From a virus: a stretch of DNA of 39,378 bases. Each line of letters opens with the position of its first letter. Within the stretch, counting starts at the first letter, position 1. Shown in pieces: positions 1-39,378 of the stretch. The notes under the pieces are model-generated. The model saw only the letters and a list, made by a program, of their open reading frames with translations, did not search any database and had not been told where the DNA came from. Made by a program: the position numbers and the translations under genes. Location of the stretch: positions 1-39,378 of the IMG/VR virus record IMGVR_UViG_3300042888_002928; one strand, 5' to 3'.

Positions 1-1092
1 GCGACGTTCAAACATCATCTCAGGTAGCCACGGAAGTACACGTGCCTTTAGCATACGACGCATGCGTGGGTTTACGGTAGCGTAGAACTCGTCCTCCATG
101 TGAGGTTTTACACCTAAAACCATCATTCCGCCGAAGGCGTTTAACATAACGTTCACCATACGGTCAACCCAACGTGTTTTGCTTGGCCACTCTTCAGGAG
201 ATAACCAGTGAAGGATAGACCAAAGATCAAGAACGTTGTTTGCGATAGGTGTACCTGTTAGGGCAAAGCGAATATCCGCGTCGCCTGTTGCAGCCCATAG
301 CGCACGTGACTGTTTAGACTTAGGTTCCTTAGAGCGGTGGATCTCGTCGGCTACAACCGCCTTAAAGTCAATTCCGTTAAGTTCTCTCTTGTGTACCTCG
401 CAGCGATTTTCTGTAACCTTCTCGTCATGACCGCCGCAGGTTATGCAACGGGCAAGTGCAACCGATCCATACGGTGCAAGTCTCGAGTGAGAGCGCACGG
501 ATTCCCAGTTAATTACAAATACGTCGGAGTCCTCCTCAAACTGTTTACGACGCTGTCCTGCGGATCCTTTAATGACGGTAACCTTTGTTCCTGGCCACCA
601 CATATCAAATTCGCGCTTCCAGTTTTTCTTTAACGTGTTAGGGCAGACTATGAGCGCAGGAAACACCTGTTCGCCGTTATCCTGAAGTTGCTTTAATGCT
701 CTAATTGCCTGCGCTGTCTTGCCTAAACCAGGTTCGTCGGCTAATAGCGCACGACGGGCAACCGATAGGAACTTGACGCCTGCGCGCTGGTGTGGGAACA
801 GGTCCTCGTTGCCCTCTTCAAGGGTTTCTAGGTCCCGTAATGTATTCGCCGGGGTAATACGTGTGGTAACTTCGTTGGACGCCCAGGAGGTCAATCTAGG
901 GCCAATTTCAAGGTCAGTTTTGAAGGTAGAACGCAGTGCAAGGCATGTTGCCCAACTTGTAGGCACGGTCCATACCTGAGATTTTGCGTCCCATTTAGCT
1001 CCAGGAATACTTTTACAAAGTTCCTTAAGACGCCACTCGGTATTGATAACTACGTGCTTGCCCGACTCGTCGAGCTCTACCTTAACTGGCAC
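1..1092 (-). CDS. SNF2/DEAD-like helicase, partial (C-terminal part beyond window edge)
   Basis: This is the N-terminal 364 residues of a superfamily 2 helicase. The start is GTG at 1092, preceded by AAAGGA about 10 bases upstream, and the frame stays open to base 1. A short N-terminal region (about residues 1-55) resembles the HARP-like module of SMARCAL1-type SNF2 proteins. The ATPase lobe follows: Walker A DEPGLGKT at 119-126, Walker B DEIH at 249-252, and motif III TGTPIANN at 279-286. Between motifs Ia and II sits a CxxCGGH...C group (C216, C219, H222, C231) that could bind zinc. The second RecA lobe is off-window. The family remodels or anneals DNA; in phages it usually accompanies replication or recombination genes, and here it is the last gene after polymerase and resolvase. 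A gap of 87 bases separates it from the resolvase. The family call is firm; the exact role is not known. Confidence 0.9.
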   Translation of the reverse strand, partial: MPVKVELDESGKHVVINTEWRLKELCKSIPGAKWDAKSQVWTVPTSWATCLALRSTFKTDLEIGPRLTSWASNEVTTRITPANTLRDLETLEEGNEDLFPHQRAGVKFLSVARRALLADEPGLGKTAQAIRALKQLQDNGEQVFPALIVCPNTLKKNWKREFDMWWPGTKVTVIKGSAGQRRKQFEEDSDVFVINWESVRSHSRLAPYGSVALARCITCGGHDEKVTENRCEVHKRELNGIDFKAVVADEIHRSKEPKSKQSRALWAATGDADIRFALTGTPIANNVLDLWSILHWLSPEEWPSKTRWVDRMVNVMLNAFGGMMVLGVKPHMEDEFYATVNPRMRRMLKARVLPWLPEMMFERR

Positions 1093-1179
1093 AGGTTGCC
1101 GTTCCTTTCGTCATTAAGTCTTATACTAACAGGAAATGCTAAAAATGTTTTGCTATTCTGCCTTAGTATGTAGTTTTTA

Positions 1180-1644
1180 TCATTGTAGGAGCCTTCTAGG
1201 GATCCATCCAAGCTTTACTGTCCGCAGGAGTGCATGACGAATAGAGTCTAGTGAGTGACCTTCCCCGCCCACAAACCAATAATCTAGTTTCTTTAATGCA
1301 GGGTTAGGGAACATGGCCTTAGCATCAGAAGGTGATTGAAAGATCATAGTGTCAGGGTCTATTTCGTGATCAAGCATTACCTGCTTTGCTATACCTATCA
1401 TCTCCAGAGAGTACGGAGCCTGCGTATTTTTTGCCGTCTGCGCGTTAATGATAAAGCGCTCACAAACAACAAGAATCTGAACCTTATCTTCAAGTGCTGA
1501 AGCAAGAGCAAGTCTAATCGGATGAGCGTATTCTCTCATCTGATATTCTCCAGTAGAAATCATTTTTGGTTCTTCTCCTACTTCATACTCGAAGAGAGAT
1601 ATACCACTGGCTTTTCCAGGATCAATTGCAAGTATCCTAATCAC
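1180..1644 (-). CDS. RuvC-like Holliday junction resolvase
   Basis: This 154-residue protein has the RNase H-like fold signature of RuvC-type resolvases. A first strand reads ILAIDPGKASG with Asp8. A second acidic residue is Glu62 in VVCERF, and a C-terminal helix GHSLDSIRHALL supplies Asp133 and His137. The family cuts four-way or branched DNA, which in a phage would clear recombination and replication junctions before packaging. The start is GTG and overlaps the stop of the homing endonuclease by four bases (GTGA), so the two genes are probably translationally coupled. Length is normal for phage RuvC-like proteins. The catalytic set is judged by motif only. Confidence 0.82.
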   Translation of the reverse strand: MIRILAIDPGKASGISLFEYEVGEEPKMISTGEYQMREYAHPIRLALASALEDKVQILVVCERFIINAQTAKNTQAPYSLEMIGIAKQVMLDHEIDPDTMIFQSPSDAKAMFPNPALKKLDYWFVGGEGHSLDSIRHALLRTVKLGWIPRRLLQ

Positions 1645-2288
1645 TGCGCCTTCTTCTTTTCTTTCTTTTCTTTACGTAGAACCCACGCGGCGCGTAGGTT
1701 GGCTCGTCTTTCATCTGTAAACGGTTTACCAGTATTAGCATCTCTTAGTTTCTGTCGATGCTCGGGAGAGATAACTCTACCTTTAAAAGCAATACTCATT
1801 TTCTGTCGTGTTTCTTCCGATACTACGTGAGTAGCGTTATATAACTTTGATGCATCTATTGTAGCCTTAGATGGTTTCTTTCCTTTATTTGCTGCACTAA
1901 GTTTATCTCGTTCTTCTTGAGATCTAACACGACCGCGAGCGCCTGCCGCCATTTTTTCACGCGCTTCTTTAGATGGAGGGCCCGTGTATCCACCGGTCCC
2001 ACCATTAGCCAGATTTAGAAGCGGGATATTAGCTAATCGTAATTCCTGTATAAGCTCTTTTTCTGCAGTGTATGCTTCTTCTAAAGTAGGTAAAGATTTG
2101 ACTACCTCGGCGACTATGTTATCTGCACCGTGTTTTCGTATCCAATCGTATATTGGTAGGTTCATTCCATTCAATGCAGCACTTTTATGTCCTTTCAAAC
2201 GCGTAGCGGTGGTTTCATACTTAGTCACGCCGACATAGCGAATTTCATCTGGTTTTGATTTTAAGAATAGCACGTAGACAATTGGCAT
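1641..2288 (-). CDS. GIY-YIG homing endonuclease with NUMOD3 repeats
   Basis: This 215-residue protein begins MPIVYVLFL. The GIY-YIG nuclease domain spans about residues 1-95: the GIY strand is VYVLF, the YIG strand is RYVGVT, a conserved Arg lies in TATRLKGHKSAA, and the catalytic Glu region is AEKELI. Several NUMOD3-type DNA-binding repeats follow (SKEAREKMAAGARGR, SQEERDKLSAANKGK, SEETRQKMSIAFKGR, SPEHRQKLRDANTGK), then a very basic tail. I chose ATG at 2288 rather than an in-frame start at 2348, because the longer form would run into the polymerase coding end. The gene is free-standing between polymerase and resolvase. It looks more AT-rich than its neighbours, consistent with a mobile insertion. 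No Shine-Dalgarno site is visible; a TATAAT lies six bases before the ATG. Confidence 0.88.
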   Translation of the reverse strand: MPIVYVLFLKSKPDEIRYVGVTKYETTATRLKGHKSAALNGMNLPIYDWIRKHGADNIVAEVVKSLPTLEEAYTAEKELIQELRLANIPLLNLANGGTGGYTGPPSKEAREKMAAGARGRVRSQEERDKLSAANKGKKPSKATIDASKLYNATHVVSEETRQKMSIAFKGRVISPEHRQKLRDANTGKPFTDERRANLRAAWVLRKEKKEKKKAQ

Positions 2289-2294
2289 AGTTTT

Positions 2295-2300
2295 ATTATA
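2295..2300 (-). promoter_or_regulatory. Candidate leaderless promoter -10 (TATAAT) for the homing endonuclease
   Basis: On the minus strand the sequence reads TATAATAAAACTATG, a perfect -10 hexamer six bases before the homing endonuclease start. Transcription would begin at or next to the ATG, giving a leaderless mRNA, which is common in actinobacteria and fits the missing ribosome binding site. A poor -35 (GTGAAA, 4 of 6, spacing 18) lies upstream inside the polymerase end. This is inference from sequence only. Confidence 0.4.
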
Positions 2301-2317
2301 TCGCTTATTAGCGATAT
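2298..2317 (-). other. Hairpin over the polymerase stop codon
   Basis: A perfect 7-base inverted repeat (ATATCGC / GCGATAT) with a 6-base loop TTATTA covers the polymerase stop codon and touches the candidate -10 box. It has no long U-tract, so it is not a classical terminator. It could slow ribosomes or protect an mRNA end, or mark the homing endonuclease insertion boundary. Confidence 0.5.
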
Positions 2318-4134
2318 TTTTCACCCCAGTTCTCCATAGGTCCGTCAATTCCGGATGTAAGAGGTACGTCCCAGCCTTCGGTGGTTGTCATGCACTCCTT
2401 GACTGTCTTCATGATTTCCTGTGCGTCCTTACGCGGAGCGTTAAGAACAATTTCATCGTGCACCGGAACGATAAGTAATTCCGTAAGATCAGCTTGGTCA
2501 AGTTTGATAAGGTTAGCCTTAAATACCTCGGCTGCTCCACCTTGGATAAGGTAGTTCACAAGGGAGTAAACACGATCCTCATCGCAAGGGAGACGACGAC
2601 CTGTCCACGTATAGACATATCCTTGTCCCTCTGCCTTTAACCGACGCATGCCTGCATCTTCGATTTGCTTTTGGAAAAAAGCCATGCCTGGAAAACGACC
2701 ATCAAACGCGTCTGATACTGATCTCATTTGACCTTCGGCAACGCCTGCTGTTAGAGCTTGCTTTGCAACTCCGGCGCCATAAAGTCGACCGTAGACGGTT
2801 CCCTTGATAAGGTTACGTCGCTTGTCTGATCGTTGCATTGTCGGATCGTTATAGATTTCACGACCAATTTCAGTGAACGGATCCGACCCTGTTGCATCTG
2901 CACGGTTAAAGAGAGTGATGAGGTTGGGGTCCTGTGATAGAGACGCAAACATTCTAAACTCAACCTGGTCAAGGTCGCTTGTGATGATGACATGATCTTC
3001 GTCCTTTGGGATAAACGCGGTACGAACAGTGTCATCGCCCTTAGGCAGTGTCTGTAGCGCTGGATTTTGGATTGACATACGCGAGGTACGCGCACCTAGG
3101 GTTTTTACCGACGGATGAACAAAACCGTCAACGTTATCGTTAAGGAAGTTAGCGAAGTATGTGTTGGCAAGCTTGTCCGCCTTGCGTTGTTTAAGCACGA
3201 TCTCCGCTAGGTTCTTTACCTCCTCGTTTCCGTCGATAGAAAGAAGTTTTAACTGGTCCTTGGAAGCTGATTTCTGTCCTGATGGTGTGTACTCGTTAAT
3301 CTCGCCGCCAAGTGATTCAAAAAGACGAACAAGTTGAATGTTACTTGTTATTGAGACACCGCTGTACTTCTGTTTAGCCCACGTCTTAACTGACTCCGCG
3401 TACTCCGTTAGCTCGTCGAATTTTTTACGCGAGTAGTCAAGGTCGATACGCGCGCCGTTAATCTCCATGCGGGTAACGATACGTCGCGCGGCCATCTCGA
3501 GCTCGTACGCCTTGTTGTACGGAGCACCTGGTCCGCATTTTTCATAAAACTGTTCCCACAGGCGCATAGTTAAAACACAGTCAAGTGCACCGTATGCCCA
3601 GTACGGTTCAAAGTCGGTAGGAACCGTGCCCCATGTCCACCCGTTCTTAGCAAGTTCACTGTCAAGCGTATCCTGGAGTGCTACCGCGCGGCCGTCAACG
3701 TGCAGTGCGGCAAGACGTTTTAACGCACCGGATCCAAGTGGATCAATGATGTGCGCCATGATCATCGTGTCGTGAGCTCTATGCCACGGCATCTTCCAGC
3801 GAGACTTAATGTCAAACCAGCGAGCTTCGAACGCAATGTTGTGACATACGATTCCACCGTCAAACTTATCCATTGCCTCGTAGAAAACACCGGACCACTC
3901 TTCCCACGGCATTGCCCATGCCTGTTGCCCGTCACCTACCTGCACAAGACGAAGTCGACCGTGCCACGGAGATAAAGCATCCTTACGCTCACGCCCAGGC
4001 AACTCTCCTGTTTCAGTGTCGATGGCAATTGTGTTGTGAGGACGTCGCTCGCCAAGCCAGGTTAAAAATTCACCTGCCTTTTCAACGCTGTTTACCAGGT
4101 GAAGTTTAACGTCACCTAACCCTTCAGTTGTCAT
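2308..4134 (-). CDS. polA: DNA polymerase I family A with 3'-5' exonuclease domain
   Basis: This is a 608-residue replicative family A polymerase without a 5' nuclease domain, as is usual in phages. The exonuclease domain has Exo I IDTETGELP (Asp39, Glu41), Exo II VCHNIAFEARWFD (about 96-108) and Exo III YGALD (Tyr181, Asp185). The polymerase domain has motif A DLDQVEFR with Asp387, motif B RRNLIKGTVYGRLYG with Arg440, Lys444 and Tyr448, and motif C VPVHDEI with Asp560 and Glu561. Tyr448 aligns with Phe762 of E. coli Pol I and Tyr526 of T7 polymerase, the residue that governs dideoxynucleotide discrimination, so the site is T7-like. All catalytic residues are present, so both activities are expected. 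The start overlaps the dCMP deaminase stop by 11 bases. Confidence 0.96.
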   Translation of the reverse strand: MTTEGLGDVKLHLVNSVEKAGEFLTWLGERRPHNTIAIDTETGELPGRERKDALSPWHGRLRLVQVGDGQQAWAMPWEEWSGVFYEAMDKFDGGIVCHNIAFEARWFDIKSRWKMPWHRAHDTMIMAHIIDPLGSGALKRLAALHVDGRAVALQDTLDSELAKNGWTWGTVPTDFEPYWAYGALDCVLTMRLWEQFYEKCGPGAPYNKAYELEMAARRIVTRMEINGARIDLDYSRKKFDELTEYAESVKTWAKQKYSGVSITSNIQLVRLFESLGGEINEYTPSGQKSASKDQLKLLSIDGNEEVKNLAEIVLKQRKADKLANTYFANFLNDNVDGFVHPSVKTLGARTSRMSIQNPALQTLPKGDDTVRTAFIPKDEDHVIITSDLDQVEFRMFASLSQDPNLITLFNRADATGSDPFTEIGREIYNDPTMQRSDKRRNLIKGTVYGRLYGAGVAKQALTAGVAEGQMRSVSDAFDGRFPGMAFFQKQIEDAGMRRLKAEGQGYVYTWTGRRLPCDEDRVYSLVNYLIQGGAAEVFKANLIKLDQADLTELLIVPVHDEIVLNAPRKDAQEIMKTVKECMTTTEGWDVPLTSGIDGPMENWGEKYR

Positions 4135-4606
4135 CTACGTCCTCTGTTATAGTTACCTCGATACCGCATTCCTTAAAATATCTAACCGTTGCGTCCGGTA
4201 AACGATGAGATGCACGTGTGCCTATTCTCATAACAACTCTTGAAACTCCAGAGTTAGAGACAAGTTTAGCACACTGATAACATGCCGCGTCGGTAATATA
4301 GATAGTACCACCTTCTACGCGTGAACGGTCAACGTATAAAAGTGCGTTAGCCTCCGCGTGAATTGAAGGACACGAGTCATACGTGTTATTTAGATCTGTT
4401 AAACCTTGCGCGCGTGCACACCAGTTAATACAATCGCCTTCAGCGGGAAATATAGCGGCAGGTCCGTTGTAACCGGTAGAACTGATGCGCTGGTCCTTTG
4501 ACACAACTACCGCACCTATCTGTGCACGGCTACAACGAGATCTGCGGGACACGGAGTCGGCGACCTGCATCCATACCTCATCCCACGAAGGGCGACTACT
4601 TATCAT
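4124..4606 (-). CDS. dCMP deaminase
   Basis: This 160-residue zinc enzyme of the cytidine/deoxycytidylate deaminase family converts dCMP to dUMP, the substrate of thymidylate synthase. The catalytic HAE is at 83-85, with Glu85 as proton shuttle. The two zinc cysteines are Cys109 and Cys112 in AACYQCAK; the usual Pro before the first Cys is Ala. The N-terminal part SRRSRCSRAQIGAVVV and the YNGPA segment are typical of dCMP deaminases rather than cytidine deaminases. It lies in the nucleotide block with a thymidylate-synthase homologue and a kinase, and overlaps the polymerase gene. Confidence 0.92.
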   Translation of the reverse strand: MISSRPSWDEVWMQVADSVSRRSRCSRAQIGAVVVSKDQRISSTGYNGPAAIFPAEGDCINWCARAQGLTDLNNTYDSCPSIHAEANALLYVDRSRVEGGTIYITDAACYQCAKLVSNSGVSRVVMRIGTRASHRLPDATVRYFKECGIEVTITEDVDDN

Positions 4607-4613
4607 TTATTTG

Positions 4614-4706
4614 TTATCCAACCAACAAGACAACTAGTCCGCTAAGTGCGGCAATTAAGCTAAGAATCATACGCATAAAAAACAAGTATTCATCAAACAA
4701 TGTCAT
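4614..4706 (-). CDS. 30-residue single-pass membrane micro-protein
   Basis: A short reading frame starts MTLFDEYLFFMRMILS and ends in a hydrophobic stretch LIAALSGLVVLLVG. The ATG follows AGGAAAGG by about five bases, a good ribosome binding site, and the stop lies seven bases before the dCMP deaminase start. The start overlaps the end of the upstream micro-gene. The length allows one transmembrane helix. No function is recognised; a small holin-like or membrane-modulating role is possible but unsupported. Tight packing and the binding site argue that it is translated. Confidence 0.6.
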   Translation of the reverse strand: MTLFDEYLFFMRMILSLIAALSGLVVLLVG

Positions 4707-4866
4707 CGTCCTTTCCTGAAACTAATGAGTTAACAAGCAGCTGAGAAATAAGATACAGCGCTTCCTTACGGGTAAAACCGGAGCTACGTAACTCCATGTA
4801 GATCTCGTGAAGCTGAACGGTTGCGCCGTGCAGCGGACTTTCATACTGGTCTAGGTTATCCTTCAC
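4693..4866 (-). CDS. Small conserved-looking phage protein (57 residues)
   Basis: A GTG start overlaps the thymidylate-synthase-family stop as GTGA, the same coupling used elsewhere in this window. The product begins VKDNLDQYESPLHGATVQLH. It continues with two predicted amphipathic helices (LHEIYMELRSSGF and TRKEALYLISQLLVNSLV) and an acidic end KDDDIV. The FTRKEAL segment resembles helix pairs in small proteins found beside phage nucleotide genes; I do not know a function. Supporting signs are the 4-base overlap upstream and the 14-base overlap with the next micro-gene downstream. Confidence 0.68.
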   Translation of the reverse strand: MKDNLDQYESPLHGATVQLHEIYMELRSSGFTRKEALYLISQLLVNSLVSGKDDDIV

Positions 4867-5726
4867 TTGTTAGCCTCGTTCTTTTTTATTGCCGTTATCA
4901 TCGCGCTTGCGTACCACTGTTCAAACGGGTGCATTATGTACAGCAGTGATTCCTCCTCCTTGTTAATTGCCGCGGAGAGAGCTGCCATTGCACGATTTCT
5001 AACGTGTTCCCACGTCGTACCTGTAATCGCGGGAATATCCTCGTATGGTTCCTTAGTATGCGTTAAATTTTCCGCGGAGTCGTAGTGCTGCTCGTAGATA
5101 TGAAGAGATCCTACGTGGTGAGTGTACGTTCCAGGCTCGATCTTAAGAACGGACGCCATCGCAAGTTGAACGCGTGTAAACTGGAAGAAGTCATATGCAG
5201 CTCCAAGCCATACGTCGTTCGAGCGCATGTAAACACTCATGTTAAGCTTGTTGTTGCGAATTCTAAACTGGTGCAAAATCGTGCAGGGATAGTCACGCTT
5301 GCTTGGTAATAAATCTAGTTTTGGATCCCAGATGGTAACGACGGCCTGTCGTGTATCAGGGTCTGCCTTAAGACGCTCGACGATGGGAGCGTACTGGTCC
5401 TCGGTGCGAAGACCGTATGCCCCGTGAAACAGACCGTTGTCCTCCGCAAAGTTAGCGAACGCAGGACCGACCTGCACAACAAGTTTAGGAGTAGATGCGC
5501 CTGCAAGAAGTTGACAAGCCTCAACCGCTCCGATACCTGGAACAGTTCCGCGGTTAACGTTAAGCGGCAGCGTGTTGCGTATGTCGTCGATACGTATAAC
5601 TGCGTCCTCTATCTCGCGTGTTTTCATTCCGCGTGGGGCAGTTTCCTTACCGTACTTAAGAACATGTTGAACGAGGTCAACGTATCCGTTAACTCCGTCA
5701 GGTATATCTATTATCGCAGTATCCAT
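4863..5726 (-). CDS. Thymidylate synthase family enzyme, possibly dCMP-specific (hydroxymethylase-like)
   Basis: This 287-residue protein is of the ThyA / dCMP hydroxymethylase family. The catalytic Cys148 lies in DYPCTILHQF, the phosphate-binding Arg168 in MRSNDVWLG, and the His-x-Tyr pair (His209, Tyr211) in GSLHIYEQH. Offsetting by two from E. coli ThyA, Asn177, which selects the uracil ring, corresponds to Asp179 (GAAYDFF), and His147 to Thr149. In T4 dCMP hydroxymethylase an Asp occupies the Asn177 position and favours dCMP, so this enzyme may make a 5-substituted dCMP rather than dTMP. Neighbouring dCMP deaminase and kinase-like genes fit either role. It overlaps the kinase gene by 16 bases. 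The family is certain; substrate is inference. Confidence 0.9.
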   Translation of the reverse strand: MDTAIIDIPDGVNGYVDLVQHVLKYGKETAPRGMKTREIEDAVIRIDDIRNTLPLNVNRGTVPGIGAVEACQLLAGASTPKLVVQVGPAFANFAEDNGLFHGAYGLRTEDQYAPIVERLKADPDTRQAVVTIWDPKLDLLPSKRDYPCTILHQFRIRNNKLNMSVYMRSNDVWLGAAYDFFQFTRVQLAMASVLKIEPGTYTHHVGSLHIYEQHYDSAENLTHTKEPYEDIPAITGTTWEHVRNRAMAALSAAINKEEESLLYIMHPFEQWYASAMITAIKKNEANK

Positions 5727-6727
5727 TGATCTCCCTTGTCCTTTGTCTCGGCTAGGCGTGATATTGCCTGTCCGTACTCTTCCTTACGCGAGTTAAAAAA
5801 TCTACGTACGTGCTGCGGGTGAGACACTACCACGTAGCGTTCCTCGGGAATTCCATATGCGCGAACTGACCTCTCCGCAAGACGACCTAGTACGACAATT
5901 GCCGGTCTTCCTAGGGTATACCAAAGTTCGTCAAATTCGTGGGAGTTGGTATCGTTTGCGTTAACGATTCCCATCTGTTTCCAGTCCGGATTCTGCAGCG
6001 CGGTAAGTAGGTACTCGCCGGAGTTACCGTCAACCGGCATAAACGGAAGAATTGTTTCCTCGCCGTGTTTCTTAGTTATGTTTCTTTTATCTCCGACAAG
6101 AAGTACCCTAGGCCTGCGTGGACCGATGTACTCGGGAAACTGTGTAAGAGCCTTCGCGTCGTTTTGCACCTGCTCTGCCTTTGCGATTATCTGTCCCGCG
6201 AGTATAGGAAGCTCGCTAAGGCTGTCCGCGTCGGGCGCTACGCGGGCGGAGAGTTCCGCGCAGGAAAGCGCCGCGTTCTCGTAGAGATCTAGTATCTGTC
6301 CAAGCTCACTTGCAAGTACGTAGTCGTCACCGCGGGCGTTAAGACGACGCGTGATAACATCAAGAGGTTGATACAGCCAAAATTGAGCTACTCCGCGTGA
6401 TTGAAGGAAGAGCTCCGTCCAACGCCAACCCGCGACGCCGAGGAGACCGTATCCGTCACCTGATCCTGACTCCGGACGTTTTAGTGTAGAGTAGACTATT
6501 TCGCCCCAATGCCACCGGTCTGCTACTGCTATCGTTTTTGAGAAATCAAACTTTTCTACTGATGTAACATAATCACTAAGAACAAAACGACGAGATAGCT
6601 CTGCTGGAGCTGACTTATGATAAAAATTTACTTCCTTGCCAGGATATTTTTTACTAAGCTGCTTTAGCACTTCTTCTAATAGCGAGCTTTTGCCTGAAGC
6701 GTCCGTTCCTTCAACTACTATAAACAT
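5711..6727 (-). CDS. Thymidylate-kinase-like P-loop kinase fused to a uracil-DNA-glycosylase-like domain
   Basis: This 338-residue protein has two parts. Residues 1-185 form a deoxynucleoside monophosphate kinase: P-loop GTDASGKS at 7-14, DRWHWGE at 70-76, and arginines in DVITRRLNARGDD. Residues 205-322 look like a uracil-DNA-glycosylase-superfamily fold: strand VLLVGD, a glycine/serine turn GNSGEYLLTAL at 235-244, strand IVVLGRLAERSVRAYG, and a C-terminal HP motif in VVSHPQHVRRF (His303, Pro304). The length exceeds an ordinary thymidylate kinase (about 210 residues) by one domain. A ribosome binding site (AAAGGAC) lies about nine bases before the ATG. The kinase probably phosphorylates the product of the downstream synthase. 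The second-domain call rests on motif pattern alone and could be wrong. Confidence 0.75.
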   Translation of the reverse strand: MFIVVEGTDASGKSSLLEEVLKQLSKKYPGKEVNFYHKSAPAELSRRFVLSDYVTSVEKFDFSKTIAVADRWHWGEIVYSTLKRPESGSGDGYGLLGVAGWRWTELFLQSRGVAQFWLYQPLDVITRRLNARGDDYVLASELGQILDLYENAALSCAELSARVAPDADSLSELPILAGQIIAKAEQVQNDAKALTQFPEYIGPRRPRVLLVGDKRNITKKHGEETILPFMPVDGNSGEYLLTALQNPDWKQMGIVNANDTNSHEFDELWYTLGRPAIVVLGRLAERSVRAYGIPEERYVVVSHPQHVRRFFNSRKEEYGQAISRLAETKDKGDQWILR

Positions 6728-6758
6728 GTCATTTTTGTCCTTTGTCTCTTAGTCTAAA

Positions 6759-6767
6759 ATTATATCA
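6759..6767 (-). promoter_or_regulatory. Extended -10 promoter candidate for the nucleotide/replication block
   Basis: On the minus strand the 52-base gap before the kinase gene contains TGATATAAT, a perfect extended -10 (TGN followed by TATAAT). No good -35 is visible, which is usual for extended -10 promoters. The start would fall about 30 bases before the kinase ATG, leaving room for its AAAGGAC binding site. This makes the kinase the likely first gene of the block running to the polymerase. Confidence 0.5.
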
Positions 6768-6779
6768 CTTAAAACGTTC

Positions 6780-7250
6780 TTATGGAATAAGCTCTATTCT
6801 GTACACCTGCTCGATACCACGGTCTATATCAGACGCGTCCTCTAATAGCCTCTCGGCAACCTTCGTCAGGTATCGTGCACCACCTTGATCATACTTATAC
6901 AAAGCCTCAAGTACGGGAGTTGCCTCCTCGGATACCTGTGCCCAGTAGCGGTGCTTCTCCGGGAAGATCATCTCCGCGCTTCTTGTAGGATAGCACTCCT
7001 CGCACGGCAGCGCGTCCTTGTCCAGCGTAGACGCGGACGCCTCGATAAGTCCGTATCTCTTTACAAGAGGACAGGCCGCACCGTGGAATATAAGTGATAC
7101 ACCTATACGTGAAAGAATGTACGAGCCGTTGTCCGTCTTGTAGAGCTTAAACTCGATCCAACGGGTTGACCCGCGTCTCCAGGAAGACGACTCGGCTAAA
7201 AGCTTACCGCTAAACTGCAGGGTACGCGAGCCGTCCTTAACCTCATGCAC
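6780..7250 (-). CDS. Conserved-looking phage protein of unknown function with CxxC
   Basis: This 156-residue protein has a GTG start that overlaps the previous gene's TAG by one base. The N-terminal half looks beta-rich (TLQFSGKLLAESS, RWIEFKLYKTDNGSYILSRI). A possible zinc site combines His56 and Cys60 (FHGAACPL) with Cys83 and Cys86 (LPCEECYP). The C-terminal third is helical (VLEALYKYDQGGARYLTKVAERLLEDA). I recognise no catalytic family. It ends just before the promoter of the nucleotide block, so it probably belongs with the small genes after the tail fibre. Confidence 0.75.
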   Translation of the reverse strand: MHEVKDGSRTLQFSGKLLAESSSWRRGSTRWIEFKLYKTDNGSYILSRIGVSLIFHGAACPLVKRYGLIEASASTLDKDALPCEECYPTRSAEMIFPEKHRYWAQVSEEATPVLEALYKYDQGGARYLTKVAERLLEDASDIDRGIEQVYRIELIP

Positions 7251-7426
7251 TAGTTCATTCCCTCTTTCGTCTTAGCGTCAGAGTTAACTATATCATTTAC
7301 TTCCATTAATTGCGTTAAATCTGCACGCAAAGATGCAATTTGTCCTTCGTACTGCGCGACGATCTCGCCGATACGTTGTTGAAGGGCAATGATCATTAGT
7401 TCACTCTTTGTCTTTGGCGTCTCCAT
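7250..7426 (-). CDS. Short coiled-coil protein (58 residues)
   Basis: The frame starts METPKTKSELMIIALQQRIG at 7426 and ends at a TAG shared by one base with the next gene's GTG. The middle (QQRIGEIVAQYEGQIASLRADLTQLMEV) has regular hydrophobic spacing and should form one long helix or coiled coil. No strong Shine-Dalgarno site is seen; TATAAC sits three bases before the spacer CCT and the ATG, so leaderless expression is conceivable. Function is unknown. The 1-base overlap and lack of any other gene in the gap support it. Confidence 0.62.
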   Translation of the reverse strand: METPKTKSELMIIALQQRIGEIVAQYEGQIASLRADLTQLMEVNDIVNSDAKTKEGMN

Positions 7427-7435
7427 AGGGTTATA

Positions 7436-7660
7436 TTACTCTGCCTCGACAAGAGCGTACTGAGCCTGCAGTGCGGTGATCTGTGCCTCTGTCATCTCTA
7501 TCGTCTTATTAGAGGACGTGATGATACCTACCTCTGGAGCGTCGGTTGCATTTTGCTCAATTATATTAAGCTCGGCGTTATACTTAGTGATTCTTACACC
7601 TCTGATGCGAGACGCTATGAGATCGAGCTTGTCTTCCTTTGTGATGTCTGTGCTTGGCAT
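7436..7660 (-). CDS. Small phage protein of unknown function (74 residues)
   Basis: The product starts MPSTDITKEDKLDLIASRIR and ends in a helix TEAQITALQAQYALVEAE. The ATG is preceded by AAAAGGAAG about seven bases upstream, a clear binding site. The start carries a basic, amphipathic helix (LIASRIRGVRITKYNAEL). It lies between two other small genes downstream of the fibre gene, a place where phages often keep fibre accessory proteins, but nothing in the sequence proves such a role. Confidence 0.7.
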   Translation of the reverse strand: MPSTDITKEDKLDLIASRIRGVRITKYNAELNIIEQNATDAPEVGIITSSNKTIEMTEAQITALQAQYALVEAE

Positions 7661-7691
7661 TATTTTTCTTCCTTTTCTTTTGTTAGGTTTA

Positions 7692-7913
7692 TTACTGGTT
7701 GATGCTGTCTCTGATTTGACCTAGGACTAATATCTGCTGCGTATACCTAGAATTTTGTGTATTCATAGATACCACGCTTTCTTCGTCAAATAATCCTATC
7801 GACTCGTTCTCAAGTAGTAACGTTTCATTATGAAATATATGTCGTTCTAGATCAAGTATTCTTTCGTTAATTATTTTTATTTTTTCTTCTGGAAGAAGCA
7901 ATTCATACTCCAT
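7692..7913 (-). CDS. Small helical phage protein of unknown function (73 residues)
   Basis: The protein begins MEYELLLPEEKIKIINERIL and is largely charged helix with coiled-coil spacing (IINERILDLERHIFHNETLLL; then SRYTQQILVLGQIRDSIN). AAAAGGAG lies about 12 bases before the ATG, slightly far but usable. It follows the fibre gene by 27 bases and precedes another small gene, so it is likely co-transcribed with the tail genes. No family recognised. Confidence 0.68.
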   Translation of the reverse strand: MEYELLLPEEKIKIINERILDLERHIFHNETLLLENESIGLFDEESVVSMNTQNSRYTQQILVLGQIRDSINQ

Positions 7914-7940
7914 ATTTTTGTCTTTCTCCTTTTAAGCGCA

Positions 7941-10295
7941 TCATGGATACACCGTTGTCGTTGTAGTAGCGGATCCACGTTTTATTCTAGATGTTCTTAG
8001 TGTACCAGCGGTACCCGTGCCGCCAGCGCTAGAATATGGTATAACGTCGACATAGTAGTAGTTTGACGTAGTGCCGTTTCTTGAGCTAAAGTCTACAGCG
8101 AGTGTTCCGGTAGTTGCTTGAATGCTTCTGTTAGCAAGCTGCGTAAAAGGGCCAGCCTCAACTGCGGATCTGTACAACATTATACTTAGAGAGGCGGCGT
8201 TCGTGCTGGTAAAGGTAAATCTAATGTACGGCGCTGTCGTGTTTCCTAGCCCGAGCGCTGTTATTTGAGTAACGTTTGGAGTAGCCGCGGCGGTAGCTGA
8301 TCCCGTTGTTGAGCCGGTTCCGTTAAAGGCGTCTGTTTTACTTGATGTAACTGTTACAGTTGAGCTTGCTCCTGCGGATAAACCGCTTACGGTAAACGGA
8401 TAAGATGAGCCTGAGGCTGAACCAGGTGTAACAGTCGCGCTATTTGAAGCAGCAAAAGAGTAAGAGTAAGCAGCGTCACGGTTGCTAACTGATCCGGTAA
8501 ACCCAGTTGCCGTCGAGGTGTTGGAGCCAAATGTTACCGCAGGGGTTCCTGTAATTGTTTTAGTCGTCATCGAGCTACTGCCGCCTGCGTTTGTCGCAAC
8601 GGCGGTAATACTGTAATTTACTGTTCCTGTAAGTCCAGTTGGACTTATTGACGACCCCGAGATAGTTGTCGGGTACCCAGTGGCTGAAACACCAGTGGCT
8701 GAACGAAACACATCTACAGAGTACGAGGTCGCACCGGTCGAGGCAAACGTTGCAGTAAATCCAGTGGTACTTATAGAACTTAGCGTAATAGTTGGAGCAG
8801 GCGGAGCTGCAACTGTTGCAGTTGCGGTAGTTGAGCCGGTTCCGTTAAACGCGGTTGCTTTAGCTGCTGTAATCGTAACAGTTGAGCTTGCGCCTGCTGC
8901 AAGTCCGGATACTGTAAAATTGTAGGTTGAGCCACTTACCGAGCCAAACGTTACCGTCGCAGAGTTGGTTGCTGATGCGGTGTACGTGTACGTATTGTCA
9001 TAGTTTGATATTGAACCTGTGAATCCGGTAGAGTTTGTTGTGTTTGTTCCAAACGTCACCGCAGGGGTTCCGGCAAGCGATTTAGAGAAGGTAGGACCCG
9101 TGCCACCGGAGTTTATACCAGCCACCGACATACTGTGCGAGAGAGTTCCAGTTAAACCTGTGAACGTTGCGGTAGTTGCGGATGTTCCGTTTCTAGGGTA
9201 TGTAAAACCACCAGTATCAGTTAATGCCGCGCCTGAGACCGACCTAAACGCATCAACGTTATATGTTGTTGCTCCTGTTGCAGCCCACGTTGCGGTGAAT
9301 CCTGTTGCAGTAATAGAGCTAAAGGTAATCGTAGGTGTTCCAGGAACGTTAGCCGTAGTAAAGGTAACACTCGCGTAGTTTGTCCCGGTAAAGAAGTAGT
9401 TGTTTGCTCTTACTAAGACTGTATACGATGTATTTGAGGTTAGACTTATAAGGTTGACGGATGTGCTCGCGCCCGTTGATGTCCAGTTAGCGCCGCTGTC
9501 TATAGAATAATCATACGTTTGGATTGCGGACATACCGCTGTTTGCGCTGCTGGGCGCTGTCCAAGATACGGTTGCCGTAGTTCCCGTGATGCTTGACGCA
9601 GAAATTCCTGTCGGCGCCTGTGCGGACGAGCCCTGGTTTGCTACTATCGTAAAGTAACCGGTGCCAAGAGTTCCAGAGGTAGGAGTAGACGAGGCAAGCC
9701 AGACAGTGTGTGTTGAAACACCAAACTCTGTGAACGAAGTTGCAAATGCGGCCGTTGCACCAAAGTAGACTCTGTACTCGTCTCCTGGGTTTCTTGCCGA
9801 GGTAATCGCGCTTAAACCGGTGCGTGACCCATCAAAGTAGTACGCGGTGTTGGAGTACGTATCCGCTGGAAACGCAACAAGCTTAATAAGTGCGTAGTTT
9901 AGACCGTTGGTAAAGTGAACCTCGTACTCGATCTCGAAGTCAGATCCTGCAACTCTTCTTCCACGGTAAAATACATAAAAATTAGAGTCATCAGCTGCCC
10001 AACGAATAGAGTTGGTTACTAGGTCCGCGGGTAAAATTCCAAGTACGCGGCCAACTGTAGAGGATATACTAGAGGTGTCTTGACCGCTGTCAAGTGATAT
10101 GTAGCCGTTTGTTCCGATGTGTACGGTGTTGCCTAGGGAAAAGGTGTATGTGGTTGTCGCGCTTGCAAAAAATTGTCTCCACGCACCGTTGGCATACAGA
10201 AATCCTTTTTGAACTGTTCTCCACGCACCGTTGGCGTACACAAAGCCTTTTTGAAGTGTTCTCCACGCTGAGTTAGCTCTTATATACCCGGACAT
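7941..10295 (-). CDS. Tail fibre / receptor-binding-type protein with repeated fibronectin III-like domains
   Basis: This 784-residue protein is very rich in Ser, Thr, Gly and Ala. Residues 7-43 hold three 14-residue repeats (ANSAWRTLQKGFVY and ANGAWRTVQKGFLY, then ANGAWRQFF). A beta domain (about 48-220) follows, starting TYTFSLGNTVHIGTNGYISL. After that come fibronectin III-like or Ig-like domains: APTGISASSITGTTATVSW opens the first, and paired units built on PTITxSSITxTGFTAT and GTPAVTFGxNTTxxTGFTGS recur twice. The C-terminal ~100 residues form a separate beta tip (NVTQITALGLGNTTAPY onward). Fibronectin and Ig-like repeats in phage tail proteins are generally thought to bind cell-surface sugars. 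The start lies three bases after the preceding stop. Confidence 0.8.
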   Translation of the reverse strand: MSGYIRANSAWRTLQKGFVYANGAWRTVQKGFLYANGAWRQFFASATTTYTFSLGNTVHIGTNGYISLDSGQDTSSISSTVGRVLGILPADLVTNSIRWAADDSNFYVFYRGRRVAGSDFEIEYEVHFTNGLNYALIKLVAFPADTYSNTAYYFDGSRTGLSAITSARNPGDEYRVYFGATAAFATSFTEFGVSTHTVWLASSTPTSGTLGTGYFTIVANQGSSAQAPTGISASSITGTTATVSWTAPSSANSGMSAIQTYDYSIDSGANWTSTGASTSVNLISLTSNTSYTVLVRANNYFFTGTNYASVTFTTANVPGTPTITFSSITATGFTATWAATGATTYNVDAFRSVSGAALTDTGGFTYPRNGTSATTATFTGLTGTLSHSMSVAGINSGGTGPTFSKSLAGTPAVTFGTNTTNSTGFTGSISNYDNTYTYTASATNSATVTFGSVSGSTYNFTVSGLAAGASSTVTITAAKATAFNGTGSTTATATVAAPPAPTITLSSISTTGFTATFASTGATSYSVDVFRSATGVSATGYPTTISGSSISPTGLTGTVNYSITAVATNAGGSSSMTTKTITGTPAVTFGSNTSTATGFTGSVSNRDAAYSYSFAASNSATVTPGSASGSSYPFTVSGLSAGASSTVTVTSSKTDAFNGTGSTTGSATAAATPNVTQITALGLGNTTAPYIRFTFTSTNAASLSIMLYRSAVEAGPFTQLANRSIQATTGTLAVDFSSRNGTTSNYYYVDVIPYSSAGGTGTAGTLRTSRIKRGSATTTTTVYP
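10176..10277 (-). repeat. Three 42-bp tandem repeats at the fibre N-terminus
   Basis: The DNA encodes two complete and one partial 14-residue units at residues 7-40 of the fibre gene, centred on ANGAWRTVQKGFLY. The core CTCCACGC(A/T) recurs on the plus strand near 10177, 10219 and 10261. Such units with a conserved Trp-Arg pair probably anchor the fibre to the tail tip. The near-identical DNA suggests recent unit duplication. Confidence 0.8.
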
Positions 10296-10298
10296 GTT

Positions 10299-11576
10299 TT
10301 AACTGTACGTTAGTACAATCTGCCCTTCTGTGCCACTAATTGAATTTATAGCGGTTAAATCTGGAAAAATAGAACTTTGTGCAAAACCAACTTCTCTTAA
10401 GCTAAAAGCAACAACGAGTGTAGACGTGTTAGTTGGACCTAACGTTGCTGTTTGTATTCCATCCGTGCTTGAAATATAGAAACCACCTGCTGCGTCGTTT
10501 AGAATTAAGCTAAATTGACCATCGGTTCCAATAGGGTACATTAACATTTTAGGATGAGTAGAACTTGCAAAATCAGCCGTTGCCGATCCTCCTGAGCTTA
10601 TGATTACTCCAGGTGAATCGGTAGCTGATCGTATGTGACCTAGTGCGTCGCCTGCCGCGTTATAAAATGATAACGCGTCGTTGGTGGCGTCCATTTCTAC
10701 TCTTCTTCCTGACGCGGATGTTCTAACTGTACTTCCAGTTAGTGTACCGGCAGTAATCATACTTGCATCTAGGAAAGAGACGGTAATTTCTCTCGCATCA
10801 ATCGTTCCCGCTGTAATTTTATTAGCGGAGATATTTAGCAAAGCGCCGTCGCCGAGAGCAAAGCCTTTCCATCCGGCCGTATTTGCGATAGTTCCACCTG
10901 AGCTTGCAGTAGGAACGTTTGTTGCCGTCTTTGCGTACCTAACTGTTAACGCGGTAGGAGCTGCGGTAACTGTGTATGAGCCGTTGAATGTGGCGTCAAC
11001 ACCCGAGACGGTAATTGTTTCTCCAACTACAAAAGAGTGCGGCGCTGATACTGTTAGTGTTGCAACGTTTCCGCTAAGCACCTTATTGGTTACCGTAGCT
11101 GTAGCCGCTGGGCTATAGCGGTATATCTTGTTGTCGTCATCGGTATCAAACCATACGTCTCCTAAAACGTACGTTCCACCTGTCGGCTCGTAGTCCTGGC
11201 GATACACGGTATTTTTTCCACTGGCGCTTACTCGCGCGGTAACATCAACCGCTGTTGCAGTAACAAATTCCTCGGCAACTGGATCATACACGGATTGCGC
11301 TCCTGTACCAGGATCAAACCAGGTCGTGCCTTCCTTAAGATATTCTGTAGGCTCGGTGTCTGAAACAAACGTTACACCGAAGTCCGCCTCGTTAGGAGTT
11401 ACCGCATCCGTTGCGATTGTTTTTGTTCTAACCGCACGGGACTGTATCTTTTGTGTTGTTACTACGTTTCTCTTAAGACGTGTGGCTCCAGGGCGTTTTT
11501 CAACGCGACGAACTCTACTCTCAACGTCAACAAGAACCTTACCGATACTCTTACGGCGACGACGTCTACTAGCCAA
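10299..11576 (-). CDS. Minor tail protein (tail-tip or fibre base) with inserted beta module
   Basis: This 425-residue protein begins with a very basic segment (RRRRRKSIGKVLVDVESRVR) and a coiled coil, then repeated KTIATDAVT / NKITAGTIDA type segments common in phage tail proteins that trimerise. A segment like GTTWFDPGTG and DVWFDTDDDNKIYRYS is typical of minor tail proteins. A 72-residue beta module (160-231) interrupts it, splitting YRYSPAA from GWKGFALGDGAL. The C-terminal third is beta-rich. The start is TTG, supported by GGAGGT eight bases upstream; it overlaps the hub gene by eight bases. Confidence 0.78.
   Translation of the reverse strand: MASRRRRRKSIGKVLVDVESRVRRVEKRPGATRLKRNVVTTQKIQSRAVRTKTIATDAVTPNEADFGVTFVSDTEPTEYLKEGTTWFDPGTGAQSVYDPVAEEFVTATAVDVTARVSASGKNTVYRQDYEPTGGTYVLGDVWFDTDDDNKIYRYSPAATATVTNKVLSGNVATLTVSAPHSFVVGETITVSGVDATFNGSYTVTAAPTALTVRYAKTATNVPTASSGGTIANTAGWKGFALGDGALLNISANKITAGTIDAREITVSFLDASMITAGTLTGSTVRTSASGRRVEMDATNDALSFYNAAGDALGHIRSATDSPGVIISSGGSATADFASSTHPKMLMYPIGTDGQFSLILNDAAGGFYISSTDGIQTATLGPTNTSTLVVAFSLREVGFAQSSIFPDLTAINSISGTEGQIVLTYS
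10884..11099 (-). repeat. Mobile-looking beta module, copy in minor tail protein
   Basis: Residues 160-231 of the minor tail protein. The core is NVATLTVSAPHSF, GETITVSGVDATFNGSYTV, then VRYAKTATNVPTA. Removing it rejoins YRYSPAA to TAGWKGFALG, a normal continuation for this protein type. Confidence 0.75.
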
Positions 11577-13767
11577 TCTTGTCCACCTCCGGCTCCGTAA
11601 CTAGAAGTAGTTCTGTCTCTTCAGGAAAACTTGGTGTATCTGGAACTGTAACCTTAAATCCCTCTATCTTGCGAACGATTACCGTGTCGCGAACCTCAAG
11701 ATCACTTGCCAGTCGCATGCGAATAAACTCGTCCTCGATAACGATAGAACACCAGTCTCCTGGTACAAATTCTCCTATCTTAGGAGAGAGTGATCCGTTT
11801 ACCTTAACCTTTATGTCTGATATAGGAGGGCGCATCTCTGCGAGGTAGCGCTGCGCGTGACTGTACAGAGCTGTTTCATCTCCCTCTTCGTTGCGTGTTT
11901 CCTCCTGGTCAAGGATAGGCCAGCCTGCCTCAAGAAGATCAGTTGCACTTGCTACCGCGTACGGTTGGCTTGCGTCCTCTCCAAGATCCGGGATGTTTCC
12001 TACGACAAAGAAGCGTGTTGCCGCGTCCTCGGCAGACTCCTCCATGTTGATGTCGATGATACTTCCAGGATACTCGAATACAAGTTGATCAGCGCCGTAG
12101 CGACTTGGAGGAGAAACCTCTCCTGCCGAAGGAGGATTTGGAAAGTCAATTGGAATGAGAACAAATGTGCGTGTAAACGTAGGGATGTCTCCAACGTACA
12201 CGAGATCACAGTCAATGCGGTACTCGAAGCCGTCAACCGTGTCGGAGTACTGGTCAAGTTCCTCTCCTACGGAGCGAAGTTCATAACCACGGTAGTTTGT
12301 GTTAGGAACGTTTAGTCCGCTGTAGTCGTTTGTAGAGTAGTCAATTCCGATGTCGGAGTTACCTGGAAACGATCCGTATGTTCCAACTGCAACTATCGCG
12401 CTCTTTGTAACCGTTCCTGAGACTGTAGTTTCCGGCATGTCGGTATCCGCTAGGTCAACGGTAAAGGTAGTCGCGGTAGGAGCCGTGTAGATCATGTGCT
12501 GTGTGTTAAACACGTCGGTAAATCCGGAGATCACCGCTACTCCGCTTGCTACCGCCGCTGAAGGCACGTCCGCCGCTGTCTTGCCGTACGTAAACGTTGT
12601 AGTTGTTGGTACGTCGTCTATGTAGTACACGCCGTTAAACGTTGCATCAACGTTAGTAACAGTAACCATGTCTCCGATGTTTGCTCCGTGGGCGGATGAA
12701 GTAGTTAGTGTTGCAACGTTGCTAGTAAGTTTCTTATTGTTAACTGTAGCCGTAACTCCGTCTACGCCGGTCATTTCTACGATGTCTCCTGCGGTAAAAC
12801 CGTGAGAGGTGGAGGTTGTTACCGTTCCGAGGAAGTCGGTAATTGCCTTCTTGTTGACCGTCTTTGTTACGATAGGAGTTAACGTTGTAGCAACGTTTCC
12901 TGCGGTAACCGCGAATGTAAAAGAAGTACTTGTAGGAGTTGATATAACGTCCCAGAGTCCGTCAAGTGTAGTGTCTACGTTGTAGAGCTCTACGGTCTGT
13001 GTAGGAATAATTCCGTGGGCAGTAGCCGTAACTATAGTTGCAACGTTACCTGTTATTGCCTTTGAATAGATAACAACGCGCTCTGTCTGTGCAGGCTCAA
13101 TGTCGGTATTAGGAAACGTCGTACCTGCAAAGTCCTCGAGAACAGAGTCAATTAGCTGGCGCACGTAGTCGTACGTATCAACTCGAACGTAGACCGTTAC
13201 GTCAGGGTACGTTCCGTTAGGTATGCTTGTTCCGGTGATGGTAAACTGGTCCGGATTTGGCGCGGTAGCAATCGTGTAGTAATCGTTGTATTCGTACATG
13301 TTCGTTGTAGGAAACACAAGGCGTACGGAGGATCCCACAGGGAAGCTGTAGTTCATCGTCTGCAGAACACCCGTGACTGTTCCGCTGGAAACAGTAAGGT
13401 CTACTCCGAAGTCATGCGTATATGTTTTCCAGATATTACGGTGGTAGAAGTAACTTGTAAACTCGTTTGCGTTAATACTTAGCGAGCGCTCGACGACGTT
13501 ATATGCTCTGTTCCAGATAATTCCGCCCCAGACGCACACCTGGTCACGTACGATGTACAGACCTGTTTTTCCAGGCATGGTACTCTCATATAAGTTCATG
13601 CCCGCTGTCTCGGGAATTACAGGAATTGTACCTGAGAAGTTTCCGGCCGCCTTTATAGAACGCTCAAATGAAACTCCCCTAAAAGGAATCTCTGCAAGAA
13701 CCTCGTTGGTTAGGAGGTCGGTAGTGAAGTAGCGGTATTGCGCCGCGTCAGAAGCATAGAGTGCCAT
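11569..13767 (-). CDS. Tail hub / Tal-like minor tail protein with several inserted beta modules
   Basis: This 732-residue protein follows the distal tail protein. The N-terminal domain (about 1-115; FRGVSFERSIKAAGNFSGTI, then DQVCVWGGIIWNRAYN) and the C-terminal part (about 480-720; YELRSVGEELDQYSDTVDGF, ETALYSHAQRYLAEM) resemble the hub proteins of actinobacterial siphophages (Gp37-like of Rhodococcus phage ReqiPepy6). Such hubs close the tail tube and carry fibres. Between them lie beta modules at about 115-195, 232-304 and 344-412, the last apparently nested inside another copy (about 305-343 plus 413-455). GAGGT lies about 10 bases before the ATG. It is enlarged relative to a plain hub by these insertions. 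Confidence 0.8.
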   Translation of the reverse strand: MALYASDAAQYRYFTTDLLTNEVLAEIPFRGVSFERSIKAAGNFSGTIPVIPETAGMNLYESTMPGKTGLYIVRDQVCVWGGIIWNRAYNVVERSLSINANEFTSYFYHRNIWKTYTHDFGVDLTVSSGTVTGVLQTMNYSFPVGSSVRLVFPTTNMYEYNDYYTIATAPNPDQFTITGTSIPNGTYPDVTVYVRVDTYDYVRQLIDSVLEDFAGTTFPNTDIEPAQTERVVIYSKAITGNVATIVTATAHGIIPTQTVELYNVDTTLDGLWDVISTPTSTSFTFAVTAGNVATTLTPIVTKTVNKKAITDFLGTVTTSTSHGFTAGDIVEMTGVDGVTATVNNKKLTSNVATLTTSSAHGANIGDMVTVTNVDATFNGVYYIDDVPTTTTFTYGKTAADVPSAAVASGVAVISGFTDVFNTQHMIYTAPTATTFTVDLADTDMPETTVSGTVTKSAIVAVGTYGSFPGNSDIGIDYSTNDYSGLNVPNTNYRGYELRSVGEELDQYSDTVDGFEYRIDCDLVYVGDIPTFTRTFVLIPIDFPNPPSAGEVSPPSRYGADQLVFEYPGSIIDINMEESAEDAATRFFVVGNIPDLGEDASQPYAVASATDLLEAGWPILDQEETRNEEGDETALYSHAQRYLAEMRPPISDIKVKVNGSLSPKIGEFVPGDWCSIVIEDEFIRMRLASDLEVRDTVIVRKIEGFKVTVPDTPSFPEETELLLVTEPEVDKIG
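12532..12738 (-). repeat. Beta module nested inside another beta module (tail hub)
   Basis: Residues 344-412 of the hub: NVATLTTSSAHGANIGDMVT, NVDATFNGVYYIDD, FTYGKTAADVPSAAV. The flanks TSHGFTAGDIVEMTGVDG (before) and SGFTDVFNTQHMIYTAPTAT (after) together make one complete copy of the same module, so this copy sits within it. Confidence 0.7.
12856..13074 (-). repeat. Beta module, upstream copy in tail hub
   Basis: Residues 232-304 of the hub protein: KAITGNVATIVTATAHGI, VELYNVDTTLDGLWDVISTP, then FTFAVTAGNVATTLTP. It is more divergent than the nested copy but keeps the alanine-histidine-glycine and asparagine-valine-aspartate landmarks. Confidence 0.65.
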
Positions 13768-13815
13768 CTAAGTTATACCTCGCTGAGTAAGTTCGTCGTT
13801 GGGGACATTGTATAC

Positions 13816-15456
13816 CTATCCAAGCCACGCGGACCGGTAATAGATAGCTAATGATGCATCGCTTGTCGCGTCTCCGTCGTCAACGAACGAGAACTCGTTA
13901 ACGCCTGGAGCAAGAAGCGTCCACTCCGCAAGAACGTCGATAAGACTACGTTTTCCAACTACGTCTCCGTTAAGCGCAACCTCGTGATCTCGTGTATCGA
14001 TCTCGAGGATGTCGGGACCAAACGTAACAGTTCCCGAAGCCGCAGCTGATGCAACGTTTGTGTTTGTCTTAGAATACGTAAGTGTTACCGTAGTTGGAAC
14101 GCTAAGAATTGTGTACGTACCGTTAAACGTGGAGTCAACTCCCGATACCACAATCTCATCTCCGGCAAGAAGCCCGTGAGCCGCGGATGTAGTTAACGTT
14201 GCGATATCACTTGTTAGAGCCTTGTTTGAAACGGTAGGTGTAAGAACTCCACGAAGAGACTCGATGATCGTTATAGATTCTAAAGTCGTGTTGTTTTGGA
14301 TGGTAGCGGTTCCTGTAACCGGACCTGTAACCTCGAGGACAACCGGTGCGTATGCGTTTCCGGTGTTGTTAACCTGTCCGATACCGTTCTGTCCTAGTAC
14401 TCCCGAGTTCGCGCCAAGAATAGTTACGGAGCGGTATCCAAGTTCGTGCCCCTCGTACCACTCGTACTTTAGAGGGTCCGCGGCCCTTAATCCGATAGAG
14501 AACTCCGTGCGCCCACGTGAATTAACGGTGGTGATCTCCGGACGCCCTGAGAGACGAACGTAGGACACCTTGGTAGGGCTCTCGTCCGTGCGTAGCCAGT
14601 CGCCTACGTACACGAGATCGGTTTCCTTAATAAGCTTCGCGCGTGCCTGCGCTACGTACGAAGGATCCGGCACGAGGAAGACTCCGTTAAGTGTAATTTG
14701 GCGTGCCTGGTAGCGACCGCGTACGTCGTAGGATCCGTCTCCCCAACCGCGTGGAATATCACGCACCTCAGGCTCGGGGTGTACCCACCAACCTTCGATG
14801 TCCGTGCAGATCCATACCACGCCGTTTTCATCTACGGTGTTAAGAATTAAACCGCCGATCGAGACATCCGCGTTAAGCTTAAGTCCGGTGATCTTAGGAA
14901 AAGGAAGAGGTGTAAGTCCGAGGTTAACGTACTTGTTTTCAGCTGCCTGCGTGATGTCGTCAAAGTACTCGCCGACGTAGGACGCGGCCTCAAACATCAC
15001 CGCGTCAACATAGAAGATCTTGCTTGCCGTTCCTGCGGTAGGTTGAACTACCGAGATCAACGCGCCGAGGGAAAGAGAAGGAGCTACAAAGACTCCCATA
15101 AGACGAACCCAGCCGTCGCCGTCGATAACCTGCGCGGATACAGTAGAGCTCGTCGAGATTAAACTTCCGCCGCTTGCTGCCGTGTACCACGCGACGTTTA
15201 CCTGGAACACTCCTGTTTCCTGCGCTGCTGGAACCTTTACGTACGCGGCAACCGCATACGACGTCGCGGCGGTAACTGATATACGGCTGGCAATCACCGC
15301 ACCGGAGTTGGATGACGCGGCCTTTGTAACCTGAAGACACGTCGAGCCAAAGAACGCGTCGGTTGTAATACGCGCTACCGTTGCAGATCCTGTTCCTGAC
15401 CATCCTGTTGCGTCTGTCTTAAAGGAAGGATTAACTACTAGGTTATTTCTCGCCAT
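13816..15456 (-). CDS. Distal tail protein (Dit-like) with N-terminal carbohydrate-binding-like domain
   Basis: This 546-residue protein begins MARNNLVVNPSFKTDATGW. I chose ATG at 15456 because GGAGGT lies eight bases upstream; an upstream in-frame start would sit inside the tape measure gene. Residues 1-165 resemble a jelly-roll carbohydrate-binding module (NPSF..TGW, then GWVRLMGVFVAPS). Residues from about 180 match the siphovirus distal tail family (ITGLKLNADVSIGG, DIPRGWGDGSYDVRGRYQAR, ITLNGVFLVPD). Near the C-terminus a beta module (408-479) splits the usual ESITIIESLRG from DILEIDTRDHEVALNG. Dit forms the ring at the tail tip; the sugar-binding domain suggests a role in adsorption. It follows the tape measure stop by one base. 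Confidence 0.84.
   Translation of the reverse strand: MARNNLVVNPSFKTDATGWSGTGSATVARITTDAFFGSTCLQVTKAASSNSGAVIASRISVTAATSYAVAAYVKVPAAQETGVFQVNVAWYTAASGGSLISTSSTVSAQVIDGDGWVRLMGVFVAPSLSLGALISVVQPTAGTASKIFYVDAVMFEAASYVGEYFDDITQAAENKYVNLGLTPLPFPKITGLKLNADVSIGGLILNTVDENGVVWICTDIEGWWVHPEPEVRDIPRGWGDGSYDVRGRYQARQITLNGVFLVPDPSYVAQARAKLIKETDLVYVGDWLRTDESPTKVSYVRLSGRPEITTVNSRGRTEFSIGLRAADPLKYEWYEGHELGYRSVTILGANSGVLGQNGIGQVNNTGNAYAPVVLEVTGPVTGTATIQNNTTLESITIIESLRGVLTPTVSNKALTSDIATLTTSAAHGLLAGDEIVVSGVDSTFNGTYTILSVPTTVTLTYSKTNTNVASAAASGTVTFGPDILEIDTRDHEVALNGDVVGKRSLIDVLAEWTLLAPGVNEFSFVDDGDATSDASLAIYYRSAWLG
14020..14235 (-). repeat. Beta module, copy in distal tail protein
   Basis: Residues 408-479 of the Dit-like protein: KALTSDIATLTTSAAHGL, DEIVVSGVDSTFNGTYTI, LTYSKTNTNVASAA. 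It lies between two segments that are normally adjacent in distal tail proteins. Confidence 0.75.
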
Positions 15457-15457
15457 G

Positions 15458-18400
15458 TTATGCACCTCCGCGACGTAGTTGGAATGCAATCTGGCGTGAC
15501 ACCATCGACGCAAGCTCTGATTCGTTCATTCCTGGTGAAGGATAGACGTTTACCGTCATTCCCGCTCCCTGTCCTCCAGAAAGAAGTTTAATCATTGCCT
15601 TGTCTCTTTGTGAAAGTCCGTCAGGGTCAAGAGGCTCTACGCGCTCCGCGCGACCAGCCTCTCCGATACGCGCGATAGTTCCACCTGGTGAAGGCATAAC
15701 AACTCCGCCTTTAGCAAGGACTGGAATACGCGGAATTTGGCTGAATGAAAAAGTTTGTCCACCAATTTTTGGTACCCATTTGGGGATATTAACTTTAAAT
15801 TTAGAAGCCATTCCGTTCCACGCGTCAATTATTCCATTGATAAGTCCTCTAAATGGTGAAATAATTGCTTTTAGAATATTTAAGAAGAAACTTTGGAATG
15901 ATTTTAATCCGCCTTTAAGTCCATCTAAAGCAGTGCCCCATTTGCCAGTAAATATTCCTATAAAAACACCAACTATAGTTTTAAATAAATTAAATATAAA
16001 AACAAAAACATCTTTAAGGGCACCTAGGGCGTAAATAATTGTGTTTATGGCGCCACCAAGAGTCCCTACAAGTGCTCCGCCAATAGCACCTAGTATTGGT
16101 ATTAAAGTAACCGAGAGTACGTCTCCTATAACTTTAAATGCCTTGCCTAAACTCTCAGTGCTACCAAATACTTTATCAAAGGTTGCTTTTATGTCATCAA
16201 AAGCTCCCTTCACTGAACCCATTAAAGCTTCTCCTAGCGCTTTAATAGAGTTTCTAAAAGACTCACTGTTGTTGTACGCAAGGACAAGGATTGCTACAAG
16301 CGCGGCGACCGCCGCAACCGCTATAAGAATAGGAGCCGCGGCAGTTCCAAATGCCATGCTAAACACAAGCATTCCACCGCGAATTGCCTTAATAAGAGGA
16401 GCTAAGGCCTTCATAGGATTCATTATAAATGCGAGTGCCTTGCCGACCGCCATGAATCCACCTGCAATAACCTTACCTGCAAATGAAGCAATACTGCCAA
16501 GAAGACCAAAAGCGGAGGCAACTGCAAATATTCGTGCGGCTGCGTTAAACAAGTCCTGCATTCCCGGAAGAGACATGATCTTTGTAACGGACTCAAGCGC
16601 AATACGTAAGACGTCAAAGAATGCCTTGATTGCTCCAGATGAAACTGTTACGTTTGCAAATTCAATAAGTGACTTCACAAGCTTTGCAAGTGAGGGAGCC
16701 GCCTTATTTGTATTTTTTAGAAGTTCACCAAAGTCAGGAGCTGCCTCCTTGATGGTGTCCCAGAAAAGTTTAACGTTTGGATCAGCGCCTGCCTTAAGAA
16801 TTTCCTTTGTGAAAGCTCCAAGTGCACCAAGTACCGCACGAGAGTTTACCGCAACGTCCTTAAAGTACTTAGCTAGGTAATTTTGCCCCTTTGCTGATCC
16901 TGAGAATTTCTCAAACGCGGCAGTAGAGTCTCTAAACCAGTTAAGTAGGTAGTCTCCTGCTCCACCTGGAGCAAATATAGCTCTTACTGAGTTTGATATG
17001 CCACTAAACACGTTGCCAAGTATCTCGCCCCAGCGTGCGGCAATGTCTCCGGCCTTATCAAAGAACTTTTGAAGTTCTCCTGAGGCTTGTTTTGTATTTA
17101 GAAACTTGTCAAACTCCGCTGTTTTCTTTGTTAGAAAATCAGTAAATTTACGGATGATGGGATCAGCGGCAGTTAGTATAGAAAGAATAGATCCGTAGGT
17201 ACTACCGATGCTCTTTCCGATACCCTGGATAACGTATCCGGCCTGCTTGAATATCGCCGCTAGGTCTGCCTTGTTGGACCTGTCTACTATAGCGCTAATA
17301 ATAGAGTTGAACGCAATTCCAACGTCGGTACCTAGTCCGGCAAGAAGTCCTTTTAGCTCGGGAAATAGCTGTGTCTTAAGTGTAGTTAGCCCTGCCTGAA
17401 TTTGAGGTAGAAGAGTTTGAGCTGCCGCATCACGAAGTTGTTTAAGTGCAGGAACAAAATCGTTAACCATAAACTTAACGAATGCCTGCGCGGCAGGTGA
17501 TAGGTTGTCAAGCGCTGTCTGAAAAGCGTCTACCGCGGAGCTTCCGCCGGTCTTTGCCTTATTAAGAGCGTCCTCGGCGTCCTTCTGATTTCGCAGCGCG
17601 TCGACTACGCCCTTCTGGGCATTTTTGTATGTCTCTGTCTGTTGGTACTGTTCTGTTCCGGCCTTGGCTGCTGCCTCTGATAGACGGTTTTGCTCTTGGG
17701 CAAGATCTCTATTTTGATCCTTTGCCTTACGAAGGTTTAACTCGGCCTCGGCAAATGCGAGCTGCGCCTCGCGGCGTGCTCGTGAATTAGGTGGAAGATC
17801 CTGTGTGCGCGAGAGAGTTTCACGGGCCTTTTCAAGCTCTATTGCAGCTCTCTTCTCCGCAAGCGCCGCATCCTCCGCGTCAAAAGATAGCTGTTGAAGT
17901 TCTTCCTTCGCATCGCGTGTAGCCTTGGTAAATCTTTCCTGCGCCTCAACTGACGCTTCAATAGCCTTTGCAAGAGATTTCTGCGCGTTTGTAAGCTGAT
18001 CTGTGTTTGTCTTCGCACCGGTTGTTGTTTTCATTCCGGCAGAGATCGCCTTGCCTACGCCGGAGAATGCGGCTGCCGCCGTAAGTGCTGACAAGCCTAT
18101 CGCGGAGAATATACCTGGCAATACTACTAGAGAAGGAATTGCTCCTGCGACTGTTCCGGCTAAAGCAGCAAGACCTCCGGCAAGTGAACCTATGCTTGAA
18201 ACAAGAATAGAGAGAGCTGTACCGACGGTATAGCTTGTTCTAACGAGAGACTGGAACTGTTGACGAGCGGCAATAGCCTGCTTACCAAAGTCTCCCATAG
18301 CGTTAGCTAACGCACTGCCGGTTCCCTTAGAAAATCCTCTAGTAAAACTTTGACCGACGTTCGCGCCGTCAGCCTCAAGGTTGATTCCTCGTGTTGCACG

Positions 18401-18469
18401 ACGAACCTCGGACTCGAAACCTTTAGTTATCGCATGGACAACTACGTAGGCATCACCGATTACTGCCAC
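15458..18469 (-). CDS. Tape measure protein
   Basis: This 1003-residue protein sets tail length and is likely ejected with the DNA. The start is GTG with an ideal AGGAGGTGA seven bases upstream. The N-terminus (GDAYVVVHAITKGFESEVRR, SFTRGFSKG) is typical of actinophage tape measures. A hydrophobic region at about 75-145 is followed by a long charged coiled coil (about 155-310; AKAIEASVEAQERFTKATRD onward). The middle is helical with repeated amphipathic units. Further hydrophobic stretches (GGMLVFSMAFGTAAAPILIA, LVAILVLAY, and a long one near VFVFIFNLFKTIVGVFIGIF) could cross the host membrane. The C-terminus has Gly-rich GGVVMPSPGGTIARIGEAG and ends in basic residues. At roughly 1.5 angstroms per residue the tail would be about 150 nm. 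Confidence 0.95.
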   Translation of the reverse strand: MAVIGDAYVVVHAITKGFESEVRRATRGINLEADGANVGQSFTRGFSKGTGSALANAMGDFGKQAIAARQQFQSLVRTSYTVGTALSILVSSIGSLAGGLAALAGTVAGAIPSLVVLPGIFSAIGLSALTAAAAFSGVGKAISAGMKTTTGAKTNTDQLTNAQKSLAKAIEASVEAQERFTKATRDAKEELQQLSFDAEDAALAEKRAAIELEKARETLSRTQDLPPNSRARREAQLAFAEAELNLRKAKDQNRDLAQEQNRLSEAAAKAGTEQYQQTETYKNAQKGVVDALRNQKDAEDALNKAKTGGSSAVDAFQTALDNLSPAAQAFVKFMVNDFVPALKQLRDAAAQTLLPQIQAGLTTLKTQLFPELKGLLAGLGTDVGIAFNSIISAIVDRSNKADLAAIFKQAGYVIQGIGKSIGSTYGSILSILTAADPIIRKFTDFLTKKTAEFDKFLNTKQASGELQKFFDKAGDIAARWGEILGNVFSGISNSVRAIFAPGGAGDYLLNWFRDSTAAFEKFSGSAKGQNYLAKYFKDVAVNSRAVLGALGAFTKEILKAGADPNVKLFWDTIKEAAPDFGELLKNTNKAAPSLAKLVKSLIEFANVTVSSGAIKAFFDVLRIALESVTKIMSLPGMQDLFNAAARIFAVASAFGLLGSIASFAGKVIAGGFMAVGKALAFIMNPMKALAPLIKAIRGGMLVFSMAFGTAAAPILIAVAAVAALVAILVLAYNNSESFRNSIKALGEALMGSVKGAFDDIKATFDKVFGSTESLGKAFKVIGDVLSVTLIPILGAIGGALVGTLGGAINTIIYALGALKDVFVFIFNLFKTIVGVFIGIFTGKWGTALDGLKGGLKSFQSFFLNILKAIISPFRGLINGIIDAWNGMASKFKVNIPKWVPKIGGQTFSFSQIPRIPVLAKGGVVMPSPGGTIARIGEAGRAERVEPLDPDGLSQRDKAMIKLLSGGQGAGMTVNVYPSPGMNESELASMVSRQIAFQLRRGGA

Positions 18470-18489
18470 TTACTCACCTCCTGCCTTTA

Positions 18490-18954
18490 CTAGTGTGTTA
18501 TTGGTCCGTCAAGCGTAGTTCCGAACGGCTGCTCGGCCCTAGCATCAACTGACGTTGCTGGGATAAAAGGCTTAACTACTTTTTGCTTCTGCAATGGATC
18601 AAACGGTACAATCTCTTCTTCCTCGAGGTCATCGAAGTTTCTAGTGATTCCCTGACCGCCTGCCATACTACTGTTACTGCGCTGCGAAGCGTACGGATAG
18701 CTTGCGTTATAGAAGTCGCGATAGATAATCTCGCGTGACCTGTCACGACCCTCGGCCTGCTCGGCCGAGGCGTAGTACATATCCTCCTCAAAGAAATAGT
18801 GCAGGACGTCTAGCATGTCGCCTGCCTCCATTTCCTTTAGGTTAAGTCCGTTCACGATAGCTTTTCCATTTACATAGTGCCAGAGGTCAATCCCCCAGGT
18901 TAGGAGACTTCTGGCTCCGCTTCCGGGCGTGCTGCGTAGTTTTCTACTAGCCAT
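18490..18954 (-). CDS. Tail assembly chaperone, downstream frame (GT-type, probable -1 frameshift product)
   Basis: This frame overlaps the end of the preceding chaperone frame by 55 bases in the -1 phase and lies directly before the tape measure gene, the classical arrangement of lambda G/T chaperones. The domain proper probably begins around LLTWGIDLWHYVNGKAI, where the upstream stop is passed. Helical content and the KEMEAGDMLDVLHYFFEEDM segment are typical. The ATG at 18954 has no convincing Shine-Dalgarno, which favours production by frameshifting as an extension of the upstream protein. A TGA in this frame at 18976-18978 means the shift must occur after that point. The acidic tail (NFDDLEEEEIVPFDPLQ) and C-terminal end are not conserved-looking. 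Confidence 0.78.
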   Translation of the reverse strand: MASRKLRSTPGSGARSLLTWGIDLWHYVNGKAIVNGLNLKEMEAGDMLDVLHYFFEEDMYYASAEQAEGRDRSREIIYRDFYNASYPYASQRSNSSMAGGQGITRNFDDLEEEEIVPFDPLQKQKVVKPFIPATSVDARAEQPFGTTLDGPITH

Positions 18955-19238
18955 CCGCTGATCTCGCCAAGTGTATCAACCGTGACGATGCGATCTGGAT
19001 CAACTAGAAGAGTATTAAATCGCTCATAGCTTTCAGGCAGAAGAACCTGCTTGAAGAAATCGTTAATTGTTTTAGCCGCGTCAGCTCCGTTTTCAGAAGC
19101 CGAGCTTGCAACTAGGTCTAGTAGAACCTTACCCTGCAGCTCTGCACGGCACTCGAAATCCTCGCCGTGAAGCTTAAAGGATACTGGTTCCTTCTCTCCG
19201 GTATTTTTACCGGACCCAAAGTCCTTGAACTTAGTCAT
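18900..19238 (-). CDS. Tail assembly chaperone, upstream frame (G-type)
   Basis: This 112-residue protein starts MTKFKDFGSGKNTGEKEPVS. I chose ATG at 19238, which has GGAGGAAG eight bases upstream, over an earlier in-frame start 12 codons up. The sequence SFKLHGEDFECRAELQGKVL and the helical remainder match siphophage G-type chaperones, which coat the tape measure during tail assembly. It ends with an acidic tail (ARPEAEPEVS) where the overlap with the GT frame lies. Both products in a fixed ratio are normally needed for tail formation. Confidence 0.85.
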   Translation of the reverse strand: MTKFKDFGSGKNTGEKEPVSFKLHGEDFECRAELQGKVLLDLVASSASENGADAAKTINDFFKQVLLPESYERFNTLLVDPDRIVTVDTLGEISGWLVENYAARPEAEPEVS

Positions 19239-19296
19239 TATTCTTCCTCCGTAGTGTGTTGGTGTCTTTATCAAGACGTTATGTCTTAATTCTGTA

Positions 19297-19680
19297 TTAT
19301 CTTATCAAATAAAGGTTATCGGTTAGATATTTATTTGGCCTTGTTCCAGGGTGTCGTACCATGTGTGTATAGATAACGCGGCTGCCTGATGTAAACCTAA
19401 GCACCCTTGCGGTATTAGGAACTATCATGTGTGGACGCGTCCCGTTGTGGTGAGCGAGTGCGTAGCTCAATGGAGAGCCAACCTCTATGCTTTGCCCTGC
19501 CATAGTTCTACTGTGGTTGCGCACGTGGATAGACTGCTTTAGTCTACCTGTATTTACACCTACCTGCGACTTTGCCGCCGTCATTACGCGACGTGCACGC
19601 TTGTTAAGATCTCTTCCAACCGGACCAAAAGGATCGTTAAGAAGAAAATCTAGCGATTTTTTGCGAAAAATAATCTCCAC
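19297..19680 (-). CDS. HK97 gp10-like head-tail joining (neck) protein
   Basis: This 127-residue basic protein carries the pattern of HK97 gp10-like / minor neck proteins: an N-terminal helix RDLNKRARRVMTAAKSQVGV, then TGRLKQSIHVR, a beta strand IEVGSPLSYALAHHNGTRPH, and a C-terminal HPGTRPNKYLTDNLY. The start is GTG, one base overlapping the previous gene's TAG. It sits between the tail terminator-like gene and the chaperones, where the neck genes lie in siphophages. Confidence 0.8.
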   Translation of the reverse strand: MEIIFRKKSLDFLLNDPFGPVGRDLNKRARRVMTAAKSQVGVNTGRLKQSIHVRNHSRTMAGQSIEVGSPLSYALAHHNGTRPHMIVPNTARVLRFTSGSRVIYTHMVRHPGTRPNKYLTDNLYLIR

Positions 19681-20183
19681 TATGGAACCACCATCGAGAC
19701 CTGCATGCGCATTGTCTGGAAGCCACCTTCGGCAGTCGCAGCCTCAGCCGTGGCAATTACACCCATGCCGAACTCGCCTGGTTCCCACTGGTCAAGCTTA
19801 TTGATAAGCTCCATAAACATCCATGCGTCAACGGCAGCGATCTCCGAGCCTTCCTGGATCTTATCCGCGGTAGGTGCCTTTCCGTTACTTCCTACGACAG
19901 GAATCTCTCGGGAAAGGGAAACTGTTAATACCGCTGTTCTTGGCTGCGTGCAGCGTTGCGGTTGGCTGGCCTCGTCACCTGGAAGACCTAGGTACATCTG
20001 GACAAACGAGACGCAGAGCTGGTCACAGTCAATTGCGGGATCACCCATCGTCCAAAACTGACGAGTAGGAAGAGGTACGTTGTAATCAGCGTAGGTCTCG
20101 ACGATCTTGTCAAGAACTGCATCCATAAATGTCTTTAGGCTTAAGGCATCGTTGTTGACATTTGCAATACTTACTATCGGCAT
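19680..20183 (-). CDS. Tail terminator / tail completion-like protein
   Basis: This 167-residue protein starts MPIVSIANVNNDALSLKTFM. A helix DAVLDKIVETYADYNVPLP is followed by PTRQFWTMGDPAIDCDQLCV, and a strand PRTAVLTVSLSREIPV is typical of the tail terminator family in actinophages, which caps the tail and joins it to the head. The position, after the head-tail adaptor and before the neck protein, agrees. No good ribosome binding site is visible near the ATG. Confidence 0.68.
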   Translation of the reverse strand: MPIVSIANVNNDALSLKTFMDAVLDKIVETYADYNVPLPTRQFWTMGDPAIDCDQLCVSFVQMYLGLPGDEASQPQRCTQPRTAVLTVSLSREIPVVGSNGKAPTADKIQEGSEIAAVDAWMFMELINKLDQWEPGEFGMGVIATAEAATAEGGFQTMRMQVSMVVP

Positions 20184-20239
20184 GTGTGCACCGTATGTTT
20201 CATATGTGTAGTCGTCATTTGTTCGTGTCTATCCTTCTT

Positions 20240-21628
20240 CTAGCTACCAAGAGTGTAGGTAGGTGTTACCGGACTTCCAAGTCGAAGGACAAGGTTACCT
20301 GAGGCAATATATATCGTTTCATCTATGTTTGGATCAGGAATAGACGGGCGAGTTGCGTAAAGATCCCACGTGCCTGGATCTACGAATCCTGCGTATGCGT
20401 ACGCGTCGGCATAGGAAACACTTAGGGTAAGGGTGTCGTGTGTTTCGTTGGTTACCGTAGCCGTTCCGGTGTCCGCGCCGTAGGCAACGTTCGCAGCTAC
20501 CTTTTGATACATAAACGTAGTCTCGCTAGGTACATCACTGATGTAGTATCCGCCGTTAAACGTGGCGTTAATTCCGGCGATTGTTACAAAGTCATTTACA
20601 GCAAATCCGTGCGCGGTCACGGTCGTAATCGTAACCATGTTACTTTCAAGTTTCTTGTAGACGATGTTCTTTGTTACGTCCGTGACAGTAGGATCGTTTA
20701 ACGCTACGCCACCTGAGCCTAGGTCTACTGTTTTTGTTCCGGTATAGTTTGATATGTGTAGTGAAGGTATCCACTCTGGGTTTGTCGCAAGGAAACCCGC
20801 GTTGATGTAGTCAATGTTAACATCGAGTGTCGCGCCTTCGCTACCTGTAATAAACATATCAAGAGGTCCTGCAGCTAGTGCATAAGGCTTAGGAACAAGA
20901 CGACGTGCACGTGGAATATCCGGTGAGAAGACACGTGCCTTTGCGCGTGCCTTGTCGGGGTTAGACGATTTCAAGAAGAGATCAACTACGTACAAACCTG
21001 TACGCATGTTGTCGATAAAGTCCTGGTTATCAAGAATCGTGTATGAAACGCCCTGGCGTGCTACGGACGTAATACGTGCTGGAAGATCACAGTCGTCACC
21101 GTTCCATAATTTTACAAACTCCGTGGCAAGAACTCGCGCGGCAGCTTTTCCTGAGGCAGGAGGAGGTGATCCGTAGCTGTACGTAACCTCGATGTTGCAA
21201 GGTGTCCACGCGGTACCCGCACGTGCCTGAATCGTAGAGTGGTCTACGAGGTAGTAATTAGATGGGTTAACGATACTTCCAGCGCGGTCACGTACCTCGT
21301 GGATAATCGCAACGGGGCGACCACGAAGACGAAGACGCGTGGAGGGTGACATACCGTCGGTGGTTAACTCCGCGTAGTCATCAAATTCATCAAAGGGAAC
21401 GTTATATACTTCTCCGCCGACAAGTTCAGGCGAGTAGTTGCGTGCTGAGGCTCCGAGGCGGTATGCACGGGAGGCGCAGACATAGCGCTCTGTTACGGTT
21501 GTTACTCCGCCATACTTACGACCTGATAGCGACCACAGAAGCTGAGATGCAGTTTTAACGGCCTCGTACGCGTACTCGTTGTCCGCGTACTGTCCTAGCT
21601 CATCTACTGAAACCCAGAGGTTTGACAC
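20240..21628 (-). CDS. Head-tail adaptor (connector) with long C-terminal beta extension
   Basis: The N-terminal ~210 residues (WVSVDELGQYADNEYAYEAV, TASQLLWSLSGRKYGGV, then LPARITSVARQGVSYTILD) match helical head-to-tail adaptors of actinophages, which ring the portal. The protein then continues to 462 residues, about twice a usual adaptor, with a beta-rich extension beginning near PYALAAGPLDMFITGSEGAT. A beta module (321-392) lies inside that extension. The start is GTG with ACAGGT a few bases upstream. The extension probably decorates the neck, but its role is unknown. Confidence 0.78.
   Translation of the reverse strand: MSNLWVSVDELGQYADNEYAYEAVKTASQLLWSLSGRKYGGVTTVTERYVCASRAYRLGASARNYSPELVGGEVYNVPFDEFDDYAELTTDGMSPSTRLRLRGRPVAIIHEVRDRAGSIVNPSNYYLVDHSTIQARAGTAWTPCNIEVTYSYGSPPPASGKAAARVLATEFVKLWNGDDCDLPARITSVARQGVSYTILDNQDFIDNMRTGLYVVDLFLKSSNPDKARAKARVFSPDIPRARRLVPKPYALAAGPLDMFITGSEGATLDVNIDYINAGFLATNPEWIPSLHISNYTGTKTVDLGSGGVALNDPTVTDVTKNIVYKKLESNMVTITTVTAHGFAVNDFVTIAGINATFNGGYYISDVPSETTFMYQKVAANVAYGADTGTATVTNETHDTLTLSVSYADAYAYAGFVDPGTWDLYATRPSIPDPNIDETIYIASGNLVLRLGSPVTPTYTLGS
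20453..20668 (-). repeat. Beta module, copy in head-tail adaptor
   Basis: Residues 321-392 of the adaptor: KKLESNMVTITTVTAHGF, NDFVTIAGINATFNGGYYI, FMYQKVAANVAYGADTGT. It is placed between DPTVTDVT and NETHDTLTLSVSYAD. Confidence 0.72.
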
Positions 21629-21674
21629 TTTTACCTGTCCTGTCTAGTCGTCGTTAGGCTATCTTAATAAAGGA

Positions 21675-21715
21675 GCGGCATGCCTGTGTATACGTTTTAC
21701 ACATCGGCATGCCGC
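21675..21715 (-). terminator. Strong hairpin after the major tail protein gene
   Basis: A perfect 10-base inverted repeat (GCGGCATGCC / GGCATGCCGC) encloses a second one (TGTGTA / TACACA), giving a long two-part stem. On the transcribed strand it is followed by TCCTTTATT, a weak U-tract. It lies in the 102-base gap after the major tail protein gene, so it probably ends or attenuates the capsid/tail-tube transcript. Confidence 0.7.
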
Positions 21716-21730
21716 ACACCCTTATTCTAA

Positions 21731-22780
21731 TTAAGAGGTTGGATCCTCAGTTGAAGCAATGATGAAGTCAACCGGTAGATCTTCGTTGTAAACTTCATTT
21801 CCAGGAACGTTATAAGCTGTTGTTGATCCCTGTGATGCAAAGTCTGTTACCGCACGTGAGTTAGCTGTTACCAACGCTGTGCCTGTGTCAGCGGCAGATG
21901 TGATTGTACCGCTTGTTGTTGTTGTGTATGTGAAGGTTGTTGTTGTTGGTACAGTTGTGATTGTATATGTACCATGCAAGGCAGAGTTTCCGTTTGTACC
22001 GGAGATTGTTACTGAATCGCCAACCGCAAGGGTATGATCCGTTGAGGTAGTGATTGTAGCAGTCGTGCCAGTGCGCTGTGTGTTAGAGATTGTCTTTGAG
22101 ATATCGCCGTGCCATGTGTAGAAGCCCTTCCGGCCTGTTGGTGCCCACGCGTTGCGTGCATATGAGTATGGGCGCTCTGCGGCTGTTGGGAATTCCCAGC
22201 GCTCGTCGAGGCCGGAACCGAATGTTGTGTTTCCAAGGCCGTAACCTTCAAATGTGCTTGCAAGCAAACCGTTTTCAATAACGCGGTCACCTGATAGGCG
22301 AAGCTTGGCATATGGGAAAACCCAGTGGAAGTAAGGAAGTGTTGAAGCCTTCTTACCGTCGATAATTGCGTGTGACCAAGTTTCAATCGCTACGCCGTTA
22401 CCTGCAGGATCATCACCTGTTGAAGGTGAAGACCAGCCGACTGACTTACGATCTGGTGATGCGAATGTTCCTAGGTTCTTACGAAGTAGGAGACCGCCTG
22501 AGATAAGTTGTGTTAGCTCTGGGTCTGGCTCACAGATCGCAAGTTCCATTGTGATACGTTTTAATGTATTTGGAGCCTTGTAGGTAACGCAGACTGTTCC
22601 GTCAGCGCCCTTTTCTGTAATTTCGTCGCCTTCTTCGTACTCCGGTGTGAATGATAAGCGCATGAAAGCGGATGTTGTGTAGCTATCGCCTGCTTCATTC
22701 AGGAGATTACCAGACGCATCAAGACGAGTTACTCGAATTGAAACGCCCTGAATACTCGCAGCGTATTCTTGAGTTGCCAT
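21731..22780 (-). CDS. Major tail (tube) protein with C-terminal beta module
   Basis: The N-terminal ~230 residues (IQGVSIRVTRLDASGNLLNE, FMRLSFTPEYEEGDEITEKG, TVCVTYKAPNTLKRITMELA, CEPDPELTQLISGG) match major tail proteins of actinobacterial siphophages. Residues 231-304 are an Ig-like beta module (ATITTSTDHTLAVGDSVTIS, then HGTYTITTVPTTTTFTYT) inserted before the C-terminal strand YNEDLPVDFIIAS. AAGGAG lies 12 bases before the ATG. Its place before the adaptor genes rather than beside the chaperones is unusual but is seen in some actinophages. Confidence 0.83.
   Translation of the reverse strand: MATQEYAASIQGVSIRVTRLDASGNLLNEAGDSYTTSAFMRLSFTPEYEEGDEITEKGADGTVCVTYKAPNTLKRITMELAICEPDPELTQLISGGLLLRKNLGTFASPDRKSVGWSSPSTGDDPAGNGVAIETWSHAIIDGKKASTLPYFHWVFPYAKLRLSGDRVIENGLLASTFEGYGLGNTTFGSGLDERWEFPTAAERPYSYARNAWAPTGRKGFYTWHGDISKTISNTQRTGTTATITTSTDHTLAVGDSVTISGTNGNSALHGTYTITTVPTTTTFTYTTTTSGTITSAADTGTALVTANSRAVTDFASQGSTTAYNVPGNEVYNEDLPVDFIIASTEDPTS
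21869..22090 (-). repeat. Beta module, copy in major tail protein
   Basis: Residues 231-304 of the major tail protein. It keeps GDSVTISG and HGTYTITTVPTTTTFTY but has a Ser-Ala-Leu insertion before HGTY in place of the usual FNG, so it is the most divergent of the five single copies. Confidence 0.65.
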
Positions 22781-22833
22781 TGTTTATGTTTCTCCTTATT
22801 TCTGACGTATAACTGTCTGCTAATACGTATATT

Positions 22834-23712
22834 TTACGCGGTTAGATCGATCCTGACTGCTGCGTGAACAGATGAGTCAAAGTATACTGCCACTGGGCGA
22901 ATTGCCTTAAGAAGCATGTTGTTTGCGTTGCCTGATACGTCGTAGCCCTGGGCTAGGTTATCGTTAACAACGTCAACATCACCCAGAAGAACCCTGACGT
23001 CTCCTGTCGCGTACATCCATTTGTTTGTAGCGCTAGGTGTTTCTGTGTCTCCAGCCGCGTCGGTTGGGCCTGCTCCCGAGTAACCGGAACCGATTATTAC
23101 CGGAGTTCCACCAACAGTTCTAAGGAAGCTGTCCCCACTGCCGGCTGAAGGATAAATTAAGCTTGAGCTCGCTACGAGTGCGGCAACGTCGCGGGTCATG
23201 TGAATGACTCCTTGGATTCCACACGCGGAGGTATCTCCAATTGTCTGTTCAAGAAGCGCGAGCGCGCGAGTTGCAGATAGTGCTGTACCTGAGTTAAGTA
23301 TAGCAGCGGCAGGATCTACTAGTGCTCGATTTGAGTGGCTTTCAGCAATGCGAATCGCGCCGTCCCACAGCTCCTTTTCAAGAGCCTTTTGGGTAATGCA
23401 CTCTACCTGACGTTTTAATCTTTCAATGTGGTCTATACCAAGTAGACCTAATGTTGAGCGATAATCCTCAACCTCGATAAAAAATGGTTTAACTTCTAGA
23501 TAACGAGCCGGTGTTGCATTATTTACAAGTGTGTATGATGTTGTGTCTGTGTCGTCCCAGTTTTTAGCGGAGTATATTCCACTGTCCCAGTACTGAGAAA
23601 AACCGCGTACCCACTGATCTTCGTCTGAGCTAGTATCAGGCTTAACACAGCTGAGTAGACCAAAATTAGCGCCCATAACCATAGGTGCTTCAAAAACTCC
23701 CGTAAAGGCCAT
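22834..23712 (-). CDS. Second HK97-fold capsid protein (pentamer-type candidate)
   Basis: This 292-residue protein lies directly after the larger capsid gene. It shows HK97-fold landmarks: a spine-helix-like region KALEKELWDGAIRIAESHSN, the helix ALALLEQTIGDTSACGIQGV, the A-domain strand and loop VGGTPVIIGSGYSG, and a final strand pair KAIRPVAVYFDSSVHAAVRI. Actinophages with two capsid proteins assign one to hexamers and one to pentamers; this smaller protein, without a scaffold domain, could be the pentamer form. A decoration or minor head role cannot be excluded. AGGAAG lies about 10 bases before the ATG. Confidence 0.66.
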   Translation of the reverse strand: MAFTGVFEAPMVMGANFGLLSCVKPDTSSDEDQWVRGFSQYWDSGIYSAKNWDDTDTTSYTLVNNATPARYLEVKPFFIEVEDYRSTLGLLGIDHIERLKRQVECITQKALEKELWDGAIRIAESHSNRALVDPAAAILNSGTALSATRALALLEQTIGDTSACGIQGVIHMTRDVAALVASSSLIYPSAGSGDSFLRTVGGTPVIIGSGYSGAGPTDAAGDTETPSATNKWMYATGDVRVLLGDVDVVNDNLAQGYDVSGNANNMLLKAIRPVAVYFDSSVHAAVRIDLTA

Positions 23713-23768
23713 CTTTAATCTACTTCCTAACTTAAAAGTTGTTTTTAGTTACGTTATTCTTCGTATAA

Positions 23769-23792
23769 GGGGAGCCTATTGCTAGGCTCCCC
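23769..23792 (-). terminator. Hairpin terminator after the major capsid gene
   Basis: A perfect 10-base stem (GGGGAGCCTA / TAGGCTCCCC) with a four-base loop lies 24 bases after the capsid gene stop, followed on the transcribed strand by TTATACG. The U-tract is short. It probably terminates partially, keeping capsid mRNA above downstream genes, or stabilises the mRNA end. Confidence 0.72.
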
Positions 23793-23815
23793 CTCAACGA
23801 GATTGCTATCGAATT

Positions 23816-25843
23816 TTAGTATTCGATTGCCGCTGCTGTTGCGCCACCTGTTGTGTCACGGAGAGCTGCTGCTACACCGTTTACGTTGATGGTTGATACG
23901 ACCTTGAGTGATTCAACGCCGACCTTTGCAACACCTTCGAAGGTTTCAACGAACATCTTGTAGTCGTTTGTACCAACGAGTGTAGAATCGCGGATAATTC
24001 CGAGATCCAGAGTACCACCATCAAGGAACAAGAATGTTCCTTCTGCGAAGATGTACCATGTGAAGGTGTCATAGAACTCGTTCAGCGCTGCTGAACCGCT
24101 CTGTGCGCCTGACATGTTTGAATCATCGAGGTGCCATGTCATGTTGATGCCACGTGAAGCGATGTAAGCATCGATTTCACCGTATGCGCTCATTGTGCTG
24201 TCACCAGGAGCCGCGATTGTTAGATCTGCTGCCATAGCGTCCTTGATCCAAGCTGGAGCAATTACGCGTAGTGGAGCATCTGCTTCTAGGCGGTGACGTG
24301 AACGGTAAGCTGCAGCCGCGCGACCAAGTTGTACTAGGTAGTCGCGACCCATACCGATAAGTGATGATGTTGTAACAGCTGTTGACAGTGTTGTCAAGCG
24401 GCTAAGGATTTGTCCTTCAGCTTCGCGTGCGTGCTGAATGAGACCGAGCTCGTTGTGACGAGCGATCAATTCAGGATAAGCACGTGTAAGAAGGTTACCA
24501 AACTGTAGCTGTAGTGTTACAGCGTCTGTAGCAACTGTTGTTTCTGATGCTGCAGTTACAGAAAGGCTGAGCTTAGCTGATGGTGATGGTGTTTCTGCTG
24601 AATCGTTCGCAGCTGTCCATACGCCAACGGCGTTTGGATAGTCAGATAAAACTGGTGGAACGATGTAGCGGATACCGCCACGATCTGCTTGGAAGCGAGG
24701 TAGTGAGTCACGGATTGGGCGAACTGCTGAGCCGATTCCGAAGATGTCATACTTAACTTCAAATGGAGCTTGGTGTCCGCCGGATGCAACGAGTGCCTCT
24801 GGTCCGACAACATTTTGAATCTTGTTCCAGTTAGATTCTGCATCTTGTGTAAGAGTGCGCTCTTCTGGGAATGAAGTAGTGATAGATGCAACGATGTGTT
24901 GTTCTCCATCTCCACCATTTACACGGCGAAGTGTGTGCAAGCGCTTTGACATTGCTTGTGCAACTTCGGACATGTCTGTAATTGCTGAGCCAGCTGTGTA
25001 ACCAGGGATGTCAGCGCCTGCAGTGATTGCCACTGAAGCTACTGAAGCCTGTGCTACTGGGCGGCGATCAGCCGGTGCTTCAATTACTGCATCCGGTTCG
25101 TTTACGGCGGCGGTCACTGGTGCCTCCTGATCTTCCTGCGCGATAGGCGCTTCTGTTAGTTGTTCTGTAGCCACTTCTTCGGCTGCCGCTACAACTGCTT
25201 CTTCAGCAGGTGTTTCTGCGACAACTTCTTCAACGGCGGGTTCTGTTGGTTCTGTAGAAAGTTCGGCTTGTGGAGTTGCCTCTGAAGCGACTTCTGTTAC
25301 AACCTCTTCCGCTACTGCAGCTTCCGCTACAGGCTCGGCCTCAATTGCGGCAACTTCTTCTGGAGCTGAAAGTTCAGCTACAGGCTCTGTTGCTTCGATT
25401 GTTTCTGTTGGTTCTACTGTTGTTGAAAGCTCTGATGCTTTCTCCACAGATGTTGACGCTGCCATAGGCATTTCCTTCTTTTCATCTTCGGGGGTCTCTT
25501 TAGCTTCTTCAGCCGGAGCCTCTTCGGTTTCTGCAGGAGCTTCTTCAGCCGGCATTTCACCTTCTGGAGTTTCTTCTGCTGGAGCATCTTCCTCGCCTTT
25601 AACGCGCATTGCAGCTTCCGCTGCGCGTGCTGTTAGCTCTTCAGCTGCAGCTGCGCGACCCTTGATTTCACCGCGAACGGTGTCAAGCATATCGGCTAGT
25701 GATGTCATGGCGTCTACTGTCTGGGGAGTTGGATCTTCCTTTTCAACCGTTTCAAACTCATTGACAATAGCGGTCTGTAGCTCGACGAGTTGATCCTCGC
25801 TGAGCTCAGAGAGCTGGTCAATCATGGTTTTAATTTGGTCCAC
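23816..25843 (-). CDS. Major capsid protein fused to an acidic N-terminal scaffold-like region
   Basis: This is a 675-residue protein. Residues 1-80 are helical (IKTMIDQLSELSEDQLVELQ). Residues 84-258 are almost entirely Ala, Glu, Pro, Val and Thr, a low-complexity acidic tract of the kind seen in delta or scaffold domains. From about 275 the capsid protein proper follows, with ADRGGIRYIVPPVLSDYPNA, RHNELGLIQHAREAEGQILS, MGRDYLVQLGRAAAAYRSRH and a C-terminal strand FLFLDGGTLDLGIIRDSTLV. Removal of the N-terminal region by the upstream-encoded protease would leave about 400 residues, a normal capsid size; the cleavage site is perhaps near RRPVAQAS (260-267). The GTG start is fixed by GGAGGAGG a few bases upstream. 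Confidence 0.85.
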   Translation of the reverse strand: MDQIKTMIDQLSELSEDQLVELQTAIVNEFETVEKEDPTPQTVDAMTSLADMLDTVRGEIKGRAAAAEELTARAAEAAMRVKGEEDAPAEETPEGEMPAEEAPAETEEAPAEEAKETPEDEKKEMPMAASTSVEKASELSTTVEPTETIEATEPVAELSAPEEVAAIEAEPVAEAAVAEEVVTEVASEATPQAELSTEPTEPAVEEVVAETPAEEAVVAAAEEVATEQLTEAPIAQEDQEAPVTAAVNEPDAVIEAPADRRPVAQASVASVAITAGADIPGYTAGSAITDMSEVAQAMSKRLHTLRRVNGGDGEQHIVASITTSFPEERTLTQDAESNWNKIQNVVGPEALVASGGHQAPFEVKYDIFGIGSAVRPIRDSLPRFQADRGGIRYIVPPVLSDYPNAVGVWTAANDSAETPSPSAKLSLSVTAASETTVATDAVTLQLQFGNLLTRAYPELIARHNELGLIQHAREAEGQILSRLTTLSTAVTTSSLIGMGRDYLVQLGRAAAAYRSRHRLEADAPLRVIAPAWIKDAMAADLTIAAPGDSTMSAYGEIDAYIASRGINMTWHLDDSNMSGAQSGSAALNEFYDTFTWYIFAEGTFLFLDGGTLDLGIIRDSTLVGTNDYKMFVETFEGVAKVGVESLKVVSTINVNGVAAALRDTTGGATAAAIEY

Positions 25844-25876
25844 TGTCCCTCCTCCGGGCCAGTCATGATGAACAAG

Positions 25877-25906
25877 ATTGTTTAGTTCATCTCGCTAATC
25901 AGTCAA
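25877..25906 (-). promoter_or_regulatory. Possible promoter before the capsid gene
   Basis: On the minus strand a TTGACT (5 of 6 to -35) is followed after 18 bases by AACAAT (4 of 6 to -10), in the 128-base gap before the capsid gene. A separate promoter would help raise capsid expression. The -10 is weak, so this is tentative. Confidence 0.3.
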
Positions 25907-25916
25907 GGCCGAGGGA

Positions 25917-25936
25917 CTTACACCTTGTTGTGTAAG
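25917..25936 (-). other. Hairpin in the protease-capsid gap
   Basis: A 7-base perfect stem (CTTACAC / GTGTAAG) with a 6-base loop lies 36 bases after the protease gene stop. It has no U-tract on the transcribed strand, so processing or mRNA stability is as likely as termination. Confidence 0.45.
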
Positions 25937-25971
25937 GCACTCCACCTGAGTTGAATAATATATTAGTTTTA

Positions 25972-28900
25972 CTATGTTAATAGTCGAAGAAGTTTACTTA
26001 ACTCAGAAGAAATCTCTTGTTGAGTAAAGTAGTCTCCACCGGAGATGAATGACCTAAGCCCGACGGTCGCCTCATCAGCATCCTTCTTTCCTATCTTTTC
26101 TTCTACCCTAGAGATCATGTCATCCATGAGGTTCTTTAGGGCTGGAGGAAGATCGCTGTAGCGAACCTTCTCCGTATCGCTTCCGAACGGCAAGGGTAGG
26201 TTAGCAATAACCTCTCCTAGGGCTCTTGTCGAGGAGCGAATATTTTCTAGTGCGTCTGGGTTTAATGCGCCTGCGTCCAGTCTATCGACGATGGAGATAA
26301 GGTCCTGGGCTGACTTAGACGCCTCAACGTAGTTTCCCGCGCTGTCTAGGTCCTCGGTTTCCTGAACCTTTTCCATGACGTCCTGTAGGCCTGATACTCC
26401 CGCGTCCTGCTTAATGCGGGCTAGTACCTCGCGAAACTTACCTTTTTCATCGCGCGGTTGAGTCTCAGGGGTGTATTTTCCCTGGTCTTGTACCTCAACC
26501 GCTAGTGTTTTTCCCATATCGGTGTCCATCTTTGATGAAAACGCCGCTAGTCGTGAACGTAGATCGTCGATGTCCTCATCGATGATGTCCGCTGACAATG
26601 ACTTCCATTTTTCTGGGATAAGGTCTGGACGATCAAACTTACGAGCCATCTTCTTGATATGGCGTCGAACTGCTGCCCTGTTACCTGGCTTAGCACGACC
26701 GTATGCTTGAATTGAATCCTTTAAAGAATCAAGGTTTGTAATAGGGAACGAACCGTCTGGAAGAGCCTTGCCTTCTCTTGCGAGCTTCTGGCGTCTCTCT
26801 CGGGAGATGTAACCGAACTGGTCGTCATAGCGTGGTTCACCGTGGATACGCTCGTACATTGCATCAGCCTGCGCTGAGAGCTGGGCTGCCTTTTCCTCGC
26901 GGACCGCGTCAAAACGTGCCTTTGCCGCGTCAGCCTTTGATGAAAGTTGTGTGTATTCTAACTGCTCCAATTTTTCAATTCGAGAGTTCAATTCTGCGAC
27001 AGGATCTGATTTCATCCGTGCAAGAACACTTGCGCCTGCGGCAACCAGTGCCATGATCGCTCCTGAGGCTACGCGAGCGCGTGCGATAGGGAAGCCTGGT
27101 ACGTTTACCTGACATACTGCTACGAGCTCTAGCTGTCCCTTAATTGGACGCCAGTCTCCTGAAGGAGCGGACGCGCGAAGCGCGCGAACCTGCTCAGGTG
27201 ATGTTCCTGGACGAAGCGCACCGGATACCCAGATACCGAAGGCATCTTCTCCAGCGTGAACGTCCGCGATTGCTGACGCGGTGTCGTCATAGTGGCGAAC
27301 TGCCTCGGCAGCGGAAGCTTCTAGTGAGGCGTGACCTCCGGCAAGTGTAAGCTGACCAACAGGCATGTCGGTGCCGTCGTCCGTGCGAACAACTCCCGTG
27401 TGGAAGTACGCGTACTTGCTCTTGGAGCGAGGTGGGCGTGTTCCGAATGACATTCCGATGTGATCTACATGCCATGCGGCGATGTGACCAAATACGCGAC
27501 CTTCGTCGTCTACGGTCAACGGAGTTGCCTGTGTTAGTTGTGGGTTATTGAACCATGAACGCGGTGGTACGACAGGAACAGATCCTGCAACGAGACCGCA
27601 GGCTACTAGAGCCGATGCCTCGATTGGATCCATTTCGTCGACGTATACTCCGTCGGGAATCACGATGTCCTCCTGTTTCTCGCCATCATTGACGAGGTAG
27701 ATTTGGCACTCTTGAAATGCCGGTTTAGGCACAAGAGTTACAGCCATAACTCGCGCGTGAGTAATCACAAGCTTGTCTGTTCCTATTTTACCAGTGTCTT
27801 CATCATCAGATAGTTCCGCTTGCTCTTGGCTAGCCTCGAACTGATCTAAGTCAGCGGAAACACCGCGGATAAAGCCTTCACGCACTAGACGCTCAGCTTC
27901 CTGTCCGTATGCACCCGAGTCAAATACTCCGGTGGCGTTTCCAATACCATTTTCAACTCTCTCCATGTGATCAATGCGTCCAACAACAACTGATCCGTTG
28001 TGTCCTTCGGCTGACTTGATCTGCCACATGAGAGGAAGTGGAAGCTCGCGAATTTCAATAGCGTTCTTCTTAAAGCGGCGCCCGTCTCCTGACTCGAGGT
28101 TCTCGGGGATAACAAGAGGAATGCTGAATGTTGAGCCGTCGGTAATTTCAATCTCTCCTGCAGCCGTTAGTACGCGATGACGAGCATCGGCTATACGCGC
28201 GGAGAGAATTGACGTAGCAAGTACCTGTTCGTATGATCCAATTTCGTCCAATGCAAAAGCACCCTTTCTTCCAGGATTGCGCTTGTCTCCAGGCCACATT
28301 CCAGTTGTTTCCTTATGACGCAACGAGCAGTAGCCCTTCGCGCGTGGACCCATATACTTCTTTAGATAGCGGTAGCAACGAGTCCAGTCGCCAGGTGAGT
28401 TCCAGCGAATCTTTAGTCCACCCTTGCCTACCGTCCAGTAGCGACGAAGCTTCTCGGCGTTTCCACGGTTACGGTCTGCGCCGCCTGCGGCTGTCATCAC
28501 CATGATGTTTCCGTCTGGTCCCCATAAAACTGTTAGGAACGCGGAGTCACGTCCGACGCTTGCAACTACAGGCTCGATTCCGTCAACCTGTTTAATTACA
28601 CTTACTAGTGTCTCTCCGTCAAGAGGAACTACAGGTGGAGGAGTTGGAGAGCTGATGTCCGCTAGAACTGCCTCCTCGCGCATCCACTTTCCATCCTTGC
28701 GGATGTACGTCATCGGGCTTGTTGACGTAGAGCTTGCAGGTACAAGTGAGACTAGGTCAAGAACCGCGCTTGGGTCGTCCTGCGAGACGATGGCAAAGAA
28801 CAACGGTTGAACGTCGCTGTTCTCCGGTGTCATCTCGTGAGATTGCCCAGGCTTCTTTGGCTTTACGGCTTGCTCTGTGATCTTTTTAGCAGGAGCCTCA

Positions 28901-30597
28901 GCTGCCGATGTGATCGGTTGGAAGTAAATCTTGTTTGGGTAGTAGTACTTACCGTCTGATCCCTTTACCTTCTTGTTGAGAAAGTTCTTAAGAAGAGGAT
29001 GCTGGTACGCATCATAGATCATCTTTGTTCCTGTAAGCTTTTCAAGCTCTACTACGAAATCTGGTTTTTCATAGTTAGGAATCTGTCCAGGTCCGGTAAT
29101 AAGTTTAGGTCCTGATGAGGGAGTCTCCTTGTTCGCGTCAAACGCCTTGCGCTGGTCGCTTACGAATCCAGGGAAGTCTCTAATAACTTGCCCCATGTCG
29201 TCAGGTGTAAGCGCCGGAAGAGTTCCGGGAATCTTTGCACCGGGACGGTCGATAGGAACACGTGGTTCTCCAAGAATTCCTGACGTGTTAAGAGGACTTA
29301 CAAAATCTGGATTTTCTTGTTTTCTTTCTGCTGTGTCTTCAGGTTGTGTTGCGATGGCAGGAACATCAACTACACTTCCGCTGTCAAGACGCACGCGAAC
29401 GTTTTGGCGCGCAGGATCGAGCGCGATGATGTTTCCTGAACCCTTTGCCGTGTCTCCTCCGATAACCACGCGGGAACCGACTGTTGCAAAACGTCCCGTC
29501 TTATCACGAACCTGCTTGTCAGCCTTAGCCGAGCGTTCCGCGGGGGTATAGTTTCCGTCCTGGTTTGTAGCAGGTGTAGAGGCTGCGGTAACGACTCTAT
29601 CGAGAAGCTCGTAGTCAAGCTCTGACGCGGCGTTGAGAATCATCTCTGCCTCGTCGTAGTTAATATCAAATAGTGATACAGTGGTATATGGATCTTCCTG
29701 GAAGCAAGCTGATAGGAACAACGCCGATTCCGCGTCAATTTCCACGTGGGTTTTTTCAACTATGTCGGTATTATCATCAAGTGCTAGGTCATAGCTTGCG
29801 AGGTCACTGTCAACTCCAACAAGGTCCTGCCAGTAGCCTGCGTCCCACACCGATACGTTATAAGCCTCGTCAATTTTGTAGAGACGATCAATTCCTGATC
29901 CGTCCATACGCACGCGGGCAATAAATTCAACTGCTCCGTTATCGGTTGAAGATGCATCCTTAAACGCATCTACGTCAGCGTCGTAGTGTGTGTCAACCGC
30001 GTAGTTATAGATGTCATCCTCGTACGCCGCATCGGCAAATCCATCAGCTCTTAAGGCTTTTTTGTTTTCGCGTTCAACGATTGCCTGTGCCCAGCGCCAC
30101 GCGGTGTCGCCACCCCAGAGAGCCCACGCGATACGCCCGCGAGATGGAAAACCTTTCTCACCCGGTTGGTAGCCTTCCGCCTTCTTATCGATCTCATGAC
30201 GAGGAAAATACTTAGCAATATGACGAACTTTTTCAATTCCAATTTGACCACCTTTTGCAAGTGTACGCGCTGAGTTAACACCGACGGGAGTTCCACCACG
30301 ATTATATTCCTTGCGCCACTCTAGTCCGCGCTTAGCTTCCTCCTGAGCACCTTTAGGAATGGTATACATGCGACCGGCGGCTGCGATTACACTTACGTCT
30401 AATGATGTTAATGCAGCCTGCGCCAGTTCTCCAACAGACTCGTTGAACTCTACGGCAGAGTCGTCCCACGCGGCAGAGGCGATGAGAGAAGATAAAGTAC
30501 CGGAGTCAACAACAAGATTTTCATTAACGTCGATAACAACGCCGTTAGACTGGTCAGAGAAAAGAATCCGCGAGCCGTTCTTTCCTACGATATCCAT
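25972..30597 (-). CDS. Giant capsid maturation protease polyprotein
   Basis: This 1541-residue protein carries an S78-like prohead protease at about 820-960: GHNGS with His866 and RGVSADLD with Ser914, as in actinophage capsid proteases. Extra modules flank it. Residues 78-185 hold a basic domain (KRGLEWRKEYNRGGTPVGV, VRHIAKYFPRHEIDKKAEG, GRIAWALWGGDTAWRWAQ). About 365-410 is an SH3-like stretch (GSRVVIGGDTAKGSGNIIAL). About 700-771 is a Cys/His domain (NRGNAEKLRRYWTVGKGG, Cys740, Cys756, His760). About 1050-1180 is a second beta domain, and about 1278-1345 a conserved helical domain (KALPDGSFPITNLDSLKDS, AVRRHIKKMARKF). Usual phage proteases have 200-600 residues. ATG follows the previous stop directly. 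Confidence 0.82.
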   Translation of the reverse strand: MDIVGKNGSRILFSDQSNGVVIDVNENLVVDSGTLSSLIASAAWDDSAVEFNESVGELAQAALTSLDVSVIAAAGRMYTIPKGAQEEAKRGLEWRKEYNRGGTPVGVNSARTLAKGGQIGIEKVRHIAKYFPRHEIDKKAEGYQPGEKGFPSRGRIAWALWGGDTAWRWAQAIVERENKKALRADGFADAAYEDDIYNYAVDTHYDADVDAFKDASSTDNGAVEFIARVRMDGSGIDRLYKIDEAYNVSVWDAGYWQDLVGVDSDLASYDLALDDNTDIVEKTHVEIDAESALFLSACFQEDPYTTVSLFDINYDEAEMILNAASELDYELLDRVVTAASTPATNQDGNYTPAERSAKADKQVRDKTGRFATVGSRVVIGGDTAKGSGNIIALDPARQNVRVRLDSGSVVDVPAIATQPEDTAERKQENPDFVSPLNTSGILGEPRVPIDRPGAKIPGTLPALTPDDMGQVIRDFPGFVSDQRKAFDANKETPSSGPKLITGPGQIPNYEKPDFVVELEKLTGTKMIYDAYQHPLLKNFLNKKVKGSDGKYYYPNKIYFQPITSAAEAPAKKITEQAVKPKKPGQSHEMTPENSDVQPLFFAIVSQDDPSAVLDLVSLVPASSTSTSPMTYIRKDGKWMREEAVLADISSPTPPPVVPLDGETLVSVIKQVDGIEPVVASVGRDSAFLTVLWGPDGNIMVMTAAGGADRNRGNAEKLRRYWTVGKGGLKIRWNSPGDWTRCYRYLKKYMGPRAKGYCSLRHKETTGMWPGDKRNPGRKGAFALDEIGSYEQVLATSILSARIADARHRVLTAAGEIEITDGSTFSIPLVIPENLESGDGRRFKKNAIEIRELPLPLMWQIKSAEGHNGSVVVGRIDHMERVENGIGNATGVFDSGAYGQEAERLVREGFIRGVSADLDQFEASQEQAELSDDEDTGKIGTDKLVITHARVMAVTLVPKPAFQECQIYLVNDGEKQEDIVIPDGVYVDEMDPIEASALVACGLVAGSVPVVPPRSWFNNPQLTQATPLTVDDEGRVFGHIAAWHVDHIGMSFGTRPPRSKSKYAYFHTGVVRTDDGTDMPVGQLTLAGGHASLEASAAEAVRHYDDTASAIADVHAGEDAFGIWVSGALRPGTSPEQVRALRASAPSGDWRPIKGQLELVAVCQVNVPGFPIARARVASGAIMALVAAGASVLARMKSDPVAELNSRIEKLEQLEYTQLSSKADAAKARFDAVREEKAAQLSAQADAMYERIHGEPRYDDQFGYISRERRQKLAREGKALPDGSFPITNLDSLKDSIQAYGRAKPGNRAAVRRHIKKMARKFDRPDLIPEKWKSLSADIIDEDIDDLRSRLAAFSSKMDTDMGKTLAVEVQDQGKYTPETQPRDEKGKFREVLARIKQDAGVSGLQDVMEKVQETEDLDSAGNYVEASKSAQDLISIVDRLDAGALNPDALENIRSSTRALGEVIANLPLPFGSDTEKVRYSDLPPALKNLMDDMISRVEEKIGKKDADEATVGLRSFISGGDYFTQQEISSELSKLLRLLT

Positions 30598-31581
30598 TTA
30601 CTTGTTTCCTGTCTCGTCGGTAACGGGTCCACCTGACACCCATGCGTTACATGTGCGTGCTGCGGCGCACTTAAAATCAAATGCCTCGCAATATCCTAAA
30701 TCACCTGCGGCAATGACGTCCCAGGAGTTTTGTTCATTTTCATCACCTGGAGTTAATCCATCGGCGATGCACTGATTCATCTTTGATGTCTGAATAAACA
30801 TTACACAGTTTCCACAAAGGCTACCCTTAGCTTCATCAGGTGTAATCTTCCAGCGGTCTGCCTTGTCCTGCCAGAACTCTTCGTTTGGTTCTTCTGGGTT
30901 AAGCGGTCCGTAACCTGCAGTGTCAATTGCCTTTTGACGATTCTCTAGGTTAATCGCAATGTCCTGCGTTGCAGGTGGACACGGTGCGTCAACTGCCGCT
31001 GTTAAAGCTTCCTCTGTAATGTCGTCAAACACTAGGAAGCCGACAGGGCCATCAGCCTCCTGTCCGTCCATGTAGTCAAGCAACCAGGCATTAGGTCCGT
31101 TTGGATCTACTCCGCCGAGAGCTGCAAATATAAGTTCGGTCATACCTGACGCGGTAATTTCCTGGTCAGGATCATCACTCTCGAGCTGTGCATATAACTC
31201 CGGATAATCATATAGTACCTGGTCAATGTCGTCGGAGGCTACTGCAAGACTTCTGTTCTTATCAACTCCGTTGTGATTTTCCATGTCTTTCTCGAGATGA
31301 AGTTTTTCACTCTTAATTGCCATCTTCTCGCTAAGCTCCTCGAAAGGACTGGAGAAGTAGAACTGGCCGAGACCCGCGGTTGATATAGCTAGATAGTCAT
31401 CTACTGTTAGGTTCTTTGTGTCTCCGCCGAGTCTTTCGATAAGCATCTTAGAGCGCTTCTTAGAATCAAACATTACCTTCTTTGGATCCGCAAAGACGTA
31501 GCTAAAACCCTTGTCTGTTGCCACGATTGAAAAGGTGTGTCTGTTGGACACCATGTCGTACGCGCGAATTATCTTTATCAT
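30598..31581 (-). CDS. Virion-region protein with HiPIP-like cysteine motif
   Basis: The C-terminal ~110 residues of this 327-residue protein contain YGPLNPEEPNEEFWQDKADR, a helix of substrate-like residues, and six cysteines (Cys256, Cys259, Cys271, Cys298, Cys305, Cys311). The CxxC followed by GYC and a late Cys is reminiscent of high-potential iron-sulphur proteins and of a domain seen in other phage structural regions. An iron-sulphur or zinc site is plausible but not shown. The N-terminal half is acidic with a MTELIFAALGGVDPNGPNAW segment. GGAGA lies eight bases before the ATG. It sits between the giant protein and the protease, so it is probably a virion or assembly factor. Confidence 0.6.
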   Translation of the reverse strand: MIKIIRAYDMVSNRHTFSIVATDKGFSYVFADPKKVMFDSKKRSKMLIERLGGDTKNLTVDDYLAISTAGLGQFYFSSPFEELSEKMAIKSEKLHLEKDMENHNGVDKNRSLAVASDDIDQVLYDYPELYAQLESDDPDQEITASGMTELIFAALGGVDPNGPNAWLLDYMDGQEADGPVGFLVFDDITEEALTAAVDAPCPPATQDIAINLENRQKAIDTAGYGPLNPEEPNEEFWQDKADRWKITPDEAKGSLCGNCVMFIQTSKMNQCIADGLTPGDENEQNSWDVIAAGDLGYCEAFDFKCAAARTCNAWVSGGPVTDETGNK

Positions 31582-31592
31582 TGTGTCGTCTC

Positions 31593-34500
31593 CTATGTCC
31601 AGTATCCAGGTTTAAGAATATCCATCATGTCAGGTAACATTTCTCCGTTAGGAGCAAGAAGCATATCAAGACGGCTGTTGATTACCTCGCGGTAGTTATC
31701 TATACTTCCCCACTCCTTCTCGATGAGTGCAAGCTCCGCGCCCGTAGGAAGAAGACTTTCGTTCTTTAGCTCACCGCGGAGGCGATCAGCCTGATTTCTA
31801 AAGATCGCGAGAAGCTCGTCTTGACTCATTCTCTTTGTAAGAACGGGCATTGTTCTGTTGTAGATATTATCATTTCCTCCCGGATCAAGAACATCCTCAA
31901 AATTAAAGTTTGTTTCCGTATTGCGACCTAGGCCTGCTACCGAGTGGTCGATAGGGAGTAGACGAAGTTTACGGCTATCCGAAGCGTCGACCGCAATAAG
32001 TACGTTACCGTTGTGTCGATCCGTGTTGTCGATGAGTAGATCTAACAGGACAATACGTATAGCATCCTCTGGAGACGCAAGGTGATCTACGAACTCTTCT
32101 CTCGTGTCAAAGCGAAGAAGTGTGTCGTCCGAGGAGATAATAGCGCCGTCGCTAAAGACCTGGTATGCATTCTGAGGATTTCCATACAGCCCTATTGCCG
32201 CTCCGGCTTGCTGCATTATTACAATCTTTTCGTTATTGTCGTTTCCACGAGTTTCATATCCTCCGCGTAAGCCGAGCCCACGGGCAAGTACTCCCGCCTC
32301 GACTTCGGCTCGCACCGGGTTAATATTGTATTCATCAGAATAACGATCTTCCTTGAGATAAAATACCTGTCCGGAGTCATTATGTGTGACAAGATACGAT
32401 GTGTTGTATCCTGACTCATAAAGTCCTAGTTCTCGAACTGTAAATCCTGGAATGTTATTTGTTTCAATCTGTGTAAGCGTAGCCGAGATAAGATCCTTAC
32501 CTACACCGAAGTCCTTAGGTAATGCGTTCGGGTGATCAGCAGCGTACTCCGCGTCAAGAACACGGCGAAGCTGCAGTATGTCGTTAAAAGGTACCTGACG
32601 ATCTTCTTTTTTCTTAAGAAGTTCTGTACTAATAAATCTGTTTAGAGCTGCCTTAGCGGCCGGAGCAAGAACAGCCATCGACCTGTTGTTTGTAAATACA
32701 TCGCGGATGTCCTCAAGGAACGGTTGAAGTTCAACGTTGTTGTTTTGGAACTCGTTGCTGTTAACCGTAAGCGAGAACTCGCGGGAGACGCCGGCCTTGT
32801 TTTCCTTTGCCTCTAGGCGCTTGCGAGCTGCACGCATCTGGTCGTAGTTTAAAGCTTGGATCTGTTCCTTTGCCTTAGGGTCAAGGCGCTTAACTCCTTC
32901 CCAGGTGGTGTTGATCATGTGTTTTTTGCCAATCCACTCTTTTGCTCCTGGGTACCAACCGACATGCGCGATCTCAAGAGGAGTAGGCACCTTATTAAGA
33001 TCAACTGTTCCACCTGTTTTAGCATCATTAAACTTCTTAAGAAGATAGTCTATGTTACTACGCTCTACGTCGGAACTTGCCATGCGGCGTAGCCGATTGA
33101 GAGAGTATGTAAGTTGAGACTCTGCTCTTTCTGGACCATCCCAGTTAAATCCGTTTAGCGCCCAGACAAAACCACCTTGCCAGCGTTCTCCGCCAGCTGC
33201 GTACACATGAATTTCACGAACTCCGTTGGCGATATACCAGTCTTCCATAAACCTGTTGTAGGCCGTAGCAAAGCCAGACTTCTTGTCTTTTGCCTGTGGT
33301 ATGCTAAGAGAGTTGTTCTTTACAGACCAGTACGATGTGCCGTCCGGATTAAACTTAAGTGTAATAGTTCTACCACCTGTACCGACAGTTGATCCATTTT
33401 TGTCACGTATACTGAACGCTTGGTCTAGTGATATACCTTTCTTACCACCTCTAATTTCCTCTATAGATCCGCTGACGTACGCACGAGTTCCGCCCTGCTC
33501 TATCGAGTACTCGTTTCTACCGAAGGTTACTCCTTCACGCATACCAAATGCGTCAGTCACCATAAAATCAAATCTCTCGGCCGCTATAGTGTACTCTTCC
33601 TGCTTCTGATCTCTTTCAGGACCGTTTGCCGCTTCTCTAACCTCAAGTTTTAGAACTTCTAGATCGTAGGCAGCCTGTCTAATATTTTCTAGTGTTACAC
33701 GCTCTCTTCCGGCGCGCGCGATCTCACCCGCGCGCTCACCCCACTGCGCGAAGTCTGTCTGTCGAGCGTTAGGATTCGCGAGATCGGCAAGTGCCTCTGG
33801 TAGTACTCCCAGCGAGTTAACTCCACGGATACTACCGTCTGTTGCAATAGCTCCTGTGCTTGGATTTTCTGCGTCAAGACGTGATGAAACATCAGGAAGT
33901 GGACGCGGACGTTCAGGTACCTGATCTACAGGAGCTACTCTCTGTGCGTTCTCGTCTGTAACACGCACCTTTAAAGCAGAGCGAACGGCGATACGTCCAT
34001 CGTCAAAGAGAACACGAACGTAAGGAATACGATCACCCGAGCGTGAATCAATGTTTTGCACGGCAATAACTGTTCCTGTTGCACCGTCACGCGAGGCGCG
34101 GATACGACTTCCGTAGCCCATCACCTTGCCGCTAACGTCTAGCGTCGTGTTGTCCGGGCGGTATCCAGGATTTTCAGGTCCAGGATACACAAGAACTGGA
34201 GTTGTTAAAGCGTTTGGCATAGGTTCGTCAACACTTGGATCTCTAGGAGTATCGGCTGAATCAGCTGGAGTCTCTGCTTCAGCAGCTGCCTGTTCAAGTA
34301 TTTCAGGGCCAGCAACTTCGGCAATCGCTTCAATAATGTCTTCGTCTTCAGCCTCAGACCAGTCAAGCATATTTTCTTGGTCTATAGCATCGCGGATCTT
34401 GTCAGCTGTCTCATCATCAACAGTACCGCCGGTCTGCTCAATAAGATCTTTAATCATTTGTGAATGCGCTTGAAGACGCGGTCTTTCAGAAGCTTGACGT

Positions 34501-37500
34501 TGTCCAGTGGTTGGAGGACCTACGCGAACAGGCGCTTCTTCTTCCTCGCTCATGTCATTTGATTCCTTCTTAAGATCAAGAAGAATTTGGTTGGTGTTGA
34601 TGCCCTGGTATTGGATAGCATCACGAATTGCCTCGACTGGAACCTCGACCGTGATGTTGTCAAACGCTAGAAGAGCAGAACCTGAACCGTCGGTGATACC
34701 GGAAAGCATCTGCTCGATAAGATCGGCAACCTCGTAGTCTGTAGAAACGATTTCCGGGTTGTCCGTGTAACCGTTCTCGTCGACTTCCGGCTGCGATGGT
34801 ATGTAAGCTTCTGGGTTTGGAATGTAGTAGTCAGGATTCTCAAAGTCAATTGGAATGTTTTCAATAAGAGCACCAGGGAGAGGATCCGGTGAAGGTGTCT
34901 GCTTTTCATTTGCAACCGGAGAATCACCAGGCTCTGATACTTCCTTTAGCTGACGAATTTCTTGAACAATATCATCTACAAGTTCAGCTTCTTCTTGTGA
35001 AGGAACTCCGCCTTGCGCTTCAATAAGTTTATTTAGGTTGTTGTTATTTCCGTTGGCTGAATCGTAGATGTTTGCAATGACGCGGTTAGGGTCTAGTCCA
35101 GCCTCGTAGAGAGCGATGTACAAAGCTTCGGCTGGCACAAACTCGGCACCAGCACTAAACTCTAGCTGACCCGCGCCCGAAGGTGTTCCTACGTTAACTG
35201 AAGAAATATCTACGTTGTCTGGAAGATCTGCTGGATCGACAATATCGTTATCATCGTCAACGTTAGCGCTAAGAATCTCATCTACTGCCGCATCACTTGA
35301 GTTGCCAAGTAGAGCTTGAGACATTCCACGCACAAGTTCTTGTGGCGTGTACCGTGTTGCTATAATCTTAGGAACGTCTGTGTAGTCTGATGACTTCTCA
35401 TCAACTCGTCCTTCAGGCTCGTATTCTGCCGTGCGAAGTTGGAAAGCCCCGCTTGGTACGTCGAAGTTCTTAAACAACGCAGGAGCTTGTGGACTAGAAG
35501 GGCTAGGTGTCTTAGGCGGAGTTCCACCTGAGGGAGGAGTTGGTGGTTCATCTGGGCCGTCGCCGTCTTCGCTTCTTGGCGGTAATTTATCATCAGGAAA
35601 TTTATTTTTTATGTAGTCTTCCATGTATTTAACTACTTCAATAGGGAAGATCTCACCAGGAACCTCGCTAGCATCATCGTACATACCGTCACTGGTAATA
35701 TAGCTAACTGTTCCATCTTCATCTACTCGTATTCCATACTCGTACTCGTCTGGTTCTTTTCCAGGAACGGCAACGCTAACGTCCCAGGAGTAGAAGTTAC
35801 TGTCAACTATTTTTTCTTTTTTACGAAAGGTAAATGTAGCTGGGTCGTACCCTTCTTGGTCAAAAACGAACTGCTCGTCCGGGCCGTTGCCTCTATTTTC
35901 TTTGTTTAATTGAGCTACAATTTTTTTGGCGTCTTCTACTGGATCCCCTGCAAATGGGCTTGGAGACGTAGGGCGCTCAAAAAAGACACTTCTGTTTCCG
36001 CCTTCTAGCCCTCTCCAAATTCCATTTCGCTCTAGCTCTGGAAGTTTTAGATTAGAGGTGTCGCCAGTTAGATAAAGACCAGCTATTTGTCCTTCTACAG
36101 CCACGCGAGCTCTTGTACGGATTTCGCCGCCTCGCATGCGTCCGCCAAGTTGACCAGGGCCAGTTCGTATCTCATAGCGAATATCAGTGCCTTCAATAAC
36201 ACCTTCTGTTGGAAGATTTACCGTATCAACACCTTCACTTTGCAGTACACTCTGCCTGTCCTGATCAATAAATCCGCCACGGTAGTACGGAAGTCCGTCT
36301 GGCTCAAATAAACCTGATAAGAACTCGCTGTTTACCTCCGCGCTAAAATCATTAACATTTTGTGATGAAACTAGATTATCCTTATCTAGCACGCCGGTAT
36401 CTAAGATGTGATACGAGCCATCTGGAAATCTAAGTGTTAAAACCTGCCCGTCTCCACCTGTAAAAACTACCTCTGTATTCTCAGGGATAGCTCTAACGTT
36501 TACCTTTAGCCTTCCAAGCTCTGCTGCTACAAACTTATTCCCTCTTGCACCATCAAAGACGGCGGCGTAGCGCTCTTGACCAGTTTTATCTTCGTCAAGC
36601 GCAATCTTCTTAACTGCATCGTAGTTAAACGCCTTATTGCCACCCGCAGGCTGGCCTGTCTCTGAGGTCTTATCAAGTGTGCGTCCGTACTCTGCCTCTA
36701 GGCGGCGAACTTCTAGACGAGGAATTCCAAGATCCTTGGCAACCTTGTCAAGCGATTCTCCCGTTGCGATACGACGTTCGTAGATCTCCTTGCCGGAGAC
36801 CCCAGTCTTATCTATTCCGTCACCAAGATTTTCATCAAGATTTAATCCGTAGGCTTCTCCAAAAGCGTTCTTAGCTTTAGTTGGAATATCAAACGTTACT
36901 CTCTGAGTTGGTCCATCTTTGCTAGTGCCTACTACCTTTACGCCGAGCTTATCAAGACCTTTACCTTCTAACCATTTTTGAAGAGATTCTTCTTCACTCA
37001 TCTCGGTAGGATCTTCATCTTCTAGTCCAGGAATGTCTTCAAACATATCACTTGAACCTAGAGTTTCAAAGTCAACTGTGTATCTTTCAGTAGCATCAGT
37101 GTCTGCCTTATCAATTCCATCACCTAAGTTTTCATCAAGGTCTAGACCGTATGCTTTTCCAAACGCGTCCTTAGCGCTTGTTGGAATCTCAAATTCAACA
37201 CGAGGTGTTGAACCATCTTTTTCAAACCTAACGGCCTTAACTCCAAGTTTATCTAGTCCTTTTGCCTCAAGCCACTTGGCTATAGACTCTTCATCCGTCA
37301 TCTCGGTTGGGTCTAAGCCTTCAAGTTCCGGCGTTTCATCAAACATATCGCTTGAACCGAGAGTTTCCCAGTCAACGATGTAGTTTTCAACTTTAGACTT
37401 ATCAGCTTTTACATCTGCACCGTCGTACGAGATAGGCTCAAGTTGAGCTTGAATTCTTCTTCCTTCAGCGTTAACTCTTTCAGGAATACTTGAGTCGAGA

Positions 37501-38987
37501 GCTTCCCATGAATCCCAGATACCTTCTGATAGAAGACGTCCATCCTCCATCATGCGTGCTGAAATAACGTAAGGCTTATCAGGACGACCTGGAACCTCTG
37601 CCGCAACCTTCTCGTACACGAGAGTTGGAGGAGACTCGTTTTGTAATATTTGATCGTTTCCAAGACGACGTTGTTGACGTGCCTCGGCTACACCTGGTCG
37701 AATAACAGCATCCCAGCCGGCAGGAAGTGGATTTCCACGCTCGTCGTTTCCGGAGTCGGCTATCTTTTCTAGTTCGTCAAGACGTGCGTTACTTTCGCGT
37801 CGTTCCTGCTCGCGCTCTGGAGATACGATACGCGCGACGACATCACCCTTGATCTTGTCGTAAGCCTCGTTGTCGCCGTTTGCGAGATCATTGATGTCCG
37901 CCCAGTTGGCAGCCTCGCCGACCTTGTCGCCAAGCGAGCCGTCTTCATTTTGACGGAAGAGAGTATACTCGCCGTCACCAAACTTAACAGTGTAGTTATC
38001 GTCGGACGTAAACGTACCATCTGCGTTCTTCTTCCAACCTGTAGGTGCGTCCTGACGTGAATTTTTAACAGACTCTAGGCTAGGGAGAAGCGCCTCGTTG
38101 CGTAGAGCTTTCTTTTTAATTCCGGCCTTTGCGAGAGCGGACTCTGGAATGCGTGCTGAGAATATCTCTACGTTTTGCGCAGGAACAGAGTAGATTCCGT
38201 CCGCGAGGTTCTTATCTCCTGTTACCTGGAAAAGACCATTTTGCCCGTCAGGTGAAACACCGACGTAGATTCCTGAAGCAAGTGCTGATGACCCGTTAGG
38301 CATGGAGTACTTAAAGTTTCCACCGCGTCCCATCTCAACCCAGCGTCCCTTCTTATCACGCCACTGTAGAGCAACGCGTGCACGACGCGCGGCAGACGAG
38401 TTACCGCTGCCAAACGCCGCGGTAATCGGGAAGTGCTCGATCTTTACGTAGCTAGGAACAAGTCCCGCTGTTAACGAGCGAAGACGCATGAACGCGTGCT
38501 CGCGCTCTACGGAGTCAGGAACGGCGGAGTACGCGGTTGCCACAAGCGCGCGAGCACTGGCATCAACCTTAGGGTCGGCTGATAGCCAACGTGCGTATGC
38601 TAAACGAAGTTCTTCAGTTCCGAGAGAGGCATTTAAGGGTGATAGAGGGTGGCCTGCTGCAAGAAGGTCCGTGTTGCGGGCGGACAGGTCGTTGTGACGA
38701 ATAGTCGAGCTAGATAGCGAGATAAACCGTGAAACTTCACGGAGTACTCCGTGGGTAAGTGACTCTTCACCTAGAGATGAAAGTTCGTGCTTAGCACGGT
38801 CCATAACTATAAGCGCGCTGCGCGGTGTAACCTTTCGACCGTCAGGAAGTGATTGGTTTATCTCATAGACGAGAGCAAGAACCTGTTCACGCAGAGTAAG
38901 AACAGGTACGTAGTTACCGTCGTTCTTTTTCTTCGCCGCCTTGCGCTTTAGTTCGCGCTGGATCTTTTCGTTAAGTGGAGATTCCAT
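31593..38987 (-). CDS. 2464-residue multidomain virion-region protein with C-terminal kinase-like domain
   Basis: Features in order: an N-terminal ~190-residue helical head; a 100-residue tandem duplication (536-735); a helix-turn-helix-like segment (about 733-760); a beta-rich middle; a Pro-rich linker (about 1130-1165); a second, divergent duplication (near 1180-1320 and 1385-1490); an SH3-like segment (about 1620-1672); an acetyltransferase-like region (about 1865-2010, GGERWQGGFVWALNGFNWDG); and a HipA/PI3K-type kinase-like domain (about 2180-2380). The kinase has a nucleotide-loop GYNTSYLV, a Lys in VFYLKED, catalytic DNTDRHNGN (Asp2320-Asn2328) and a metal Asp2347 in PIDHS. Near the presumed portal it may be a MuF-like protein carried in the capsid and delivered to the host. 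The reading frame is intact; domain functions are inference. Confidence 0.7.
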   Translation of the reverse strand: MESPLNEKIQRELKRKAAKKKNDGNYVPVLTLREQVLALVYEINQSLPDGRKVTPRSALIVMDRAKHELSSLGEESLTHGVLREVSRFISLSSSTIRHNDLSARNTDLLAAGHPLSPLNASLGTEELRLAYARWLSADPKVDASARALVATAYSAVPDSVEREHAFMRLRSLTAGLVPSYVKIEHFPITAAFGSGNSSAARRARVALQWRDKKGRWVEMGRGGNFKYSMPNGSSALASGIYVGVSPDGQNGLFQVTGDKNLADGIYSVPAQNVEIFSARIPESALAKAGIKKKALRNEALLPSLESVKNSRQDAPTGWKKNADGTFTSDDNYTVKFGDGEYTLFRQNEDGSLGDKVGEAANWADINDLANGDNEAYDKIKGDVVARIVSPEREQERRESNARLDELEKIADSGNDERGNPLPAGWDAVIRPGVAEARQQRRLGNDQILQNESPPTLVYEKVAAEVPGRPDKPYVISARMMEDGRLLSEGIWDSWEALDSSIPERVNAEGRRIQAQLEPISYDGADVKADKSKVENYIVDWETLGSSDMFDETPELEGLDPTEMTDEESIAKWLEAKGLDKLGVKAVRFEKDGSTPRVEFEIPTSAKDAFGKAYGLDLDENLGDGIDKADTDATERYTVDFETLGSSDMFEDIPGLEDEDPTEMSEEESLQKWLEGKGLDKLGVKVVGTSKDGPTQRVTFDIPTKAKNAFGEAYGLNLDENLGDGIDKTGVSGKEIYERRIATGESLDKVAKDLGIPRLEVRRLEAEYGRTLDKTSETGQPAGGNKAFNYDAVKKIALDEDKTGQERYAAVFDGARGNKFVAAELGRLKVNVRAIPENTEVVFTGGDGQVLTLRFPDGSYHILDTGVLDKDNLVSSQNVNDFSAEVNSEFLSGLFEPDGLPYYRGGFIDQDRQSVLQSEGVDTVNLPTEGVIEGTDIRYEIRTGPGQLGGRMRGGEIRTRARVAVEGQIAGLYLTGDTSNLKLPELERNGIWRGLEGGNRSVFFERPTSPSPFAGDPVEDAKKIVAQLNKENRGNGPDEQFVFDQEGYDPATFTFRKKEKIVDSNFYSWDVSVAVPGKEPDEYEYGIRVDEDGTVSYITSDGMYDDASEVPGEIFPIEVVKYMEDYIKNKFPDDKLPPRSEDGDGPDEPPTPPSGGTPPKTPSPSSPQAPALFKNFDVPSGAFQLRTAEYEPEGRVDEKSSDYTDVPKIIATRYTPQELVRGMSQALLGNSSDAAVDEILSANVDDDNDIVDPADLPDNVDISSVNVGTPSGAGQLEFSAGAEFVPAEALYIALYEAGLDPNRVIANIYDSANGNNNNLNKLIEAQGGVPSQEEAELVDDIVQEIRQLKEVSEPGDSPVANEKQTPSPDPLPGALIENIPIDFENPDYYIPNPEAYIPSQPEVDENGYTDNPEIVSTDYEVADLIEQMLSGITDGSGSALLAFDNITVEVPVEAIRDAIQYQGINTNQILLDLKKESNDMSEEEEAPVRVGPPTTGQRQASERPRLQAHSQMIKDLIEQTGGTVDDETADKIRDAIDQENMLDWSEAEDEDIIEAIAEVAGPEILEQAAAEAETPADSADTPRDPSVDEPMPNALTTPVLVYPGPENPGYRPDNTTLDVSGKVMGYGSRIRASRDGATGTVIAVQNIDSRSGDRIPYVRVLFDDGRIAVRSALKVRVTDENAQRVAPVDQVPERPRPLPDVSSRLDAENPSTGAIATDGSIRGVNSLGVLPEALADLANPNARQTDFAQWGERAGEIARAGRERVTLENIRQAAYDLEVLKLEVREAANGPERDQKQEEYTIAAERFDFMVTDAFGMREGVTFGRNEYSIEQGGTRAYVSGSIEEIRGGKKGISLDQAFSIRDKNGSTVGTGGRTITLKFNPDGTSYWSVKNNSLSIPQAKDKKSGFATAYNRFMEDWYIANGVREIHVYAAGGERWQGGFVWALNGFNWDGPERAESQLTYSLNRLRRMASSDVERSNIDYLLKKFNDAKTGGTVDLNKVPTPLEIAHVGWYPGAKEWIGKKHMINTTWEGVKRLDPKAKEQIQALNYDQMRAARKRLEAKENKAGVSREFSLTVNSNEFQNNNVELQPFLEDIRDVFTNNRSMAVLAPAAKAALNRFISTELLKKKEDRQVPFNDILQLRRVLDAEYAADHPNALPKDFGVGKDLISATLTQIETNNIPGFTVRELGLYESGYNTSYLVTHNDSGQVFYLKEDRYSDEYNINPVRAEVEAGVLARGLGLRGGYETRGNDNNEKIVIMQQAGAAIGLYGNPQNAYQVFSDGAIISSDDTLLRFDTREEFVDHLASPEDAIRIVLLDLLIDNTDRHNGNVLIAVDASDSRKLRLLPIDHSVAGLGRNTETNFNFEDVLDPGGNDNIYNRTMPVLTKRMSQDELLAIFRNQADRLRGELKNESLLPTGAELALIEKEWGSIDNYREVINSRLDMLLAPNGEMLPDMMDILKPGYWT
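36783..37382 (-). repeat. Two 300-bp tandem copies inside the giant protein gene
   Basis: Two adjacent 100-residue units start at residues 536 and 636. By direct comparison about 68 of 100 residues match, including ETLGSSDMF, KGLDKLGVK, FGKAYGL/FGEAYGL and LDENLGDGIDK. The period is exactly 300 bases. Both copies stay in frame. Confidence 0.85.
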
Positions 38988-39365
38988 TTATACTGTTCCT
39001 GCCTTACGCTTCTTTGGAAGTAGGTCGGCGTCTCTTGATTCATAAAGTTTTGTCGCGAGAGAATACGCACGCTCGAAAGGAATGTCTCCGTCTCGGACAG
39101 CGCGTAACCATGCACCGCGAAGTGCAGGGATTGCGTCGTATCCGAGAGATGAGTACTCCGCCATCGAGAAGATAGCGTGTTCAGGTGAACCGTACTCTCC
39201 TGCACTCTTCAGCGCAACCTCGAGAAGTTCGTGTTGAAGAACTGAAGCCTCGGCCTTTGATGACTTAGGGTGTGCCTTAGGCAAAAGATCATTGTCCTGC
39301 TTGTAGTTAGGGTTGGCTGGACGACCGGACTTTAGTAATTTAAGGAACGCGTTAACGCGAGCCAT
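38988..39365 (-). CDS. Small conserved-looking virion-region protein
   Basis: This 125-residue basic protein begins MARVNAFLKLLKSGRPANPN and contains QDNDLLPKAHP, a pattern I recognise from small genes near portal and capsid protease genes in actinophages. Helices follow (ASVLQHELLEVALKSAGEYG, ALRGAWLRAVRDGD). Its stop is directly followed by the ATG of the giant gene, so the two are co-translated. Only 13 bases of window remain upstream, so its own binding site and the preceding gene cannot be judged. Function unknown. Confidence 0.75.
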   Translation of the reverse strand: MARVNAFLKLLKSGRPANPNYKQDNDLLPKAHPKSSKAEASVLQHELLEVALKSAGEYGSPEHAIFSMAEYSSLGYDAIPALRGAWLRAVRDGDIPFERAYSLATKLYESRDADLLPKKRKAGTV

Positions 39366-39378
39366 CGCCCAACCGTCA

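Follow-up and report, generated by a model that had tools for sequence, protein, structure and literature searches.

A predicted seven-stranded β-barrel recurs as an old, optional module in the virion proteins of a phage clade

Module copies and their carrier genes

The window analysed here is the whole of a 39.4 kb virus record, IMG/VR IMGVR_UViG_3300042888_002928 (39,378 nt). Seven related modules of ~72 residues are borne by five of its virion genes, all on the minus strand, which encode the major tail protein (MTP), the head-tail adaptor (HTA), the distal tail protein (Dit), the tail hub (with three copies) and a tip protein. The genes, the modules within them and the associated features are as follows.

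22834–23712, minus strand: gene of a phrog_779 protein (E 3e-22), adjoining the major capsid gene; no module here
23029–23064, minus strand: empty insertion site in the phrog_779 protein, GSGYSGAGP / TDAAGDTETPSA / TNKWMYATG, from the alignment of occupied with empty homologues
21731–22780, minus strand: MTP gene, carrier 1 (phrog_792 major tail protein, E 2e-19)
21869–22093, minus strand: module in MTP (HMM E 1e-24), in the loop between GFYTWH and AVTDF..QGST..YNVPG
20240–21628, minus strand: HTA gene, carrier 2 (phrog_783, E 1e-36)
20243–20905, minus strand: appended C-terminal β-sandwich domain of HTA (putative fold), host of the module; absent in the HTAs of Microbacterium phages
20450–20662, minus strand: module in HTA (HMM E 6e-32), between two strands of the C-terminal domain
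13816–15513, minus strand: Dit gene, carrier 3 (phrog_5577, E 4e-19; phrog_33; PF22768 SPP1_Dit C-terminal domain)
15076–15447, minus strand: N-terminal CBM_4_9 carbohydrate-binding domain of Dit (PF02018, E 3e-8, over the gathering score)
14020–14235, minus strand: module in Dit (HMM E 4e-32), between IIESL and DILEIDTRDHEVALNG
11569–13767, minus strand: tail hub/minor tail protein gene, carrier 4 (matched by phrog_1885 over two stretches, E 4e-30)
12856–13074, minus strand: hub module 1, complete (HMM E 7e-29)
12757–12861, minus strand: hub module 2, N-terminal half (outer, interrupted; 33 bits)
12529–12756, minus strand: hub module 3, complete, nested in module 2 (100 bits)
12400–12528, minus strand: hub module 2, C-terminal half (31 bits)
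10299–11576, minus strand: tip/minor tail protein gene, carrier 5 (phrog_1330 and others)
10881–11096, minus strand: module in tip (HMM E 2e-30), between DDDNKIYRY and WKGFALGDGAL

A profile hidden Markov model (HMM) was built from the six intact copies and run on all open frames and on the six-frame translation of the window. Five module-bearing ORFs were retrieved from the latter, all on the minus strand, with E-values from 4e-25 to 2e-65; no further ORF in this translation scored above threshold, and no other gene of the window, that of the tape measure included, had the module in the profile search. When each intact copy was left out in turn and scored with a profile built from the remaining five, it gave 41–90 bits, compared with a best score of 6–12.5 bits for shuffled controls (999 per copy). 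The initial annotation had recognised a repeated module in five virion proteins at 10884–22090; the repeat is borne out by these scores, its span (10881–22093) agrees, and the identities given to the five carriers hold in the PHROGs and Pfam matches. The carriers had also been called adjacent, which is right insofar as they belong to one structural cluster, but the tape measure, chaperone-like and neck genes, none of them with a module, separate Dit from HTA.

The adaptor core of HTA comprises residues 1–244, of which residues 16–243 match positions 20–253 of the 254-position phrog_783 profile, and the module sits outside this core in the appended C-terminal domain, which is itself a decoration. 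In Dit, the module is located inside the C-terminal (galectin-like) domain, and the match to PF22768 (profile positions 37–97) starts only where the module ends. The CBM_4_9 domain at the other end of Dit is missing from many relatives and forms a second optional decoration on this protein.

Predicted fold of the module

The structure of the module was predicted with AlphaFold2 from 45 module sequences, four rows from annotated records being left out, which gave a seven-stranded model with a pLDDT of 96.5. In fold searches, the model was matched to the barrel of the phi92 endosialidase (4hiz_C, Z 10.1) and to the endoNF barrel (residues 425–507 of 3gvj_A, Z 9.2), and the two alignments, over 76 residues with an rmsd of 2.1–2.2, place the module in this barrel fold. 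The FCCH domains of UBA1 and UBA6, aligned over 72–78 residues with Z scores of 9–10.8, share the fold as well. The next matches were chains of FCWL1 (a head-to-tail interface entry; Z 8.3) and the T1 tail-tube protein, to residues 17–96 of which the module aligns with a Z score of 7.7. The initial annotation had compared the module to the Ig-like domains of phages, but its nearest matches are the endosialidase barrel and the E1 FCCH domain, and no Ig domain is among the 50 fold matches listed for it. A BppA-like carbohydrate-binding module (CBM) fold is likewise absent from the matches listed.

At the sequence level, 5 of 49 modules match the PF12195 profile weakly (best E 2e-4), and the PF16190 E1_FCCH profile gives 19 bits for the hub (E 0.0015) and 15.1 bits for MTP (E 0.025), short of its gathering score of 29.5. 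No significant match to a PDB entry was found by sequence. The module matches the phrog_584 major tail protein at 2e-4 (PHROGs), and its matches to viral models, namely baseplate J-like, baseplate wedge and tail sheath proteins, indicate that it is widespread in phage virions. A link between the FCCH fold and phages was not found in the open-access literature.

The conserved residues of the module (His23, Gly28, Gly42 and the threonines of strand 2) are found mostly in strands and tight turns and look largely structural. In the model of the C-terminal region of HTA (pLDDT 83), the barrel emerges from a β-sandwich, and the module flanks, which form the two sandwich halves, align to Ig domains at Z 6.6–7.0; these alignments are suggestive only of an Ig-like β-sandwich in this domain.

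Insertion, nesting and kinship among relatives

About 230 related loci, many of them overlapping, were reduced to distinct proteins and scanned with an iterated profile and the flanks of the carriers. Phages of actinobacteria from freshwater and soil make up the relatives found; they include DSL-LC01 from Dishui Lake (129 kb), Microbacterium phages of 186–195 kb and many metagenomic contigs. The density of modules, attributed by the initial annotation to one phage, is a trait of this whole clade.

The modules are true insertions with clean boundaries, as had been surmised from the sequence of the window: module-less relatives share the same flanks in HTA, Dit, MTP and tip, and the module is not an intrinsic part of these families. 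At one loop of the HTA C-terminal domain the module is present in 64 of 102 relatives and missing from 38. The HTAs of Microbacterium phages end at ~250 residues, without the C-terminal domain; among 165 annotated phage records, no HTA homologue covers 80% of the protein of the window in one place, and the homologues listed outside the Microbacterium/DSL-LC01 group match residues 1–244 at most. Dit carries the module in 57 of 76 relatives and lacks it in 19. MTP has it in 90 of 93, and of the three scored without it, DSL-LC01 is a clean module-less case at the same place, the other two having a different or divergent insert there. Both states occur in tip, where L058, L070 and others are without the module. 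Nearly all hub relatives have at least one module, with up to about a dozen, and since at least one is retained in this way, the hub module(s) may be structural. In L106, L124 and L119, the MTP seemed to have an insert of 450 bases, considered as a possible intron; it proved to be an extra match to a module in the upstream phrog_779 gene.

A sixth carrier was found in that gene. The phrog_779 protein of the window has 292 residues and no module, and among 88 homologues with both flanks a module was detected in 12, between GSGYSGxGP and TNKW.YATG; this count refers to detected modules, as at least one homologue counted as empty (L177) holds a divergent insert at the same place. Its position had suggested that phrog_779 might be a second capsid protein, a candidate that was rejected after a profile search of solved structures gave no match. 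Collagen-like (GATGATG) fibre proteins of relatives (L232, L233 and L234) carry the module in their N-terminal half.

The state of each site is polymorphic. By parsimony, the minimum number of changes of module state is eight on the Dit tree, three for MTP and two for HTA, and five combinations of occupied and empty sites are seen among the 37 distinct phages in which all four genes are present. In one pair of Dits, L153 without and L138 with the module, the flanks differ by 0.015 changes per site; a short linker stands in the DNA of L153 in place of the module segment, and neither a duplicated target nor a repeat is visible in the DNA at this junction. The module-less Dits L153 and L159 are identical over about the first 1 kb of the gene, upstream of the site, and past the site L153 matches the module-bearing L065 at 96–100% towards the 3′ end. 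This switch of identity indicates that recombination runs through the sequence flanking the site, and that phages can exchange the module in this way. Either gain or loss of the Dit module is compatible with the tree.

The module is also inserted in itself. At 12400–12861 in the hub, module 2 is split, its two halves flanking the complete module 3, and the halves joined score 66.8 bits, compared with 33 and 31 bits apart. In most relatives of the hub this outer module is unbroken and has a short loop at the nesting place; the C-terminal half of module 2 aligns with the unbroken form, ADSDM and TYG.FPGN being in common. Nested hubs were seen in 8 of the 54 relatives compared and the inner module is absent from the other 46, a distribution that needs at least two changes. 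The same half-full-half pattern, together with the joined scores, suggests nesting in the Dit of five relatives and in one MTP. The break falls at model position 30–36, which is the loop between strands 3 and 4. The hub of L170 has another insertion in its second module; it follows SIPT, in a loop other than this one, and might be an independent nesting. No report of self-nested domains was found in the open-access literature.

The copies in the window are 28–57% identical in amino acids and 42–60% in DNA. Similarity at the codon level amounts to a weak excess, 182 of 417 codons being identical where 155 were expected, and no pair of copies falls below p 0.036 for shared codons (before correction for 15 comparisons). 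A recent burst of copying in this phage was considered and rejected, the copies being divergent and their use of the same codons only slightly above expectation. Across phages, the modules mostly group by carrier site, with 24 label changes against ~150 when labels are shuffled. Similarities of 70–76% nevertheless link different sites, Dit with tip and MTP with tip, and the phrog_779 module of L115 is 69% identical to Dit modules and at most 41% to the listed modules of its own site. A tree of the modules has 15 label changes, its starred branches forcing at least three for Dit and at least three for HTA, and hints at jumps from site to site. A single origin is not rejected by AU tests for the phrog_779 (p 0.34) or the HTA (p 0.69) modules, and a phylogeny of 72 alignment columns has too little power to establish such transfers.

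The initial annotation had gone further and proposed a mobile cassette. An intein, a transposon or a cassette with its own recombination signals was considered and rejected: the insert encodes the barrel alone, with no recombinase or nuclease in its coding content, and no terminal repeat or target duplication is seen at the L153/L138 junction, which can be read in DNA. Given old, divergent copies, inheritance grouped by site and single origins that are not rejected, "mobile cassette" is too strong a term; the module is an old, optional and recombining domain.

Candidate function and comparison with known systems

The carrier families form rings or trimers along the particle. The explanation that we favour, as somewhat probable, is that the module is a plug-in barrel which decorates the virion surface, probably binding glycans. 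The repeated unit would be a self-contained seven-stranded β-barrel of endosialidase-barrel/E1-FCCH-like fold, which a clade of actinobacterial phages carries in putatively solvent-exposed loops of ring- or trimer-forming proteins: the neck adaptor, tail tube, Dit, hub and tip, joined in relatives by collagen-like fibres and a protein encoded next to the capsid gene. The core fold of each carrier would close around the insert, so that gain or loss need not disturb assembly. A barrel in an outer loop of every ring or trimer subunit would give many copies projecting from neck, tube and tip, and these could bind host envelope glycans weakly and avidly along the particle before the tip engages. 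Inheritance would run mostly site by site, and homologous recombination via the conserved flanks, together with in-frame gains or losses, would reshuffle which sites are occupied. Surface display and sugar binding had already been mentioned in the initial annotation; both are compatible with the fold and the positions, sugar binding itself being what we infer. Avid, low-affinity binding of envelope glycans is favoured by three likenesses taken together, namely the endosialidase barrel, the sugar-binding decorations of lactococcal 936 phages and the CBM_4_9 domain in Dit.

The endosialidase barrel (PF12195; endoNF ~425–507, phi92 257–339) has the same fold over the full module and is also a phage tail protein domain of ~80 residues inside a larger chain. 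It belongs, however, to a polysialic-acid-binding enzyme, whereas the module, at ~20% identity, is carried by five non-enzymatic virion proteins. The K1F enzyme binds polysialic acid at three sites, of which this barrel is one, and the barrel is also a hotspot of host discrimination (PMC12632334). The E1 FCCH domain (PF16190), similar in fold and in weak profile matches to hub and MTP, sits in the E1 enzyme, whereas the carriers of the module are tail and neck proteins without E1 catalytic domains. In its established role, the FCCH domain is not known to bind sugars although it shares the fold, so that a function cannot be read from the fold by itself.

In lactococcal 936 phages, sugar-binding modules occur on Dit, MTP and the neck, and two of them, one from the tail and one from the neck, bound host cells (PMC6669499). 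These evolved Dit, TpeX and neck-passage CBMs decorate the same three levels as here, and the extra domain in Dit, MTP and a neck protein that marks CBM decoration in siphophages is present in the window; they too are inserted inside Dit, and avidity through ring multiplicity has been proposed for them, as we propose here. The 936 modules are BppA-like, though, and all three levels are decorated in one of 113 phages, in contrast to a single barrel family at five or six carriers. Residues 16–94 of the T1 tail-tube protein gp41 form a domain that extends outside the tube and was called Ig-like by its authors (PMC11945409). It aligns over the full module and is likewise inserted in the β-sandwich of a tail-tube MTP, but at another point and in a single carrier. 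Ig-like domains and the domain mosaicism of phages also involve optional surface domains common to unrelated virion proteins; unlike Ig-like phage domains, the module has a barrel as its nearest fold and is present in several copies per virion, nested in each other. Decoration with optional domains is thus already known from Ig-like domains, 936 CBMs and domain mosaicism (PMC10684548). As far as our searches show, one barrel family at five carriers of one virion, the identity of its fold and its repeated self-nesting are new.

A broader form of the favoured explanation, to which we would give slightly less than an even chance, makes the barrel a universal plug-in. It would have a preferred loop in at least six unrelated carrier folds and would use its own strand 3–4 loop as a further docking site, so that nested modules would form branching, adhesive structures on hub, Dit and MTP; recombination among phages would reassort their presence. 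Self-nesting at one loop is unusual and would guide the choice of sites that tolerate inserted domains.

What else could the modules do? They might be structural spacers or stabilisers within or between stacked rings, or braces of the virion, with no host ligand. The conserved residues at strands and tight turns, the hub with its nearly constant module and the E1 FCCH domain, the same fold in a protein-interaction setting, all agree with such a role. We nevertheless judge it unlikely, as the module is repeatedly absent from Dit, HTA, MTP and tip in relatives, where assembly proceeds without it, and its occurrence in loops of five unrelated folds, with self-nesting, speaks against a single specific interface. 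Somewhat less likely again is a neutral or near-neutral spread, in which a fold with adjacent termini is tolerated in loops and kept by mutation bias and recombination. Near-identical alleles that differ in the module, and modules inserted in modules, are what this would predict, and domain mosaicism is widespread among phage tail proteins (PMC10684548); against it stand a core conserved across great divergence, inheritance mostly by site and, in the window, confinement of the module to virion proteins. That the modules are intrinsic to each family or convergent is highly improbable despite their near-constancy in MTP and hub, given contiguous flanks in module-less homologues of HTA, Dit, MTP, tip and phrog_779, which already refute intrinsic origin for four carriers, and leave-one-out scores that exclude convergence.

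With this module, the general idea of decoration domains becomes a concrete, testable system with one barrel fold and defined boundaries. Four carriers offer natural alleles with and without the module, and it occurs in cultured Microbacterium phages, among them Zooman, A3Wally and Big4, which have it in MTP, Dit and hub and grow on Microbacterium foliorum NRRL B-24224. Through the module, a large number of unannotated phage structural proteins are connected with the sugar-binding barrel of the endosialidases and with the outward-facing domain of the T1 tail-tube protein.

Other parts of the window contain further long reading frames. The product of the ORF at 7941–10295, which has fibronectin type III domains and internal repeats rich in Thr/Ser, is probably a further protein of the tail surface. 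Two very long ORFs, at 25972–30597 (1541 aa) and 31593–38987 (2464 aa), lie upstream of the capsid gene and may be large or fused head proteins; a relative has capsid maturation proteases annotated there.
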